DNA of 61,340 nucleotides from Puniceicoccaceae bacterium (GTDB taxonomy: Bacteria > Verrucomicrobiota > Verrucomicrobiia > Opitutales > Coraliomargaritaceae): assembly GCA_007117865.1 (NCBI GenBank), contig SKFT01000018.1, positions 1-61,340 on the forward strand, read 5' to 3'. The translations under genes were made by a program, and so were the position numbers. The notes below the pieces were generated by a model. That model ran no database searches and was not told the DNA's origin. It saw only the letters and a list, made by a program, of their open reading frames with translations. Positions within the stretch are counted from its first letter, which is position 1. Each line of letters opens with the position of its first letter. Below are positions 1-61,340 of this stretch, in pieces.

Positions 1-2
1 AA

Positions 3-422
3 AGCGATGCTGCTGCGGAAAGCGCGCCGGATTCGGTTGCCAGTCGATCCTTTGAGGGCATTGACCAAATTGGTGGCCAACCCGTGGCTCATCCTGCTGC
101 GCCCGTCTTACCCGAACCTGCGCGCGAGACCGCTTCTGTCGGTGGCCTCGGAGCGGCGGAAGCTCAGGGTGAGGCTGGCACAGGTGAGACAGAAGGTGGC
201 GCGGCAACTGAAGCGCGCTCTTTCGAGGGGTTGGATGTCGGTGGCAGTGCCAGCCGCGAGCAGCAAATTGAAGTGCGTCGTTCGATAGAACTGCGTCCCA
301 TCCCGCAAACGGGTCAGCGTCCCGGGTTGCCGTCCTCAACTCCAGAGCGCGGCGAGCCTTCCAGTCCTCAAGGGCAACGCGCTCCGGCGGAGAAGGGTTC
401 TGACATTCCCACTGGATTATGA
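3..422 (+). CDS. C-terminal part of a low-complexity Ala/Gly/Glu-rich protein (5' end outside window)
   Basis: The reading frame is open from the window edge, so only the last ~139 residues are visible and the true start lies upstream. The visible part is dominated by Ala, Gly, Glu, Pro and Ser and looks disordered. A short motif occurs twice, as SRSFEGID near the edge and ARSFEGLD about 60 residues later, suggesting a degenerate internal repeat. No enzyme motif, membrane segment or recognisable domain is visible. It ends in an ATGA overlap (419-422) with the next gene, so the two are probably co-translated. Function unknown; it could be a linker or tail region of a larger envelope protein. 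Confidence 0.6.
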   Translation, partial: SDAAAESAPDSVASRSFEGIDQIGGQPVAHPAAPVLPEPARETASVGGLGAAEAQGEAGTGETEGGAATEARSFEGLDVGGSASREQQIEVRRSIELRPIPQTGQRPGLPSSTPERGEPSSPQGQRAPAEKGSDIPTGL

Positions 423-955
423 TAGTGGCCAGCCTTCAGTCACATCGCTTTCGCATCCAATCGCTGGTGCGCATAAGCCTTTATCTGCTGGTTTTCGTGA
501 CCGGCGCAATCGTCCACGCCAATGGCCCGCTACTGCGCCTACTACCACCTGAGGCAATCGCTTTCAGCGAGTTTTTGCGCAAAGCGGAATTTGATCAGCG
601 TTTTCAAGGCGAGGCGATCAGCGATCTGTCCACTGTTCCGCAAGGTTGGTATGTTCGCTATCAACACGAATCGCTGGAGTATTGGTTTGGTCCGCTCCGC
701 TTTGCTGCTACGGCAGAGGATTATGCGACGTCTTTGCGTCGTATCGTCGCGGAAGCGGTTGCCCAGCGTCCCGAGTTGGCCAATCATACCATCACGGTCG
801 TATCCTTGCCGACAAAGGAATCAGTCAACGCAAACGCGAATGACCCCCTTGACCCTGTGCCGGAGGAGTCGGTTGCCGATAGTGGCACGGCATCGCCGCC
901 GCCCCCTAAACCTTGGTGGCAGCGCTTGTTGGGCATTTTTCGCCGGGGTAGCTAA
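419..955 (+). CDS. Hypothetical secreted or membrane-anchored protein, 178 aa
   Basis: The start ATG overlaps the preceding stop (ATGA). Residues ~17-35 form a hydrophobic stretch ending in VHAN, which reads as an uncleaved anchor or a signal peptide with a long N-region. The middle (residues ~45-125) has ordinary globular composition with aromatic residues (GWYVRY, EYWFGPLRF). The C-terminus is a Pro-rich linker (SPPPPKPWWQ) followed by a basic amphipathic tail. I recognise no family. Coupling to the upstream fragment suggests a shared envelope-related role, which is inference only. Confidence 0.6.
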   Translation: MIVASLQSHRFRIQSLVRISLYLLVFVTGAIVHANGPLLRLLPPEAIAFSEFLRKAEFDQRFQGEAISDLSTVPQGWYVRYQHESLEYWFGPLRFAATAEDYATSLRRIVAEAVAQRPELANHTITVVSLPTKESVNANANDPLDPVPEESVADSGTASPPPPKPWWQRLLGIFRRGS

Positions 956-1029
956 TTTACCCTTTTTGATTTGGATTTTTTCTGAAAACGGATTGAATGG
1001 TAAATATGTCGATGGATGGGAAGCAAGGA

Positions 1030-1530
1030 ATGGATCGTTTACATGCCTATTGGCGCATGCCATATATCACCGCGTCCAATGATGATGATGGTGGCAAGCC
1101 TAGGGAGCGTGTTAATCCATTCATCGCCATCCCGCAAACCGATGATCCTTGTCGCGAGGGACTACTGCTGTTGGGGGAGCACAATTACATTGTGATGAAT
1201 CGCTATCCTTACAATGCGGGGCATTTACTGGTGGTTTCTCGACGCGAGGTGGGCGATCCCTGTCTGCTTTCGAAAGAGGAGCGTTTGGAGCACTTTGATT
1301 ATATTTTGGAAGCCAAGCGCATCCTCTCTGAGGCCTTGCAACCGGATGGTTTCAACATCGGTTACAATCTCGGTACGGCCGCTGGCGCGGGAATCCCCAA
1401 GCACCTGCATTGCCACATCGTGCCGCGCTGGTCGGGCGATACCAACTTTATGCCTGTTATTGGCAACACCCGCGTTTTGCCCGAGGCGATGGCAGCCATG
1501 TGGCAACGTCTCAGAGCTTTTTGTCCTTAA
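1030..1530 (+). CDS. HIT-family hydrolase/nucleotidyltransferase
   Basis: The histidine-triad signature HLHCHIVPRW lies near the C-terminus (HxHxH with the nucleophilic central His), preceded by the typical NAGHLLVVSRR strand. HIT proteins of this length act on nucleoside phosphates such as Ap4A-type dinucleotides or AMP conjugates; the exact substrate cannot be read here. I chose ATG 1030 (MDRLHAYWRMPY), which begins like related HIT proteins. In-frame ATGs at 997, 1006 and 1012 would add up to 11 residues. The stop is only 4 bases before the phoH start, so the two genes are very likely one transcript. Confidence 0.85.
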   Translation: MDRLHAYWRMPYITASNDDDGGKPRERVNPFIAIPQTDDPCREGLLLLGEHNYIVMNRYPYNAGHLLVVSRREVGDPCLLSKEERLEHFDYILEAKRILSEALQPDGFNIGYNLGTAAGAGIPKHLHCHIVPRWSGDTNFMPVIGNTRVLPEAMAAMWQRLRAFCP

Positions 1531-1534
1531 CTGC

Positions 1535-2506
1535 ATGCTCGCTAAGCAAGAAATTATTCACTTTCAAGATCCACGCCACTTGTCGCGACTTTACGTTAGC
1601 GATGAGGCCAATCTGCATCATATTGAGCAGGTTTTTTCCGTTTCGTTGGTTACCCGTGACGACTGGCTGCAAGTTGAGGGTGAGGAACAAGCGGTGGCCG
1701 ATGTGAAAGCGGTATTTTCGTTACTTGATTCTGCCCGTCAACAAGGACTCAAGCTGCGCACATCCGACTTCCGCTACGTCGTGGAAACCTATCAGGCTGG
1801 CGGTGCGGACGAACTGTCACAGTTGTTTGCCGATCCGCTAGTGATTCGTCTCAAACGCCAGAGCATTGTTCCCAAGACGGTCAACCAAAAGCGCTACCTG
1901 CAAAGTATCCAGCGCTATCCCGTGACCTTTGGCATCGGTCCTGCGGGCACTGGAAAAACCTTCCTGGCGATGGCGGCAGCTTTGCAAGCGCTGTCGGAAG
2001 GCAGTGTCGAGCGGGTCATTCTTACCCGTCCCGCAGTCGAGGCCGGTGAGGCACTCGGCTTTCTGCCCGGGGATTTGCAGGAGAAAATTTTGCCCTACCT
2101 GACGCCTCTCTACGACGCCATGTATGTCATGATAGGCAAGGATCAAACAGCGATGCTAATGGAGCGGAATGCGATGGAAATCGCACCGCTGGCATACATG
2201 CGTGGGCGCACATTGGCCAATGCATTCGTTATTCTCGACGAAGCGCAAAATGCCACTTCCGAGCAAATGATGATGTTTCTTACCCGCATGGGTGAGGGCA
2301 GTCGCATCGTTGTTACCGGAGATGTCACGCAAATCGACCTGCCACGCAGCAAACAATCCGGACTCGTCCAAGCTGCCCGCATCCTGCAAGGTGTTGAAGG
2401 CATCGAGATCTTTCGTTTTGTCGAGTCCGATGTCGTCCGTCATCCCATCGTTCGCCGCATCCTCGCCGCCTATGCCCGCGAAGCAGATGGATTATTAAAC
2501 TGTTGA
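1535..2506 (+). CDS. phoH: PhoH-like ATPase
   Basis: 323 residues with a P-loop GPAGTGKT at residues 135-142 and a Walker B-like VILDEAQN, the layout of the PhoH/PhoL family (a superfamily 1 helicase-like NTPase fold). The N-terminal ~100 residues form the small domain preceding the NTPase in this family. PhoH-like proteins are cytoplasmic and linked to RNA metabolism and ribosome maturation (often next to ybeY), but no ybeY is adjacent here. Start chosen at ATG 1535 right after the HIT stop; the open frame extends upstream only because it overlaps the HIT gene. Convergent with sufU. Confidence 0.9.
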   Translation: MLAKQEIIHFQDPRHLSRLYVSDEANLHHIEQVFSVSLVTRDDWLQVEGEEQAVADVKAVFSLLDSARQQGLKLRTSDFRYVVETYQAGGADELSQLFADPLVIRLKRQSIVPKTVNQKRYLQSIQRYPVTFGIGPAGTGKTFLAMAAALQALSEGSVERVILTRPAVEAGEALGFLPGDLQEKILPYLTPLYDAMYVMIGKDQTAMLMERNAMEIAPLAYMRGRTLANAFVILDEAQNATSEQMMMFLTRMGEGSRIVVTGDVTQIDLPRSKQSGLVQAARILQGVEGIEIFRFVESDVVRHPIVRRILAAYAREADGLLNC

Positions 2507-2548
2507 AGAGCACGGGGCGAGGGCATTATGGCGTATTTGAATATTGAT

Positions 2549-2998
2549 TTATCCCGTTTGCTTGTTGATTTCTGAAGTCGAGTTGCGCACCTTCGCCAGC
2601 GTCTCCCATGGCAGCAGCACGCAGCGGTGACGTGAAGGGTAGGGTGCAGCCCCGGCGAGGGCGCTGAGCTCACCGAGTTCACTCAGGTCAGGGGTGGTTT
2701 CGTGATTCAGTAAATTTTGTATGACTGTAATCTGTTGTGTCAGGGATTTCAGGGTTTGACCCTCCATTCTGGCGCACATGATCGATGCCGAAGCATTTAG
2801 AAGCGCACAACCAGCCGCTTCAAAACGCAAGGCGATAAAAGTCCCCTCAGCGATTTGTGCATGTACCTCAATTTGGTCGCCACACTTGGGATTTTCACCT
2901 TCGGCGGAAGCATTTGCCGTCAACAAGCAACCCCGCCAGCGCACTTCCTTTTGGTGCTGACGGATGATAGCCTGATAAAGTGTCTGCAAGTCGTCCAT
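2549..2998 (-). CDS. sufU: SufU-type iron-sulfur assembly protein / sulfur acceptor
   Basis: 149 residues of the IscU/SufU fold. Three metal/sulfur cysteines are in place: C39 in NPKCGD (with D41), C64 in GCALLNASAS and C126 in SRHRCVLLPWE. In SufU proteins these bind zinc and accept sulfur from SufS by ligand exchange. SufU-type rather than IscU-type is inferred from the LPWE ending and the neighbouring sufS. The start lies 17 bases after the sufS stop, so it is the distal gene of a sufS-sufU pair. Other Suf components (SufB, C, D) are not in the window. Confidence 0.88.
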   Translation of the reverse strand: MDDLQTLYQAIIRQHQKEVRWRGCLLTANASAEGENPKCGDQIEVHAQIAEGTFIALRFEAAGCALLNASASIMCARMEGQTLKSLTQQITVIQNLLNHETTPDLSELGELSALAGAAPYPSRHRCVLLPWETLAKVRNSTSEINKQTG

Positions 2999-3015
2999 GG
3001 CTAGCCGCGGAACGC

Positions 3016-4275
3016 TTAGAAAAACCGTTTAAGCCGTTCAATGCCAGCCAAAAGGCGCTGCACATCGTCCTCATTGTTATAAATGGAGAACGAAGCCCGC
3101 GCGGTGGCGGCGAGCCCAAAGCGTGCCAGTAAGGGCTGGGTGCAATGGTGTCCTGCGCGGATGGCGATGCCATCCGCATCGAGAAAAGTGCCAATGTCGT
3201 GGGCATGGGTATCACCAATTACAAAGGAGACGGCACCGGTGCGCTGTGCAGCATTACCGATAATGCGCACGCCGTCGCTTTGCTCCAGGCCGCTACGTGC
3301 CAGCTCCAGCAGTCGATGCTCATATTCGGCAGCGGCTTGACGATCCAATTGGGTGACATAGTCAATAGCTGCACCCAAACCGATCACACCTGCAATATGG
3401 GGTGTTCCTGCCTCAAATTTTCCGGGGATGCTTTTAAAGGTAGTACCCTCGAAGCGAACCCTTTCAATCATATCGCCACCGCTTTGGTAGGGAGGGAAAC
3501 GCTCCAACCATTCGCGCTTGCCGTGTAAAACGCCAATGCCGGTTGGACCAAAAAGCTTATGACCCGAGAAGACCGCGAAATCCCAGTCGAGTTCGCGGTG
3601 ACTGACCTCCATGTGCGGGAAGGATTGTGCACCATCGAGTAATACCGGCACGCCGGCGCGGTGGGCCTGATCAATCATTGCTTTCGCCGGGTTGATGCTG
3701 CCAAGCGCATTGGAAACGTGGGTAAATGCCAGCAATCGTGTTTTAGGTCCAAGCAAGCGATTGAATGCAGCGAGATCCAGGTCGCCATCGTCGGTAACGG
3801 GAATCACCTTGATCGATGCACCGCTGCGTTCGGCAGCCAATTGCCAGGGCACGATATTGGCGTGGTGCTCCATTTCAGTCAGAAGGATTTGATCACCCGG
3901 TTTAAGTATACTTTGGGCAAAGCCATGGGCAACCAAGTTGATACCTTCCGTGGCACCTTTAACGAAGATGATTTCGTCGCTGTCCGCTACTCCCATGAAG
4001 GCTGCGGTCTTGCTTCGCACCGACTCATAGGCTTCTGTTGCTTGCTCGCTAAGGAAGTGTACTCCGCGGTGGATATTGGCATTTTCCCTGGCGTAGTAGT
4101 CTTGCAGGCGCTGTATGACGACACGCGGCTTCTGCGCGGTAGCAGCGCTGTCCAGATAAACCAGCGGTTTGCCGTTGCGCACGCTTTCGTTGAGTATGGG
4201 AAAATCCGCCCGGACGGCGACCGGGTCAAAGCTGGCAGGGGATGCTTTGGCTGTTGCTTGAGTGGCGTTGTCCAT
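3016..4275 (-). CDS. sufS: Cysteine desulfurase, SufS type
   Basis: 419-residue PLP-dependent group II desulfurase that removes sulfur from L-cysteine as a persulfide for Fe-S cluster building. Visible hallmarks are [11 protein letters not shown] (the His stacking on PLP), the PLP lysine K240 in [10 protein letters not shown], and the catalytic cysteine C378 in [10 protein letters not shown], whose short loop is typical of SufS as opposed to IscS. Length matches the family. Upstream of sufU by 17 bases and 74 bases downstream of carA on the same strand; whether carA is co-transcribed cannot be read. Confidence 0.93.
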
Positions 4276-4349
4276 TTTTTACTAGTGACATTGAATACAC
4301 AGCAACGAATGAAGTGAGTAACCTGCGGGTTGCAAACGCAAGTTGGCGA

Positions 4350-5513
4350 TTAGCTTTTGTGCGCTTTAACCAAATTGTAGAACTCTGAAAACAGCGGATC
4401 GGCATCGTTGGGTCCGGGGGCTGCTTCCGGATGGTATTGGACAGAGAAAACCGGGCGGTCTTTGAGGCGTAAGCCCTCGACGGTCTGGTCGTTGAGATTG
4501 ATCTCGGTAACAATTGCACCGTGGTTTTCCAAGTCTTTGGCATGGGAGGCAAAGCCGTGATTCTGCGAGGTGATGGACACCTTGCCGGATTCCAGATTTT
4601 TGACAGGCTGATTGCCGCCGCGATGACCGAATTTCAATTTAAACGTTCCCGCACCAATGGCATGGGTAATGATTTGGTGCCCCAGGCAAATGCCAAAAGT
4701 AGGATAGTGCCCGATCAAGTTTTTAACCGTTCGGTGAGCGTAGTCCACTGCCGCAGGATCGCCGGGACCGTTGGAAAGAAAAATGCCATCAGGCTGGATT
4801 TCGCGAATCGCTTCCACTGGAGTATTGGCCGGAAAAACGTGCACATCAAAGCCGTGAAGGCGCAGTTTGCGGAAAATCGACCACTTGGCGCCAAAATCGA
4901 GGGCAGCTACCTTAAAGCGTTTTCTGTCCAAACCCTCCTCGCGCAGCAAGTGGGTGCCCTCGACGGTAAAGGGAGCCGTTTGCTCATCCTGCGGATCCCA
5001 CACAAACGGCTTTTCAGGCATTACCGAGCGGACGTGATCAACACCCTCCAGGCCCTCCCATGCGCGGGCTTTGGCAAGCGCTTCCGCGGCACTCAGGTTT
5101 TCGGTCGTCAAGCAGGCTTTCATGGCACCAACTGAGCGCAGGCGTTTGGTAACGGCGCGGGTATCGATGCCGGAAAGACCCGGAACCCCATGTTCGGCAA
5201 GGTAGTCTGGCACGGATTGACGGCTGCGCCAATTGCTGGTGATGGGACTGATTTCGCGAACGATGAATCCGGCGATGCGCGGAGAGGCTGATTCCACGTC
5301 TTCCGGTGCAATACCGTAGTTGCCAACCTGGACGGTTGTCATGGTAACGATTTGCGAGAAGTAGGAAGGGTCGGTGATGATTTCCTGATAACCCGTCATG
5401 CTGGTGTTGAAAACGGCTTCGCCGACCACGGTTTTGCGCGCACCAAATGCGCGGCCGTAGAAGACGCTGCCATCTTCAAGAGCAAGAAGTCCTGTTTGCG
5501 TTTCACTGAGCAT
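4350..5513 (-). CDS. carA: Carbamoyl-phosphate synthase small (glutaminase) subunit
   Basis: 387 residues. The N-terminal CPSase_sm_chain domain contains [15 protein letters not shown], and the C-terminal class I glutamine amidotransferase domain has the nucleophile motif GICLGHQ, followed by [11 protein letters not shown] and the His-Glu pair in [10 protein letters not shown]. It supplies ammonia from glutamine to CarB for carbamoyl phosphate (arginine and pyrimidine synthesis). carB is not in the window, so the subunits are unlinked here. The 185 bases upstream, to the MFS gene stop, hold no gene. Confidence 0.95.
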
Positions 5514-5698
5514 AGGGTGATGAGTAGAAACGGGTTAGTTGACTGCGGGCAACCCTTAAGCGCACGCGAGCGTGATTTTTTTCCAATTCCACTACAGGAA
5601 AATCGCCGTTTGCTGCGTGAGAGGTGAAAAGTCCGCTGATGGATCACCTGCATCCAAAGCGCTGAGAGTTTCGTCTTTACAAAGAGGTCAACGAAAAT

Positions 5699-6940
5699 TC
5701 AAATCGCATCGCTACGGCGGATGGCGCGGATATTGAGCTGGATAACAACCGAGGCGATCAGGGCAATAATGAGTAAGCCAACAAAGACCGACAGCATGCC
5801 GCTGTAGCTACCAGATGTCTCGCGCACTCTGGCGGCGATCAGCGGGCCTGCGAGTCCGGCGGCTGCCCAGGCGGTAAGGATATTGCCATGGATGGATGCC
5901 AGTCGGCGGGTGCCAAAAAGGTCGCCAATATAAGCGGGTATGGATGCAAAGCCGCCGCCGTAGCAGGTTAGAATTAAAAATACCAGCAATTGAAAGATCA
6001 GTGCATGTGTGATGTGCGGCAACAGCATAAAGGCTGCGATCTGAATGGCAAAAAAGGCACTGTAGGTAAGGGGGCGTCCCAAGTGATCGGATAACGAAGC
6101 CCAGCCCAGACGTCCCACGCCGTTGAACAAACCCATTAATCCCACCATAGTTGCCGCGGCAGCGGCACTCAAGCCAGCGATTTCCTGTGCCATCGGCGAG
6201 GCAACCGAGATCACTGCAATGCCGCAGGTGACGTTGATGAACAACATCAGCCACAGCAAATAGAAGCGCAGGGTTTTGAGCGCAGCCCAGGAGTCGATGT
6301 CGGCGAGGTCCGCTTTAAGAGGCTTACCGTTGGCCGCCTTGGCTGACAGCTCTTCCCTCATCCACCCTTCCGGAGGCGGTTCAAGGATACGAGCGGAGAA
6401 CACCATCACGCTGCCATAAAGCGCTGCAAGGATAAAAAAGGTCGGTGCCAAACCGGTATGGGTGATCAGAAACTGAATCAGACTACCAGCGATTAAAGCG
6501 CCAAAACCGAATCCCATGATAGCCAATCCGGTCGCCAGTCCCCGGCGATCCGGAAACCATTTGACCAGCGTGGATACTGGACAGATGTAGCCAACACCGA
6601 TGCCGGTGCCGGCGATTACACCAAAGCCCAAATAAAACAGCGGCAGCGATCGAATGTAGACTGCCAGTCCGCTAACCATTAAACCACAGACAAATAGAGC
6701 GGCGGACAAAAAAGCGCTGCGGCGTGGTCCAATCCGTTCGACCGTCGGACCGAGAAACGATGCCGATAGACCGAGGAACACAATTGCAATGCTGAAGGCC
6801 CAAGCGGTATCGGTTGGATCCCAGCTCAAGGCATCGTTGAGCGGTTTGCTAAAAACGCTGTAGGCGTAAATGGAGCCAATTGAGATGTGCACGCCAACGG
6901 CTGCAGCGGCAATGGACCAGCGATTGTGGGTTCTCGTCAT
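5699..6940 (-). CDS. MFS transporter, oxalate/formate antiporter (OFA) family
   Basis: 413 residues with about 12 hydrophobic segments. The N-terminus (VGVHISIGSIYAYSVFSKPL) and GxGxGVGYICPVSTLVKWFPDRRGLATG in the middle are characteristic of the OFA family of monocarboxylate carriers. It is the third gene of pflB-pflA-OFA, 25 bases after pflA. Since pyruvate formate-lyase produces formate, the likely substrate is formate or a related monocarboxylate, replacing the FocA channel that is linked to pfl in enterobacteria. The substrate is inferred from context only. Confidence 0.85.
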   Translation of the reverse strand: MTRTHNRWSIAAAAVGVHISIGSIYAYSVFSKPLNDALSWDPTDTAWAFSIAIVFLGLSASFLGPTVERIGPRRSAFLSAALFVCGLMVSGLAVYIRSLPLFYLGFGVIAGTGIGVGYICPVSTLVKWFPDRRGLATGLAIMGFGFGALIAGSLIQFLITHTGLAPTFFILAALYGSVMVFSARILEPPPEGWMREELSAKAANGKPLKADLADIDSWAALKTLRFYLLWLMLFINVTCGIAVISVASPMAQEIAGLSAAAAATMVGLMGLFNGVGRLGWASLSDHLGRPLTYSAFFAIQIAAFMLLPHITHALIFQLLVFLILTCYGGGFASIPAYIGDLFGTRRLASIHGNILTAWAAAGLAGPLIAARVRETSGSYSGMLSVFVGLLIIALIASVVIQLNIRAIRRSDAI

Positions 6941-6965
6941 GGAGGTGAAAGCTTACTATAGTGAC

Positions 6966-7793
6966 TCAGGTGCCGGGATTCAGTTTCGCTGGTATGCCAT
7001 TGGCAAGGAAGATTTCCCATGCGCGCAATACGTCTGCGTCATCCGCGGGTCGGGTATTTGCCAGTTGGTAGTCCAGTCCAAGGGCTGTATATTTGCTTTT
7101 GCCATATTGGTGAAAAGGCAGGATTTCGACCCGCTGACAATTGTCAAGTTCTCTGATAATGCGCGCGGTCGCGGCTAGGTTGTCTTTGGTATCGGTCAAT
7201 CCCGGAACCAAAACGAAACGTATCCAAAATGGTTTTTGCATTTGCTGCAAGCGTTTGGCAAAGCGCAAAATCGGATCCATGGCTACGCCTGTAACGGATA
7301 GATGCGTGTTCGCCAAACCACTTTTGATATCCAACAAAACCAGATCGGTCGCATCCAGCAATGCGTCGTCGGCCTTGTCTCCAAGGAAGCCGGAGGTATC
7401 CAGCGCGGTGTGGAGTTGGCTTTGTTTCGCTTTTTCCAGAATCGCGCGGGTAAAAGCTGCTTGCATCAACGGCTCGCCGCCGCTGACAGTGATACCGCCA
7501 CCTTTGCGAATGAAATTGCGATAGCGCAGGGCATCCATGACAACACTGCCGGCAGTCCGCTTGCTGCCTTTGGGCCGTCCCTGGGTGTCGGGATTGTGGC
7601 AATATTGGCAGCGCAGGAGACAACCGGATAGAAAAACCACGTAGCGCAGTCCTGGACCATCGACCGAGCCGCAGGTCTCCACCGAGTGAATGAATCCCTC
7701 GGTGGAGCTGGCAGCAAAGGTGGTCTCAGCTATCGGCAAGTCCACGTCCCATGGACATGCCGACAGGGGTTCCGTAGTGGTGTTTAGCGACAT
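6966..7793 (-). CDS. pflA: Pyruvate formate-lyase activating enzyme (radical SAM)
   Basis: 275 residues with the radical-SAM cluster motif C58-x3-C62-x2-C65 in [15 protein letters not shown], then ISGGEP-type motif (VSGGEPLMQ) and the DTSGF strand. It installs the glycyl radical on PflB using SAM and a [4Fe-4S] cluster. The N-terminus is about 30 residues longer than E. coli PflA. Its ATG lies inside the last codons of pflB (10-base overlap), so the two are translationally coupled. Confidence 0.94.
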
Positions 7794-10066
7794 TCGTGGA
7801 ACGTGCGATCTATCACGTCTTTTTGCTGCTCGCGTGTGAGCTTGACGAAATTGACGGCGTAGCCCGACACACGCAGGGTCAGCTGCGGATACTTCTCAGG
7901 GTGATCCATTGCATCGAGCAGCGTTTCGCGGTCAAAGACATTGACGTTGATATGGTGACCCTTTTCAGCGAAGTAACCATCCAGTAAAAGGGTCAGGTTG
8001 TTGATCCTTTCCTGGTTGGTTCGCCCGAGAGCCTTGGGCACAATTGAAAAAGTGTAGGAAATGCCATCCTGACTGTCGGCATAGTCCAGTCGCGCAACAG
8101 AACTCATCGATGCCAGTGCGCCCTTGCGATCGCGACCATGCATCGGATTTGCTCCGGGCGCGAAGGGTTCGCCGAGCTTGCGTCCACAGGGCGTGGAGCC
8201 GGTTTTTTGTCCATAAACCACGTTTGATGTGATGGTCAGGACTGACTGCGTTGGCACGGCATCGCGATAAGCGGGCTGTGCACGCAATTTTTTCATAAAA
8301 GTGTGCACCAGCTGACGGGCAATGGTATCGACCGATTCCTCGTTGTTGCCAAAAGCCGGATAATGGCCTTCGACTTCGTAGTCAACCGCCAGCCCTGCCT
8401 CGTTGCGGATCACGCGCACTCGACTGTGCTTGACTGCTGAGAGCGAGTCTGCCGTCACCGACAAGCCGGCAATCCCACAGGCAAGCGTGCGCAGGATTTT
8501 GCGGTCATGCAGGGCCATCATGATGTGCTCCGGGCAATAGCGATCATGCATGTAGTGAATGATGTTAAGCGCCTTGACATAGGTGGCCGCCAGCCAGTCC
8601 AGCATTTTGTCGAAGCGCTTGGTAAGGTCGTCATACTCCAGGTATTCGCCGCCAAAGGCCGCTGAGGGTGGGGCAACTTGTTCGCCGCTGATTTCGTCGA
8701 TGCCGCCATTGATGGCATAAAGCAAGGCCTTGGCCATGTTGGCACGGGCACCGAAAAACTGCATTTGCTTGCCGATACGCATGGCTGATACGCAGCAGGC
8801 GATACCGTAGTCGTCACCCCAATACGGACGCATAAGGTCATCGTTTTCATACTGTATCGCGCTGGTCTCAATCGAGACCTCAGCGCAGAAGCGTTTGAAT
8901 GGCTCAGGTAGGTTTTGCGACCACAGTACAGTCAGGTTTGGCTCCGGTGCCGGGCCAAGATTGTAGAGGGTGTGCAGTACGCGAAAACTGGTGCGGGTGA
9001 CCAACGGGCGACCATCCTCGCCAACACCACCGATGCTTTCCGTGACCCAGGTGGGGTCCCCGGAGAACAGTGCATCGTAGTCGGGTGTGCGAATGAAGCG
9101 CACGATGCGCATTTTCATCACCAGGTGGTCTATCAGCTCCTGTGCGCGCTCTTCGGTGAGAGTGCCTTCTTCAATATCACGTTGAATATAGATGTCAAAA
9201 AAGGTTGAGGTGCGTCCAAACGACATAGCCGCGCCATTTTGGTCTTTGACTGCCCCGAGATAGCCAAAATAGGTCCATTGAATGGCTTCGCGGGCATTTT
9301 TGGCCGGACCGGAAATATCAAAACCATAGGCTTTAGCCATGCGTTTGAGTGCTTGCAGGGCGCGGATTTGGTCATTCATTTCCTCGCGTTCGCGGACCCA
9401 GTTTTCGCTGAACGACTCACAATCACTGTCTGCCAGATCTTGCTCGCGCCCTTCAATCAGGCGGTCCACGCCATAGAGGGCCACACGCCGGTAGTCGCCA
9501 ATGATGCGCCCGCGGCCATAGCCATCGGGTAAGCCAGTCACAATCCCGTTGCTGCGGGCAGCGCGAATATCAGGAGTATAGGCATCAAAGACGCCATTGT
9601 TGTGGGTCTTGCGGTGCTTGGCAAAAATATCAGCAGTGGCCGGGTCCATTTCGCGGCCGTGGGCTTCCAATGCTTTTTGCGCAATGCGCACGCCACCGTA
9701 GGGTAACATGCCGCGCTTCAGTGGCGCCTCTGTTTGCAAACCCACGATTTGCTCCAGCTCCTTGCGGATGTAGCCCGCACCGTGGGAATCCACTGAGCTG
9801 ACAATTTTAGTATCCGCGTCCAATACACCCCCGGCGGCAATTTCCTTGCCAAGGAGATCCTTCAAGATCGCCCATAAGGCCTCTGTGCGCGTGGTTGGAC
9901 CCTGTAAAAAGGAATCGTCGCCGGCATAGGGTTCAAAATTGCGCTGGATGAAATCGCGTGTGTCGATGGCGTTTTGCCAATCGCCACCGCGAAATCCGCG
10001 CCATGCGTGTTCGGCGCCTTCCGGTGTCTGTGTTTGAGTGGATGCGATTGCCTCTGCTGTGTTCAT
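7784..10066 (-). CDS. pflB: Formate C-acetyltransferase (pyruvate formate-lyase)
   Basis: 760 residues, matching catabolic PflB length. The adjacent catalytic cysteines are C424-C425 in [10 protein letters not shown] and the glycyl-radical site is G735 in RVSGYAVNF near the C-terminus. The enzyme converts pyruvate and CoA to acetyl-CoA and formate under anoxic conditions. First gene of pflB-pflA-OFA. The ~285-base upstream region, shared with the divergent LolD gene, is AT-rich and carries repeated TTGATTAG octamers that may be regulatory. Together the operon implies a fermentative or facultative anaerobic lifestyle. Confidence 0.96.
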
Positions 10067-10352
10067 TTTGATACGTGTTTAATGGTTCAATAGTATCCTA
10101 AGAAATGCAAGGCTGTTATCAGTTGAAGTCAATTCTATTATTACTAAAAGTTTTTAATCTTAAGTATTTGATTAGCTATACTAATTGATTAGATTAATGA
10201 GGCTCACTTGAAGGCCAGAGAAAGGGGGAAGAGACGGAGGGTTGGTATGGATATACCTTGCTGACCTATCACTGAGCAAAACCTTAGCAGATAGTTTGCT
10301 GTTGCAAAGTCATCGCTTGACCTTTTGCGTTTGCAATCGCTTGATGACTGCC
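10067..10352. promoter_or_regulatory. Divergent control region between pflB and the LolD-like gene
   Basis: About 286 bases, strongly AT-rich compared with flanking genes. The octamer TTGATTAG occurs at 10168-10175 and again at 10185-10192 (17-base period), with CTAAT at 10181-10185 creating an ATTAG-CTAAT-ATTAG alternating pattern. This could be an operator for an anaerobic regulator, but it does not match the FNR consensus (TTGAT-N4-ATCAA), and I could not place a convincing -35/-10 pair. No gene seen inside. Confidence 0.35.
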
Positions 10353-11045
10353 ATGACGCAGCACGCGAAAAGTGACACACCGATCATTGAAGCCAAGGGA
10401 CTGGTTAAGCGTTTTGCGGCAGGCGAGTCGACCTTGACCGTTTTGCGGGATGTGGATTTTGTTGTCGCAGCAGGTGCGAGGATAGGTATTCGTGGCGAAT
10501 CCGGTTGTGGCAAATCCACCTTGTTAAATGTGCTTTCACGCTTGGAAGAGCACGACGAAGGACAATTGTTTTGGCAGGGTGAGGCGATTGATAAGATTCC
10601 GCGCGGACGCCTCGCGCGCCAGCGTGGACGACTGATAGGCTTTGTTTTCCAAGCCTACTATTTGGTGCCGGAGTTGGATGCCTTGGAGAATGTCTTGTTG
10701 CCAACGCGCATCCTGGGCACTTACAACCGGCACGCCCGCGATCGTGGCAGGGATTTGTTGGAGCGGGTGGGTTTGTCGGAGCGCATTCACCATGCAGTCA
10801 CCAAATTGTCCGGTGGCGAGCGGCAGCGGGTAGCGGTGGCGCGCGCGCTCATCCATCGTCCGCAAGTCGTTTTTGCCGATGAACCCACCGGTAACCTGGA
10901 TGAGCGCAGTGGCTCGGCGGTGATGGATTTAATTGAGCGGTTAAGCAGCGAGGAGGGCACCGCTTTGGTGTTGGTCACCCATAATGCTGATTTTGCCGCC
11001 AGGATGGATTGCACTTTAACGCTTACCATGGGACAATTTGATTAA
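10353..11045 (+). CDS. ABC transporter ATP-binding protein, LolD/MacB-type
   Basis: 230 residues from ATG 10353. Walker A is GESGCGKST (residues 48-56), the signature [15 protein letters not shown], and Walker [13 protein letters not shown]; the ADEPTGNLD ending is typical of LolD, MacB and FtsE ATPases. These pair with FtsX-type permeases for lipoprotein release or export. No permease gene is adjacent, so the partner must be encoded elsewhere. Start: ATG 10344 is also possible; the open frame to 10242 gives no family-like sequence. The stop overlaps the next ATG (TAATG at 11043-11047). Confidence 0.85.
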
Positions 11046-12118
11046 TGAATAAGATTCACTCTGCTGCTAAATCTCCTCTTAGGATAGGCTTTATCGGTGC
11101 CGGGAGCAATACCCGCGCCATGCATTTGCCCGGATTTCAAAAGATTGACGGGGTATCGTTGTTGGTGGTCGCCAATCGCAGTGAAGCATCTTCTCATCGT
11201 GTGGCTAAAGACTTCTCTATCAAGCGCGTGGCAGCTGACTGGCGGGCGCTGGTCAATGATCCGGAAGTGGATGCTGTCTGCATAGGCACTTGGCCAAATA
11301 TGCATGCAGAGATCACGCTCGCAGCCCTGGCTGCTGGCAAGCATGTGCTGTGCGAGGCTAGGATGGCGCGAGACTTGGGTGAGGCACGGGAAATGATGGC
11401 TGCTGCCAGGGCCTATCCGGAGCGGGTATGCCAATTGGTTCCCGCGCCCTTTTCCCTCGATTTTGACCATTGCATTCGTCAGCAAATCCAGAAGGGTGCG
11501 CTTGGACGCTTATTGGAGGTGCGCGTGACCCATACCGGAGGTCAATACGCGTCGGCTCAAGCACCGCTTTCCTGGCGTCAAGACCGTGTCCTGAGTGGCA
11601 ACAATGTGTTGACGATGGGGATCATGCACGAGACCATTTTGCGTTGGCTCGACAGCGATCCCGACTGGTTGATTGCCGATGGTATGGTAGCGCATAATAC
11701 CCGGGTTGCTGCAGAAAGCAAAAAGGCGGTTGCGGTGGATATCCCCGACAGCTTGTCAATTATTGGACGTTTAGCCCGTGATCGCATGCGCTTTATTTAT
11801 CACTTCAGCGGTGTTGAGTCGGGACGTCCCCGCATGGAGTTTCGCGTAAACGGCACCGAGGGCGCTTTGCGTTTCGATGCTGCTCGCAAGCAGCTCTGGT
11901 ATGCCAAGGCAGGAGAGATTGAGGAGAAGCGTCTCACTATTCCGCGCTCGGAGAGCCGCGGGTGGCAGGTGGAAGCTGAGTTCGTGCAATCGATTCGCGA
12001 GGGAACTCCGGTTGAGCGAACCTCATTTGCCGATGGCCTGCGCTACATGCATTTTACTGAGATGGTAGCCCGTTCGCTGCGACATAATGCCGCGCGGGTA
12101 ACATGGGATCAGTTGTAA
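11045..12118 (+). CDS. Gfo/Idh/MocA-family oxidoreductase
   Basis: 357 residues with an N-terminal Rossmann fold ([17 protein letters not shown]) and the family pattern [28 protein letters not shown], in which the usual EKP lysine motif reads CEARM; the catalytic lysine of that motif is therefore replaced by Arg or Ala depending on alignment. The C-terminal substrate domain follows ([12 protein letters not shown]). These enzymes oxidise or reduce sugars, inositols or related compounds with NAD(P). The substrate cannot be assigned. Coupled by a one-base overlap to the LolD-like gene, and its end overlaps the convergent gene at 12109 by 10 bases. Confidence 0.85.
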
Positions 12119-12468
12119 TACCGATAGGGCAATCCAAACAGCAGGTAGAGAAACAAGGCTGCGGCCAATATCGCGAATAAGGCGCAACCCAGGCGAATCC
12201 TACCAAGATCCGAAGCCGCTGGTGTGCTTGACATAAGCGGGTCGATGGTCTCGGGGCTCAAAGTGGGTGGATCACCGGCAGCAGCTGCCGGCAAAGCTTC
12301 ATCATCACTGTTTGTGTTTGCATCCGTCGGCACTTTTGCTTGCTCCAACAAATGGATTTCTCCCTCTAGCCACAGCATATGACTACGCAGCGCCGCATGT
12401 TGCCGACGATAGGCATTGAGCTTTTCGCTCGAATGCTTGCCTGGTGTAGCTGTTTGCGGTTCTGACAT
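12109..12468 (-). CDS. Hypothetical tail-anchored membrane protein
   Basis: About 119 residues from ATG 12468 ([11 protein letters not shown]); an upstream in-frame start at 12540 would add 24 residues. The N-terminal half is hydrophilic with a potential helix (residues ~15-45), followed by a Pro/Ala/Ser-rich linker, and it ends in one strongly hydrophobic segment ([21 protein letters not shown]) just before the C-terminus. The topology suggests a cytoplasmic domain anchored by a C-terminal membrane helix. No family recognised. It converges on the oxidoreductase with a 10-base overlap. Confidence 0.55.
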
Positions 12469-12565
12469 TTCGTTTTCAGGAATCATTGCAACATTTAAAG
12501 ACTCAATTGTTGATGCTGGCAGTACCTTGTGAGAAGACAACGGAAAATGCTAATAGCGAATTCAT

Positions 12566-13726
12566 TTAGATTGCCCTAATTTCAGTGACGGCGTTAGCCA
12601 TACGCTCAAGCGCTGCTTCCAGCATGTGTCGCGGACATCCAAAGTTTAACCGCAGGTAGTTGCTATCGCCGAAGGGAGCGCCATCCGATAGCCCGACTCC
12701 ATGGGCTTCGAAATGCGCACAGGGATTCTTAAGTCCGTAAGCGCGGACATCCAGCCAGGCTAAATAGGTCGCCTGCATGGGATGAAAGACGATCTCAGGG
12801 AAATACTTCCGGATATTGGCATACAGCCAGCCGTAGTTGCCACGCAGCTGCATGAGCAAGGCATCTCGCCAGGATTCTCCATGACGATAAGCCGCTTCAC
12901 ACCCAGCATAGCCAAAGGCATTGACTTCAGTAATAATTCCCTGAATGGTGCGGCGAAAGCGATTGCGCAAACGCGGATTGGTGATAACGGCATAGGCACA
13001 GGCCAAACCGGGCAGGTTGTAGGTCTTGCTGGGAGCCATCAGCGTAACCGTGCGCTCAGCCAGGCTGTCCGATAATGTCGCGGTCATGTGGTGCTTTACC
13101 TCAGGCGCAAAGATCAGATCGCAGTGAATTTCGTCCGATACCAAAATCAGATCATGACGTTCGCAAAAATCGCCAATGCGCTGCAGTTCAATCGCCGAGT
13201 AGACGTGACCAACTGGGTTGTGGGGATGACAGAGGAAAAATACCCGCGTCTTGCTGGTCACCGCCTGCTCCAGCGCATCAAAGTCCATTGCCCAAGCCTC
13301 GCCATCGCGAATCAAAGGCACCGTAATCAATTGACGCCGGGCATTGGTGGGTGCGGTTAAAAATGGCGGGTAAACGGGGGTGCAGGTGATGATTGCCTCA
13401 TCGGCTTCGGCAAAGGCATGACAACAGAGGTTGAGCGCGGGCACCAAACCGGGCAGCCAGCATAAGCTGTCGGCTGAGGTTTGGAATCCATGCCTTGTCT
13501 GCAAATACCCAAGCACGGCTTCCTCCACCGAGGGGTAGGGGATGGTGTAGCCAAAAACCCCGTGTGAAAGACGCTCCAGCAGGGCCTGCAGAATCTCGGG
13601 GGCCGTTGGGAAATCCATATCGGCGACCCACATTGGCAGGATGTCGCGTGCGCGGTAACGGTCCCATTTTAAACTGCCGGTATGCTGCCGCTGAGGTAAG
13701 GTAGTGAAATCGTAAGTTTTACTCAT
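12566..13726 (-). CDS. PatB/MalY-type aminotransferase (C-S lyase)
   Basis: 386 residues from ATG 13726 (MSKTYDFTTLPQR). The fold-type I PLP family is recognised by WVADMDFPTAPEI, VFGYTIP, the HNPVGHV loop and SDEIHCDL, with the PLP lysine in APSKTYNLPGL. PatB/MalY members cleave cystathionine or cysteine conjugates to release a thiol, pyruvate and ammonia. An upstream in-frame ATG at 13831 would add 35 residues with no family likeness and would run through two hairpins, so I prefer the shorter form. Confidence 0.9.
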   Translation of the reverse strand: MSKTYDFTTLPQRQHTGSLKWDRYRARDILPMWVADMDFPTAPEILQALLERLSHGVFGYTIPYPSVEEAVLGYLQTRHGFQTSADSLCWLPGLVPALNLCCHAFAEADEAIITCTPVYPPFLTAPTNARRQLITVPLIRDGEAWAMDFDALEQAVTSKTRVFFLCHPHNPVGHVYSAIELQRIGDFCERHDLILVSDEIHCDLIFAPEVKHHMTATLSDSLAERTVTLMAPSKTYNLPGLACAYAVITNPRLRNRFRRTIQGIITEVNAFGYAGCEAAYRHGESWRDALLMQLRGNYGWLYANIRKYFPEIVFHPMQATYLAWLDVRAYGLKNPCAHFEAHGVGLSDGAPFGDSNYLRLNFGCPRHMLEAALERMANAVTEIRAI

Positions 13727-13778
13727 TATGCTGCAAGATGTTGAATTCCCATCTGCGGGCAAAACATTTTTGAGCTGG

Positions 13779-13817
13779 CAGCCTGAGGCTGAGCCTTGCG
13801 CCGCTTCTGGCAAGGCT
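13779..13817. other. Two adjacent hairpins upstream of patB-like gene
   Basis: A perfect short inverted repeat CAGCCTGAGGCTG (13779-13791) abuts a second one, AGCCTTGC (13792-13799) pairing with GCAAGGCT (13810-13817). They lie 50-90 bases upstream of the chosen aminotransferase start. They could be a leader structure or the end of the upstream methyltransferase transcript, but no clear U-tract follows on the minus strand. Confidence 0.3.
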
Positions 13818-13892
13818 TGCAGCAAACTCACAAAATTGATTGGCTAAGTCCGACAGGCTGCGACGGTTGGTTAACTTTTTTTGTCCGGCAAA

Positions 13893-14540
13893 TTACCGCC
13901 AGGCAAGCATGCGATAAGCACCGGTGATGGTAGTATGGCAATGCCAACTCCATTGCGCCCGATCGAGACCCAGCCGATGCGGCAGCTCATCACCACGAAA
14001 ACCTGCACGAATGCTCACTGCACCATCATGTAGCGTTGTCTTGCAAAAGCCCAGCAAGCCACCGGCGCGAAGCATTACAATGTGTTTTTGATAGCGGGCG
14101 GGCTCTAGGGCAAGCAGGTAACGCGTCCCGCCAGCTTGTAGCTTTTGTCCCAGTTCCAGTAGTTTATCATTTTCAAAATGATGCAGGATCATCAGGGCAA
14201 TTACTGCCAGTTCAGAAAAACCATTGAGTCGCGTGAAATCGCCAGACTGCCAATTCCAATCCGCTGGCCATTTCAACGGTTGGCTTATCAAGTCGTAACC
14301 ACAGACTTGCAAGTCAGTCAGCTTGCTTCGCACGGCAGGCAGCAGATGACCGTCTCCGGCGCCCAATTCAGCGATAGACATGCGCGCTTGCGGGGTGAGT
14401 GCTGTCAATTCCCTTGTTAACCAAGACTGCGTGCGCATGAATCGGTGTATGATGCGTAAATCGCGCCGCGAACGCAAGGCTTCTGGCGAATTCGCCGGTA
14501 AGGAATCAAGCCATTCCGGAGCAACAGTGCGCTCGTCCAT
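13893..14540 (-). CDS. Class I SAM-dependent methyltransferase
   Basis: 215 residues. Motif I is IAELGAGDGHLLP (about residues 56-68), followed by VCGYDL (acidic ribose-binding position) and a post-motif LMILHHF. The N-terminal segment PEWLDSLPANSPEALRSRRDLRIIHRFM resembles small methyltransferases seen beside lipid or polyketide genes in other bacteria. The substrate is unknown. It lies 23 bases downstream of the phasin-like gene on the same strand. Confidence 0.75.
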   Translation of the reverse strand: MDERTVAPEWLDSLPANSPEALRSRRDLRIIHRFMRTQSWLTRELTALTPQARMSIAELGAGDGHLLPAVRSKLTDLQVCGYDLISQPLKWPADWNWQSGDFTRLNGFSELAVIALMILHHFENDKLLELGQKLQAGGTRYLLALEPARYQKHIVMLRAGGLLGFCKTTLHDGAVSIRAGFRGDELPHRLGLDRAQWSWHCHTTITGAYRMLAWR

Positions 14541-14563
14541 TTACAACTGCCGGAGTCAGCGAC

Positions 14564-14899
14564 TTATTTTTCCTTGTCTTTTGTGTTGCCGGGATTGGGG
14601 AACTCGCGGCTCCAGCGGCCTTCAAGGTCGCGAATACGGGCCTCCAGCGCGGCCAGGTCCTGACTGGTAGCCAGGTTGGCCTTATGCAGTAAATCGTTGA
14701 AAAACTGATTAGCTTCCACTTTGGCTTTTTCGGTTTCCGCCTCGCCTTCGGCCAGGATGCGATCACCCAGTTGCTTGGCTTCCTCCGCACTGATGCGGCC
14801 CTTTTCCACCAACTCATCCAGGGTCGATTGGACTTTTTCCTTGGTGACAACAGCTACTCCGATTCCTGCTGCTACGGCTTTTTTAAATAAATCAATCAT
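14564..14899 (-). CDS. Phasin-like / PhaF-type helical protein
   Basis: 111 residues from ATG 14899 (MIDLFKKAVAAGIGVAVVTKEK). A short N-terminal hydrophobic stretch is followed by a charged, heptad-like helix (TLDELVEKGRISAEEAKQ ... DLAALEARIRDLEGRW), the pattern of poly(3-hydroxyalkanoate)-granule phasin-like proteins. No PHA synthase is nearby, so a general coiled-coil role is equally possible. The frame is open to 14938, but those extra residues are not family-like. Followed closely by the methyltransferase gene. Confidence 0.65.
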   Translation of the reverse strand: MIDLFKKAVAAGIGVAVVTKEKVQSTLDELVEKGRISAEEAKQLGDRILAEGEAETEKAKVEANQFFNDLLHKANLATSQDLAALEARIRDLEGRWSREFPNPGNTKDKEK

Positions 14900-14941
14900 G
14901 GTGACTATTATTTTTAACCGCTTGCTTCTATAACGCAATCT

Positions 14942-16294
14942 TTAATTGCTCATTCGGCTGTAGGGCAATTTGCGCGACCACAAGGTGCGGCCATCAGCTG
15001 CGCGTACTTCCATTGACAGAACGCGTTCCTCTTCCTGACCACTGAAACGCAGTAGGGCAAATTGCTTGCTTTCGTGATAGGTGCCGGGCTGTCTAAAGAA
15101 GTTCAGTGCTTCTCCGGCCCCATGGGGAGTTGCGGTTAGGGGACCAACAGTAAGCTCATGGAAGTCATAATGCCCAGACTGTACAAAGCGTGTGAACTCG
15201 CCATAGGTACTTCCACCTGAGACAAAAAACAGGCCAGGGCCACCGTGCTCGCGAAGGATGCGCAGGAAGCGATCGTGTTCACTGCGAAAGGTGCTGTAAT
15301 TGCCGGGATTGCGAGCCGGGTTTAGTAAGGGTGTGCCGGCAACAATAACCTTGAAGGGCTCCTCGCTGGAAGCCAAGACCGCCCGCAGCCAATCCAACTG
15401 TCGCTGCCCAAGCAACACGGGCGCAACGGTTTCGGCTACGCTTTCATCGCGAAAAGAGTTGATGTCGAGAAAGATGAAGCGCACATCCGCCCAAGTAAAG
15501 GTGGTATAGTGTCCGGGCTCAGTCTGCAATCCGGCCAACTCGCGCTCGCGGCCTGGCATTATCCAGAAGCGGCTGAATGCATGGCTGGCAGCCGCTCGTC
15601 CCATAAAAGCGGCATCCACCTGCTGTGGCCCAAAATCGCGGCGGCTCCAATTGGCATAATGGGGCCGCGAGCGCAGTAATGCACGCAACTCGCGCAGGTT
15701 GCGACTTTGTTCGTGGCGCCTCAGCATTCCACTTAGTGAACTTGCGTCCGCCTCTCTCATGATGGTGCTGTTGCCAGCCCAAAGCATCCAATCTGGATCG
15801 GCTTCAAGGATTTTGCCAAAGATCTCATAGCCACCGCCCAAATCTTGGTAAGGCAGATCGAGTCTATCATCAGTGACATAATGCGAACCACCAATCGCTA
15901 TGGTAAAGTCCGGCGCTGGTGCGCGATCGCGAAAAAATGGCTGGGTTTTAAAAACCTTTCCCTCCAGACGCTCCAGCACACGTCCGTCCAACTCAATGGT
16001 ATATTGGTAGCGGGTTCCGGAGCGCACGCGGTCGGCCACCAACTCAGCCGTAAGGGCATCCCTTGCGGAGGTTGTTACGGGCGCGCTGGCATGATTCCAG
16101 GACGTTTCGCCCTCTACCCGGTAGAGCAGGCGCACGGTAGCTGGTTCTGTCGTTTGCACCCAAACCCTTGCCTCCCGCATACCCACCGGACCCAACATTG
16201 GCCCCAAGGCAATCTCAGCAGCCAACAAGGGCATGCCAAGCGCGCAAAAGAAAAAGGCAAAAGTCAGACGAAGGTGTTTTACAAAACGAGGCAT
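14942..16294 (-). CDS. PhoD-like protein with degenerate metal-binding motifs, secreted
   Basis: 450 residues with a signal peptide ([16 protein letters not shown]). An N-terminal Fn3-like domain of PhoD proteins ([17 protein letters not shown]) is followed by the metallophosphatase-like domain, recognised by [24 protein letters not shown] and [12 protein letters not shown]. From family knowledge the metal motifs should read GSC, GDN, WDDHD and SGDRH. Here they read GGS (IGGSHY), GNS (AGNST), WSRRD and SGGST. Most metal ligands are thus gone, so I expect it to be catalytically inactive as a phosphodiesterase, perhaps a binding protein. Shares the strand with the phasin-like gene, 42 bases apart. 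Confidence 0.75.
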
Positions 16295-16318
16295 AGGATG
16301 ACTGGATTAACAGGAAAA

Positions 16319-16395
<77 letters not shown>

Positions 16396-16407
16396 ATATA
16401 GCTCCAA

Positions 16408-16437
16408 AGTTAACGCTTAGCGCGGGCGGGCTGTCAA
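16408..16437 (-). promoter_or_regulatory. Sigma-70-type promoter of tRNA-Pro
   Basis: On the minus strand a perfect -35 TTGACA (16432-16437) is separated by 18 bases from TTAACT (16408-16413), and the mature tRNA 5' end lies 13 bases further on. Position and match fit a housekeeping promoter driving the tRNA. Confidence 0.7.
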
Positions 16438-16540
16438 CACCCTTTTTGGGTTTGTTTAGCTGCCGGAGCCACTATGAGCATGCGCCAGTTTTCAACCGCT
16501 TGTTCCGGCACTCATGTGGGGCAGTTGTGACAAAAGGTGT

Positions 16541-16647
16541 TTAATCCCAACCCGCGTAGCCGGCACCAAAAGGTGAAACCGCGCCGCCGGGATGAATGGC
16601 GAATGGCGATTTCGATTTGCTACGCCAGCTCCGCCGGGTTGGGTTAA
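16541..16647. repeat. Imperfect ~105-bp palindromic element at the 3' end of the kinase operon
   Basis: TTAATCCCAACCCG at the left end (16541-16554) pairs with CGGGTTGGGTTAA at the right end (16635-16647). Just inside, CGTAG on the left pairs with CTACG on the right. The interior holds two short AAAGGTG motifs. The right arm contains the stop codon of the receiver-kinase gene. It may be a transcription terminator/processing structure or a REP/MITE-like insertion. No second copy was noticed in this window. Confidence 0.45.
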
Positions 16648-17774
16648 TGAGAATCCAACTCGGCAGTAACTTCCAGTGTGAAAACACTACCCTTACCAGG
16701 TTGACTGTTGACGGTTAGGGTTCCGCCTATGCGTTCGGCCACGGTTTTGCATAAAGAGAGTCCCAGGCCCAGTCCCTGATGACGGCGACTCAAGGAGGAG
16801 TCCGCTAGAGTAAAGGGATCAAAAATAGCTCCGCTTTCAATCAGATCAGCACGAATGCCAGGACCGGTATCGGCTATGCAGAAACTGAGTAAAACGGAGT
16901 GGAGACCCTTAAAGCGGAAGCTGACCGTGACCCGCACCTGACCACATTCGGTAAATTTGAGGGCATTGTAGAGCAGTTTTTGCAGAATGATGCGGATTTC
17001 GTTTTTGGCAGCAATGACGAACTCAGGCAAATTATCAGGCAATTCGGTAATCAATTCGACGCTCTGCGGTGAATCCACCTTGCCAATGAGGTTGAGAATC
17101 AATGTAGCCGGGTTGAACGGTGACAGGTGGGGTTGTATGTCGCTCATGCTGATTTTGGCAAAAGTCAGGATGTCCTGGACGCGCTCAAAATTGGCCAAAC
17201 TGCATTCGCGTATCGTAGCCAGATATTCCTGTTGTTCCGGATTCAGGGAACTATCTTCGAGTAGCTCAATAAAGCCAAGGATGCCGTTCATTGGGGTGTT
17301 CAGCTCATGGCTGATGATTTCCAGGAAATTGTGCTTGGCGGCATTCAAATCCTTGCGCACGAGCACTTCTTGGCGAGAGTGAAATAAGTATTGCTGGTGG
17401 CAGCGTTCGACCACCGATTGGATGTGGTCGAGATCAAACGGTTTTTTGAGGTATTCCGATGCCCCCAGACTAATTGCCTGACGAGCGGTTTCCAAGGTTT
17501 CAAAAGCAGTCAGAATGATTACTTCTGTTGTTGGGTTGATACGCTTTACTTCGCGCAAGACGTCGATCCCATTCATCCCGCGCATGCGAATGTCTGTAAT
17601 GACAATGGCGCAGGGCGATTCGCGGAAGCGCTCGACCGCTTCTTCGCCGGAGGCAGCAGTTGTTACCGAAAATTGATCCTTGAAAATCATCTCCAGCGAA
17701 AGTCTGGGGCCGGGTTCGTCATCGACAACTAGCAGGCGATTGTCGATGGCTGGTTGTTTAAGGTTGGCTGTCAT
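16644..17774 (-). CDS. Response regulator-histidine kinase (REC-HisKA-HATPase), PhcR-like architecture
   Basis: 376 residues with no membrane segment. An N-terminal receiver domain (residues ~12-125: VVDDEPGPR, phospho-Asp in VITDIRMRGMNG, switch Thr in ILTAFET, Lys in KKPFD) is followed by HisKA with the phospho-His in ISHELNTPMNGILGF, and a HATPase domain with N-box LLYNALKFT and G-boxes DTGPGI and GLGLGLSL. A receiver feeding a histidine-kinase output domain is the arrangement of Ralstonia PhcR. It is the last gene of the minus-strand operon that begins with the LuxD-methyltransferase fusion, 61 bases after the previous gene. Confidence 0.9.
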   Translation of the reverse strand: MTANLKQPAIDNRLLVVDDEPGPRLSLEMIFKDQFSVTTAASGEEAVERFRESPCAIVITDIRMRGMNGIDVLREVKRINPTTEVIILTAFETLETARQAISLGASEYLKKPFDLDHIQSVVERCHQQYLFHSRQEVLVRKDLNAAKHNFLEIISHELNTPMNGILGFIELLEDSSLNPEQQEYLATIRECSLANFERVQDILTFAKISMSDIQPHLSPFNPATLILNLIGKVDSPQSVELITELPDNLPEFVIAAKNEIRIILQKLLYNALKFTECGQVRVTVSFRFKGLHSVLLSFCIADTGPGIRADLIESGAIFDPFTLADSSLSRRHQGLGLGLSLCKTVAERIGGTLTVNSQPGKGSVFTLEVTAELDSH

Positions 17775-17835
17775 GATTCTGACTTGGGTTAAGTGTGCAC
17801 GATAGGGATGTTTACCCGTTCGTCAAAGACATAGA

Positions 17836-19272
17836 TTAGGTGGCAAATGCCAATTGTTGATCCACTTTCGCCAATAGCACAGGGGCATCAAAAGGCTTAC
17901 ACAGAAGCGGAGCGTCAGGCAGGTTTTGCAGTAGGCCGGTCAGCATCGGCGGCTGGCGGGTGCTGAGGTAAAAGAGTTGAAAAAGGTCTCCATTTTGGGT
18001 CAGACCCTTATCCAGCACGGGTTGCAGGACCTTGGCCTCTATGGTGTCGAGGTCTATGAAAGCGCCATCCCATCGTTTGGATGCAAGTGCCTGACATAAG
18101 CGGTCGAGATCATGAAAGCGGTGCAATTGGAGTCGCTCGCACAAGAGCATGTTGAGTGCATCAAAAGCTGGTTGATAAGGTTCCAGCACAGCAAATTCCG
18201 CCAACAGTGCCCTGGTTTTGGGGCGCAATTGAGCTTGGCATTTTTCAACAAAGGATTTGCCATCTGCAGCAGCCAACTCACCGGTTGCGATGCGACTAGT
18301 CAGCGGAAGCGATAAAGTGTTGCTAGTGCGCAATAAAGTTCTCAGTTCGCGCTGATTCATCTCTTCCACCAGACAGGCAGCGGTATAGGCATCGACAGCC
18401 GCAACCTGAATTTTTCTTTGTGGTGAACTGGTCAACGCCGTCTGCAGTTGGCGAATTGCGTGCCCCGGCGCACCTTCAATTTGGAGCATGGCAAAGCTGG
18501 CGGGGCTCTCTATGCAGAGGCCGCGGTAATAGGCGCGTTCCAATTGCTGTTCCAATTGCTGACGCTCCTGACTCAGGTCGTAAATGAGATAAACAGCGAC
18601 CTGCCCACTTGCCTCGGTAGTCAGCAATCCGCGTTTGACGAATAGCAACTGGGCATCGATTTCCAGATGGCCTTCACCGGTGGTCGCAGTGGTCTGGCGC
18701 AATGCCTCAAGTTCCGGCACATGCTTAACCGAAATCGCCGGTTGCGGTTGCTTCAATAAGCGCCATGCCAGGGAGTTACCCATTAGCACGTTTCCATCGG
18801 CCTCCAGGCCAATCACCCCAAGTGGCAATTGATCGATGAGGAATTGCAAAATATCGGCCCGTTTGCGATGGTTGGCATTGTGCCGGGCACAGGTCAGAAG
18901 CGTTGAAATGAAGTTGGCGAGCGATCCCAGCAAGTGAAGGTCACCGGCTGAAAAGGGCTCCAGGGTATGCTTGCCATCCGATTTGAGGAATTGCCCGCTG
19001 GCATTTGTCCGCCCCAGCGGGATCATGACTTTCTCCATTTCAAATAGCTGCTCAGCCGACTCGATACGCAGTGGATCATGCTTATCCCGCAGTTGGCTTT
19101 CGACCACATCCAGTTGAAAGATAGGATCATTTGCCACCGCAGTGCTGAGCGCGGAGCTGAATTTTCCGAAATCGCTGAAGGCACTTAGGACCTTGGCGAA
19201 ACGTTGGTAGGCATCGGTCAGTCCCTCCACTGTAATGGCTGACGGGGTTTTTTCTTGGATGATATCAATCAT
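17836..19272 (-). CDS. GAF-PAS signalling protein with C-terminal receiver-like domain
   Basis: 478 residues, soluble. Residues ~10-130 look like a GAF-type sensor; residues ~145-230 like a PAS domain (LIDQLPLGVIGLEADGNVL); a heptad-rich linker (ERQQLEQQLERAYYRG) leads to a middle region of unknown fold. The last ~120 residues resemble a divergent receiver: DGAFIDLDT at the phospho-Asp position, YLSTRQ at the switch position and LLCKPFD with the conserved Lys. No kinase or DNA-binding output is visible, so it may be a scaffold or phosphate sink. Its ATG overlaps the sensor-kinase stop by 4 bases. Confidence 0.7.
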   Translation of the reverse strand: MIDIIQEKTPSAITVEGLTDAYQRFAKVLSAFSDFGKFSSALSTAVANDPIFQLDVVESQLRDKHDPLRIESAEQLFEMEKVMIPLGRTNASGQFLKSDGKHTLEPFSAGDLHLLGSLANFISTLLTCARHNANHRKRADILQFLIDQLPLGVIGLEADGNVLMGNSLAWRLLKQPQPAISVKHVPELEALRQTTATTGEGHLEIDAQLLFVKRGLLTTEASGQVAVYLIYDLSQERQQLEQQLERAYYRGLCIESPASFAMLQIEGAPGHAIRQLQTALTSSPQRKIQVAAVDAYTAACLVEEMNQRELRTLLRTSNTLSLPLTSRIATGELAAADGKSFVEKCQAQLRPKTRALLAEFAVLEPYQPAFDALNMLLCERLQLHRFHDLDRLCQALASKRWDGAFIDLDTIEAKVLQPVLDKGLTQNGDLFQLFYLSTRQPPMLTGLLQNLPDAPLLCKPFDAPVLLAKVDQQLAFAT

Positions 19273-21419
19273 AGTTTAGGATCAAAAGCGATTGGCAAAA
19301 TCAAGGTGAAAAAGGTGCCTGCTGCTGGCGTTGAGTGAACCGAAATGCGGCCACTGTGCTGCTCTATAATCTTTTTGACTATCGCCAATCCGAGTCCAGT
19401 GCCAGCCGAAGCCTCGCGCAAACCGGTGTCTCTGGAGGTGACAAAAGGATCGAAAATACTCTGCATAAAACCATTGTCCATGCCCATGCCGTTGTCGGCA
19501 ATGCGTATTTCCACCGCTTCCAGTTGGTAGGAATTCAGACCTTTTACGGGGGCACATGTGATGGTGATACGGCCCGTTTCGGGGCGGCCATCCCACTCGC
19601 TGATGGCGTGCATGGCATTCTCCAACAAGTTGCGAAGGACTTGTAGCAGCTGATCAAAATTTCCCTTGATCAAGGGTGCCTGCGGATCGCAGTTAACGCT
19701 TAGAACAATATTATGTTGTATCAGTTCGGAACTGAAGAGTGCCTGCGCTTCGTTTAGCAATGATTCAGGATCCACAGGAGCGAGGGAAGGGGGCGAGTTC
19801 TGTGCGAAAGCAGCCACACTTTCGACAATAGCACTGATCCTCTGAATGTCGCGGCTGACGATTTTGCCAAAGTCCTTGTTCAGAGAGAGTGATGAAGGGG
19901 ATCTGTCCAGCAGGCCCGCCAGCGTGCGCACGGAAACCAGGGGATTGCGCAGTTCATGGGAGAGGCCTGCTGCCATTGTTCCGATGGAAACCAGCTTCTC
20001 CATGCGGTTGGTGGTGCGTTCGAGTTCTGCCGCTTTCAGCATTAGGCAGATGCGCGAAGCCAGATTGTCCAGCAGCAAGAAGTCCAATTGACCACAAGAA
20101 GCCAGGTTTTTGCTGGAGCCAATAATGATAAAACCATAAACCGCTTCAGCGGTTAGGATGGGCTGGATCAAGTCATTGGATTGGATATTAATCCCATCGG
20201 CATTCAATTGCTTCAGGGTTTTTCGCGAGGTCCAGTTTTCTGTGACAAGATTATCTTCCAAGGCGATGGCAAAGCGGTGCTTTGCCAGCAGTTTTGTCAA
20301 CGGCGCCACCTTGATCAGTGAGATATCTGCCGGCATGTCGCGATTGCCGTATTGCGACAGCCGTTGATAGCCTTCACCCAATTCGTTGCGCGCGTAGATG
20401 GATACATGACCAGCCGCCAGTATGTCGTGTAGTTGTGCTGTGATTTCTTCCAGTGGATGACTGGTATTGGGTGCAATCACGACGTTGTTGACGAGTTCAC
20501 TGAGTGCTTTGCGGAATTGAATTTTTTCCGGCATGAACTGTGATTGCAGCAAACGGTTAATCCACCTGGAAAAAGTGGGGGCAACAAGAATCAACAGACC
20601 CGAATGAAGGGTGAAAAACAAAAACAGGGGTAGACGATGCATTGACAAATCAATCGCTTCGGCGCGATTCATAACAAGTATCACAAAGGCGCCAAAACCA
20701 AGACCGAGGATCAGTGAAGCAAGGATAATACCGCTGATACGGATGGCCATTTCATTGAAATCAAGTAAGCGGTATTTAATTACGGAATAGCCGATCCCCA
20801 GGATATAAAAAACGCTCAATCCGTGTCCAATCGGTGGCATCGGAATCCCCATCCACATGGGGAAGTTGGTCCCGCCGCCAAGGAATCCGATAGCGGTGCC
20901 GATAATCAGATACTTATTTTGGTTTTTGATTTTCGCCGATGCGTTCAGGTATTGTTGGATCAATAGGAAGAAACAGTAACAGACAACAATCGCAAAGCCA
21001 CCGAAGTAAACCGGAAAAATGGGGCCCTGTATTGGCCAGTAGGGGAAGGTTAACTGGGCCTCGACCCCGATAAAGACAAGGTCATACATCCCCGCCAGTG
21101 AAACCAGCGAGGCGACCACATAGCCGCAGGGTAGTAGTAAGCGGTGTGCCTTGCCAGTTACCTCACTGACAAAGTGTAGGTAGGTGTAGGGGATGAATGC
21201 CGAGCTCACCACCAGCCAGCGCAACCAAAAAATGGCTTCCGCTTCGGTGGTCGCCAGTTGCCACATCAAGTGGGTAAACGACCAACTGCCGACGCTAAGT
21301 GCGAACAGGCAAAAGGTGCGATTGCGTCCAAGCCTTGCTCCCTTCAGCAACACAGCAATGATAAAGAAACCCGTAATCAGGGTAACCGCAAAGGAGCTGA
21401 CAACCAGATACCAATTCAT
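19269..21419 (-). CDS. Multi-TM GAF sensor histidine kinase
   Basis: 716 residues. The N-terminal ~270 residues hold about eight hydrophobic segments (LVVSSFAVTLITGFFIIAV onward), resembling the multi-TM sensor region of kinases such as PrsK or 7TM-type kinases. Next come a GAF-like domain (~300-455), HisKA with phospho-His in LSHELRNPLVSVRTL and HATPase with LLENAMHAI, DNGMGMD and GTGLGLAI. A membrane-embedded input domain without a large periplasmic loop fits a lipophilic ligand, as proposed for PhcS. It is coupled by ATGA on both sides: to the LuxD-methyltransferase gene upstream and the GAF-PAS gene downstream. Confidence 0.88.
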   Translation of the reverse strand: MNWYLVVSSFAVTLITGFFIIAVLLKGARLGRNRTFCLFALSVGSWSFTHLMWQLATTEAEAIFWLRWLVVSSAFIPYTYLHFVSEVTGKAHRLLLPCGYVVASLVSLAGMYDLVFIGVEAQLTFPYWPIQGPIFPVYFGGFAIVVCYCFFLLIQQYLNASAKIKNQNKYLIIGTAIGFLGGGTNFPMWMGIPMPPIGHGLSVFYILGIGYSVIKYRLLDFNEMAIRISGIILASLILGLGFGAFVILVMNRAEAIDLSMHRLPLFLFFTLHSGLLILVAPTFSRWINRLLQSQFMPEKIQFRKALSELVNNVVIAPNTSHPLEEITAQLHDILAAGHVSIYARNELGEGYQRLSQYGNRDMPADISLIKVAPLTKLLAKHRFAIALEDNLVTENWTSRKTLKQLNADGINIQSNDLIQPILTAEAVYGFIIIGSSKNLASCGQLDFLLLDNLASRICLMLKAAELERTTNRMEKLVSIGTMAAGLSHELRNPLVSVRTLAGLLDRSPSSLSLNKDFGKIVSRDIQRISAIVESVAAFAQNSPPSLAPVDPESLLNEAQALFSSELIQHNIVLSVNCDPQAPLIKGNFDQLLQVLRNLLENAMHAISEWDGRPETGRITITCAPVKGLNSYQLEAVEIRIADNGMGMDNGFMQSIFDPFVTSRDTGLREASAGTGLGLAIVKKIIEQHSGRISVHSTPAAGTFFTLILPIAFDPKL

Positions 21420-23110
21420 TTGAGAGCAAACACCAGATTTGCCTGATCACCAAAGGAGCGATAGACCTTAGGCTCCCTGAAACCAGCGGCAATTGCGACC
21501 TCCATCAACTCATGCTTTTCATAGAATTTATATATGCCCTCCTCCTCCTTGAGCTTGATGGCCCCTGCAGCACTCAGCAGGTCGCGGGCCGACTGCAATG
21601 TTTGCTCGCCGCGGGCCTCCTCGACAACATCCTTGTAGATAACCGACAGATCGCAGTAGGGTTTCATGCTGGAGACGATCATTTTGCCCCCCGGTTTGAG
21701 GATGCGAAACAGTTCATCCATTAAATAATCCGGCTGTTTAAGGTAGGATATGAGCAGGCTGCAGCAGATGCGGTCAACGGCATCGTCTTCGAATGGCAAG
21801 CGTTTAGCCGCGCCCCTGGGCGCATCGATAGCGTCGAGATCGAAGCGATAGTATAGGCGGTTTAACGGAATCTCGTCGAGACTGACGGAGTTGTGACGTT
21901 TTACGGCATCACCCAAGCCCTTGGCGGTCAGGTCGAGTCCAAAATACAAGGGTGGTGAATCGCCGAAGTCGGCTTGTCGCTGCAGCAGATCGCGCAGGCA
22001 CCAGGCACCAAACAGGCCATTACCGCAACCGCAGTCAAAATAGATGTGATCACTTTCAACCGGTCCCAGGCAGCGACCAATCAGATCCAAATATTCCTGA
22101 TAATCGCCCACTGACTCCAGGATGTTATATTTATCCAGATACGCCTTCCAGAAGGTTTGCTCATCCTCGCGCTCCGGTGCGGCATTTCTCAAACGATCGC
22201 GCTCCAGACGATTTTGTTGGAAAAGCCGTGCCTTGCAGGGTTGGCGGATGCTGTCTTTGCGGCCAGTTAATTTTTTGAGTGGCGACTTCGCCCGTATTGC
22301 GTGAATGAGTTGGTCGACGGCAAACTTAGCCGCCTCAGGACTTTCGCGCAATTCATGCATGGCACCGGGAATGTTGATGTGGTGGACGCAATCGCCTGCC
22401 GCCATCAGCCGCTCGACCTGCTCGGTGGTGACCCATACATCGCGCTCGGCACTCAATAGATAAACCGGACAGCGGACTTTGCGGATGTCGGCAATGGAAC
22501 CCTCCAGCGTATGTAAATCATGGCGAATGCAATCCTGCAAAAAAGCATCGACATCAACCTGATGGCCCAAGATATCGGAGATGCCCTGCATCTGTCCGGC
22601 CAGGTATTCGGCCACCATGTCGCGTTGGTAAACCTCCCTGGCAGTGTGTTGGAAGTCAATCACGCCGACCAGCGTCGCCAAGCGCTCGATGCGCCGGTCG
22701 ACAGCTGCGACGCGCAATGCACAGCGTGCCGACAGGCTGTTGGCAACCAGTCGGATGCGCGTTACGGAGTGCGTCTTTTCCAGGTAGTCGACTGCGGCAA
22801 TGATATCCTCAATCGCGCTGGAAAAAGTGTATTGCTCAATATTGCCATCGCTTTCGCCGACATGATTGCTGTGATCGAATCTCAGCACCCGCATGCCGTT
22901 GGCGGCCAATTGGTAGCTCAGTTGCAGATTATTCTTCTTGGATTCGCCAAACTTGGGACAAATGACCACATAGGGCGCATCGTCCGGCACCGCCTCGCAG
23001 GTATCCATCACACCAACGATGCGCTTGCCGGCACGGGAATGAAAAATCACGATCTGGCTATCGACAGGGACGGATTCAGTTTTGTCGGCTGACAGTGTAG
23101 CTGAAGGCAT
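21416..23110 (-). CDS. LuxD-type acyltransferase/thioesterase fused to SAM methyltransferase
   Basis: 564 residues in two parts. Residues ~20-275 are an alpha/beta hydrolase strongly like LuxD, the myristoyl-ACP thioesterase of bacterial bioluminescence: RFDHSNHVGESDGNIEQYTF matches the LuxD block RYDSLHHVGLSSG, and ANSLSAR matches its nucleophile site. By recalled alignment the triad is S125, D224 (AERDVW) and H252 (AMHEL). Residues ~310-564 are a class I methyltransferase with motif I DCGCGNGLFG (359-368) and LFRILKPGGKMIVSS. The combination suggests release of a fatty acid from ACP followed by methylation, giving a fatty-acid methyl ester. First gene of a four-gene operon of signalling proteins, divergent from a kinase-FadL pair. 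The product is inferred, not shown. Confidence 0.85.
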   Translation of the reverse strand: MPSATLSADKTESVPVDSQIVIFHSRAGKRIVGVMDTCEAVPDDAPYVVICPKFGESKKNNLQLSYQLAANGMRVLRFDHSNHVGESDGNIEQYTFSSAIEDIIAAVDYLEKTHSVTRIRLVANSLSARCALRVAAVDRRIERLATLVGVIDFQHTAREVYQRDMVAEYLAGQMQGISDILGHQVDVDAFLQDCIRHDLHTLEGSIADIRKVRCPVYLLSAERDVWVTTEQVERLMAAGDCVHHINIPGAMHELRESPEAAKFAVDQLIHAIRAKSPLKKLTGRKDSIRQPCKARLFQQNRLERDRLRNAAPEREDEQTFWKAYLDKYNILESVGDYQEYLDLIGRCLGPVESDHIYFDCGCGNGLFGAWCLRDLLQRQADFGDSPPLYFGLDLTAKGLGDAVKRHNSVSLDEIPLNRLYYRFDLDAIDAPRGAAKRLPFEDDAVDRICCSLLISYLKQPDYLMDELFRILKPGGKMIVSSMKPYCDLSVIYKDVVEEARGEQTLQSARDLLSAAGAIKLKEEEGIYKFYEKHELMEVAIAAGFREPKVYRSFGDQANLVFALK

Positions 23111-23195
23111 GTTGGAGCTATAAAATTAATTGATATGTAAAAGACAATTAAAAAGAACATTGCATAGTTTGGAATGTTTAATTTTCTTTTCTCCA
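23111..23195. promoter_or_regulatory. Divergent promoter region of the candidate acyl-signal locus
   Basis: Only 19 bases separate the LuxD-methyltransferase start from the TTG at 23130, or 85 bases if the opposite kinase starts at GTG 23196. The segment is AT-rich (ATTAATTGATATG and nearby) and must hold both promoters unless they lie inside coding sequence. No specific operator recognised. Confidence 0.35.
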
Positions 23196-25187
23196 GTGAG
23201 TTTAATCCTTCTCATCAGCCAACCAACTTCGATACCCAAAGCATTGGAGTACCTATTGTCTGAACTGCAATGTACCTGGGTCTATCGCAATGACCCCAGA
23301 TCCGTTGCTTCAGCTGTCAGTCGCGGCGCCTTTGAGCACGCGGTATTCTATTTGGCCAAAGGCGATGAACCGCAGTTGGAGGCGATTACTTTTTTGCGCG
23401 AGAGTTGCCGCGATTTGGTCATCTACGTGATTGCCGCTGACAACTGTCAACAGGCCTCGGAGCGGGTAATTCAAAGCGGTGCCGATCTGTATCTCGCAGA
23501 ACCCGTTTCCGAACGATTATTGCATCGCTTGCTGCATTTACCAACGACAACGGTCAAGCCACTGCCGGAGAGCGCAATTGCCGCACCGCAAATGAATGAT
23601 TTTCCCGCCAATGTCCGGCCACCCTCCGAGTTGCAAATTCTGCGTGATTTTTCGCGTATCCTTGGCTTTAGTTTGGATTACCAGGCATTCAGTGGTCACT
23701 TTATTCTCAAGCTGCGTGAATTCATCAGTTTTAGCCGCATTGCGCTTTTTCTTCTGGAACCCTCGGCCCAACCTATAATCAAGAAAACAAACAACGCGCG
23801 CCTGCATTGTATTGCCTCACTTGGGATCCCTGCTGACCTAATTAACTGTTTTCAGCTCAATCGTGAAAGTGGTTTGGGTAAAGCGGTATTTGCCCAACCG
23901 CGCATCCTGCACATTCAATCCCCCGGGCTGGATCCAGCCGCGAGGAAGGAATTGGCGATTTTGGATTGTCAGATTGCGGTGCCCATCAGTGATCGTGAGC
24001 GGGTGATAGGCGTTGCGGTATTGAACGGATCCGTTACTGGAAGGGACTACAGCGACGATGAGCTTCAATTGCTGTATTTGTTGATGGAAGAGCTGGGGCT
24101 TGCCATTCGCAACTGCTGGTTGCACATGGAGCTCAAGCGTCATGGTCAACTCGTTGGCAACGTTCTCGGCGCGATTAGCAGTGGCGCTCTGGTTGTGGAT
24201 GACGCGCTCAACATTCTCTACGCCAATCCGGCGGTTTACCGCTTCCTAAGCAAGATCGAGCGCGCGCATGTGAAAATCCCCTTTGCCGAATTACCCTCCC
24301 GCCTGGCAAGCCGCTTGCACCGTGCCATTGAGAAAGGGGAACGCATCGAACCCTTCTTTATGCCGGGTGTGGATGAGCAATCATTGTACCGGGTAGCGAT
24401 TTTCCCATTTAATGATAGCTATGACTCTAGCAGCGGGGCTGGCGCTGTTATGGTCGTTTTGGAGGACTACACCAAGATTGAAGCCGTCAAGCAAACGGCT
24501 TTGCAGAACTCGCGCGAGGGAATTATCCGGACCATTGCCGAGCGCTTTGCCCACGAAATTCGCAATTCACTGGTGCCGCTGACCACCCACGCGCAGTTGT
24601 TGGATAGCCGCATGGGCGAAGCCGATTTCCAGCAATCCCTTAAACATGCCTTGATGAGCGAGTGCGGACGCATCAAGCGCTTCAGTGAACAAATGCTTTA
24701 CTTGGCGAGTGAGTCCATCGCTTTGGACAGCTCCATTGAGATCGTCGCCATTTTACAACAAAGCTTTGAGCGTGCGCAGGTCTTTTGTAAGATGCCGGCA
24801 AAAATGCATTTTCACGAGCCTTTGCCGGCATGTAAAGTGTATGGCAACAAGCAGGCCCTGCAAGAAGCCTTCGAGGAGCTCTTCATCAACGCGCTGCAGG
24901 AGGGGATGGATGAGCCAGTCGTCGATTTGGCACTGGCACCGGATCCCGATTCCAGCATGCTAAAGGTCAGCATTCGCGACAACGGTTGCGGTTTTGCCGC
25001 CGAGAAACTGCAGCAGGTGATGGAGCCATTCTTTACCACCCGCAATACCGGTGTGGGCTTGGGACTTTCAGTGGCACAGCGGATCATTCGTGCGCACCAT
25101 GGGTCTTTGTGCCTGGCATCCAGGCAAGACGGTGCCGAATGGGATATACAAATCGAACTGCCGCTTTGCCGCATAACTCCATCATGA
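23130..25187 (+). CDS. Soluble histidine kinase: pseudo-receiver, GAF, PAS, HisKA, HATPase
   Basis: 685 residues from TTG 23130; GTG 23196 (663 residues) is an equally plausible start because it begins exactly at the first strand of the receiver-like domain (LILLISQ). That domain (to ~135) lacks the acidic pocket and the phospho-Asp (the position reads FYLAKG), so it is a pseudo-receiver. A GAF domain (~165-330) and PAS domain (~340-440, NVLGAISSGALVVDDALNI) follow, then HisKA with FAHEIRNSLVPL and HATPase with FINALQEG, DNGCGF and GVGLGLSV. No membrane segment. Divergent from the LuxD-methyltransferase operon; its TGA overlaps the FadL ATG. Confidence 0.85.
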   Translation: MICKRQLKRTLHSLECLIFFSPVSLILLISQPTSIPKALEYLLSELQCTWVYRNDPRSVASAVSRGAFEHAVFYLAKGDEPQLEAITFLRESCRDLVIYVIAADNCQQASERVIQSGADLYLAEPVSERLLHRLLHLPTTTVKPLPESAIAAPQMNDFPANVRPPSELQILRDFSRILGFSLDYQAFSGHFILKLREFISFSRIALFLLEPSAQPIIKKTNNARLHCIASLGIPADLINCFQLNRESGLGKAVFAQPRILHIQSPGLDPAARKELAILDCQIAVPISDRERVIGVAVLNGSVTGRDYSDDELQLLYLLMEELGLAIRNCWLHMELKRHGQLVGNVLGAISSGALVVDDALNILYANPAVYRFLSKIERAHVKIPFAELPSRLASRLHRAIEKGERIEPFFMPGVDEQSLYRVAIFPFNDSYDSSSGAGAVMVVLEDYTKIEAVKQTALQNSREGIIRTIAERFAHEIRNSLVPLTTHAQLLDSRMGEADFQQSLKHALMSECGRIKRFSEQMLYLASESIALDSSIEIVAILQQSFERAQVFCKMPAKMHFHEPLPACKVYGNKQALQEAFEELFINALQEGMDEPVVDLALAPDPDSSMLKVSIRDNGCGFAAEKLQQVMEPFFTTRNTGVGLGLSVAQRIIRAHHGSLCLASRQDGAEWDIQIELPLCRITPS

Positions 25188-26377
25188 AACGAAAACAAAC
25201 CCAATCAAAATTCGCGTCAGCCTTGGTCTGCATTTTGTTGACCATCGCCGCACAATCCATTCATGCTGCGGCAACGCGCATTGCGTTTATCGATGCTTTT
25301 GCCACTGCCCGCGGCAACGCATTTGCCGCTACCGCCGACAACCCCTCGGCGATATTCTACAATAGTGCGGGATTGACCCAACTCGAGGGAACGACACTGC
25401 AGGCCAACGTCTTTGCCATCTCACTCGATTACGATTATAAGGGTGCCGGTGTGCGGGACCATTTGGACAATAGCTTTCAGCCCGTGCCATCATTGTTTCT
25501 GGCCCACCGATTTGAGGAGCGTCCCTTTGCCATCGGCTTTGGCGTCTACGCGCCGTTTGCGCTGGGAACCGACTGGGGAGCCAACGCCAGTTTTGCCGGC
25601 GCTGATCCATCAGTGCCCTATGAGGCGGATTTGTCTTATGTCAAATACCACGGTGTCGTCGCATGGCAAATAACCGACACTCTGTCGCTGTCCGCTGGCC
25701 TTAGCTACGACGCTGCTGATATCGATGTCAAGGCAACCGCTCTGCGCTACGATGGTAGTGACAATACCCTTGGATACTCCATGGCATTGCATTGGAAGCC
25801 CCATCTTAAGCATGCCTTTGGCTTAAACTACCAAGCAAGGACGAGTGTGCGCTTCAGCGGCACGGCAGAGGTGATGATAGCTCCCAATACCTACTTGCCA
25901 TTACCGGCATCAGCCAATCTGGTTTTTCCGGAATCGATCACCTTTGGCTATTCCTATCGTCCCAATGAGCATTGGAATTTTGAGTTCAACCTCGATTGGA
26001 CCAACTGGGATCGCGTCAATACCCTTACCCTGGACGGCGTTCCCGGTGCCAGCTACGATTTGAACTGGCAGTCGGCTTTTATTTGGGAGTTTGGTGCCAC
26101 CCGCTATCTTCGTGACGGTTGGCATGTGAGTGGCGGCTATACCTATGTGGAAAATGCCGTGCCCGACCGCGATTTTCTGCCGATCGTGCCCGATTCCAAC
26201 CGCCATTTTTTCGGCTTTGGAGTCGGACGCAGCTATGAGCATTGGCGCTGGCAGGCAACCTATCAATATGCCTACGCAAGTGACCGCGGAGTCAGTGGTA
26301 ATACGCGTCCGGCACTGGATGGTAAGTGGGGGTTGGACAGCCATGCGCTTAGCTTTTCTCTCGGTTATCGTTTTTGA
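25184..26377 (+). CDS. FadL/OMPP1/TodX-family outer-membrane protein
   Basis: 397 residues with a signal peptide (SALVCILLTIAAQSIHAAA). The mature N-terminus carries the family hatch pattern TADNPSAIFYNSAGLTQLEG, followed by alternating amphipathic strands and a C-terminal LGYRF aromatic end typical of outer-membrane barrels. FadL-type channels take up long-chain fatty acids or other hydrophobic molecules. Start fixed at ATG 25184, which overlaps the kinase stop (ATGA); the longer open frame lies inside the kinase. Coupling to a kinase next to a fatty-acid-releasing enzyme suggests uptake of a long-chain signal, which is inference. Confidence 0.88.
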   Translation: MKRKQTQSKFASALVCILLTIAAQSIHAAATRIAFIDAFATARGNAFAATADNPSAIFYNSAGLTQLEGTTLQANVFAISLDYDYKGAGVRDHLDNSFQPVPSLFLAHRFEERPFAIGFGVYAPFALGTDWGANASFAGADPSVPYEADLSYVKYHGVVAWQITDTLSLSAGLSYDAADIDVKATALRYDGSDNTLGYSMALHWKPHLKHAFGLNYQARTSVRFSGTAEVMIAPNTYLPLPASANLVFPESITFGYSYRPNEHWNFEFNLDWTNWDRVNTLTLDGVPGASYDLNWQSAFIWEFGATRYLRDGWHVSGGYTYVENAVPDRDFLPIVPDSNRHFFGFGVGRSYEHWRWQATYQYAYASDRGVSGNTRPALDGKWGLDSHALSFSLGYRF

Positions 26378-26420
26378 TCGCAGTCACTCATTATCCGGAC
26401 CGTTATTGACTAATTTGCCT

Positions 26421-26450
26421 TTGCATTCCGCCGAAAAGCAGTCATTATAT
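26421..26450 (+). promoter_or_regulatory. Candidate promoter of the ECF sigma operon
   Basis: TTGCAT (26421-26426) and TTATAT (26445-26450) are spaced by 18 bases just upstream of the sigma-factor gene. A start about 7 bases after the -10 would fall at the 26458 ATG, so the message would be leaderless unless translation begins at the in-frame ATG 26521. Weak -35 match. Confidence 0.35.
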
Positions 26451-26457
26451 GCTTTAA

Positions 26458-27090
26458 ATGAACATAGTGCGCTCAGCAACCAAGGTCTTTGCCAGTGACA
26501 AAGATCAGTCCACCAGCGGAATGGATGTGGACTTTGCCTTGGTTGAAAGGGTGCAAACGGGTGATGTGGCCGCTTTTGATGAATTGGTGCGCAAATACCG
26601 GACGCGTCTGTATTCGGTTATGTATAATTTGACTGGCAACCGCGAAGACGCCAGCGATTTAACTCAGGACGCCTTTATTAAAGCCTTTCAATCGATTGGG
26701 CGCTTTCGCGGCAAATCCGCTTTTTATACCTGGCTCTACCGCATTGCAGTCAACCATGCGCTGACTTTTATTAAAAAAAACCGCCGCCGGCGTTTTTTCA
26801 GCTTTGATAATATGACAGAAGAGGCGGGTGCGGATGAGATTTTTGAAGCGATTGCCTCGAAAACCCGCACGGAAAAAGCTGTTTTAATGGAAGAATTACA
26901 GGAACGATTGAACGAAAGTCTCCAAAAGTTGTCCGAAAAGCATAGAGCTGTTGTCGTTTTACACGAAATTGAAGGACTTAGCCATGCGGAGATCGCCGAA
27001 ATAACCGGTGCATCCATTGGCACCGTCCGCTCCCGATTGCATTACGCTAAAAACCAACTTCAAGCCGATCTACAACCTTACCTAAGCTAA
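26458..27090 (+). CDS. ECF-family RNA polymerase sigma factor
   Basis: 210 residues from ATG 26458; ATG 26521 would give a protein beginning MDVDFALVERVQ, which is closer to family starts. Sigma region 2 is LTQDAFIKAFQSIGRFRGKS with TWLYRIAVNHAL; region 4 is LSEKHRAVVVLHEIEGLSHAEIAEITGASIGTVRSRL. The sequence resembles the RpoE-like (envelope stress) group. It heads an array with a single-TM partner, an HtrA-like protein, a GH42-like protein and a hybrid kinase, which may be its regulators or targets. Confidence 0.92.
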   Translation: MNIVRSATKVFASDKDQSTSGMDVDFALVERVQTGDVAAFDELVRKYRTRLYSVMYNLTGNREDASDLTQDAFIKAFQSIGRFRGKSAFYTWLYRIAVNHALTFIKKNRRRRFFSFDNMTEEAGADEIFEAIASKTRTEKAVLMEELQERLNESLQKLSEKHRAVVVLHEIEGLSHAEIAEITGASIGTVRSRLHYAKNQLQADLQPYLS

Positions 27091-27107
27091 ACAATTACCA
27101 AATACAA

Positions 27108-27683
27108 ATGAAAGCAGATAAAAACTTTACCAAACCAGCAGTTAGCTTGGAACAATTGTTGCGCTTGAAACGAGCTGAAAAGCCTGAGGAGGTCTTTTGG
27201 GACCGTTTCGACAGGGAGTTGCACGGGCGCATGCTGCGAACCCTGGTCAACAGCGAAACAAAATCCATGGGTTGGTCGCGCTGGTTGCGCATGCGCTGGC
27301 TGCAGGCTGGTGCTGTGGCTGCTTGCGCGGTTTTACTCGCCCTGGTTGCTGTTGACCTGCGTACGCAGGAGCAAGCAGGAACAGTCAGTCCGTCAGCAGT
27401 GGCATTGCAACCGCAATTGCCGGATGTATCCCGGCAAACCGCTTCGCCGGCAGTGGCAGCCAGTGCGATTGCGGCAGAAGCTGAGGCAATGGTGGAGCGA
27501 ACTGATTTTGGTATCGGTCGAGTTGCGAGTGCCAAACCCCAATCGGAATTGTCCTTTAGTCGAGATTTTGGTGCCAACTCTGTGCGCGTCGCTGTGGCTA
27601 GCTCTATCGACAGCTACCGTATGGATTATGCCAGCGATAGTGTTTTTGGTTCGCAATCGGCTCGCGGACGCCTTGTTTACTGA
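27108..27683 (+). CDS. Single-pass membrane protein, probable anti-sigma partner
   Basis: 191 residues. A charged N-terminal cytoplasmic part of ~60 residues (SLEQLLRLKRAEKPEEVFWDRFDRE) precedes one membrane helix at ~65-83 (AGAVAACAVLLALVAVDL), and the rest is an Ala/Ser/Val-rich, probably periplasmic domain. Size, topology and position 17 bases after the ECF sigma gene are those of an anti-sigma factor. No zinc-binding HxxxCxxC motif is present, so it would be a non-zinc type. The role is inferred from context. Confidence 0.6.
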   Translation: MKADKNFTKPAVSLEQLLRLKRAEKPEEVFWDRFDRELHGRMLRTLVNSETKSMGWSRWLRMRWLQAGAVAACAVLLALVAVDLRTQEQAGTVSPSAVALQPQLPDVSRQTASPAVAASAIAAEAEAMVERTDFGIGRVASAKPQSELSFSRDFGANSVRVAVASSIDSYRMDYASDSVFGSQSARGRLVY

Positions 27684-27703
27684 GCGCTGGGGTCCATCGG
27701 GTC

Positions 27704-28792
27704 ATGTCTATGCCGCTATTTTGCAAACTGTGCCGCTTAAGTATCGTTGCCCTTCTGTTTTTCTCCGGTGCCACTCTCACTGTATCAGCCGCATCCCGCT
27801 TGCAGCAGCGGATGGTGGAGATTTACAACGAGACAGAACCGGCGATTGTTCGCGTTAAAGCGGCTTTTCGTGATACTTCGCGGTCCGATAATGAACGGGC
27901 GCATGTCACTCTGCGGGTCGGTACGGGTTTTTTCTACAATCGCGAGGGGCATGTCATCGTCAACGCCAGTCGTGCCTATGGTGCCGATCGCGTGTGGATT
28001 GAATACAAGGGGCAGGCTTATGCCGCCGAGCCGTTGGGACATGATCGGCTGACCAATATCTCTGTTTTACGCGTATTGGAGCCGCCGGATACGTTTGGCT
28101 TTATCTCCCTCGATCCAGGCGTTCCGCGTCCGGATATTGGCAGTCTGGTATTCACTGTGGCCCACTCGCTTGATTTCGATGCCTCGCCGGGCTTTGGTTT
28201 GATCACTGGTATTGAAAATCGCCTCGGGGTGCAAATTTTTCCTACCCATTACCTGCGTTCAACGATTTCCGTTGAGGTTGGTGAGGGGGGCTGTCCTTTG
28301 CTGGATATTAATGGGCGCCTGATTGGTATCACCGTTGCGTCAATTCCCGAGATTGGCTCCTCCTACGCCTTGCCCACCGATGCGCTCATTCGCGTTCGCG
28401 ATGACATTGTCAACTTTGGTGAGATGATTCACAGCTGGATGGGTTTCGAGGTGGGTGAGCGCGATGGCAGTCGTGATCAGTATCCGGTTTTCCTATCCAA
28501 AATTATCGCCGACACCCCGGCCTACGAAAGTGGACTGCGTGAGGGAGATACCCTGATCGCCATAGATGGGCGTAAGATTGGTGGTGTTGCCGATGTACCT
28601 GGTGCAGTCTTTTTTACCCGTTCCAATCAGAATGCAACGGTGCGCGTGGAGCGCGAGGGCGAGGTTTTGGAATTCAGCGTGCGCACTTTGCCCCGTCCCC
28701 AGCGTGATCCTTTATTATTGCCGCGCGGCGAGGAAGAAGGTGAGATCCCTGTTGGTGTGAGTCCGCAGGATATGGAGTTGCTGGTGGAATGA
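27704..28792 (+). CDS. HtrA/DegP-like protein lacking the catalytic triad, with PDZ domain
   Basis: 362 residues with a signal peptide (LSIVALLFFSGATLTVSAAS). The chymotrypsin-like domain is recognisable (VGTGFFYNREGHVIVNAS, then PLLDINGRLIGI) and is followed by one PDZ domain (residues ~235-330, IIADTPAYESGLREGDTLIAI with GRKIGG). Compared with DegP, the catalytic His site (TNNHV) reads VNASR, the Asp site (QSDIAL) reads LTNISV and the Ser site (GNSGGAL) reads GEGGCPL. All three triad residues are replaced, so it should be proteolytically inactive and perhaps acts as a periplasmic sensor or binding protein. Its TGA overlaps the next ATG. Confidence 0.82.
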   Translation: MSMPLFCKLCRLSIVALLFFSGATLTVSAASRLQQRMVEIYNETEPAIVRVKAAFRDTSRSDNERAHVTLRVGTGFFYNREGHVIVNASRAYGADRVWIEYKGQAYAAEPLGHDRLTNISVLRVLEPPDTFGFISLDPGVPRPDIGSLVFTVAHSLDFDASPGFGLITGIENRLGVQIFPTHYLRSTISVEVGEGGCPLLDINGRLIGITVASIPEIGSSYALPTDALIRVRDDIVNFGEMIHSWMGFEVGERDGSRDQYPVFLSKIIADTPAYESGLREGDTLIAIDGRKIGGVADVPGAVFFTRSNQNATVRVEREGEVLEFSVRTLPRPQRDPLLLPRGEEEGEIPVGVSPQDMELLVE

Positions 28793-30699
28793 CTGTTATG
28801 GAGACATACCCCTGCAAAAATTTTATCTTCGCTTGCGAATACGATCCTTTTCTGTATTCGCCAGAACAGTGGCAAGCACACTGTCTATGGCTTGCCAACT
28901 GCGGTATCAATCAAGTCCACTTTGGCCGTGGCATGTGGTCGCTATTGGATGCTTCCACCGACGGTGCCGTAGTTGAAAAATGTCTGCAATTTGCCGATCT
29001 TGTGATGCAACATGGTATGTCGGTGGTGGTTTCCGCCGGCACCGATCGCATGCCATGCAAGCTGTCTGCTATATGGCAATCTTCGCCAAAGGGCTATGCC
29101 GCCGCTTATCGCGAAGCGCGCAGTCAGTGGCTGACATGCCTGTTTTCAGCTTTGGCGGGACACCCCGCCTGCGCGGGTTGGGGCCTTTCTGCGGACGAAG
29201 TTTCTACTGCCATGCACGTCTCGCAGGCGGATGGTGCAGGAGCCTTCCAAGCATGGCTGCAGGAGCAGTTTGCGTCGATTGAGCACTTCAATCGGCAACT
29301 TTTTCCTCACAGTTGGGCTGATTGGCATGTGCAATGGGAGTCTGTTGGCATACCCGTATCCGCAGATCCTCTGCCCCTGTGCCTGGCTTATCGCAGCTAT
29401 CGCAAGCATGCACAGCACGCGGCTATAGCCGATATTTTCGAGGATGGTTTGGCCTTGGATAGTACAACCGTATTATTCAGTCCATTTGTCATCCCGGCCG
29501 TCCCCGCCAAGCAGCTATTGCTAAAGGATTGGCCAATGGCGAAGGACTGGGGTTCGGATGCCGCGCAGTTGCAGGCATTGTTGCCGCCAGTGACAGCGGG
29601 ACAAACACATACCAAGCCATTGTTATTGCGCCTGTATTCTGAAAATACTGCTGAATTAGGTCAACTTCAGGCTGACCCCCATCGCTTGCGTTTGCTGATA
29701 TGGCGCGCTTTTTTAGCGGGTGCACAGGGCGTGGTATGGCCGCAGTTTTTAGCTTTCAATGAAGTCGGGTGCCGAGCGCTTCCCTTGTTGCCACTGCACC
29801 GGGCGCAAGCCGCCTCCCATTCACATCCTATCCGCACCTGCAAGGAGTGGATTCAGGGACAGCCGTGCCAAAGCACTGTGCTGACCGATTGTGCCTTGAT
29901 TTGTTCCACCACGGAAAACAGCGACGGGACAATTGCTGCAGTTGCCGATAGCGTCACCTTGTTGGAGGATTATCGTCAGGCTTTTCGGTCACTGGGGATT
30001 AACCACACGCCAATTGATACCAGCGTGGATTTTGGTCAGTTCAAAGCCATTTTCGCGCCGCTTTTACCTTGCGTCGATGCCTCCCTGCTGGAGCGGCTGA
30101 TTACTTTTGTCGAAAAGGGGGGACTATTGGTGACGGGTTTTGAATGTGGCAAATGGAATCCGCAGGGTGCTCCGTTGGATGACAATCTGCAGGCATTGTG
30201 GGAACGGTTAACCGGTTTATCGGTATCCGCTTGCCTGTCCTGTCCGGAGGCGGAAGGGCTATCGATTAAGATGCTCGACGGACGGTTGGTTAAGGCGGGA
30301 TACCGTTGTGAGTCCTTGGCCCTGGATGGCGCCATCGCCATGGCCACCTACAGCAATGGACCCTTTGCTGGTGGTCCCGCGCTAGCGGTCAATTCATTGG
30401 CTCGTGGCAAGGTGTTCTACCTTGGCATGCGCCCCAAATCTTCCTTCTATCGTTACGCGCTGGCAGATCTGGCGGATCAATTGGATTTGCAGCGACCGGC
30501 TTTTGAAGTGGGAGAGGGGGTTGAAATGATTGAAATACGTGCGCAGGATACGCATTATTTCGCGCTTACCAATACCAGTAATGAAGCAGCCGTGCTGGAT
30601 TGGAAGGCCATTCGCGGCACCGATTTGTTTACTGGCAAAGCATGTCGTGGACGCACTAGTCTGGCTGCCGCGGAAACGATTTGGCTGCGCGTGGATTAG
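28789..30699 (+). CDS. Divergent GH42 beta-galactosidase-like protein
   Basis: 636 residues without a signal peptide. The N-terminal barrel resembles GH42 (FACEYDPFLYSPEQWQAHCLWL, INQVHFGRGMWSLL), the middle has a glutamine-amidotransferase-like trimerisation segment (LLERLITFVEKGGLLVTGF), and a small C-terminal beta domain follows. The expected acid/base site (NE) appears as ADEVS in GWGLSADEVS, and the nucleophile Glu of GH42 is not obvious at the corresponding place (KPLLLRLYS). It may be a sugar-binding relic or an enzyme with altered catalysis. Its ATG overlaps the pseudo-HtrA stop and it is 3 bases from the hybrid-kinase gene. Confidence 0.6.
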   Translation: MTVMETYPCKNFIFACEYDPFLYSPEQWQAHCLWLANCGINQVHFGRGMWSLLDASTDGAVVEKCLQFADLVMQHGMSVVVSAGTDRMPCKLSAIWQSSPKGYAAAYREARSQWLTCLFSALAGHPACAGWGLSADEVSTAMHVSQADGAGAFQAWLQEQFASIEHFNRQLFPHSWADWHVQWESVGIPVSADPLPLCLAYRSYRKHAQHAAIADIFEDGLALDSTTVLFSPFVIPAVPAKQLLLKDWPMAKDWGSDAAQLQALLPPVTAGQTHTKPLLLRLYSENTAELGQLQADPHRLRLLIWRAFLAGAQGVVWPQFLAFNEVGCRALPLLPLHRAQAASHSHPIRTCKEWIQGQPCQSTVLTDCALICSTTENSDGTIAAVADSVTLLEDYRQAFRSLGINHTPIDTSVDFGQFKAIFAPLLPCVDASLLERLITFVEKGGLLVTGFECGKWNPQGAPLDDNLQALWERLTGLSVSACLSCPEAEGLSIKMLDGRLVKAGYRCESLALDGAIAMATYSNGPFAGGPALAVNSLARGKVFYLGMRPKSSFYRYALADLADQLDLQRPAFEVGEGVEMIEIRAQDTHYFALTNTSNEAAVLDWKAIRGTDLFTGKACRGRTSLAAAETIWLRVD

Positions 30700-30702
30700 A
30701 CA

Positions 30703-33700
30703 ATGGCTGTTCCAATCAACGCCAAGCACACGGGATTTAGCCAAGCCAAGGCACGATGCTTTGTTCATTGCCTGATCCACCGGTTACTGGCACTTGCGTG
30801 TGGACTGCTTCTGGCGTCTTTGCCGCTGAACGCTGATACCGATTTGAGCCTTGACGCAAGCGAACCCATTACTGTCTCGCTCGATCATTCTTGGCCCCCT
30901 TTTTCTTTCGTTGATAAGAGCGGCATTCCGCAGGGTATTTTGGTGGATTTTTGGCACGAGGTTGGCCAGCGCAGCGGACGTTCGGTTCATTTCCAGATGG
31001 TTGATTGGCCGGATACCATTCAGCTATTACGGGACGGAGAGGTGGACTTTCATGGTGGACTTTTCCGCTCGCCCGAGCGCCTCGAGTTTATGGACTTTTC
31101 GTCGCAACTGCTGCCGCTCAGTGCCTTTGCTTTTGTCCGCCGTGAGTCGGGCTATATGCAACTGGAGGACCTTGAGGGGAGCAAGGTCGGGGTGACTCAG
31201 GGCAGTTATGAAGCCGAGGTGCTGGGTCGTAGCTACCCCGGGGCTATACAAGTGACATTTTCCAACAACGCTCAAATGGTACAGGCAGCCTCAGCGGGTA
31301 TGATTGACGCATTTATTGCGGATTTTCCTGTCGGCATGTATTTACTCAATGAATTTTCCAAACCGGAGGATTTTCATCCCTTGGCACCACTCTACTCAGA
31401 ATACCTCAGGATTGGCGTGCGTCAGGGAAGCAAGCTGCATTTGGCTTTTGCCAACAAAATGCTGGATACCTTCTCGGATCAGGAATTGCGACGATTTGCT
31501 ATGCGCTGGGTGGTGGTTGAGAGGGAGTCGATCGTGCCCTTTCAGTTTTATCTCTATGCGCTGTTGGTGTTATTGATCGCCGTAATGTTTGTCTATGTGC
31601 TTTTATTGCGCCGTCAAAAGTGGCTCATCGATAGTGAACGCGATAGTATCCAGGAGCGTCTGGATTTGCAAAGTGCGGCACTGGATGCAGCTGCCAATGG
31701 TATTGTGATTACCGATACCAATGGTTGTATCGAATGGGCCAATCCTGCTTTTGCCAAAATGACGGGTTACTCGCTCGACGAAGTAAAAGGCCATGAACCT
31801 GGTGAATTATTGCGCTCGGGTGAGCATGACCAGGCCTTTTACCGGAAAATGTGGGATAGCATTCTTCAGGGTAAAGTCTGGCATGGCGAAGTAACCAATC
31901 GCAGAAAAGACGGGACTCATTATGCCGAGGAGATGACAATTACGCCTATGCGCAATCGCGCAGGGGCGATTTGTAACTTTGTCGCCATCAAGCAGGATGT
32001 AACCCTGCGAAAAATCATTGAAGCACGCGTTGCAGAGGGGGAATCACGCTTGCGATCGGTGTTGAAGACACTGCCAGGAATTGTCTATCGGATACAATTA
32101 ACACCCGATGACCAATTTGTTTTTACCTTTATCAGCGAGGGCCTTGTTGCCATGACGGGCGTTACCGTCGGACAGGTCCTTGCCGATGCCAATAGGGTTT
32201 TTGATCGACTACACCCGGATGATCGGAACTGGGTCATGGTTGACAGCATTGACTACGCGCGTAAAGCGCTCCCGTGGAATGGACAGTTCCGGCTGTTGGA
32301 TAAGCACGACCATTGGGTATGGGTCGAGGCAAATGACATACCACAGCGGTTGCCCGATGGAAGCGTAATGATAACGGGCTATCTTAGCGACGTAACAGCC
32401 AAGAGAGAGTTGGCAGAACAGGTGAATCATCAGGCTTCCATGCAAAAGTTAATCGCTGATGTTTCGGCGCGCTTTGTCACCGCCAACATCCATACAATTG
32501 ATGGAACTATTCAATGGATGTTGGAAAAGTGCGGTCGATTCTTGCAGATGGACCGCGCCTATCTGATCCAATTGTCCAGCGACAGCGATTGCGGAATGAA
32601 TAGCCATGAGTGGTGCGCCGAGGGAATAACGCCGTCAGTTTACAGTGCCAGTCCAATGGTGCTCGACGAGCTTCCTTGGATGAAAAAGATGATTCAAAGA
32701 CGGATTTTTCTGAATATACCGGATGTGCAAGCACTGCCCCCAGCCGCAGAGGCCGAGAAGGCAGCATTCAGCGCACAGGGAATACAGTCATTTTTCGCCA
32801 TCCACCTGCAGGCCGACAATCAGCATTTCGGTTTTGTGTGTTTCGATTGTGTCAACAGCAAAGCCAAGTTGAAACCAGACGATCATGGATTGCTGTCAAT
32901 ATTGACGAATATTCTAAGCGATGCACTGAAGCAGAATCAATTCGAGCTGGAGCTGCTAACCGCCAAGCAGGAAGCTGAAAAGGCAAATGCCACCAAGAGT
33001 CAGTTTGTCGCCAATATGAGTCACGAAATCCGCACTCCTCTCAATGGCATCATAGGATTGGCGCGGTTGTTGGTTGATTCTCCGCTGAACGAGGAACAAA
33101 AATCCTTGATCAAGGCAATGCAGAGCAGCGGTGATATTCTGCTGGCCTTGATTAATGATATTTTGGATTTGACGAAAATCAGCGCTGGCAAGCTGGAGCT
33201 GGATGAACACCCTTTTGTGTTTAAGGATGTGGTTGATGATTTAATTACGGCTTTTGAGCTGCAGGCGCAGGACAAGCAGATTCGACTGACATACTCGATG
33301 GATGAAGTCTTGAATCGGCGCTTTCTCAGCGATGTAAACCGAATCAAGCAAATCCTCGTCAATTTAATCAGCAATGCGATAAAGTTTACCCCGCATGGCG
33401 GCAAGGTAAACGTTAGCTTCAATGGCACACTGCGGGAGGATGGTCGGATGGACTTACGCGTATTGGTAAAGGATACGGGTATCGGCATCGATCTCGCCAA
33501 TCAGTCGAAGCTCTTTGATGCCTTTCAGCAGGGTGATGCCTCGATTACCCGCCGATTCGGCGGGACTGGACTGGGCCTGGCCATTTGCAAAAGTCTGGTT
33601 GAGATCATGAACGGAAGCATCAAATTCCAAAGCCAAATCGGTATTGGTACGGAGTTTGTCGTTAACTTGCCTGTAACGGTTATGGGGGATGCAGGGGTTT

Positions 33701-34572
33701 CTGAATCAGCCGCCGACAATCAAGCAGAAAGCTGTAACATTCAATTTCAAGGCAAACGGATTTTGCTGGTCGAGGACAACTCCGTCAACCAAATGGTGGC
33801 AACTAGGATGCTTGCAAAATACGGGATTGAGGTCAACATAGCGCACAATGGACTGGAGGCTCTAGAAATCCTGCGTAAGCGAAGCTTTGATTTGATTTTG
33901 ATGGATTTGCAGATGCCCGTTATGGATGGTGTCACTGCCGCGCGTAAAATTCGCAATGGCCATTGCGGCAAGGATTTGGCCAATAAACCGATTATCGCGA
34001 TGACGGCGCACGCGCTGGTAGAGGATCGTGAACGCTGCCTGCAAGCAGGAATGAATGATTTTATCACAAAACCCTTTAGTGTCGACCAACTTTTGTTGGT
34101 CATTGGAAAGCAGTTGGATGGTGACCACACGACGCAAGAGGAGCCATTGGCAGATGCCGCTGTTAAGACTCCGCCAGCTGGTGAATCGCCATTGGCAGAT
34201 ACTGAGGACGCTTCTGAAGCGCTTGTCAGCGTGTTTGATCCGGACGCTATGCAACGGAACTTATTTGAGGATAAAGCAATGCTTGACGAAGTCGTGCATT
34301 GCTTTATCAAAGATGCGCCCGCAAGAATGGTTGAACTGGTGCAATCGATTCATCAGCGCGATGCCACTGAGGCGCGCAAGCAAATCCACGCCTTAAAGGG
34401 TTCCAGTGGCTACCTGCATGCCACTATCTTTATCAACGGATTGAATGCGATTCGGGAGCAGTTGTTAAAGGACGATTTTGTCGCTGCCGAAAAAGCGGTG
34501 GAACACGTGGAAGAGGCCTTTGCCAATTTACGCGCCGCTCTCGAGTGTTGGTTATCTGAGCGCTCAACATAA
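30703..34572 (+). CDS. Hybrid histidine kinase with periplasmic solute-binding sensor, PAS, GAF, REC and HPt
   Basis: 1289 residues. Signal/anchor (~25-45), a periplasmic SBP_bac_3-type domain (~55-275, ITVSLDHSWPPFSF ... GVTQGSYEAEV), one TM helix (~285-305), PAS domains (~320-440 and ~450-570), GAF (~580-740), HisKA with phospho-His near residue 771 (SHEIRTPLNGIIG), HATPase (~876-1000, DTGIGID, GTGLGLAI), receiver (~1018-1140, VEDNSVN, phospho-Asp in LILMDLQMPVMDG) and C-terminal HPt with HALKGSSG near residue 1228. It contains a complete internal phosphorelay. Follows the GH42-like gene by 3 bases, so its ligand may be linked to that protein. Confidence 0.93.
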   Translation: MAVPINAKHTGFSQAKARCFVHCLIHRLLALACGLLLASLPLNADTDLSLDASEPITVSLDHSWPPFSFVDKSGIPQGILVDFWHEVGQRSGRSVHFQMVDWPDTIQLLRDGEVDFHGGLFRSPERLEFMDFSSQLLPLSAFAFVRRESGYMQLEDLEGSKVGVTQGSYEAEVLGRSYPGAIQVTFSNNAQMVQAASAGMIDAFIADFPVGMYLLNEFSKPEDFHPLAPLYSEYLRIGVRQGSKLHLAFANKMLDTFSDQELRRFAMRWVVVERESIVPFQFYLYALLVLLIAVMFVYVLLLRRQKWLIDSERDSIQERLDLQSAALDAAANGIVITDTNGCIEWANPAFAKMTGYSLDEVKGHEPGELLRSGEHDQAFYRKMWDSILQGKVWHGEVTNRRKDGTHYAEEMTITPMRNRAGAICNFVAIKQDVTLRKIIEARVAEGESRLRSVLKTLPGIVYRIQLTPDDQFVFTFISEGLVAMTGVTVGQVLADANRVFDRLHPDDRNWVMVDSIDYARKALPWNGQFRLLDKHDHWVWVEANDIPQRLPDGSVMITGYLSDVTAKRELAEQVNHQASMQKLIADVSARFVTANIHTIDGTIQWMLEKCGRFLQMDRAYLIQLSSDSDCGMNSHEWCAEGITPSVYSASPMVLDELPWMKKMIQRRIFLNIPDVQALPPAAEAEKAAFSAQGIQSFFAIHLQADNQHFGFVCFDCVNSKAKLKPDDHGLLSILTNILSDALKQNQFELELLTAKQEAEKANATKSQFVANMSHEIRTPLNGIIGLARLLVDSPLNEEQKSLIKAMQSSGDILLALINDILDLTKISAGKLELDEHPFVFKDVVDDLITAFELQAQDKQIRLTYSMDEVLNRRFLSDVNRIKQILVNLISNAIKFTPHGGKVNVSFNGTLREDGRMDLRVLVKDTGIGIDLANQSKLFDAFQQGDASITRRFGGTGLGLAICKSLVEIMNGSIKFQSQIGIGTEFVVNLPVTVMGDAGVSESAADNQAESCNIQFQGKRILLVEDNSVNQMVATRMLAKYGIEVNIAHNGLEALEILRKRSFDLILMDLQMPVMDGVTAARKIRNGHCGKDLANKPIIAMTAHALVEDRERCLQAGMNDFITKPFSVDQLLLVIGKQLDGDHTTQEEPLADAAVKTPPAGESPLADTEDASEALVSVFDPDAMQRNLFEDKAMLDEVVHCFIKDAPARMVELVQSIHQRDATEARKQIHALKGSSGYLHATIFINGLNAIREQLLKDDFVAAEKAVEHVEEAFANLRAALECWLSERST

Positions 34573-34643
34573 ATGGAGTAGTTACCAATTTAGAGAGATT
34601 TGGCGGGATGGCGGGGAGGCCTGAGCGAGGCACCGAGGGCGAT

Positions 34644-37046
34644 TCATTCTGTGGCGCGAACCAATAGCAGAGTGCGATCATCGAGAGTTTCGGAAAGCGC
34701 AGAGAATTGCCTGAGGTGGCGATCCAGGCGACGTATCATATCCTTTAGCGAACGTCCCTCATAGCGAATGAAAAAGTCGACCATTCGCTCGATGCCAAAT
34801 TCTTCGCTCGCAGCATTGGTAGCCTCATTTATGCCATCGGTGTAAAGCACCAGTAGGTCGCCTGTCTCCAACCGTATCCGTCCCTCGCTCACGCCAGCCT
34901 CAAACAAGTCGGCATCGACCATGCCGAGCGCGAAGCCGCCTTCCGTGAGGAACTTTGGCTGAATATCCCCCGCGCGCAAAACCATCGCTGGCTCATGTCC
35001 ACAGCGACAGTAGCGCAGCTCACGGGTCTTTAAATGGTAAACAGCATAAAACAGGGTGATAAACATTTGTGGTGGCATGTCATCCTGCAGCGTTTGATTC
35101 AGCTTGGCCATGGTCTTGGTCGGGCTCAATTCGCCGCGTGCGAGAATGCGTAAACTCGCACGGCAAGCAGACATCATCAAAGCAGCAGGTGCGCCCTTGC
35201 CGGATACATCCGCAATCAAAATGCCGATATGGTTGCTATCCACTTTGAGAATATCAAAATAATCGCCACCTAAAACCAACGATGCCTGCACCAGCGCATC
35301 CACCTCCAAACCTCTAATTTTGGGGAATTGGGTGGGCAGCAGGTGCATCTGCACCTCGCGGGCGACTTGTAGCTCTTTTGCCAGCGCAGCTTTGTTCTTT
35401 TCCTCTGCCAGCTTGCGATCGGTAACATCGGTAATCATTCCCTCATGGTGAGATATCCGGCCATTGGAATCCCGGCGAACAATGGTGTGATCCTCAACAT
35501 AGCGCGTTTCGCCATCGAAAGTAACGATGCGGTATTCCTGATTGTATTCGTTGTGCTTACCCAGCTCGTGCGCATCCATTTCCATTCGCACGCGATCGCG
35601 GTCGTCCGGATGAGTAATGTCCATGAATGCGAGTTGGCGCGAAGTGAACTGTTCGGGCTCATAGCCATATTGCCGAATACTGTGGGAGACGAATTCGACC
35701 GGCCAAGAACCATTTTCAGAGCGCCATAAAACAACGATTGCCGGCGAGCGGTTAATGATGCTCTCCAGTTCCTCCCGCTGACGCAATGCAGCCTTGAGTT
35801 GGTTTTCGGTCTGTTTGCGCAGATTGATGTCGCGGGCAACGCCAAAGAAGGCAGTTTTTTTATCGCGGTCGCTGTAGGCTGATCCCGTTGTGGCGTGCCA
35901 AAGCCATTGGCCATCCTGGTGCTGGGTGCGATATTCAACGTAATCCGCATGAGGCTGGCCAGCTAATACTGCCTCAATGAACACCTTGCAGTTTTCGACA
36001 TCCTCGCGATGGATGAAATCGAAGAAGGAACGCCCAAGCACGTGATCGGTTGGATGACCTAACTTGGCGGTCCAGGCAGGGGAGACAAATTTGTAGTTAA
36101 GGTTGGGCGTCAAGGCATAAAGGATCTCGCTCGCTGTTTCCAAATAGGTGCGCCAGCGAGATTCGCTTTGACGCAGGCTTTCTTCGGCATCGTGGCGCGA
36201 GGTAATATCCTCCAGCATTGCGAAATGGTGGGTAACCCTGCCATTGGCATCCCGCAGCAAGGTTATGGTCAACTCTCCCCATACGGTTTTATCATTGGGA
36301 TGAATATAGCGTTTTACGATACTGAAGCGTTCCATTTCGCCAGCATATAGTGCGCGGGTCAATTCCTGCTGCCGGTTCCAATCGTCGGGATGAGTTCGCT
36401 TGCGAACATTTTCGATATCCAATGCCTCCGTTTCAGATAGTCCAATGATTTCAGTGAAGCGCTTGTTGATATGATTTTTGCCGGGATTGCCACTGGCATC
36501 AATCTCCCTCCAGCTGATACCAATTGGACCATGATTGAAGATGGCGACCATCTGCTGTTCAAGGCCTTGCGCGTGCAGCTTTTCCTTCGTCAAATTCGCA
36601 GCCAGTATATCGCTGCGTTTCTGTTCCGCTACCAATTCAGAGACATCTGTGCGCAGTGCAAGGTATCCGCAAGGCAATTGGTTTTCGCCAAACAGTGGTA
36701 CAATCGTGGATTCGACCCAATAAATTTTGCCGGATTTGGCGCGGTTGCAGATGCGTCCGCGCCAAATATTGCCGCTGCTGATACATTCCCACATCGCCTT
36801 GAAAAAGCTATCGGGATGAAAACCGGACCGCACTATGCGGTGTGTTTTGCCGATCAACTCATCGCGACTGAAGCCGGAGACTTCACAAAAACGCTCATTG
36901 GCATCAATAATAACACCATCTGCATCGGTGGTGGCAATTATGGCATGTGCATTGATGGCACTTTGCAATACGGCATAAGGCACATTGATCATGCCCGTTG
37001 GCATTTGAATTCCAAATGGTTTATCCATGCAATGTTCCCGCTCCAT
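34644..37046 (-). CDS. Multi-PAS PP2C-type (RsbU/SpoIIE) serine phosphatase
   Basis: 800 residues from ATG 37046 (ATG 37028 also possible). Four PAS/PAC repeats occupy about 12-120, 165-285, 290-410 and 420-545 (for example YAVLQSAINAHAIIATTDADG and LYALTPNLNYKFVSPAW), then a helical linker (EEKNKAALAKELQVAREVQ) and a SpoIIE-type phosphatase domain with the metal-site motif GGDYFDI, IADVSGKGAPAALMMS and VLYTDGINEA. Such proteins dephosphorylate anti-sigma-antagonist proteins in partner-switching pathways. No STAS or RsbW-like gene is adjacent. Divergent from the DUF1015 gene. Confidence 0.9.
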   Translation of the reverse strand: MEREHCMDKPFGIQMPTGMINVPYAVLQSAINAHAIIATTDADGVIIDANERFCEVSGFSRDELIGKTHRIVRSGFHPDSFFKAMWECISSGNIWRGRICNRAKSGKIYWVESTIVPLFGENQLPCGYLALRTDVSELVAEQKRSDILAANLTKEKLHAQGLEQQMVAIFNHGPIGISWREIDASGNPGKNHINKRFTEIIGLSETEALDIENVRKRTHPDDWNRQQELTRALYAGEMERFSIVKRYIHPNDKTVWGELTITLLRDANGRVTHHFAMLEDITSRHDAEESLRQSESRWRTYLETASEILYALTPNLNYKFVSPAWTAKLGHPTDHVLGRSFFDFIHREDVENCKVFIEAVLAGQPHADYVEYRTQHQDGQWLWHATTGSAYSDRDKKTAFFGVARDINLRKQTENQLKAALRQREELESIINRSPAIVVLWRSENGSWPVEFVSHSIRQYGYEPEQFTSRQLAFMDITHPDDRDRVRMEMDAHELGKHNEYNQEYRIVTFDGETRYVEDHTIVRRDSNGRISHHEGMITDVTDRKLAEEKNKAALAKELQVAREVQMHLLPTQFPKIRGLEVDALVQASLVLGGDYFDILKVDSNHIGILIADVSGKGAPAALMMSACRASLRILARGELSPTKTMAKLNQTLQDDMPPQMFITLFYAVYHLKTRELRYCRCGHEPAMVLRAGDIQPKFLTEGGFALGMVDADLFEAGVSEGRIRLETGDLLVLYTDGINEATNAASEEFGIERMVDFFIRYEGRSLKDMIRRLDRHLRQFSALSETLDDRTLLLVRATE

Positions 37047-37207
37047 TTAAATTAAAATGTGTGACATACTCATGAAATTGCAACCATTGGATTTTGTCAG
37101 TTGATTGTTAATTTTCGATTGCCCATGTCCGACCGGCTGCTAGCTTGGTAGTTGGCTGTTATTTGTTTCAATGACACCGTTAAATTCAACCTATTATTAA
37201 TTGTTTT

Positions 37208-38425
37208 ATGCGCATTCGCACTTTTCAAGGATTACGTCCCACTCCCGCTTCCGTGGCAGAAGTGGTTTCATTGCCTTACGACGTTGTATCGACCGAGGAA
37301 GCCCGATCGATGGCTGAGGGCAAGCCCAATAACATGCTGCGCGTGGTGCGTGCCGAAATCAATTTCCCCGCTGGCATGGATCCCTACGATGATGCCGTTT
37401 ATCGCAAGGCGGTTGAGCGCTTTCACTCCATGCAGACCGAGCAGGCGTTGGTGCGCGAGGATAAGCCCTGCGTCTATATATACCAACAGCAAATGGGGCA
37501 GCACATCCAGCGAGGTGTCACGGCCCTCTGTCATGTCGACGATTACGACCAAGACCTCATCAAAAAGCATGAGCGAACCCGTGTTGCAAAGGAAAATGAC
37601 CGCACCCGATTGACCTCCGAGATGAGCGCCAATGCTGGTCCGGTGTTCCTGACCTACAAGGAAATCCCGGCCATCGACCGTTTGATTGACAAAGGCATCC
37701 AAAGCGAGCCGCTCTTTGATCATCTTGCCGAAGATGGCATTCGTCACACGGTCTGGCGGGTAGTCGATGCCACAGCGCTGGTCGAGGCCTTCGTAGCGGT
37801 GCCCTGCTTCTATGTGGCTGATGGTCACCATCGCGCAGCGAGTGCCGCAAGGGTCGGCAAAGAGCGACGCGATGCCAATCCCAATCATAGCGGTGAAGAG
37901 GATTACAACTGGTTCATGACCGTTTTATTCCCGGCTAATCAATTGCAGATATTGCCCTACAATCGTTTGGTCCATCATCTCAATGGCCACCAGCCCGAGG
38001 AGCTATTGGAAGCGATTAAGAAGGTTGCTGTTGCCCGTCCGGTGGCGCAGGCTATCCCTTCAAAGCCGGGCGAGGTCTGCTGTTACCTTGGCGGTCAGTG
38101 GTATGCGCTGGAACTATCCGTTGCCGACGACGCCGATCCCGTTTCCCGTCTGGATGTCAGCGTTTTGCAAGAGCAAATCCTTGCGCCGCTACTCGGTATT
38201 GCCGACCCGCGCACCAGTGATGACATTGAATTTGTCGGTGGCATTCGCGGCACAGATTTTTTACAGGATGCCGTTGATTCCGGCATGGCGGCCATTGCCT
38301 TCTCCATGTATCCGGTGCAAATCGAACAACTGATGGAGATTGCCGATGCCGGCCAAATCATGGCTCCCAAGAGCACTTGGTTTGAGCCCAAGTTGAGATC
38401 CGGCTTTTTTATTCATACCTTCTAG
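37208..38425 (+). CDS. DUF1015 family protein
   Basis: 405 residues, soluble, full-length for the family. Recognised by the N-terminal IRTFQGLRPTPASVAEVVSLPYDVVS, the central KKHERTR and ADGHHRAASAA motifs and the FVGGIRGTDFLQDAV segment. The ADGHHR core resembles ParB/sulfiredoxin-like nucleotide-binding sites, so a kinase or ATP-dependent activity is conceivable, but I do not assign one. It stands alone between the multi-PAS phosphatase (divergent) and a receiver-kinase gene. Confidence 0.88.
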   Translation: MRIRTFQGLRPTPASVAEVVSLPYDVVSTEEARSMAEGKPNNMLRVVRAEINFPAGMDPYDDAVYRKAVERFHSMQTEQALVREDKPCVYIYQQQMGQHIQRGVTALCHVDDYDQDLIKKHERTRVAKENDRTRLTSEMSANAGPVFLTYKEIPAIDRLIDKGIQSEPLFDHLAEDGIRHTVWRVVDATALVEAFVAVPCFYVADGHHRAASAARVGKERRDANPNHSGEEDYNWFMTVLFPANQLQILPYNRLVHHLNGHQPEELLEAIKKVAVARPVAQAIPSKPGEVCCYLGGQWYALELSVADDADPVSRLDVSVLQEQILAPLLGIADPRTSDDIEFVGGIRGTDFLQDAVDSGMAAIAFSMYPVQIEQLMEIADAGQIMAPKSTWFEPKLRSGFFIHTF

Positions 38426-38518
38426 CAGCTTTTTCCACTTAGCGCTACCGGGCAATGTTTGACTTCGTTCAGCTATTGTGCTTGATGATTGCGAATTTTT
38501 TGTAAAAAAATATTAATC

Positions 38519-39625
38519 ATGCCTGAAAACCCTCTTATTTTGGTTGTCGATGATCAACCGATCAACATCCAACTGCTCAAGCGCAAGCTTGAGCGGGATG
38601 GGATGCAGGTAGTGACTGCTGAGAATGGTCAGGAATGTTTGGATATCGTTGCCAAGCATTTACCAGATTTAATCTTGCTGGATGTGATGATGCCTGTGAT
38701 GGATGGCATCGAGACCTGTAAAAGGCTCAAGTCGGACGACCGCACTGAAGCTGTTCCGATTATTTTCATTACCGCGCGTACATCGAAGGAGGGAAAATTG
38801 GAGGGCTTGGAAGCGGGTGCTGCCGATTACATCACCAAGCCTCTGGACCTCGACGAGACCCTTGCCCGCGTCCGCACACAATTGCGTATCCAGTCGGTAC
38901 ACAAGGAGAATCTCGAGCTGCATGATCGATTGTCCGATGCGCGCCGTACTGCTTCCATTGGTGCGGTTACTCAGGGCATAGCTCACAATCTTAACAACCT
39001 GCTGGGCGTGGTGGTAGGCTACCTCGATTTGATTAAGGGCGGCTACGACAGCAAGGAGCGTTTGCAACGCAGTGTTTTGCTGATGGAGAATGCCGTTCAG
39101 CGGATGGTGAAAATCGTCCGCGAACTCAGTAGCATTGCCGATAATGATCGCTTTGAGGTGGTTACGGTTCCTGTCAAAAAATTGATCCAACAAGCTATCG
39201 AACGTTTTCGCAAGGAGCACAATATCCTCTCGGCTATTCACTGGGAAAACCATTTGGATCGAAACGCGGAGATTGCCATTAACCAGGAGTTGATGGAGAC
39301 CATTGTGCAAAAAATCCTACTCAATGCCTGGGAGGCTTACGCAAAGAATACACCCGCCTCAGAGCGTGAAATTTTTATTACCACCCGCAAATTTTCCGAG
39401 CGTGGGGTGCCTTATTTATTGATTGAAATTGCGGATGAAGGCCAGGGGATTGATGCTTCTGTTGCGGATCAATTGTTCGATCCTTTTGTCACCACAAAAA
39501 CCGCTGTTGGTCGAGGGCTGGGTCTAACCACTTCGCGTCACGAATTGCGTAATCTGGGTGGCAACCTGCGACTCGCCAACCGCAGTGGCAAGGGTGCAGT
39601 AGCAACTATTTTCTATCCCCTTTAG
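38519..39625 (+). CDS. Response regulator-histidine kinase (REC-HisKA-like-HATPase)
   Basis: 368 residues from ATG 38519 (MPENPLILVVDDQPIN); a TTG at 38489 is less likely. Receiver domain ~1-125 with VVDDQ, phospho-Asp in LILLDVMMPVMDG, switch Thr in FITART and Lys in TKPLD. A dimerisation helix with candidate phospho-His in IAHNLNNLLGVVVGYLDL and an HATPase with N-box KILLNAWEAY, DEGQGID and GRGLGLTT follow. Same architecture as the gene at 16644 but with a different, HNLNN-type phospho-His box. Ungrouped; 94 bases after DUF1015 and 59 before proC. Confidence 0.88.
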   Translation: MPENPLILVVDDQPINIQLLKRKLERDGMQVVTAENGQECLDIVAKHLPDLILLDVMMPVMDGIETCKRLKSDDRTEAVPIIFITARTSKEGKLEGLEAGAADYITKPLDLDETLARVRTQLRIQSVHKENLELHDRLSDARRTASIGAVTQGIAHNLNNLLGVVVGYLDLIKGGYDSKERLQRSVLLMENAVQRMVKIVRELSSIADNDRFEVVTVPVKKLIQQAIERFRKEHNILSAIHWENHLDRNAEIAINQELMETIVQKILLNAWEAYAKNTPASEREIFITTRKFSERGVPYLLIEIADEGQGIDASVADQLFDPFVTTKTAVGRGLGLTTSRHELRNLGGNLRLANRSGKGAVATIFYPL

Positions 39626-39684
39626 TTCCCTCTCGACAAATTTGCGATTGCCCAAATCCGGTGGACTGCCAAGGATTGCAAATT

Positions 39685-40506
39685 ATGTCTGAGTTGAATA
39701 CGGTGGAATTGATATCCCTTGGCGCTGGCCGCATGGCCTCCGCGATCATTGGCGGTTTATTGCAAAATAAGCGCTATCAACCGGCGCAAATTGCCTGCAC
39801 CTGCGGGGAGGATCCCAGCGGACCCGATTTGGCGCAGCGCACTGGCATCATCTTTGCCCGCGACATCGGTCAGCACATCCCAACGGCTTCGACCATTCTG
39901 CTCGCTTGTAAACCGCAGCAATTGGACAGTTTACCCGGCTCCTACGCTCAGCTTACAGCCGACAAGCTGGTGGTTTCAATCCTGGCCGGGGTTACCTTGA
40001 AGCGTTTGCGGGCGGTATTTCCAGCAGCCCGTAACATCGTTCGCAGCATGCCCAATACGCCTGGGCAAATAGGTGCCGGCGTGACTGCCTACGCGCCAAT
40101 GGTGGCTCTGGCTGAGTCGGATCAGTTGTCGCTCGATGCGATTCTTGGTGCCTTGGGTCAGTTTGTTCAAGTGGATGAAGACGAACTGGATGCTGTCACC
40201 GCCCTAAGTGGCAGTGGTCCAGCTTATGTCTTTGCCTTTGTTGAGGCACTGCGCGATGCCGGTATACAGATGGGGCTCAGTGCCGGGACCGCATCGATGC
40301 TTGCAGTGGAGACCCTGACTGGCTCCAGTCTATTGCTCAAGCAGACTGGTCAGACTCCACAAGCATTGCGCGAAGCGGTTACTTCTCCAGGCGGAACAAC
40401 CGCTGCCGCACTGCGGGTGTTTGCCGAACAGGATTTTGCGGGTTTGGTTGCGCGCGCGATGGAGGCGGCAAGGACGAGATCTGTGGAACTTGGCAACGGA
40501 AAATAG
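39685..40506 (+). CDS. proC: Pyrroline-5-carboxylate reductase
   Basis: 273 residues from ATG 39685; the GTG at 39661 would add eight residues. N-terminal Rossmann fold with LGAGRMASAIIGGLL, the NADP-binding SMPNTPGQIGAG, and the C-terminal dimerisation domain with the ProC signature ALSGSGPAYVFAFVEAL and REAVTSPGGTTAAALRVF. It catalyses the last step of proline synthesis. 12 bases ahead of the DUF2141 gene. Confidence 0.95.
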   Translation: MSELNTVELISLGAGRMASAIIGGLLQNKRYQPAQIACTCGEDPSGPDLAQRTGIIFARDIGQHIPTASTILLACKPQQLDSLPGSYAQLTADKLVVSILAGVTLKRLRAVFPAARNIVRSMPNTPGQIGAGVTAYAPMVALAESDQLSLDAILGALGQFVQVDEDELDAVTALSGSGPAYVFAFVEALRDAGIQMGLSAGTASMLAVETLTGSSLLLKQTGQTPQALREAVTSPGGTTAAALRVFAEQDFAGLVARAMEAARTRSVELGNGK

Positions 40507-40518
40507 GACAAAACAACC

Positions 40519-40992
40519 ATGCTTATATACGGTTTTTTGAACAAACTTCGTAAATCTTCCCTTTTATTGGCTTTGGTTATCGGCTTGGGTCCGCTGTGGC
40601 TGAAGGCGGATGTTGTCGGCAAGGCGCAGTTGCAGCTCACCATCAAGGGAGTGGAACGCACCGAAGGGCACATCATTGTTGGCCTATTTGCCTGTGAGTC
40701 TTCCTATCTCGAAGGTGTTCATCCGCTTTTTCATGTGTTGTTGCCTGCTGAACCGAGCAATGGCAAAGTGATTTATACCTTTAAAGCGCTGCCAACCGGC
40801 ACCTACGCCATCAAATTATTTCACGATATCAACGATAACCAAAAACTCGATTCCAACTGGCTCGGCATTCCCCGCGAGCCCTATGGCTTTTCCAACAATC
40901 CGCGCATCCGCTTTGGCCCACCGGATTTTGCAGCCACTCGCTTCCATGTCCCCAGCGGACAATTGGCCAAGCAGACGGTGGTGCTTAACTAG
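40519..40992 (+). CDS. Secreted DUF2141-family protein
   Basis: 157 residues with a signal peptide (SLLLALVIGLGPLWLKAD). The body matches the DUF2141 pattern: LQLTIKGVERTEGHIIVGLF near the start, then YTFKALPTGTYAIKLFHDINDNQKLDSNWLGIPREPYGFSNN. The DINDNQKLD stretch resembles a calcium-binding loop common in this family. Function is not established. It ends in a 4-base convergent overlap with the L,D-transpeptidase gene. Confidence 0.85.
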   Translation: MLIYGFLNKLRKSSLLLALVIGLGPLWLKADVVGKAQLQLTIKGVERTEGHIIVGLFACESSYLEGVHPLFHVLLPAEPSNGKVIYTFKALPTGTYAIKLFHDINDNQKLDSNWLGIPREPYGFSNNPRIRFGPPDFAATRFHVPSGQLAKQTVVLN

Positions 40993-41546
40993 AGCAAGCG
41001 CTCTCTAATCCAAACCAGATCATTCACCGTCAAGGTGTCGTATAATTCAATGATGGACGCATCGTCAAGCAGCACACAGCCAGCGCTGAAGGGGTGCCCG
41101 AGTTTTTGCGGATGGTTGGTGCCGTGCAGGTAAACAAGGCGATCCCAGGCATTGTCCCCGGGCCGTGCGTTATGATCCGGTTCCAATCCTTTAAGCCTTA
41201 AAATGCGCGTCGTGATCAAGTTGGCAGACTGTTCCTCCCGCGATAGCTGGGAGTAGTGCTGGGCAACGCATACGCGTCCTTTGAAAACCGCTCCAGCAGG
41301 GGCATCGTCACCAATCTTTGCCGCTATGGCATGCAAGCCTGTGGGGGTGCCTAAGGAGTCAGCGATGCAGGAAGGTGCATTTTTGGAGGTGGAACAAACG
41401 AACTCGCTGATTATCTGGCCGTCGCGCATCAGCAAGAGTCTTTGCTCGGCAATGCAAACATATAGCCAGTGTTCTGTCGGAGCGATTGACAAGACTTCGC
41501 ACTTCTGTTGAAATGATTGCTTTAATTTTTCCAAATCCAATGGCAT
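40989..41546 (-). CDS. L,D-transpeptidase (YkuD domain)
   Basis: 185 residues from ATG 41546. The YkuD catalytic motif is complete: H141 in LHGTN and C157 in HPFSAGCVLL, with the Gly-rich TPTG strand upstream. These enzymes cross-link or trim peptidoglycan stem peptides at diaminopimelate, acting outside the cytoplasm. No signal peptide or lipobox is visible, which is unusual and leaves the export route open. Its ATG overlaps the asd ATG on the other strand (ATGGCAT, 41540-41546). Confidence 0.87.
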   Translation of the reverse strand: MPLDLEKLKQSFQQKCEVLSIAPTEHWLYVCIAEQRLLLMRDGQIISEFVCSTSKNAPSCIADSLGTPTGLHAIAAKIGDDAPAGAVFKGRVCVAQHYSQLSREEQSANLITTRILRLKGLEPDHNARPGDNAWDRLVYLHGTNHPQKLGHPFSAGCVLLDDASIIELYDTLTVNDLVWIRERLL

Positions 41547-42556
41547 ATTCAATCGGTATACTCGGCGCGACCGGTGCGGTCGGTCAAGAAATCATTCGCT
41601 TGTTACACGAGCGGGGCTTCCCCATGCGCTCGCTACGCCTGCTGGCATCCGCCCGCAGTGCGGGTAAGGAAATTCGCTACGGCAACCATAGCTGGATTGT
41701 TGAAGAAGCGACAGACGAGGCGTTTGCCGATTTGGACTGTGCCATTTTTAGTGCTGGAGCCAGTCAGTCTCTGCGCTTTGCCCCCTCTGCCGTTGCCAGT
41801 GGCTGCGTGGTTATCGACAACAGTTCCGCCTATCGCAGCGACGAAAATGTGCCGCTGGTGGTTCCCGAGATCAACCCACAGGCCGCTTTATTGCATGAGG
41901 GGATTCTCGCCAATCCCAACTGCTCGACGGCAATTGCCTTGATGGCATTATACCCGCTGCACAAGGTCTTTGGCTTGCGGCATGTGATTGCTGCCACCTA
42001 TCAGGCGGTTTCAGGCAGCGGAGCGGAGGCAATGCACGAGCTGGATCAGCAGGTCCGTGCCTGGGCTAGAGGTGAGGAGGGCGAGATTAAGGTCTATCCG
42101 CACCGAATCGCCTTCAACTTGATTCCTCATGTGGATGCTTTTCTGGATAATGGCTACACCAAGGAAGAAATGAAAATGCAGAATGAGGGTCGCAAGATCC
42201 TCGGCTTGCGCGAATTGAAGGTCAGTTGCAGCTGCGTCCGTGTGCCGGTTTTCCGGGCACATTCGATAGCATTGAATGCCGCTTTTGAGCGTCCGGTGGA
42301 GGTTGCTGCCGCGCGTGAGGCGATCGCTGCATTTCCCGGTTGTGAATTAGTTGACGATCCCGCCAACGTTCGCTATCCGATGCCCAAGGACTACTCCGAG
42401 GTAGTCGCCTGTGGTGTCGGCCGCATTCGCATCGATACGGCTTTGGACAATGGTTTGGCACTGTGGGTTGTCGGTGATCAGCTGTGGAAAGGGGCCGCAC
42501 TCAACGCTATTCAAATCGCCGAACTACTGCATCAGCACAAGCGGCTGACACTATAA
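41540..42556 (+). CDS. asd: Aspartate-semialdehyde dehydrogenase
   Basis: 338 residues from ATG 41540, which begins the expected MAYSIGILGATGAVGQEI nucleotide fold. Catalytic C128 lies in NPNCSTAIAL, the substrate motifs YQAVSGSGAEAM and AFNLIPHVDAF are present, and SCVRVPVFRAHS contains the conserved substrate-binding Arg-His region. It makes aspartate semialdehyde for diaminopimelate, lysine, threonine and methionine. Starts overlap head-to-head with an L,D-transpeptidase gene, whose substrate contains diaminopimelate. Confidence 0.95.
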   Translation: MAYSIGILGATGAVGQEIIRLLHERGFPMRSLRLLASARSAGKEIRYGNHSWIVEEATDEAFADLDCAIFSAGASQSLRFAPSAVASGCVVIDNSSAYRSDENVPLVVPEINPQAALLHEGILANPNCSTAIALMALYPLHKVFGLRHVIAATYQAVSGSGAEAMHELDQQVRAWARGEEGEIKVYPHRIAFNLIPHVDAFLDNGYTKEEMKMQNEGRKILGLRELKVSCSCVRVPVFRAHSIALNAAFERPVEVAAAREAIAAFPGCELVDDPANVRYPMPKDYSEVVACGVGRIRIDTALDNGLALWVVGDQLWKGAALNAIQIAELLHQHKRLTL

Positions 42557-42569
42557 AGTTATTGGTCTG

Positions 42570-42947
42570 CTAGCCGGCCCGGGCTACGATGCGTTTGATT
42601 CCACTGCACATTGGAAGTGACTGGATGCGCAGCAGGTAGCGGCGGCTATCCATCATTATGTTCGATCGTAAAACCGGATGGTTAATGGCGATAACCAGGG
42701 TGTCTTGGTTGATTATCCGTACCGGGTGACAGCGCTCGGCATACGAGCCCTCAAAAATTTTTGACCAGTTTTCCACCAAAACCCGCTCGGGACAGTCCTG
42801 GTCGAGGCGGTGACGCTCACGAATGACGGCGATCAAACTTGCCAGTGGAGTTGGCGGACGCTCGCCAGCAGCATCATAACTCCTTGGCAGACCGCGGAAG
42901 TCGGAAATTAAGTCCTGAACTTGACGTGAAAAAGGCATAATGTTCAT
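42570..42947 (-). CDS. DUF721/DciA-like protein
   Basis: 125 residues (122 if ATG 42938 is used). The C-terminal DUF721 pattern is visible: LVENWSKIFEGSYAERCHPVRI, then NQDTLVIAINHPVLRSNIMM. DUF721 proteins include DciA, the ancestral replicative-helicase loader. The short N-terminal segment and total length fit small members. Faces asd with a 13-base convergent gap and is divergent from fmt. Confidence 0.72.
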   Translation of the reverse strand: MNIMPFSRQVQDLISDFRGLPRSYDAAGERPPTPLASLIAVIRERHRLDQDCPERVLVENWSKIFEGSYAERCHPVRIINQDTLVIAINHPVLRSNIMMDSRRYLLRIQSLPMCSGIKRIVARAG

Positions 42948-43123
42948 TCATACAATCTTGTGTTGGCTTGCTCCCAATTGACTAATCTTGCTGACATATC
43001 GCTAGACTTTACGTTATGTGGACGATCTTGCCAGAGCAAAGTCGTGGCTGCCACTTGTTTCGAAAGGTATCTTTTTTGCGGTTTAAGTATTGCAGGGGTG
43101 CGCCAAGTCATTGAATTGAATGT

Positions 43124-44107
43124 ATGCGTGAAAAGGCATCAGTTGTTTTTTTTGGCTCGGATCCCATTGCGTTGCCGTTGTTAGAGCAGCTTTGGCAGGC
43201 GCATCAGGCAGAGGGTGGGGGGCTTACGGTTAGCGCTATCGTCACCCAGCCGGATCGCCGTTCCGGACGCGGACAGCAACTAAAGCCAAACGCGATTGCG
43301 GTATGGGCTCTCGCGCGTGGTTTGACCGTTTTAAAACCGGCATTTCCGGACGATGATCTGGTCGCCTGGCTAAGCGAGCGCAATTGTCAACTGGGGTTGG
43401 TGATGGCTTATGGGCATTTGTTGAAACGTCCCATGCGTGAGACTTTTCCTTTGGGGATGCTCAATTTTCACGCTTCGGTATTGCCACGGCTGCGTGGTGC
43501 GTCGCCGATTGAAAGTGCCATTGCCAATGGCATGGATGAGACTGGCGTGAGCTTGATGCAAATCGTGGCCAAAATGGATGCCGGACCAGTGGCTGATGTC
43601 GAAAAAGTGGCGATTGGGCCGCAGATGACAGGTCCCGATTTGCGTCGTCAACTGGCTCTCGCAACGGCGGTATTGTGGCAGCGCAATGCAGCTGCGGCCT
43701 TAAAGGGCGAGTTGCTTTTTCATCCTCAGAACACTGCTGAGGTCAGCTATTGCCGGAAGCTGGAGAAAGCCGATGGTAGACTCAATTTTAATCGGTCCGC
43801 CAAAGCCCTCGCCAATCAAGTGCGCGCCTATCAAGATTGGCCCGGTTGTTTTTTTGAGGTCGCTGATCAGCGTATTAAAGTTGGCGAGGCGGAAGCTTTA
43901 CCTGTCAGTTCCAGTGTGCCCTCCGAGTCGTCAGATCCGGGAACAGTATTGGCCACTAAACCCTTTCTTGATATTGCCACAGGCGAAGGCGTTTTGCGTA
44001 TCAAGCAACTGCAAAAACCCGGAGGACGTATGTTGCCGGCAGAGGACTTCCTGCGCGGGTTTGACTTGGCCCCCTTGGCATCCTTCGACGGACTTGGGCA
44101 AGGGTAG
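43124..44107 (+). CDS. fmt: Methionyl-tRNA formyltransferase
   Basis: 327 residues. N-terminal hydrolase domain with VVFFGSDPIALPLL and the catalytic block NFHASVLPRLRGASPIESAI (Asn and His), and the catalytic Asp in IVAKMDAGPV. The C-terminal OB-like domain begins near YCRKLEKADGRLNF. It formylates initiator Met-tRNA. The 176 bases upstream, shared with the DUF721 gene, contain no convincing gene. Converges on ubiE/menG with 5 bases between stops. Confidence 0.95.
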   Translation: MREKASVVFFGSDPIALPLLEQLWQAHQAEGGGLTVSAIVTQPDRRSGRGQQLKPNAIAVWALARGLTVLKPAFPDDDLVAWLSERNCQLGLVMAYGHLLKRPMRETFPLGMLNFHASVLPRLRGASPIESAIANGMDETGVSLMQIVAKMDAGPVADVEKVAIGPQMTGPDLRRQLALATAVLWQRNAAAALKGELLFHPQNTAEVSYCRKLEKADGRLNFNRSAKALANQVRAYQDWPGCFFEVADQRIKVGEAEALPVSSSVPSESSDPGTVLATKPFLDIATGEGVLRIKQLQKPGGRMLPAEDFLRGFDLAPLASFDGLGQG

Positions 44108-44112
44108 ATTGA

Positions 44113-44826
44113 CTAGGTAGAGTCTTCAAGGTCTCTGGAAAGTTCATGCAAGGCGACGATGGAGGCCGTGAGACCAGTGGCGCGGACAACCTGCAGTCCG
44201 GCTTGTTGGCATTCTTTGGACAAGTCTTCCTTTGAGGGAAAGGATTCGATCGTGCCCGCCAGATAGTGATAAGCGTCGGGTTTGCCAGTTGCCCAGCCAG
44301 CCAGCCGCGGCAGAATGTGCTTCAGGTAGGTATAGTAGAGGGGATGAAACCAGCGCTGGGGTTGGGTGAACTCAAGGATGTAGGCGCGACCACCCGGTTT
44401 GAGCAGTCGGCGAATTTCGCGCAGTCCGCGGTCGCGGTCCTCGTAGTTGCGCAAGCCAAAGGACAGCGTAATGGCGTCAAAGCTTTCATCGGCATAGTCC
44501 AGAGCAAGACCATCACCTTGGACAAAAGTCAGGTTTTGATAGCGTGGCTTGCGTTGTTTTTTGAAGACCGCCTGATCAAGCATCGGTTGACAGAAGTCCA
44601 ATCCCGTCAATGCCACCGTCTCGGGCAGCTGGTCGGCTAATGCAAAAAGGACATCGCCGCTGCCGGTTGCCAAGTCGAGGACGGATTGCGGCTGGTGACG
44701 TTTAACGTGCCGAACCAGCACCCAGCGCCAGTAGAAATCGACGCCACCACTCAGCAAATGGTTGGCGAAATCGTAGCGTCCGGCGATTCCGGAAAACAGC
44801 GAGTTGACTGCTTGGCCTTCGGGCAT
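44113..44826 (-). CDS. menG: Demethylmenaquinone methyltransferase (UbiE/MenG)
   Basis: 237 residues. UbiE-family motifs are SGIAGRYDFANHLLSGGVDFYWR, SAM-binding VLDLATGSGDVLFALA, FDAITLSFGLRNYEDRDRGL and LKPGGRAYILEF. It methylates demethylmenaquinone in the final step of menaquinone synthesis. Because MenC and MenE are also in this window and no ubiquinone gene is seen, the menaquinone function is favoured. 30 bases downstream of the ClpX-like gene on the same strand. Confidence 0.93.
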   Translation of the reverse strand: MPEGQAVNSLFSGIAGRYDFANHLLSGGVDFYWRWVLVRHVKRHQPQSVLDLATGSGDVLFALADQLPETVALTGLDFCQPMLDQAVFKKQRKPRYQNLTFVQGDGLALDYADESFDAITLSFGLRNYEDRDRGLREIRRLLKPGGRAYILEFTQPQRWFHPLYYTYLKHILPRLAGWATGKPDAYHYLAGTIESFPSKEDLSKECQQAGLQVVRATGLTASIVALHELSRDLEDST

Positions 44827-44856
44827 GGTAGCAAGAGTAAAGGTCCTGTTTGCGTT

Positions 44857-46488
44857 TTAATTGTTTTGCGAAGCAGGGGTATCGTCTGTCTCACCCGCTT
44901 CTTTTTCGCGGAAGCTCTTAACCACCCAACGGGAGAGTTCGCGGTCCGGATTATCGACTGCGGCTTTGCTGATCTTGAAGGTGCTTTGGCCATTGTTGCG
45001 CTGGACGATAGCCAGGCCATGCGGATAGTCTTTGAAGCGCTCCTCGCAGATGGATTGCACGGAACGTCCGCTGTCTCTGGCCAGGGCGGCCAGGTAGTCG
45101 ATTGCGTGGTTATTGAATTCCAGCGTAAAACCCGTCCGGCGGGCGAAGCTGTCGGCAAAGCGAGCCACATCGGCGGCATAGACCTCGCGCTGGAGGTGGG
45201 CGTTGGCTTCGATCAGGTCTTTCAACGCGGCAGATGGATCCTGGATGGTATCGACGCTCACCTTTAGTTCCTTAATGGCGGTGGATGGGAGCTCAAATTT
45301 GAACTCGCGGAAAAGGCGTTCCAGAATGGTCATCAAACCACGCGCGCCCGTTTTCTCACGGCTTGCCTGGGTGGCAATTTCGTGGATGGCTGCTTTGGTG
45401 ATGTCGAGCTTGATGCCGTAGCCCTCGAAGTCGTCACGATATTGGCGCAAGATGCTACCTTCGGAGGTGTTGAGGATGGCCGCGAGGTCATCACTGTCCA
45501 AAGCCTGGCAGGCCACCCGCACCGGTACGCGGCCAATGAATTCCGGTTCGAAGCCGTATTTGATAAAGTCGGTGGTTTCCGCGTGGCGCAGATAGCGCGA
45601 GCTATCGGCGTCTTTGTCGACGTTCTCCGCGCCAAAGCCAATGCGGTTGGCAATCATGCGTGAGCGGATGTTTTCGGCTAACTTGTCGAAGGCACCGCTG
45701 ACGATAAAGAGGATGTTGCGGGTGTTGATAGAGCGGCGGCTGGGCGATTTCCCGCGCTGCATGTCCATCATCGCCTGCATCTGTGCCATCATATCCGTCG
45801 GGCTGAACAAGTTGACCTCGGTTTCCTCCATCAGCTTTAGCAAATTGATCTGCACCCCGCGTCCGCTCACATCACGGCTTTGCACGCCTTCACTGGCGAT
45901 TTTATCAATTTCGTCGACATAGATTATGCCGTATTCAGCCAACTCGACGTTGCCATCGGCAGCTTTTACCAAGTCGCGCACCAGATCGTCGACATCGCCG
46001 CCAACGTAACCGGTTTCAGAAAACTTGGTCGCATCGGCTTTGACGAAAGGTACGCCAATTAGTTTGGCGATATTCTTCATCAAATAGGTTTTGCCGACGC
46101 CAGTGGGACCCAGCAACAGGATGTTTTGTTTGCTGTATTCGCCGGCGCTTTCCTGGTCATCTTTGCCGTCGAGGCAGCGGCGGACGTGGTTATAGTGATC
46201 GCAGATGGCAACGGAGAGGACTTTTTTGGCCTCGTCCTGACGAATAACGAAGCGGTCAAGGTAGTCGCGGATCTCCTTTGGCTTGAGGTGAAATGAGCGC
46301 ACACCGTCGAGCGGATCCGCTTCGTTTTCTTTTTTTGTTGTGGCTGAGGTGGGCTTTTTAACCGAATCGCTGCTCACTCCCATGTCAGCGGTTGGACTGG
46401 AAAGGTTGATATTAGCGCCCTTGAGGAGGTCTTGCAGGTGTTTTTGCAGCTCCTCAAATGGATTGTTGGGTGGTTCTTTTTCACTCAT
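44857..46488 (-). CDS. ClpX-like AAA+ ATPase without zinc-binding domain
   Basis: 543 residues. AAA+ core with Walker A GPTGVGKT, pore-1 loop [12 protein letters not shown], Walker [13 protein letters not shown], and [11 protein letters not shown], which keeps the IGF tripeptide ClpX uses to dock on ClpP. The N-terminal four-cysteine zinc domain of ClpX is absent: the first ~65 residues are acidic/polar with no Cys. Where E. coli ClpX has the RKH loop, there is a longer Met-rich insertion ([15 protein letters not shown]). The C-terminus extends ~120 residues beyond the usual core end. It should unfold proteins for ClpP, but with different substrate or adaptor recognition. Confidence 0.85.
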
Positions 46489-46583
46489 GTTTATAGTTTG
46501 ACAGACTTTTTCAGGAAGAAAGACTGATTTTAGTTTAACTTAATGTTGATTTCACGCAAATTTTTGAAGGAATAGGAGATACC

Positions 46584-46895
46584 ATGGCGAATAATTTGAC
46601 CAAACGCGATATCGTTCTCGATATTTACAATAAAACCGGCATAGCCCAAAAAGATGTGAGGGTGGCTGTTCAGAAGACGCTGGATGCGATTGCTGAAGCG
46701 CTCTTGCGTGGAGACAACGTCGAGTTGAGAAACTTTGGTGTTTTCGAAGTGCAGATGCGCAAGTCGCGCATCGGCCGCAACCCGAATCAGCCGGAAAAGG
46801 ATGTTGTGATCCCTGCCCGGGCCGTGATTAAGTTTAAAGCTGGCAAGGAATTGAAAGCTGGACTCAGAGAGCTGGATTTGAAGAACCTGGGATAA
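46584..46895 (+). CDS. HU/IHF-family DNA-binding protein
   Basis: 103 residues, the usual length. N-terminal helical part NLTKRDIVLDIYNKTGIAQ, the strand VELRNFGVFEV, and the DNA-bending arm RKSRIGRNPNQPEKDVVIPARAVIKFKAGKEL with the intercalating Pro in RNP. It bends and packs DNA. A good Shine-Dalgarno (AGGAG, 6 bases before ATG 46584) is present. Divergent from the ClpX-like gene and 28 bases ahead of hisS. Confidence 0.93.
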   Translation: MANNLTKRDIVLDIYNKTGIAQKDVRVAVQKTLDAIAEALLRGDNVELRNFGVFEVQMRKSRIGRNPNQPEKDVVIPARAVIKFKAGKELKAGLRELDLKNLG

Positions 46896-46923
46896 GCTGC
46901 CTCAGGTCGCTCCCCGAATCGCC

Positions 46924-48297
46924 ATGCAGTTTCAAACCCTTCCCGGCTTCCGCGAATTTTATCCGGATGACTGTCTGCTGCGCAATCACCTGTTTGCCAC
47001 ATGGAAAAGTTGTGCCCGGGCGTATGCCTACAGCGAATATGATGCTCCGGTGCTGGAGCCGCTATCGTTATATGTCGAGAAATCGGGTGAGGAGATCGTC
47101 GGCCAGCTATTCCACTTTACTGACCGGGGTGAGCGCGAGGTAGCGCTGCGTCCGGAGATGACCCCTTCACTGGCGCGCCTCGTTGGTGCCAAGGCGAATG
47201 CCCTCAAGCGTCCGATCCGCTGGTTCAATATCAGCGAGCAATACCGCTATGAGCGTCCACAGAAAGGCCGCTTGCGTGCCTTTTATCAATTCAATGCAGA
47301 CATCCTCGGCATTGCCGAGCCAACTGCCGATGCCGAGTTGATCGCCCTTCTGGTGGCCTCCCTCAAAGGACTTGGCCTTGGGGCTGATAGCGTGCAGGTG
47401 CGATTGAGTGATCGCCTGCTGTGGCATGTTTTGTTGAAAGCGGCTAATTTGTCGGCGGAAGCCACAACCGCCGTGCTCGCCGTGGTCGATAAACTCGGAC
47501 GAATGCCGCGGGAAAAGTCGCTGGCTGCGCTTGAGCCGTGGATGGATGATGCCAGCAGCTGGTTGTCAGGAATCGAAGCGATGATGCGCGAAGTGCGCGA
47601 CTTCCTGGCATTGGAAACGTATTTCGTTGAGTTGGCAAAGCCCTTGGAAGCGTCAGACCGTAAATTTGTCGGCGCGCGTTTGGACCAGTGGCGGATTCTT
47701 TTGGCAGAGCTGGATGCCCTGGGCTGCTCACCATTTGTCCAAATTGATCTGAGCATTGTTCGCGGCTTGGCTTACTATACCGGTTTTGTTTTTGAAGCCT
47801 TTGAGGCGACTGGCGAAGGACGTGCCCTCGCCGGTGGGGGACGTTATGACGACTTGGTGCAAAAGCTGGGTGGTCCTGCAATGCCGGCTGTTGGCTTTGC
47901 CATGGGCGATGTGACGGTGACGGATTTGCTGCGTGCCAAGGATTTGTTGCCCCGTTATTTTGAGAAAGCGGATGTCGGTTTGGTTGTGGAGCCCTCCGCG
48001 CCGCGGGCCAATGCGTTGCTGTTTGCGCAAACCCTGCGCGCTGCTGGCTATTCGGTTGAGATGCCGTTGAGCGGTCAGAGCCTCAACAAACAAATCAAAG
48101 CAATGCGGCAAAAGGGTCCCCGCCTAATGGCGATTTTCAAATCCGCTGAAGAGGATTTGGCCACCTATGCTGATGGTCGGGTCGAGTTGCTGGATGTTGC
48201 TGCCAATGTCCGCCGTGAAATCAAAACCGATTTATCCCTGCTCGTGCCGCAAGCGTTGGCATTTTTGCAGGAGGGCACGTTCGCAGAGGATAATTGA
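46924..48297 (+). CDS. hisS: Histidyl-tRNA synthetase
   Basis: 457 residues, class II. Motif 2 region RYERPQKGRLRAFYQFNADILG, the histidine-binding IVRGLAYYTGFVFEAF, motif 3 with GRYDDLVQKLGG, and a C-terminal anticodon-binding domain (ADVGLVVEPSAPRANAL onward). The LAYYTG loop and complete anticodon domain favour HisS rather than the regulatory paralogue HisZ. Three bases separate its stop from the tatC start, so these are co-transcribed. Confidence 0.93.
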   Translation: MQFQTLPGFREFYPDDCLLRNHLFATWKSCARAYAYSEYDAPVLEPLSLYVEKSGEEIVGQLFHFTDRGEREVALRPEMTPSLARLVGAKANALKRPIRWFNISEQYRYERPQKGRLRAFYQFNADILGIAEPTADAELIALLVASLKGLGLGADSVQVRLSDRLLWHVLLKAANLSAEATTAVLAVVDKLGRMPREKSLAALEPWMDDASSWLSGIEAMMREVRDFLALETYFVELAKPLEASDRKFVGARLDQWRILLAELDALGCSPFVQIDLSIVRGLAYYTGFVFEAFEATGEGRALAGGGRYDDLVQKLGGPAMPAVGFAMGDVTVTDLLRAKDLLPRYFEKADVGLVVEPSAPRANALLFAQTLRAAGYSVEMPLSGQSLNKQIKAMRQKGPRLMAIFKSAEEDLATYADGRVELLDVAANVRREIKTDLSLLVPQALAFLQEGTFAEDN

Positions 48298-48300
48298 GCT

Positions 48301-49188
48301 ATGGCGGATAAGAAGAAGGAGAATGGTGAAGGTCCATCCGCAACCGATCCTTACCAAGATTGGCAAGAGGATGAGGATGGTTTTAACGAGGAAATGGGCT
48401 GGGATGATGAATTGGATGAGGGCGCTTCCGATGATGACGGTAGTGGAATGACCTTTCTGGAACACCTTGAAGCCTTTCGTTGGACCCTGATATATAGTCT
48501 AATTGCGTTTGTGGTCGGGGCAGGATTTGTGGCGATTTTCCTCGGAGAGATCTCACGTTTTATTCAAATGCCACTGGGGCAGGCTTATGGTTCATTGGAA
48601 TTGGCTCGTCAAAATTTGATCACTTATCGTCCAATGGGCGTTTTCACCGTGCTCCTACAGGTGGTCTTTTTGGGTGGTTTTATTCTGTCGTTACCATTCA
48701 TTCTGTATATGCTGGCAAGGTTTGTTGCGCCAGCGCTAACCGTTAAAGAGCTGCGGGTTGTCAAACCCTGTTGTGTTGCTTCGGTTGTGCTGTTTTTGCT
48801 GGGCGTGTTCTTTTCTTTTTTTGTGGTTTTGCCAATGACTCTGGCGGTAAGCGTTCGCTTCAACCGTTTTTTTGGCTTCGACCTTTTATTTGCCGCATCC
48901 GAATACTACAGCCTTGTGGTCTGGTTTTCATTGGCGATGGGTTTCTTTTTTCAGTTCCCCCTCGTCATACTTTTATTGGTTTACATGGAGGTAGTGACGA
49001 CCGCCATGCTTAAAGCCTTCCGTCGTCACGTCTTCCTCGGTTTGGCTATCTTTGCCGCCCTGATTACGCCTGGTGGTGATCCCATCTCTTTATTAATTAT
49101 GACCGCGCCGATGTATGGATTTTATGAATTCTCCATCATCATTGGTCGCCGCATCGAGCGCAGAAAGATGCGGGCGTCCGATTGCTAA
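48301..49188 (+). CDS. tatC: Sec-independent protein translocase TatC
   Basis: 295 residues with six hydrophobic segments. FLEHLEAFRWTLIYSLIAFVVGAG is the conserved N-terminal helix region (E and R for signal recognition), and YRPMGVFTVLLQVV and LITPGGDPISLLIMTAPMYGFYE are hallmark TatC segments. It forms the twin-arginine receptor. Unusually, about 48 N-terminal residues precede this region and are highly acidic (QEDEDGFNEEMGWDDELDEG). TatA/TatB are not nearby. Confidence 0.94.
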   Translation: MADKKKENGEGPSATDPYQDWQEDEDGFNEEMGWDDELDEGASDDDGSGMTFLEHLEAFRWTLIYSLIAFVVGAGFVAIFLGEISRFIQMPLGQAYGSLELARQNLITYRPMGVFTVLLQVVFLGGFILSLPFILYMLARFVAPALTVKELRVVKPCCVASVVLFLLGVFFSFFVVLPMTLAVSVRFNRFFGFDLLFAASEYYSLVVWFSLAMGFFFQFPLVILLLVYMEVVTTAMLKAFRRHVFLGLAIFAALITPGGDPISLLIMTAPMYGFYEFSIIIGRRIERRKMRASDC

Positions 49189-49248
49189 TACCAAATTCTC
49201 AAAAATTTAACGAATTCGGTAGCACGGGCTATTTCATCCTAAAATCAG

Positions 49249-49328
49249 TAGATCAGTAAGTTACTGGAGGCCTATTTGCAGGCCACTCTGAATTCTGACT
49301 ACTGCCTCCTGAATACCTGAGTAGTTAC
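49249..49328. repeat. Dispersed repeat copy A (half element)
   Basis: In the convergent tatC/TPR gap. It ends in CCTGAATACCTGAGTAGTTACC (49307-49328 region); 19 bases of that (CCTGAATACCTGAGTAGTT) recur exactly at 52790-52808, and its reverse complement GGTAACTACTCAGG appears at 52651-52664. Also holds small palindromes CAGTAAGTTACTG (49254-49266) and GGCCT-N6-AGGCC (49269-49284). Confidence 0.55.
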
Positions 49329-49336
49329 CTATAAGG

Positions 49337-50236
49337 TTAAAAAACACCACCCACTTGTTGGTTCAACCCATTGGGGCGAAACGCATGTGCTACCGCCTGG
49401 CCTGATGCCTTCGGATCTCCTGCACCCGCAGCCCACTTCAAATGTTTGCGTCCCTGCTCACTATCGCCGATAAAATACTCCCTGAGCCCTATGATAAGGT
49501 GGGCTTCCGTTTCTTCCCGCAAGTTGGATACACTGGCCAGTAACTGGTTCGGCGACAGCTGTTCACTGAGGTATTCCAAGAGCGGCAGAGGCCATGCGCG
49601 ATCGCGCAAGTTGCGCTTGGCATAACGCAGTGAAAGCGCTGCCTGTTCAGACTGATCCTGCGCCTGTTCCGCAATGAATCGTATGAAAAAAGGATAGAGA
49701 GAAAAGGTATTTTCACGTTGATACATGAGAATCGCAGTGCGGGATCTCTCAGATGCGCCGGAATAATCACCCCTTGCAAGTAATGCCCATGCCAGCGATT
49801 CATAATAGCTCCCATTGATAGGGTAGTCACGTACGGCTTCGCTCAGCGACCGCACCGCAGTCGAGTAGTCTTGCAAGCGCATTGCAGCCAGACCGTGCCG
49901 ATTCCAAATAAAGGCGTTGTGGGGACGCAATAGCAGCAGTTGGTGATACAGGTAGAGGGCTTGGAGGTCGTCACTACTGGCTTCCGCAGCTTCTGCAGAT
50001 TGTAGCAGGGCATCCCAATCCAAAGGGATTTCATTGGCAGAGGTATCTGTCGGGATGGGAGCTATCCATCCATTGTTTTGCTGGTTGTTGGCTGACACGG
50101 GACCATTGAGGAAGAAATAAAACAGCAGCAATAGTTGCCAACCGCCAACGTAAGCAAGAACGTTATGCCGCCACCCAATGGGGGACGGATTATTTGGGGC
50201 CAAACTGGCAACATGAGCCCTGATCATACCATTCAT
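49337..50236 (-). CDS. TPR-containing membrane-anchored or secreted protein
   Basis: 299 residues. A hydrophobic stretch at ~30-50 (YVGGWQLLLLFYFFLNGPVSANN) acts as signal or anchor. TPR-like helical repeats fill residues ~75-200, with typical spacing in FIWNRHGLAAMRLQDYSTAVRSLSEAVRDYP and SYYESLAWALLARGDYSGASERSRTAILM. No catalytic domain. Probably a periplasmic protein-interaction module. The last residues, GLNQQVGGVF, are unremarkable. Divergent from the Na/Pi transporter gene with 94 bases between. Confidence 0.72.
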   Translation of the reverse strand: MNGMIRAHVASLAPNNPSPIGWRHNVLAYVGGWQLLLLFYFFLNGPVSANNQQNNGWIAPIPTDTSANEIPLDWDALLQSAEAAEASSDDLQALYLYHQLLLLRPHNAFIWNRHGLAAMRLQDYSTAVRSLSEAVRDYPINGSYYESLAWALLARGDYSGASERSRTAILMYQRENTFSLYPFFIRFIAEQAQDQSEQAALSLRYAKRNLRDRAWPLPLLEYLSEQLSPNQLLASVSNLREETEAHLIIGLREYFIGDSEQGRKHLKWAAGAGDPKASGQAVAHAFRPNGLNQQVGGVF

Positions 50237-50330
50237 AAAATCGCCTTTATTTCGAATGGCAAATCAGAAGCGTCAGTTTTTTCATTGCCAGCGCTAGGCG
50301 TTTTTGACTTCTTCTGAGGTTTTCCCCGCA

Positions 50331-51992
50331 ATGCTAACTCTATTTTACATCATCGGTAGTCTTGGGCTTTTTCTTTATGGAATGAAAGTAATGAGCGAGG
50401 GCCTGCAAAAGGTTTCTGGTGAAAAACTGCGTAGTCTTGTCCGCAGCCTCACCCTAACCCGCTTTCACGGCGTCCTGTCCGGAACATTTATCACAACGCT
50501 GGTCCAGTCTTCCAGCGCAAGCACCGTGATGATGGTTAGTTTTGTCAATGCCGGCTTGTTGAATCTTCGACAGGCTATTGGCATGATCATGGGTGCCAAC
50601 CTCGGCACCACTAGCACTTTTTGGATTATTGCTTTGATCGGCTTTCGCTTCCAATTTACCCATATGGCTTTGCCTGCTGTCGGGCTTGGCGTATTCCTTC
50701 TTTTTCAAAAACCAACCAAGTTGCGAGAGATTGGTGAAACCCTAATCGGTTTTGGGATTTTGTTTCTGGGGCTTAATTTGCTTAAGGATAGCGTTCCAGA
50801 TGTGAGCCTGCACCTGGAGTTATTCGAATCGTTTAAAGCGATGGGGCAGTATGGGTTTCTCTCAGTGCTGCTCTTTTTCTTCTTTGGCATTATTCTGACG
50901 ATTGCGGTCCAATCCTCTTCTGTTGCTGGAGCCATTACACTAACACTGGTTGCCAAGGGGTGGATCGATTACGACTTGGCTGCGGCAATTATTCTAGGGG
51001 AAAATGTCGGCACAACCATAACTGCCAATATCGCTGCTCTGGCAGCTAATACCGAGGCCAAACGTGCTGCGCGTGCGCACTTTCTGTTCAATATCATCGG
51101 CGTATGCTGGATGCTGCCGCTGTTTTATTTGTTTCTTAATTTTGTCAGTTGGATAACGCCACTTGCAGGCTATGGCGACGCTTCTGATGTCGCAGTGAAG
51201 TTGGCCGTTTTTCATACGTCCTTTAATTTGATTAACACTGCGCTTCTGATTGGTTTTGTGCCGCAGTTGGCTGCGATAGCCACTAAAATGGTCGGCAAAG
51301 GGGAACAGCGTCAAAGCTTTCGGTTTGTGCGATCAGGTCACGGACATAACCTTCCCCGAACCGGGGAGATGTTACTTGCCGAGGCCGCTCGCGGGGTATC
51401 CACCATGGGGGAGTTGACGCACGCTATGTTTAAGGGATTTCTCGAGGTTTACGAGAGCCCTGATCAAGACCGTGGCTCGCGCATTCGAGAGCTGAAGGAT
51501 ATGGAAGGGGAGAGTGACCGCATGGCAGAGGAAATCACCCAATGCCTTATCCTTTGTGCTTCAGAGGAAATCAGTCAGACGCGCACTGCCGAAGTGACCG
51601 CTCTTATGCGAGTTGTTTCCGAATTGGAGGCCGTCGGTGATGCTTGTTACAAATTAGTCCGCTTAGCCGAGCGTAAATATCGCAAAAAGCGCATACTGCC
51701 GCCTGAGACTCAGGATGCCATTGCCAGTTTTGGGCGTCAGGTAGACCAATTCCTGACTTTTCAGCAGCAGTGTTTTCAGAAAAACGTTACTGCTTCTGAT
51801 ATGGAAAAAGCCAACGACTTGGAGGATTTAATTGACCGTAGCCGCAAGCGCTTGCGCAGAGAAGCGGTCCACCGCATGGCCGACCCCGCCAACATCAAAA
51901 GCGAAATGCTCTTTATCGATATCATCAATACCATTGAGCGTATCGGTGACCATTGCTTGAATATTTTGGAAATGCTGCGCCAAAGAAAATAG
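50331..51992 (+). CDS. Na+/Pi cotransporter family protein with PhoU-like domain
   Basis: 553 residues from ATG 50331. Two inverted Na_Pi_cotrans repeats are seen in LVQSSSASTVMMVSFVNAG and IAVQSSSVAGAITLTLV, both with the QSSS motif, and GLFLYGMKVMSEGLQ is the family N-terminus. The C-terminal ~190 residues form a PhoU-like helical domain (SELEAVGDACYKLVRLAE, INTIERIGDHCLNILE). Likely phosphate uptake or export at the inner membrane. A TTG at 50304 is a weaker start. Confidence 0.9.
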   Translation: MLTLFYIIGSLGLFLYGMKVMSEGLQKVSGEKLRSLVRSLTLTRFHGVLSGTFITTLVQSSSASTVMMVSFVNAGLLNLRQAIGMIMGANLGTTSTFWIIALIGFRFQFTHMALPAVGLGVFLLFQKPTKLREIGETLIGFGILFLGLNLLKDSVPDVSLHLELFESFKAMGQYGFLSVLLFFFFGIILTIAVQSSSVAGAITLTLVAKGWIDYDLAAAIILGENVGTTITANIAALAANTEAKRAARAHFLFNIIGVCWMLPLFYLFLNFVSWITPLAGYGDASDVAVKLAVFHTSFNLINTALLIGFVPQLAAIATKMVGKGEQRQSFRFVRSGHGHNLPRTGEMLLAEAARGVSTMGELTHAMFKGFLEVYESPDQDRGSRIRELKDMEGESDRMAEEITQCLILCASEEISQTRTAEVTALMRVVSELEAVGDACYKLVRLAERKYRKKRILPPETQDAIASFGRQVDQFLTFQQQCFQKNVTASDMEKANDLEDLIDRSRKRLRREAVHRMADPANIKSEMLFIDIINTIERIGDHCLNILEMLRQRK

Positions 51993-52116
51993 TGATTCAT
52001 CCTCCAGACTGTGGAACGGTCAAAAATGAATTGTCAATTAGCGGGAATAATTGTCTCGGCCAGATCATCTAACTGCTTTCTCCAATACATTCTCTAATAC
52101 AAAATTATCAAAAATT

Positions 52117-52644
52117 ATGAAAATCATCAAACTGTCATTCCTCTCGTTAATCACTGTTGCCGGCCTTGCTTGGACTTCTGCCTCGGTTCATGCCTCCGGT
52201 TGCTGTGCTTCTCAGGCTGCTGTGGTTCCTGCTGAAGGTCCTTCTACTGCCGTTGCACCGACATCAGTTAATGCTTCTGTGGCCGAGCCATCGGAACGCG
52301 GTTTTTTTGCCCGTTTGTTCGGTCGATTTAGTTCCTCGCGCAGCTGTGAGGTGGCATCCAAAAGCGACATTTGCCCTGTCGCCGAAAAGACCCATCAGGC
52401 TGCCCTAATCGTTAACAAGGATAAAGATGAATCCAAATCGGGTGGCTGTTGCCCTGCGCAAGCCGCTTCGTTTCAACTTGCCCTTGTTGGTGCCGACTGT
52501 GGCGACAAAGCCGACTGTGGCGTTAAAGCCGACTGTGCTGCCAAGGCTTGCCCGGCAGTGGCTAACTCCTGCGACAAAGATGCGGATAAAAAATGCTGTC
52601 CAGCTGCTAATTCAGCTAGTGTCCCGCTTGCATCTGCTCAGTAA
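52117..52644 (+). CDS. Small secreted cysteine-rich protein
   Basis: 175 residues from ATG 52117 (MKIIKLSFLSLITVAGLAW); an upstream in-frame start at 52051 is less likely. A signal peptide ends near SVHASG. The mature protein contains 13 cysteines, including CC pairs in GCCASQ, GGCCPAQ and KKCCPAA, and three consecutive ADCxxK units. Ala/Ser/Lys-rich spacers separate the clusters. The arrangement suggests metal or thiol chemistry in the envelope, but no family is recognised. It lies between the Na/Pi transporter gene and a convergent rhomboid gene. Confidence 0.75.
   Translation: MKIIKLSFLSLITVAGLAWTSASVHASGCCASQAAVVPAEGPSTAVAPTSVNASVAEPSERGFFARLFGRFSSSRSCEVASKSDICPVAEKTHQAALIVNKDKDESKSGGCCPAQAASFQLALVGADCGDKADCGVKADCAAKACPAVANSCDKDADKKCCPAANSASVPLASAQ
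52492..52545 (+). repeat. 18-bp tandem repeat, three units, inside the Cys-rich gene
   Basis: Units 52492-52509, 52510-52527 and 52528-52545 each begin GCCGACTGTG and encode ADCGDK, ADCGVK and ADCAAK. In-frame, so length variation by slippage would add or remove one Cys-containing hexapeptide. Confidence 0.8.
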
Positions 52645-52650
52645 TTTATT

Positions 52651-52808
52651 GGTAACTACTCAGGGGGCAGAATTCAGATGACAGGAGTCAGTAGCTAATT
52701 ATCAACTACTTGCGCCTTAGCTACCACCCGCCTTTTTGTCGAAGTGGTCTGCTTCACAACTCGCTTATATTCAATTCAGACTCCTGAATCCTGAATACCT
52801 GAGTAGTT
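52651..52808. repeat. Dispersed repeat copy B (inverted-repeat element, ~155 bp)
   Basis: AACTACTCAGG (52654-52664) and CCTGAGTAGTT (52798-52808) are perfect 11-bp terminal inverted repeats. Inside them, CAGGAGTC on the left pairs with GACTCCTG on the right. The right half resembles copy A at 49.3 kb. No ORF inside. Located in the convergent gap between the Cys-rich gene and rhomboid; looks like a MITE or REP-type element. Confidence 0.6.
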
Positions 52809-52820
52809 GCGAATTTGGTG

Positions 52821-53861
52821 TTATATCCACCCCATGGCTGCTACCCAAGCCAGAAGAATAATCCAAAAAACAAATAGCAAACCACACCAGCGGGAAAAAC
52901 GTTCGTATTGGAAAAAATGTTTTCTCATAACTGCGATTGGTATACCGAACAGTAAGCCTACACCAAAACCGCTCAAATGTGCGATTAGATCAATGCGTCG
53001 CATTAATTCATCCCCTTCACCTGCTCCCATAAAGGCCAACAGGGCTAGACCAGCCAAAAGCGGAATCAGCCAGTTGGGTAATCCCAAGGATGTTGTTCGA
53101 GCCCTTATGCTCATGACGATGCCGGTTGCGGTTAACAGACCAAGCGCTGCAAATACGGCTGTCGAGGAACCAATAGAAAAATGATCCGCCGGAAAATAAA
53201 TACCCGCTGTTAACGCTGTCCCCATTGCGCCACACAACAGTATGATAGCCCAAGCCAATGGGCCTCCATAGAGTTTTCCTAAAAGTAAGGTAAATCCCGC
53301 ACCAGTCAAAATGTTTGCTACCAAATGGGCACTGTCAGCATGCAGGAATAGGGCTGTGACACACCGCCACCATTCACCCTGACGAATAATTGCAACGGCA
53401 TCAGCACGGCCAATTTCAGTCCATATCGGTGATTGTTGCTGCATCGCAAAAAAGCCTGCTAGTAACATAGTATAAACCATCGCGCTGGACCAGCACAATG
53501 GGTATTCAGGTTGATCTTCTACCGAGTCCCTCCTTTTTCTGCGTAATTTGGAGAAGGCGACGATCTCGAAGCTGACTTCTTCCGCCGATTCTGGCGAGGT
53601 GCATAGGATGTGTCGGCCCTCACTGAAAAAAGCCCAATAACTTTCACCCATCGCCAAGATAGCCAAACCAAACTCATCTGCAACCGCTTTTTTTCGAAAG
53701 ACTGCTACAGGGACAAGTCCTTTTGGGGCTTGGAAATCCACAGGCAAGATACCAATTACGGGATCATGCTTCGACATGCAGCGGCCTTCGTCTCTTATTT
53801 CATCGCTTGCATCGGCGTTTTGCTGACCCCTATCTTTTTTACTCGCCATTTTAGTAAGCAT
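52821..53861 (-). CDS. Rhomboid-family intramembrane serine protease
   Basis: 346 residues. A cytosolic N-terminal region of ~120 residues (FRKKAVADEFGLAILAMG) precedes about six membrane helices. Catalytic dyad: S233 in IGSSTAVFA and H295 in IDLIAHLSGFGVG; LFLHADSAHLVANI is the oxyanion His/Asn region. It cleaves membrane proteins within the bilayer; substrates are unknown. Several in-frame starts exist near the N-terminus. Overlaps on the other strand only a frame upstream of the AsmA-like start. Confidence 0.9.
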   Translation of the reverse strand: MLTKMASKKDRGQQNADASDEIRDEGRCMSKHDPVIGILPVDFQAPKGLVPVAVFRKKAVADEFGLAILAMGESYWAFFSEGRHILCTSPESAEEVSFEIVAFSKLRRKRRDSVEDQPEYPLCWSSAMVYTMLLAGFFAMQQQSPIWTEIGRADAVAIIRQGEWWRCVTALFLHADSAHLVANILTGAGFTLLLGKLYGGPLAWAIILLCGAMGTALTAGIYFPADHFSIGSSTAVFAALGLLTATGIVMSIRARTTSLGLPNWLIPLLAGLALLAFMGAGEGDELMRRIDLIAHLSGFGVGLLFGIPIAVMRKHFFQYERFSRWCGLLFVFWIILLAWVAAMGWI

Positions 53862-53915
53862 CTTGCACCATCAATCGACTTCAATCCCAAATTATTCCAA
53901 CCTATTACTATTATT

Positions 53916-54668
53916 ATGCTTAAAAAACTCTTATTTTTCTTCGTAGGACTGATCATTATTGCCGGTGTTACCTTGTTCTTCTTTGGCGGTGGCTGGCTGA
54001 ATGCCATTGTCAAGAGAGGGGTAGAGACGGTGGGTCCCCAGGTAACAGGAACGTCGGTTGAGTTGGATGCTGTTAATTTATCCATTTTCTCCGGAAGTGG
54101 TGCGCTCAATGGCTTACGCGTTGGCAACCCGGAAGGGTTTTCTGACGATACGCTCGTTTCGCTTGGGGGCGTCATTGTACGCATTTCACCCCGCTCACTT
54201 TTAACGGATACCATTGTTGTTGAATACGTCCATCTCTCGGAGCCCAATTTCTTGATTGAGCAGTCGGGGCGCAGAACCAATTTACAAGCTCTGATGGCCA
54301 ATGTGGAATCGTTCGCGCCCTCGGAAAAGGCAGTGGAGGAACAGACAGGGGCGGCACGTAAGGTGATCGTCAAGGAATTGGTGATCGAGAATGCGCGCTT
54401 GCGCGGTAGTCTGCTGGGTCAGACTATCAATGTGCCGATTCCACGCATTGAATTAAAGGATATTGGTGTTGGCGAGGATGGTGTCGCGGTTCAGGATGTG
54501 ATCCAGTTGGTTCTTGGGGCGGTGTTGCGCAATGTCGGTTCTGCGCTCGGCGATCTGGGGCCGCGTCTTGGTGAGATCGGTTCAGATATCGGTTCCAGTG
54601 GTGTAGAGGTTATCCAAAATGTATCCGACGAGGTTCAGGACCGTGTCCGTGGTTTGTTCAATCGCTAG
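53916..54668 (+). CDS. AsmA-like/DUF748-type membrane-anchored protein
   Basis: 250 residues from ATG 53916 (MLKKLLFFFVGLIIIAGVTLFFF); the upstream open frame lies within the divergent rhomboid gene. One N-terminal TM helix, then a beta-rich AsmA-like region (VELDAVNLSIFSGSGALNGLRVGNPEGF) and a helical C-terminus (LGDLGPRLGEIGSDIGSSGVEVIQNVSD). AsmA-type proteins act in the periplasm in envelope lipid or protein handling. The small size indicates one beta unit rather than a long bridge protein. Followed 14 bases later by rsmG. Confidence 0.72.
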   Translation: MLKKLLFFFVGLIIIAGVTLFFFGGGWLNAIVKRGVETVGPQVTGTSVELDAVNLSIFSGSGALNGLRVGNPEGFSDDTLVSLGGVIVRISPRSLLTDTIVVEYVHLSEPNFLIEQSGRRTNLQALMANVESFAPSEKAVEEQTGAARKVIVKELVIENARLRGSLLGQTINVPIPRIELKDIGVGEDGVAVQDVIQLVLGAVLRNVGSALGDLGPRLGEIGSDIGSSGVEVIQNVSDEVQDRVRGLFNR

Positions 54669-54682
54669 GATTTTGCAGCGCC

Positions 54683-55450
54683 ATGCCTTCAGATCCGAGT
54701 TCCTCTGCCGTTGATAATGCTATCGTTTTAGGGACCGAAACGGATTCTAATGCTGCCATTGGAGATTTGGCAAAGGAGCAGGTAGACCGCTCAATTGTGT
54801 GGACGGATTTACAGCGCATTTTCCCTGACGTTCCCACCCGTGCTTGGCCCGTTTTAAAGCACTGGGCGGATTTGATGCGTGAGTGGAATAGCCGTTTAAA
54901 TCTGATTTCCCGCAAAGATATTGATGCACTGGAACGCAAGCACCTAGCACACTGTCTGGTTGCAAGCCGATTTTTACGGCTGATGGAGGGTAGCCGTGTA
55001 TTGGATGTTGGAACGGGCGGGGGCTTGCCCGGATTGCCTTTGGCGATTTGCTACCCGCAGGCGCACTTTACCTTGGTCGATTCAATTGGCAAAAAGGCAC
55101 AAGCCGTTGAAGCAATGCGCAGTGCGCTTGGTTTGCGTAACGTTGTCGTCAAACAGGCCAGAGCAGAAACGCTTAAGCGTGAGTTCGATTTGGTAACGGG
55201 CCGAGCCGTCACTCAAATGAGTGTTTTCTTGGGATGGGTGCGGGGACGCATTCGACCCGGTAGGCGCAATACTCCTCCAAATGGTGTCCTCTACTGGGCT
55301 GGGGGGGATCTTGCTGCAATTGAAGCAGAGATTGGCATAAAACCGCGATTCTCCCTGTCAGTGCAGACCGTTTTGCCTGAGTCGGCTTTTGAGGGTAAAT
55401 TCCTGTTGCATTACGATGTGCGCGACCTGCCTCGGGCCAGAACCGCCTGA
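54683..55450 (+). CDS. rsmG: 16S rRNA (guanine-N7) methyltransferase RsmG
   Basis: 255 residues. Core features are WNSRLNLISRKDIDALERKHLAHCL, SAM motif VLDVGTGGGLPGLPLA, LVDSIGKKAQ and VVKQARAE, with DLVTGRAVT. It methylates G527 of 16S rRNA (E. coli numbering). About 40 N-terminal residues before the core are longer and more acidic than usual, and the C-terminal strand is followed by a basic stretch. It converges on the RAYT gene with 5 bases between stops. Confidence 0.92.
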   Translation: MPSDPSSSAVDNAIVLGTETDSNAAIGDLAKEQVDRSIVWTDLQRIFPDVPTRAWPVLKHWADLMREWNSRLNLISRKDIDALERKHLAHCLVASRFLRLMEGSRVLDVGTGGGLPGLPLAICYPQAHFTLVDSIGKKAQAVEAMRSALGLRNVVVKQARAETLKREFDLVTGRAVTQMSVFLGWVRGRIRPGRRNTPPNGVLYWAGGDLAAIEAEIGIKPRFSLSVQTVLPESAFEGKFLLHYDVRDLPRARTA

Positions 55451-55455
55451 TAAAG

Positions 55456-56442
55456 CTATTCGCGGCAAGCCACCAAATAACAAGTGGCTTCGTTCGCTTC
55501 TTCCTGAATAGGTCTGGCAGTTTTTTTGCGCCCCAAGCGTTGCCTCACCCAGTCTGCATTGCGCTCAACAAACGAATGACTGCCATAAACACAGCCATTT
55601 CTCAGTATTTGCGCCATGTTGTGGATAAAGCCCCTCTTCTCCTTTTGACATCTGTGCCGTTGATCGATTCTTTGACCCACTATCGATTGTGGGATGATTC
55701 CCCCTTTACCCGAGCCCTCTACTTCAAAGGACCCACGCCAGTAAAGTTCCTGTTCGTAGCATTCAAAGGCAGTCCGATCCGTCTTGTCCCCGTATGCAGA
55801 TAAGTACGAGATGGCATCACGCTGATGGTAATCGCCCATACAGGCGGCCCCATAGCCACTCCATGGGTAGCGTGATGGATCATTCACCAAGCCTGCACGG
55901 ACCGGATTCAGGTCAATATAGCAGGCAACTTTTCTCAAAATTTCATCGTCGGGTTCGACGAGTAAACTCGTATATCGCTCAGCCCAGAAGGTGCCATAGG
56001 TATGGTGAGTGATATTATACCATTTAGTGAAACGGTGTTTAATCAGCTTCATGAAAAGGGGTAAGTTATGCATTCGCTGTTGCAGGCATTTTCGCCATCG
56101 TCGGGCTGTTGAATCGTTGGCATTGAAGTGGCTCTCCAGCTTGGTAGCGGATATGGGCATATAATCGGTTCCCTCCTCACCATAGAGTAGCCGGAAGCGA
56201 CGTAGCAGCTCGGTATCGGGGATTTTTTCGCGCTCCTCTTTTTTAGGCACTTCCAGCAGCAAGTGAAAGTGATTGGACATAACACAATAGGTAAGCACGC
56301 GGATCCCGCAGAATGCGGACATCTTATGCAGTATTTTGCAAAATACTGCTTTGCCATGTTCATCCAACCAGCGCTCACCGTGAACGGTGCGGCTTAAGCA
56401 GTGATAAACGGAAGTTTGTGAATTTTGCTGTATTCTTTTCAT
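55456..56442 (-). CDS. REP-associated tyrosine transposase (RAYT, IS200/Y1 type)
   Basis: 328 residues from ATG 56442 (MKRIQQNSQTSVYHCLSR). The Y1/HUH motif is MSNHFHLLLE (the two histidines bind metal) and KWYNITHHTYGTFWAERYTS contains the candidate nucleophile Tyr region. Length is at the long end for the family. No left/right IS200-type ends were recognised around it. RAYTs are usually single-copy genes that mobilise REP-type hairpins; short dispersed repeats in this window may be targets (inference). Confidence 0.85.
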   Translation of the reverse strand: MKRIQQNSQTSVYHCLSRTVHGERWLDEHGKAVFCKILHKMSAFCGIRVLTYCVMSNHFHLLLEVPKKEEREKIPDTELLRRFRLLYGEEGTDYMPISATKLESHFNANDSTARRWRKCLQQRMHNLPLFMKLIKHRFTKWYNITHHTYGTFWAERYTSLLVEPDDEILRKVACYIDLNPVRAGLVNDPSRYPWSGYGAACMGDYHQRDAISYLSAYGDKTDRTAFECYEQELYWRGSFEVEGSGKGGIIPQSIVGQRIDQRHRCQKEKRGFIHNMAQILRNGCVYGSHSFVERNADWVRQRLGRKKTARPIQEEANEATCYLVACRE

Positions 56443-56526
56443 ATAAAATATACATTGCAGCATTATTTTTATTTGTCAATCAAGTTTTGAGTTGGTTTTT
56501 TGGGCTTTAGCTTACAGTTTTTGGGA

Positions 56527-57903
56527 ATGTTCATTACGGATCTCAATCCTTCGGGAGGTATTGGTGCCAATTCCATGTTGGTGGAAATGGGGCAGTTGCG
56601 CATTTTAATTGATGCCGGTATGCATCCCAAGCTCATGGGTTACGAGGCATTGCCAGATTTTTCCCTTCTGCAGGGAGAACCGCTGGACGCCATCGTGCTG
56701 ACGCACTGTCACCTGGATCATCTCGGCGGACTTCCCGTTATAGCCCGCGCTCACCCTGCAACTCCGATTATCACTTCGCTGCCCAACATCACACTGGCTC
56801 CCCGCATGTTGCGCAATTCGGTCAATGTGATGAAGCGCCAAAGGTCCGAACACAACATCCGCGAGTATCCTCTGTTTGTGCACCGTGATATCTCTGCGAT
56901 GAACAGGCAGTTTGAAGGTCAACGTTTTGGCAAATTGGAGACCTATCGCAGTCGCGGTGAAACTTTTCAAATCGCCCTGCATCCCGCCGGTCACGTCGCT
57001 GGCGCGGCATCCGTTGAATTGGTTTCATCTGCCGGACGCATGATTATATCCGGTGATATGTTGTTTGATCGTCAACAAACCCTGGCCGGGGCTTCGCCGC
57101 CCAAGGATGCAACGGATGTGCTGGTTTTGGAGACAACCCGTGGCATTACGGAGCGTTCCGAAGGTTGCACGCGGGAGAGTGAAACCCAACGTTTGATCGC
57201 TATGCTTAACACTATTTTGGAACGCGGTGGTTCCTGTTTGATTCCCGTTTTTGCATTGGGCCGGATGCAGGAGATGATGACGCTATTGGCAAATTCCCGT
57301 CGCACCGGAGCACTTAGATCATCGCCTTTCTTTGTCACTGGTCTGGGTGTCGACTTAGCCAGTCATTTTGACAAGATCGCCCGTCAAACGGGTTTGATTG
57401 ATTTTGATGTTAGTGTGATTGAGGAATTAGGTGCTGTGCCGCCAGATCCTAATCTTGTGCCGGGTCGTCGTCCCTCTAAAAATGGAATTTACCTCGTAAG
57501 TAGTGGGATGTTGGTTGAGCACACACCCAGTTATCAAGTTGCGGCCTCACTGTTGGGCTATCCTGAGAACGGTATTTGCTTTGTCGGTTATTGTGATCCG
57601 CAAACACCCGGTGGAATGCTACTTGCCACCGAGCAAGGGGAACGCTTTTTGTTCGATGTTTACGATTACTCCACTCCGGTTATGTCTTCGGTGGATCAGT
57701 TTGATCTAAGTGGTCATGCGGACCGTGATGAATTGGTTAGCTATGCTCAATCCGTATCTCCGCAAACCATTGTATTGACGCATGGCGATTCGGAAGCGAG
57801 GTCGTGGTTTAAATCCGCATTGGCCGAGGTTTTGCCGCAATCTCGGATCATCGATCCTGAGCCACTGCAACGCTATGAACTGATCGGTAATGGAAATGTA
57901 TAA
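56527..57903 (+). CDS. MBL-fold beta-CASP nuclease (RNase J/CPSF-like)
   Basis: 458 residues from ATG 56527 (MFITDLNPSGGIGANSMLVEM); a TTG at 56500 is possible. The metallo-beta-lactamase zinc motif is H60-C-H62-L-D64-H65 in LTHCHLDHLGG, followed by HPAGHVAGAASVEL and ISGDMLFD. The beta-CASP region (LIPVFALGRMQEMMTLL) and the late SGHADRDEL and LTHGD motifs complete the two-metal site. This is a nuclease acting on RNA or structured nucleic acid in the cytoplasm; an mRNA processing role as in CPSF-like archaeal enzymes is inferred. Confidence 0.88.
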   Translation: MFITDLNPSGGIGANSMLVEMGQLRILIDAGMHPKLMGYEALPDFSLLQGEPLDAIVLTHCHLDHLGGLPVIARAHPATPIITSLPNITLAPRMLRNSVNVMKRQRSEHNIREYPLFVHRDISAMNRQFEGQRFGKLETYRSRGETFQIALHPAGHVAGAASVELVSSAGRMIISGDMLFDRQQTLAGASPPKDATDVLVLETTRGITERSEGCTRESETQRLIAMLNTILERGGSCLIPVFALGRMQEMMTLLANSRRTGALRSSPFFVTGLGVDLASHFDKIARQTGLIDFDVSVIEELGAVPPDPNLVPGRRPSKNGIYLVSSGMLVEHTPSYQVAASLLGYPENGICFVGYCDPQTPGGMLLATEQGERFLFDVYDYSTPVMSSVDQFDLSGHADRDELVSYAQSVSPQTIVLTHGDSEARSWFKSALAEVLPQSRIIDPEPLQRYELIGNGNV

Positions 57904-57936
57904 ATTGCCCTGGCTTGGATTTATTTGCGCGGCATT

Positions 57937-58929
57937 ATGAAACGCTTTTTCAAAGGTCAATTATTCACCTTGTATTTGCTTGTGGCCATTGGGCTGGCAA
58001 TTCTCTTCCCCGAGGCCGCTGCGAGCGGTGGTATTTTACGGAGTGAGTGGACGGTTAAAGTCGTAATTTGGCTAATTTTTATCTTGCAGGGAATTTCCCT
58101 GCCTACGGGTGAATTGGTGCGGGGCTATCGTCCCAAGCGTTTGCATGTTTTTGTCCTGAGCTGGAATTTTCTGATATTCCCGATGATTGTTTGGTTGCTG
58201 CTTTTGATTTTTGGTTGCTTGATACCTCAAACGCTGCATCTGGGCTTTTTAGCACTGGCGATTATGCCGACAACGATTGCTATGTCAGTGAGTAGCACGG
58301 CAGGGGCAGGCGGTAATGTGCCGAATGCTATTTTTGCCACGGTATTTTCCAACCTGCTGGCAATATTGTGGGTGCCAACGGTGGCTATTGCCTATCTATC
58401 CTTGGAGGGGGGCGTTACGGTTGAGCTATGGCCTGTATTTTGCGATCTTGGTTTTTTAATCGTGTTGCCGCTCATCTTGGGGCAAGTGATTCGTTGGTTA
58501 TTGCCAACACTTGCCCAAAAAACCGCACCGCGTGCGCGTCCGTTGTCAAATTTTCTCATTGTCTTCATTATCCACGTTGCTTTTGCCAACAGCGTGAAGT
58601 CGGGTATTTTTACTGATTCCGGTAGCGGATTGGTTTTTTATGCGCTAACCAGCAGTGCTTTATTGCTTGTCTTGATGACGGCATTGGTCTGGTGGAGTAG
58701 CGCTTGGTTAGCGTTATCAAGTAGTGCCAGGATTGCGGCATTCTTTACTGGGGCGCAAAAATCGGTCGCAACGGGCTTGCCAATTCTGCTTTCCGTTTTA
58801 GCTGCATTACCAGCAGACTTGAATCTTGCAGCTGCGCTGGTGTTGTTGCCGCTTCTGTGTTATCATCCGATGCAATTGTTTATTGCAGGAGTGTTGATTG
58901 CCAATGGAATCGGGAGATCGCATGAATAA
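57937..58929 (+). CDS. Bile acid:sodium symporter-like (SBF-like) membrane protein
   Basis: 330 residues from ATG 57937 with about nine or ten hydrophobic segments. SBF-like features are WLIFILQGISLPTGEL and LGFLALAIMPTTIAMSVSSTAGAGGNVPNAIFATVFSN, the latter containing the Na-site-like Ser/Thr/Gly cluster. Members move organic anions with sodium. The substrate is unknown. It lies 33 bases after the beta-CASP gene and 179 bases before menC, so a link to menaquinone precursors is only positional. Confidence 0.82.
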   Translation: MKRFFKGQLFTLYLLVAIGLAILFPEAAASGGILRSEWTVKVVIWLIFILQGISLPTGELVRGYRPKRLHVFVLSWNFLIFPMIVWLLLLIFGCLIPQTLHLGFLALAIMPTTIAMSVSSTAGAGGNVPNAIFATVFSNLLAILWVPTVAIAYLSLEGGVTVELWPVFCDLGFLIVLPLILGQVIRWLLPTLAQKTAPRARPLSNFLIVFIIHVAFANSVKSGIFTDSGSGLVFYALTSSALLLVLMTALVWWSSAWLALSSSARIAAFFTGAQKSVATGLPILLSVLAALPADLNLAAALVLLPLLCYHPMQLFIAGVLIANGIGRSHE

Positions 58930-59108
58930 GTTAATAGGGCCGAGTTCTTTGCCAATCGTTTAAAAAACCTTCTTAATCAACTAATCCTGATGAAAGCGTA
59001 GCGGTGTTAAACCCATCCAAAGATCTTATTTGCAAACGCGACTGCAAGAATGCTGTCCCCGCTCTTACGAGCGAGGTTACCGCCTTCTAGCTTAGCGTGG
59101 AAAACCTC

Positions 59109-60194
59109 ATGAAAACCAAGGCAATCATCCAAATATCCTGGCGCGGTTACTGTCGGCATTTTCGTAATTCGCTCAAGACGGCGCATGGAGAGTGGCGAGA
59201 GCGTTTAGGAATTATCATTCGTCTAACCGATGATCAGGGGCGACATGCTTTGGGGGAGTGCGCACCACTGCCCGATTTCGGGACTGAATCGTATAAAGAG
59301 GCTTGTGATTGGTTGGAAGCTACGGGTCCATCGCTCGATATAAGCCGAATTTCAATTCCACAGGACCTGCCAGCTCTGTCCTATGGATTGGATTGTGCAA
59401 TTAAAGGGTTGGCGGAGCAGAGAAACGTAGATGCGGAAACTGCCTGCTCTGCCGGGATTAAGTCAACTCGCCTGCCGGTATGCGCACTTTTACCAGCGGG
59501 CGAATTGGCCTATGAAAAATTAGAGAGGGCTTTGGCTCAGGGCTACAGCACTTTCAAGTGGAAGATTGGCGTTGCTAATTACAAGGTTGAGCAGGCGATA
59601 GCGGAGACACTTCTTAAACGCCTGCCTGCTGATACTCGTTTGCGTTTCGATGCGAATGGTGGTTTGAGTTTTGAGCAGTCGGTTGCCTGGTGTGAGTGGA
59701 TCGGCGCGCAAGCCAAGCCAGTTTGCGATTATCTGGAGCAGCCATTGCCGCCAGGTGATGAGTCAGCTATGGCCAATTTACAGGAGCGTTATGGCGTGCC
59801 GATAGCCTTGGATGAATCGTTGACGCACGTCGTTCGGGGGCCGGGCGGATTGCTTGCTAAACTGTTGGCGAACTGGGATGGCTATTGCGTATTGAAACCA
59901 TCGCTACTCGGCAGCAGTGATGGATGGAACGATGCTATTTGCCGCAGGGGTTCAGACTTAAACGGCAAATGCATATTCAGTTCGGCTTTTGAGACGGATG
60001 TCGGGATCGATGCGTTGCTGCAGTTAGCCGTTGAGAGTGGAGCGGAATTCCAAGCTTTGGGATTGGATACGGTAGCCGCGTTTGACGATGGCTTGAATAC
60101 CGATGTGCCAGCGCCAATAATTGATTTTGATCCGCAGGCAAGGATGGCGCGTGCGGAAGCGGTTTGGAATCGTTTGGGTGATGAGGCAAATTGA
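59109..60194 (+). CDS. menC: o-Succinylbenzoate synthase (MenC)
   Basis: 361 residues from ATG 59109; GTG 59097 would add four residues. Enolase-superfamily barrel with catalytic lysines K150/K152 in FKWKIG, metal ligands D181 (RFDANGG), E210 (LEQPL) and D235 (ALDES), and K263 in VLKPS. It dehydrates SHCHC to o-succinylbenzoate in menaquinone synthesis. It overlaps menE by 14 bases, so the pair is coupled. The 179 bases upstream hold a small CGCTC-TTAC-GAGCG hairpin (59060-59073) and no gene. Confidence 0.92.
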   Translation: MKTKAIIQISWRGYCRHFRNSLKTAHGEWRERLGIIIRLTDDQGRHALGECAPLPDFGTESYKEACDWLEATGPSLDISRISIPQDLPALSYGLDCAIKGLAEQRNVDAETACSAGIKSTRLPVCALLPAGELAYEKLERALAQGYSTFKWKIGVANYKVEQAIAETLLKRLPADTRLRFDANGGLSFEQSVAWCEWIGAQAKPVCDYLEQPLPPGDESAMANLQERYGVPIALDESLTHVVRGPGGLLAKLLANWDGYCVLKPSLLGSSDGWNDAICRRGSDLNGKCIFSSAFETDVGIDALLQLAVESGAEFQALGLDTVAAFDDGLNTDVPAPIIDFDPQARMARAEAVWNRLGDEAN

Positions 60195-61340
60195 AGCAAG
60201 TTTCGGTCAACTAGAGGACCTTGTTGAGGGCATTGCAGCGGCTTTGTCTCAAAACGAAGCTGAGGTTTTTTTTAGTGCTCTTGCAAAAGCCGAAGGGCAA
60301 ATCGGTCACGAGCATAGCAATGCAGGGAATCCGGTTGTGATCATCGCTGAATCCGATCCCATTCGTTGTATTGCAGGAGTGATGGCTGCTTTGCGGGTGG
60401 ATGCGGCAGTTTTTTTGGTCAATCCTAATTGGGGCCTGAGTGAGTGGCAGTGGCTGTTGGGATGTTGTGGCAAAGCGGAGCTTATTGGCCGGCAACCCCC
60501 GGCAGGATTGTTTATGACCCCGACTGCGCATGAGCCGATTGCGTCAGGTATTTACCTCGCGACTGGTGGGAGTAGTGGCCGTCTGCGCTTTGCGCGGCAT
60601 ACCTTACAGACCATTGGCGCGCATGTTGAGGCATTTCAGTCCTTTTTCGATCTGCCCACGGTGAACAGTCTTTGTGCCTTGCCGCTATATCACGTGAGTG
60701 GCTGGATGCAGGTCATGCGCAGTGGTTTGAGTCGAGGCAAGTTAGCATTTTATGATAAAAAGACGCTGGTGCGGTCGATTGCTCAGATCGGTGCCGGGGA
60801 TGATGGATGGTTGTCAGATGGATGCTTGTCGCTCGTTCCCACTCAACTCCAGCGCTTGCTGCAAGTGCCTGCATGTGTTGCCGGCTTACGCAAGCAGCGT
60901 GCGGTATTGTTAGGAGGCAGTGCCCCGCAGTCGGAGTGGGTCGAGCGTGCAGTTGAGGAAGGTATTCCGCTTTGGTTGACTTATGGGATGACGGAAACCG
61001 CTGCGATGGTGGCAGCGGTGCCGGCAGCGGAGGGGAGCTTGGGCGCGTCCTTGTTGCCGCATTCGAACTTTAGGATTGATGCGCAACAACGTCTGTGGTT
61101 GCGTTGCCAATCGCTTTGCCAAGGTTACTTTCCGAGCGGTGAACCCTTTGTTGCAGAGGATGGTTGGTTTCGCACTGATGATTTGGCAGAGGCGGTTACA
61201 GGAGACAGGCTGAAGATCATTGGCCGAGCCGACAAAATAATCACAACTGGCGGAGAAAAGGTAAATCCAAGCGAGGTGGAAGCTGCCATCCTGAGTTTTC
61301 CGGGCATTGTGGATTGTCATGTCTATGGCAGCCCCGACCC
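60181..61340 (+). CDS. menE: o-Succinylbenzoate-CoA ligase (MenE), C-terminus outside window
   Basis: The ATG lies inside the last codons of menC, and translation stays open to the window edge (~386 codons visible). The AMP-forming ligase family is shown by the P-loop YLATGGSSGRLRF, ALPLYHVSGWMQVM, LTYGMTETAAM, WFRTDDLAE and IIGRADKIITTGGEKVNPSEVE. With menC upstream the substrate is o-succinylbenzoate, giving the CoA ester for naphthoate ring closure. Only the last part of the C-terminal domain should be missing. Confidence 0.9.
   Translation, partial: MRQIEASFGQLEDLVEGIAAALSQNEAEVFFSALAKAEGQIGHEHSNAGNPVVIIAESDPIRCIAGVMAALRVDAAVFLVNPNWGLSEWQWLLGCCGKAELIGRQPPAGLFMTPTAHEPIASGIYLATGGSSGRLRFARHTLQTIGAHVEAFQSFFDLPTVNSLCALPLYHVSGWMQVMRSGLSRGKLAFYDKKTLVRSIAQIGAGDDGWLSDGCLSLVPTQLQRLLQVPACVAGLRKQRAVLLGGSAPQSEWVERAVEEGIPLWLTYGMTETAAMVAAVPAAEGSLGASLLPHSNFRIDAQQRLWLRCQSLCQGYFPSGEPFVAEDGWFRTDDLAEAVTGDRLKIIGRADKIITTGGEKVNPSEVEAAILSFPGIVDCHVYGSPD

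Follow-up and report, generated by a model that had tools for sequence, protein, structure and literature searches.

Six neighbouring genes (positions 16644-26377) in the window, by which is meant the whole 61,340-nucleotide stretch of DNA from a Puniceicoccaceae bacterium that was analysed here, raise the question of whether a lipid synthase, several kinases and an outer-membrane channel together form a signalling system or serve the lipids of the cell that carries them. A preliminary description had proposed that a fatty-acid-derived signal is made, imported and sensed at this locus. In the present analysis a fatty-acid-derived signalling locus was the best-supported reading, and the genes are taken to encode a synthase, a receptor and a relay for a hydrophobic, fatty-acid-derived, O-methylated signal (probability about 0.6).

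Layout of the locus and identity of its proteins

The genes, designated B to G, were found exactly where the preliminary description had placed them (Table 1), as were its three ATGA overlaps, which join B to C, C to D and F to G. Two divergent coupled operons had also been described; the coupling stands at these three junctions but not for the REC-kinase gene E, which is separated from D by a 61-bp gap with no overlap. The gap between B and F is probably a shared promoter region, judging from the gene layout, and no regulatory motif common to the family was found in it by family comparison. Alignment of homologues gives GTG at 23196 as the most likely start of F; the ORF listing places this start further upstream, at TTG 23130. 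No transcription factor or output domain was found inside the module.

Table 1. Features of the candidate signalling locus, in coordinates of the window.
Feature	Coordinates	Strand	Basis
B: candidate signal synthase, fusion of LuxD-type domain and class I SAM methyltransferase	21416..23110	-	PF02273, Methyltransf_11
C: candidate receptor, multi-TM histidine kinase	19269..21419	-	HisKA_7TM, HisKA, HATPase_c
D: soluble GAF-PAS-(degenerate GGDEF-like)-pseudoreceiver protein	17836..19272	-	Domain matches of homologues, model
E: REC-HisKA-HATPase protein	16644..17774	-	Response_reg, HisKA, HATPase_c
F: soluble kinase with degenerate N-terminal receiver, GAF, PAS, HisKA and HATPase_c	23196..25187	+	Divergent from B
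G: FadL/TodX-type outer-membrane channel	25184..26377	+	PF03349
Divergent intergenic region between B and F (85 bp)	23111..23195	.	Gene layout

Elsewhere in the window, the same strand downstream of the FadL gene carries an ECF sigma factor, an unannotated gene and an HtrA/DegP-like PDZ protease (26458-28792), a neighbourhood that did not appear next to the module in the first set of relatives compared. Further along lie a very large hybrid kinase (30703-34572), the N-terminal region of which resembles a solute-binding protein by eye, and beside it a four-PAS SpoIIE-type phosphatase (34644-37046). A pyruvate-formate-lyase-like glycyl radical enzyme is encoded at 7784-10066.

Both halves of the fusion proposed for protein B were recovered: a LuxD-type acyl-ACP thioesterase/acyltransferase domain at approximately residues 20-262 and a methyltransferase domain at approximately residues 350-564. 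The first matched PF02273 at 97.1 bits (Pfam, cut-off 20.3), a match whose absence would have refuted the preliminary proposal; 35/35 homologues match the family too, and in all of them the catalytic triad S125/D224/H252 is invariant. The alignment with Vibrio harveyi LuxD covers residues 40-257 and takes in the catalytic His as well as two motifs, Asp-x-Trp-Val and that of the nucleophile. An AlphaFold2 model of B (pLDDT 86, pTM 0.85) gave as its best PDB match 1THT (Foldseek, E 4.9e-16, TM 0.83 by target), the structure of V. harveyi LuxD, a myristoyl-ACP thioesterase. By alignment and by model, then, the LuxD-type domain in the N-terminal half of B is genuine, with its catalytic residues intact. 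Against the LuxD equivalog NF052253 (NCBIfam) B scored 96.1 bits, the cut-off being 420, and it is therefore regarded as a distant relative of LuxD and not as LuxD itself; it shares the fold and triad of the V. harveyi enzyme but differs in its fusion to a methyltransferase and in the lack of a lux operon. No lux genes were found at the locus, with luxCDABE absent, and LuxC was missing from six of eight carriers and weak in the other two, so that bioluminescence, with B supplying aldehyde for luciferase, was rejected.

The methyltransferase domain matched Methyltransf_11 at 41.1 bits (Pfam) and was part of the LuxD fusion in every one of the 35 homologues, with the SAM-binding residues D359/G361/G363/G365 invariant throughout. 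Its best family matches are generic, with no close characterised relative, and the score against the fatty-acid O-methyltransferase Mtf2 was 20.8 bits (NCBIfam, cut-off 400). YnbC of E. coli has the same order of domains, an alpha/beta hydrolase followed by a methyltransferase, but sits with phospholipid genes and not with kinases; this phospholipid-type fusion was rejected as a relative of B, there being no detectable sequence similarity.

Scores above the respective cut-offs were obtained for the methyltransferase, HisKA_7TM, Response_reg and FadL. Protein C matched HisKA_7TM (PF16927) at 44.3 bits (Pfam, cut-off 28.6) together with HisKA and HATPase_c. Its kinase core is intact (H488, N597, N601 and D642 invariant, 29/29), and the hydropathy of its homologues points to 7-9 transmembrane segments. 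Divergence of the C membrane domain was correlated with that of B (partial Mantel correlation 0.54), a value whose difference from that of the C kinase domain was indistinguishable from zero by bootstrap and which is not counted as support here. Genome G018 also encodes a further C-like kinase with several TM segments and a fused receiver (L088:7920-10823), with no synthase gene recognised alongside.

Protein E matched Response_reg (93.6 bits), HisKA and HATPase_c and has no output or DNA-binding domain by Pfam. D61, T89, K111 and H156 are invariant (24/24), every receiver and kinase residue examined being kept, and from its sequence E is probably a phosphorelay hub of PhcR-like architecture. 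The receiver of E is kept across the order (at least 51% identity), and the kinase halves of the Puniceicoccaceae-type and Opitutaceae-type lineages are 18% identical, a drop suggestive of a replaced kinase domain. In protein F, H452 is invariant (26/26) and the kinase residues are kept; residues of the N-terminal receiver are not conserved.

Protein D, alone among the six, had no Pfam match of its own. Its description as a GAF-PAS receiver-like protein was borne out by its homologues, which matched GAF (17/25), Response_reg (17/25) and PAS (12/25). The AlphaFold2 model of D (pLDDT 80) matched the PAS-GGDEF structure 5xgb as well as receiver domains, the latter with TM 0.75-0.80 by target (Foldseek). 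No GGDEF motif is present (DANR or DAHR, e.g., stands at the aligned positions), and because the model matches PAS-GGDEF in spite of this loss, we infer for the third domain a degenerate cyclase fold. At the phospho-acceptor position of the receiver, Glu is found in 19/25 homologues and Asp in 6/25, among them the window protein, and K459-P460 is invariant. Protein G matched PF03349 at 132.1 bits (Pfam, cut-off 29.7).

Conservation and distribution of the module

Relatives of the fusion were sought in approximately 85,000 species genomes using short conserved peptides, a scan by which distant fusions would be missed; most of the genomes surveyed are metagenome assemblies. This yielded 36 fusion loci, or 37 with the window, all in Opitutia; outside Opitutia the same scan returned only one weak methyltransferase-only match, and no carriers outside the order were found in a 388-genome sample of the phylum. 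Gene presence at the loci was determined by HMM mapping in six frames, loci being counted as informative where the contig was long enough.

The neighbourhood, conservation of which had been put forward as a check on the signalling proposal, proved to be kept across the order: C adjoins B in 37/37 loci from many genera, and D is present in all 30 loci with enough contig. F is present in 30/34 informative loci, E in 25/29 and G in 20/30, and FadL is thus an accessory and not a defining part. Two loci (L049, L055) retain only B-C-D, and one (L050) is without F. In 373 Opitutales genomes B was found in 18, and C orthologues and D in the same 18 plus one further genome (G289). The association of the module genes is far above chance, given the invariable adjacency of B and C and the co-occurrence of the core genes in the same 18 of 373 genomes.

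The locus in G289 (L083:5579-9577) is receptor-only: C and D are intact, and B is reduced to a remnant of its last ~70 residues, next to rlmN. Two fusion loci (L057, L059) with B proteins 79% identical were observed in a single metagenome-assembled genome, QNAI01. Carriage by phages or plasmids was considered and was not supported; no relatives were found in viral contigs, and in plasmids the sole match was a LuxD gene on a single E. coli K-12 construct.

An alternative cassette beside the same probable relay protein

In four genomes that lack the fusion (G090, G311, G066 and G133), a FabF-type ketosynthase (KAS) gene lies beside a divergent C, and neither B nor D was detectable in any of them. 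An ICMT-type carboxyl methyltransferase accompanies the ketosynthase in G090, G311 and G066; in G133 the contig ends inside the KAS gene. The pairing of synthase and receptor in this type was seen at five loci in these four genomes. In G066 and G133 the distant C-like kinase is preceded by KAS with the genes overlapping, and in G066 the ICMT-type gene lies upstream as well. Genome G066 has two such ICMT-ketosynthase-kinase cassettes (L085:253-4270 and L097:3664-7878), one of them preceded by a FadL gene. The best structural relatives of the ICMT-type protein are carboxyl methyltransferases, and its NCBIfam matches include lipid A phosphate O-methyltransferase.

The gene order in G090 and G311 is ICMT - ketosynthase - C' - F - G - E, the cassette being joined to F-G-E (L096:7407-16010; L095, reverse). 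At both loci rmuC lies beyond E, and in G090 (L096) an ABC ATPase gene and surE lie on the opposite side; these genes, ABC ATPase/surE and rmuC, are also the flanks of many fusion-type Opitutaceae loci. In gene trees the E proteins of G090 and G311 fall within the clade of fusion-type E, with 82-85% identity to those of L047 and L044. C of the cassette type is 22-26% identical to C of the fusion type, the two forming separate clades (support 100/100); for G090 and G311 in comparison with fusion-type loci, the identities are ~23% for C, ~40% for F and 44-45% for G. Both types occur within one genus (g46), with the fusion in G359 and the ketosynthase in G090 and G311. Since C, F and G are divergent and E and rmuC are constant, synthase, receptor, F and G appear to have been exchanged as a block; the argument from E and rmuC is based on two loci (G090, G311), and that from both flanks on one (G090).

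In a chemical signalling system one would expect synthase and receptor to be exchanged together while the relay stays constant, and the substitution of FabF/ICMT for the fusion is stronger support for an O-methylated, fatty-acyl signal than any feature of the window by itself. Extending this to Opitutales as a whole, with lipid-signal systems that are exchangeable at one site and around one relay, two or more unrelated cassettes of synthase and receptor, LuxD-methyltransferase and FabF-ICMT among them, serving as distinct chemical dialects, and receptor-only listeners besides, is a proposal to which we give even odds.

Comparison with known systems, proposed pathway and alternatives

In the Phc quorum-sensing system of Ralstonia (PhcB/PhcS/PhcR/PhcQ) the signal is methyl 3-hydroxymyristate or -palmitate. 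As there, a methyltransferase gene is followed by genes for a sensor kinase and for a REC-kinase protein that lacks a DNA-binding domain, and the membrane sensor kinase (here C, with its ATGA overlap with B) is encoded beside the synthase. Grouping in Ralstonia follows signal type for PhcB and PhcS and strain phylogeny for PhcR and PhcQ (PMC8578825); variation of synthase and receptor around a constant REC-kinase protein is repeated here by C and E at larger distance. The two systems differ in that the methyltransferase here is fused to a LuxD-type domain, with no stand-alone PhcB-like synthase; in the addition of a GAF-PAS-pseudoreceiver protein, a second soluble kinase and often FadL; in the lack of a stand-alone receiver (PhcQ), D bearing only a degenerate one; and in phylum. 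Phc output runs through the LysR-type regulator PhcA; within the present block there is no LysR gene. The preliminary description had proposed a Phc-like system with added LuxD and FadL parts. Of this, the LuxD part and the way of working are retained; comparison by architecture indicates a likeness in operation and not membership of the Phc family, and FadL is missing from 10/30 loci. FadL takes up long-chain AHLs in Sinorhizobium (PMC9938287), and the present locus resembles that case in the pairing of FadL with a hydrophobic acyl signal but differs in signal class and receptor and in having FadL inside the signal locus.

The proposed pathway is as follows. The LuxD-type domain of B would take an acyl chain, probably of mid or long length, off acyl-ACP, and capping of the released carboxylate by the fused methyltransferase would yield a fatty-acid methyl ester or a close relative. 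The product would leave the cell, recross the outer membrane through FadL where FadL is present, and be sensed by the N-terminal membrane domain of C, thus acting between cells. C, with F and the adaptor D, would then set the phosphorylation of the E receiver, and E would pass this state to regulators elsewhere. Both enzyme sets would pair an acyl-ACP-handling enzyme with a methyltransferase, each tied to its own version of the receptor kinase. Because LuxD chemistry either frees the acid or transfers the acyl group, and because the best structural relatives of ICMT are carboxyl methyltransferases, the simplest common product would be a carboxyl methyl ester, of a fatty acid or of a 3-oxo or 3-hydroxy acid, or a similar O-methylated lipid. 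The claim of a fatty-acid-derived signal locus is strengthened by the PF02273 match, the conserved neighbourhood and the FabF/ICMT exchange; product, release, sensing and output are proposed. Against the claim count the generic relatives of the B methyltransferase, the loci that lack FadL or retain only B-C-D, and the lack of a transcription factor or output domain in the module.

The strongest competing explanation, which we consider unlikely, is private homeostasis of membrane lipids or fatty acids, with B trimming or methylating the envelope lipids of its own cell, the kinases monitoring membrane or fatty-acid status, and no signal passing between cells. FadL, a LuxD-type thioesterase and a membrane kinase would also fit fatty-acid uptake and turnover, the nearest NCBIfam kinases are of the AtoS/ZraS type, and no export gene was found inside the module; a housekeeping circuit, however, need not swap enzyme and receptor jointly while keeping E and the chromosomal site, nor need it be limited to 18/373 genomes. 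Less probable still is that the fusion and FabF/ICMT make some other O-methylated lipid (a methyl ketide, a methoxy-lipid or a methylated lipid head group) that is nevertheless the ligand of C: enzymes of the ICMT/PEMT superfamily methylate varied groups, and the generic relatives of the B methyltransferase fix no acceptor, but both the end point of LuxD chemistry and the carboxyl methyltransferases to which ICMT is structurally closest stand against it. That the enzyme genes lie beside two-component genes without a functional link is very improbable, for although two-component genes are common in these genomes, the 37/37 adjacency across many genera, the gene overlaps and the near-exact co-occurrence by genome are not those of a coincidental neighbourhood.

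No quorum-sensing system in these bacteria was found in the literature searched. The proposed family of exchangeable lipid-signal systems, if real, would be a class of quorum sensing for Verrucomicrobiota in which a thioesterase-methyltransferase fusion not described before acts as synthase, and the locus would carry signalling by fatty-acid methyl esters into another phylum. A compact candidate open to testing is available in the sequenced strain IMCC26134 (complete genome), and the chemical class of the signal is predicted. The most interesting new element, which goes beyond the preliminary description, is the exchangeable synthase-receptor cassette: two such cassettes, found at a single site beside an unchanged relay protein, constitute a natural swap experiment, and would show a bacterial group changing its signal without changing the downstream wiring.

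Follow-up and report, generated by a model that had tools for sequence, protein, structure and literature searches.

An HtrA-like protein lacking the catalytic triad in an ECF sigma factor operon of Verrucomicrobiota suggests a sigma switch read by gripping rather than cutting

What could an HtrA-like protein do that has lost all three residues of its protease site and is encoded directly behind an ECF sigma factor and a membrane protein? The locus that raises this question lies on a contig of a Puniceicoccaceae bacterium (GCA_007117865.1, contig SKFT01000018.1), of which we analysed a stretch of 61,340 nucleotides, here called the window, from a source assembly of 1.86 Mb that is 83% complete. 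A first-pass annotation, made from the sequence alone, had proposed that the protein signals by binding and not by cleavage. Our search of the open-access literature brought up neither a dead HtrA within a sigma operon nor such a module in Verrucomicrobiota, nor an account of envelope-stress sensing in that phylum.

Fold and catalytic site of the HtrA-like protein

The gene and the parts of its product were located as follows.

27704–28792, + strand: gene for the HtrA-like pseudoprotease, 362 aa, with signal peptide, trypsin-like domain and one PDZ domain
27704–27793, + strand: probable Sec signal peptide, residues 1–30, ending in ...TVSA before an A, as read from the sequence
27920–28423, + strand: trypsin-like domain, residues 73–240 (Trypsin_2 at 73–209; model pLDDT mostly 90–98)
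27968–27970, + strand: Ser89 (AGT) at the catalytic His site, by residue-level alignment
28055–28057, + strand: Asn118 (AAT) at the catalytic Asp site, by residue-level alignment; Asn in 88 of 94 order orthologues
28286–28288, + strand: Gly195 (GGG) at the catalytic Ser site, by residue-level alignment
28436–28687, + strand: PDZ domain, residues ~245–328, with the carboxylate-loop motif W-M-G-F at 245–248 (PDZ_2 at 247–327)

The protein matched Trypsin_2 (E 7.7e-10) and PDZ_2 (E 2.6e-10) in Pfam, and a PDB sequence search matched it to structures of DegP, AlgW and DegS. A fold search of the PDB with its AlphaFold model (pLDDT 89.4) gave DegQ (3stj, E 7e-25), DegP and DegS at the top, all with E<1e-22, and DegS bound to OMP peptides was among the best matches. 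The carboxylate loop, which in HtrA PDZ domains holds the carboxylate of the ligand, was conserved in the order orthologues (G247 in 93 of 94, W245 in 72 of 94), and most of the family has a W/Y-hydrophobic-G-hydrophobic motif at the start of the PDZ domain. The HtrA fold and the PDZ domain are thus kept, as had been claimed. With a trypsin-like domain followed by a PDZ domain, and with export as judged from the signal peptide, the protein belongs by fold to the HtrA/Deg (S1C) group; the missing His-Asp-Ser triad (S89/N118/G195) sets it apart from the active serine proteases of that group. As described by sequence and model together, it is an HtrA fold without the triad, probably secreted rather than membrane-anchored. 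The Do/HtrA model TIGR02037 matched it with 7e-27, yet far under the model cut-off, the DegS equivalog TIGR02038 scored 73.5 bits against a cut-off of 422.95, and the model for MamO-type pseudoproteases, NF040961, scored 18.6 bits against a cut-off of 800.

Alignment with solved DegP-like and AlgW structures placed the changes at residue level: LTNNHV at the His site has become IVNASR (His to Ser89), (S/T)D(V)AVL at the Asp site has become TNISVL (Asp to Asn118) and GN(S/A)GGPL at the Ser site has become GEGGCPL (Ser to Gly195). All three replacements read by eye in the first-pass annotation therefore held. Four active HtrA controls in the same alignment run, two of them from the source genome, had H/D/S intact. 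Among 106 aligned orthologues, 12 of which came from a wider search of the phylum, there were no complete triads, with His at the His site in none, Asp at the Asp site in one and Ser at the Ser site in 11. A displaced triad, the other finding that could have spoken against a dead protease, was also sought in the 106 orthologues and gave no candidate. The substitutions have become fixed among orthologues encoded next to the same sigma gene. A single-genome pseudogene or a sequencing artefact is ruled out by the same 106 sequences.

The family has conserved features of its own, namely Asn118, a G-E/Q/D-G-G motif, Pro162 and Arg185. Its sole majority-conserved His is His83 (78 of 106), located six residues ahead of the His site at a strand start, with Leu, Thr or Gln at this position in most orthologues without the His. 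Pseudo-HtrAs from further families of the class were found to have dead triads too, some carrying Gly in place of Asp and Ile in place of Ser. The eleven dead orthologues with a Ser at the nucleophile site (L063, L071, L075, L078, L083–L085, L091, L092, L094 and L096), for instance within GDSGSP, have no His and no Asp; this Ser was either retained or regained. When 38 dead and six active proteins were placed in a maximum-likelihood tree, a branch with 100/100 support, present in all bootstrap trees, had the dead ones on one side. Because they form one clade, the loss of the triad is old and fixed, and the simplest reading suggested by these sequences is that it was lost once, anciently.

The sigma factor operon and its membrane protein

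Upstream of the pseudo-HtrA gene the following features were noted.

26420–26427, + strand: TTTGCATT box upstream of the sigma gene, a promoter candidate, with TTGCAwT conserved nearby
26458–27090, + strand: gene for an RpoE-like ECF sigma factor, 210 aa (Sigma70_r2 9.7e-21, Sigma70_r4_2 5.3e-16)
27108–27683, + strand: gene for a one-TM membrane protein, 191 aa, between the sigma and pseudo-HtrA genes
27297–27359, + strand: predicted TM segment of this protein, residues ~64–84, with an Arg-rich N side (N-terminus inside), read from the sequence and lying within the long helix of the model
27672–27680, + strand: C-terminal Leu-Val-Tyr of the membrane protein, a candidate PDZ ligand by conservation of the last residue

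The three genes share one strand, with gaps of 17 and 20 bases from sigma to membrane protein to pseudo-HtrA, in agreement with the operon originally described. The sigma factor reached the cut-off of the ECF superfamily model TIGR02937 and scored 163 bits with the RpoE model TIGR02939, against a cut-off of 236.15; it was the only close RpoE-like sigma found in the source assembly, being the best of four matches with the next at 52 bits. In 24 of 28 same-family loci (L004–L034) the sequence TTGCAwT occurred a short way ahead of the sigma ORF, at a sigma-70-like spacing from an AT-rich hexamer. The upstream stretches inspected by eye showed no GAACTT box of the RpoE type.

The gene immediately before the sigma gene, at 25175–26377, encodes a FadL/TodX-like outer-membrane protein, the end of which (...LGYRF) is a DegS-type YxF end. 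On the other side, a GH42-like protein with a trimerisation domain is encoded at 28789–30699, its start overlapping the pseudo-HtrA stop (ATGA at 28789); this neighbour was not conserved in the relatives inspected. Further out, 21416–23110 (− strand) encodes a 564-residue protein with an acyltransferase/alpha-beta hydrolase-like half and a methyltransferase half, and 30703–34572 encodes a 1289-residue hybrid histidine kinase with a periplasmic SBP_bac_3 sensor, PAS domains, a receiver and Hpt.

Scanning for related loci with one sequence gave none, and an alignment-based scan gave relatives; the named ones from the GTDB collection were Opitutales/Puniceicoccaceae, including Coraliomargarita sp. 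SDUM461004. Among 135 sampled genomes of the order, a sigma orthologue was found in 100, one per genome, and a pseudo-HtrA orthologue likewise in 100, such that 93 genomes had both end genes, 28 had neither, seven had only the sigma gene and seven only the pseudo-HtrA gene. The sigma-only genomes were six Opitutaceae-like ones of a single family (f13), plus G126. As for the seven with only a pseudo-HtrA, three of the genes were located at contig ends and three beside masked bases, and these six are uninformative as real gaps. Where both end genes were present, the order sigma, membrane protein, pseudo-HtrA was contiguous in 90 of 93 genomes, the exceptions being three genomes of one family (f16) in which the sigma and pseudo-HtrA genes are unlinked. 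A profile search of the phylum recovered this trio, in still more diverged form, from additional families of the class.

The membrane protein had no match in Pfam, in the PDB sequence search or in the fold search, and neither RseA_N (PF03872) nor any other known anti-sigma domain matched it. In predicted architecture it is RseA-like, with one TM segment, the N-terminus inside and its gene beside the sigma gene. Its short cytoplasmic N-terminus carries an LKxxExPxxxFW motif in which K21, P26, W31 and F34 were invariant in 38 orthologues, and position, topology and this motif together make it a putative anti-sigma factor. The model has helices at residues 14–23 and 28–88, the second of which spans the membrane, followed by ~100 residues of low confidence, presumably a disordered periplasmic tail.

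An element that had not been noted before is the aromatic C-terminal end of this protein. Of 88 distinct orthologues, 85 end in Phe or Tyr, as compared with 4.9% in a background of 671 ORFs, which were called mechanically in the fetched loci and the window with a minimum length of 150 aa. The nominal binomial P of 6e-107 refers to sequences that are related and not independent, and a fairer measure is the count of families in which the majority of members have a Phe/Tyr end (25 of 28). Hydrophobic residues were found at the third position from the end in 69% of tails, at the second in 37% and at the fourth in 15%; the rest of the tail is divergent and the positions flanking the aromatic end are not conserved. 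In three genomes with a pseudo-HtrA the membrane protein ends in K, M or N. HtrA-type PDZ domains take ligands of the hydrophobic-x-aromatic-COOH kind, and those of DegS and DegP bind C-terminal Tyr-X-Phe (PMC11642142). Mutual information between pseudo-HtrA residues and the choice of Phe or Tyr was only slightly higher for the PDZ domain (mean MI 0.117) than for the protease domain (0.096), a weak covariation that we do not count in favour of binding. A second, weak motif, [FY]Vx[DEGS], was present in 44% of tails versus 9% in shuffles. Tails of distant class members (L192–L200) have in common a longer end, roughly (Y/F)V...Y(E/D)xx(L/V)xF, which may contain a further short motif ahead of the aromatic residue.

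A proposed mechanism and its alternatives

These features suggest a sigma switch that is read by gripping, not cutting. The reading that we favour, with not quite even confidence, is that sigma factor, membrane protein and dead HtrA form a Verrucomicrobiota signalling module in which the dead HtrA caps the tail of the anti-sigma factor and signals by binding and release. The membrane protein would be the anti-sigma factor holding the ECF sigma, and the PDZ domain of the dead HtrA would grip its C-terminal aromatic residue, so acting as a periplasmic cap or sensor in a role that in E. coli is split between RseB and the DegS PDZ domain. The cap might be pulled off, for example where unfolded outer-membrane proteins expose C-termini suited to the same pocket, whereupon the freed tail could become a substrate of one of the cell's active PDZ proteases (Prc/CTP or an active HtrA), and RseP-type cleavage would then free the sigma factor. 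The pseudo-HtrA itself would signal by binding and release, its own cleavage not being involved. The source genome encodes RseP, two Prc/CTP proteases and two active HtrAs; past the presence of these parts, each mechanistic step is what we infer. The proposal of binding in place of cleavage is strengthened by the near-invariant aromatic end with regards to the pseudo-HtrA, and for the pathway as a whole it has to be narrowed, since cleavage elsewhere by RseP, Prc/CTP or the active HtrAs is possible.

A bolder version, which we regard as rather doubtful, is a class-wide Verrucomicrobiota switch in which a dead HtrA, and not DegS with RseB, senses the outer membrane by ligand competition, the resting PDZ domain holding the OMP-like end of the anti-sigma factor until unfolded OMP ends displace it, with no cleavage by the sensor. 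If true, the module would follow the sigma-E logic in a PDZ-gated, non-catalytic form, its sensor being dead and the aromatic end built in, and the first step could be tested with short peptides.

Genomes without the pseudo-HtrA speak against the cap reading, as do the three K, M or N ends in genomes that have a pseudo-HtrA and the unlinked genes of family f16. In family f13, which is taken to be Opitutaceae, most of the genomes sampled (L120–L125) have the sigma factor and the membrane protein and no pseudo-HtrA. In those read, the membrane protein is much longer (268–300 aa) with a conserved end of its own, ...LYDSxxRxG...(I/L/V)KF; the last residue is still aromatic in these genomes (IKF, LKF, VKF or FRF). 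As some f13 members (L188–L191) still have the pseudo-HtrA, it was probably lost in the others. Because genomes lacking the pseudo-HtrA keep the aromatic end, that end must have another reader there, such as an active protease; our guess is that competition between cap and protease for the aromatic end would fit this pattern.

The Opitutaceae ends also favour a different explanation, in which the dead HtrA is an effector, namely a non-proteolytic periplasmic chaperone under sigma control, as MucD or DegP are in other sigma-E regulons, with a PDZ domain that serves unfolded OMPs, while the aromatic end signals site-1 cleavage by an active HtrA or Prc/CTP, both of which the genome encodes. A sigma, anti-sigma and MucD operon inside the sigma-E regulon is known (PMC4229105), and HtrAs without proteolysis are still chaperones (PMC11642142). 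We nevertheless consider this explanation unlikely, as it leaves unexplained both the loss of the triad in the whole clade with the operon link kept and the finding that genomes without one end gene are mostly without both; a pure chaperone could moreover relocate, yet the genes are unlinked in one family only.

It is improbable that the dead HtrA is instead an activator or decoy that assembles with an active HtrA and switches the cleavage of the membrane protein. Such an activity, besides metal binding, is known from the dead trypsin-like/HtrA relative MamO, which promotes MamE-dependent proteolysis (PMC4794232), and active HtrAs do coexist in the source genome, but no active HtrA gene was found beside the operon, and the module is retained in small genomes of the order that have few HtrA-like genes. 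Quite improbable, too, is a repurposing of the trypsin-like domain as a receptor for metal, lipid or glycan, with the PDZ domain merely tethering it to the membrane protein. Metal binding by MamO through a di-histidine (PMC4794232) offers a precedent and the domain has retained its own conserved features; however, no specific ligand signature was found and His83 is kept in just 78 of the 106 orthologues. Neutral decay of a functionless protease on its way to loss, to which its absence from several genomes of the family could point, has next to no probability in view of the intact reading frames, the invariant positions and the conservation throughout the order and in other families of the class.

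Comparison with known systems

Compared with the DegS/RseA/RseB/sigma-E system of E. coli, the module is alike in its RpoE-type ECF sigma factor, its one-TM partner with the N-terminus inside and the RseP encoded in the genome, and, with regards to DegS, in a periplasmic HtrA fold whose single PDZ domain is expected to take aromatic C-termini as ligands. It is unlike that system in that the HtrA is dead and probably secreted, not membrane-anchored, and in that the putative anti-sigma factor itself bears an OMP-like end. RseA_N was found in none of 135 genomes of the order (with a positive E. coli control), RseB in two of 123 and then marginally at most, one barely over the cut-off, and the DegS model gave no match reaching its cut-off among the 135 genomes. 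The comparison with DegS/RseA drawn in the first-pass annotation is hence reduced to an analogy, and membership of the proteobacterial sigma-E system is ruled out by these searches together with the Opitutales (Verrucomicrobiota) relatives.

The order sigma, anti-sigma, HtrA is also that of algU-mucABCD in Pseudomonas, where MucD is regarded as a protease, and of sigE-rseA-htrA in Mycobacterium (Rv1221–Rv1223). It is found as well in rpoE-rseA-mucD of Xanthomonas and Stenotrophomonas (PMC4229105). The mucD operons belong to another phylum and differ from the present one in the presumed protease activity of MucD and in their middle gene, the product of which is here without detectable Pfam or PDB similarity. 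The mycobacterial HtrA-like protein Rv1223, which is predicted to be essential, differs in having a large cytoplasmic domain (PMC3062566) and likewise stems from another phylum. MamO of magnetotactic bacteria, HtrA/trypsin-like and dead, with independent dead copies known (PMC4794232), resembles the pseudo-HtrA in its degenerate triad and non-catalytic role, and is unlike it in that it binds metal in magnetosome formation, activates MamE and has no sigma operon. If the proposed module is real, its pseudo-HtrA would be an ancient pseudoprotease retained for a signalling role, a counterpart of MamO that extends across a whole bacterial class.
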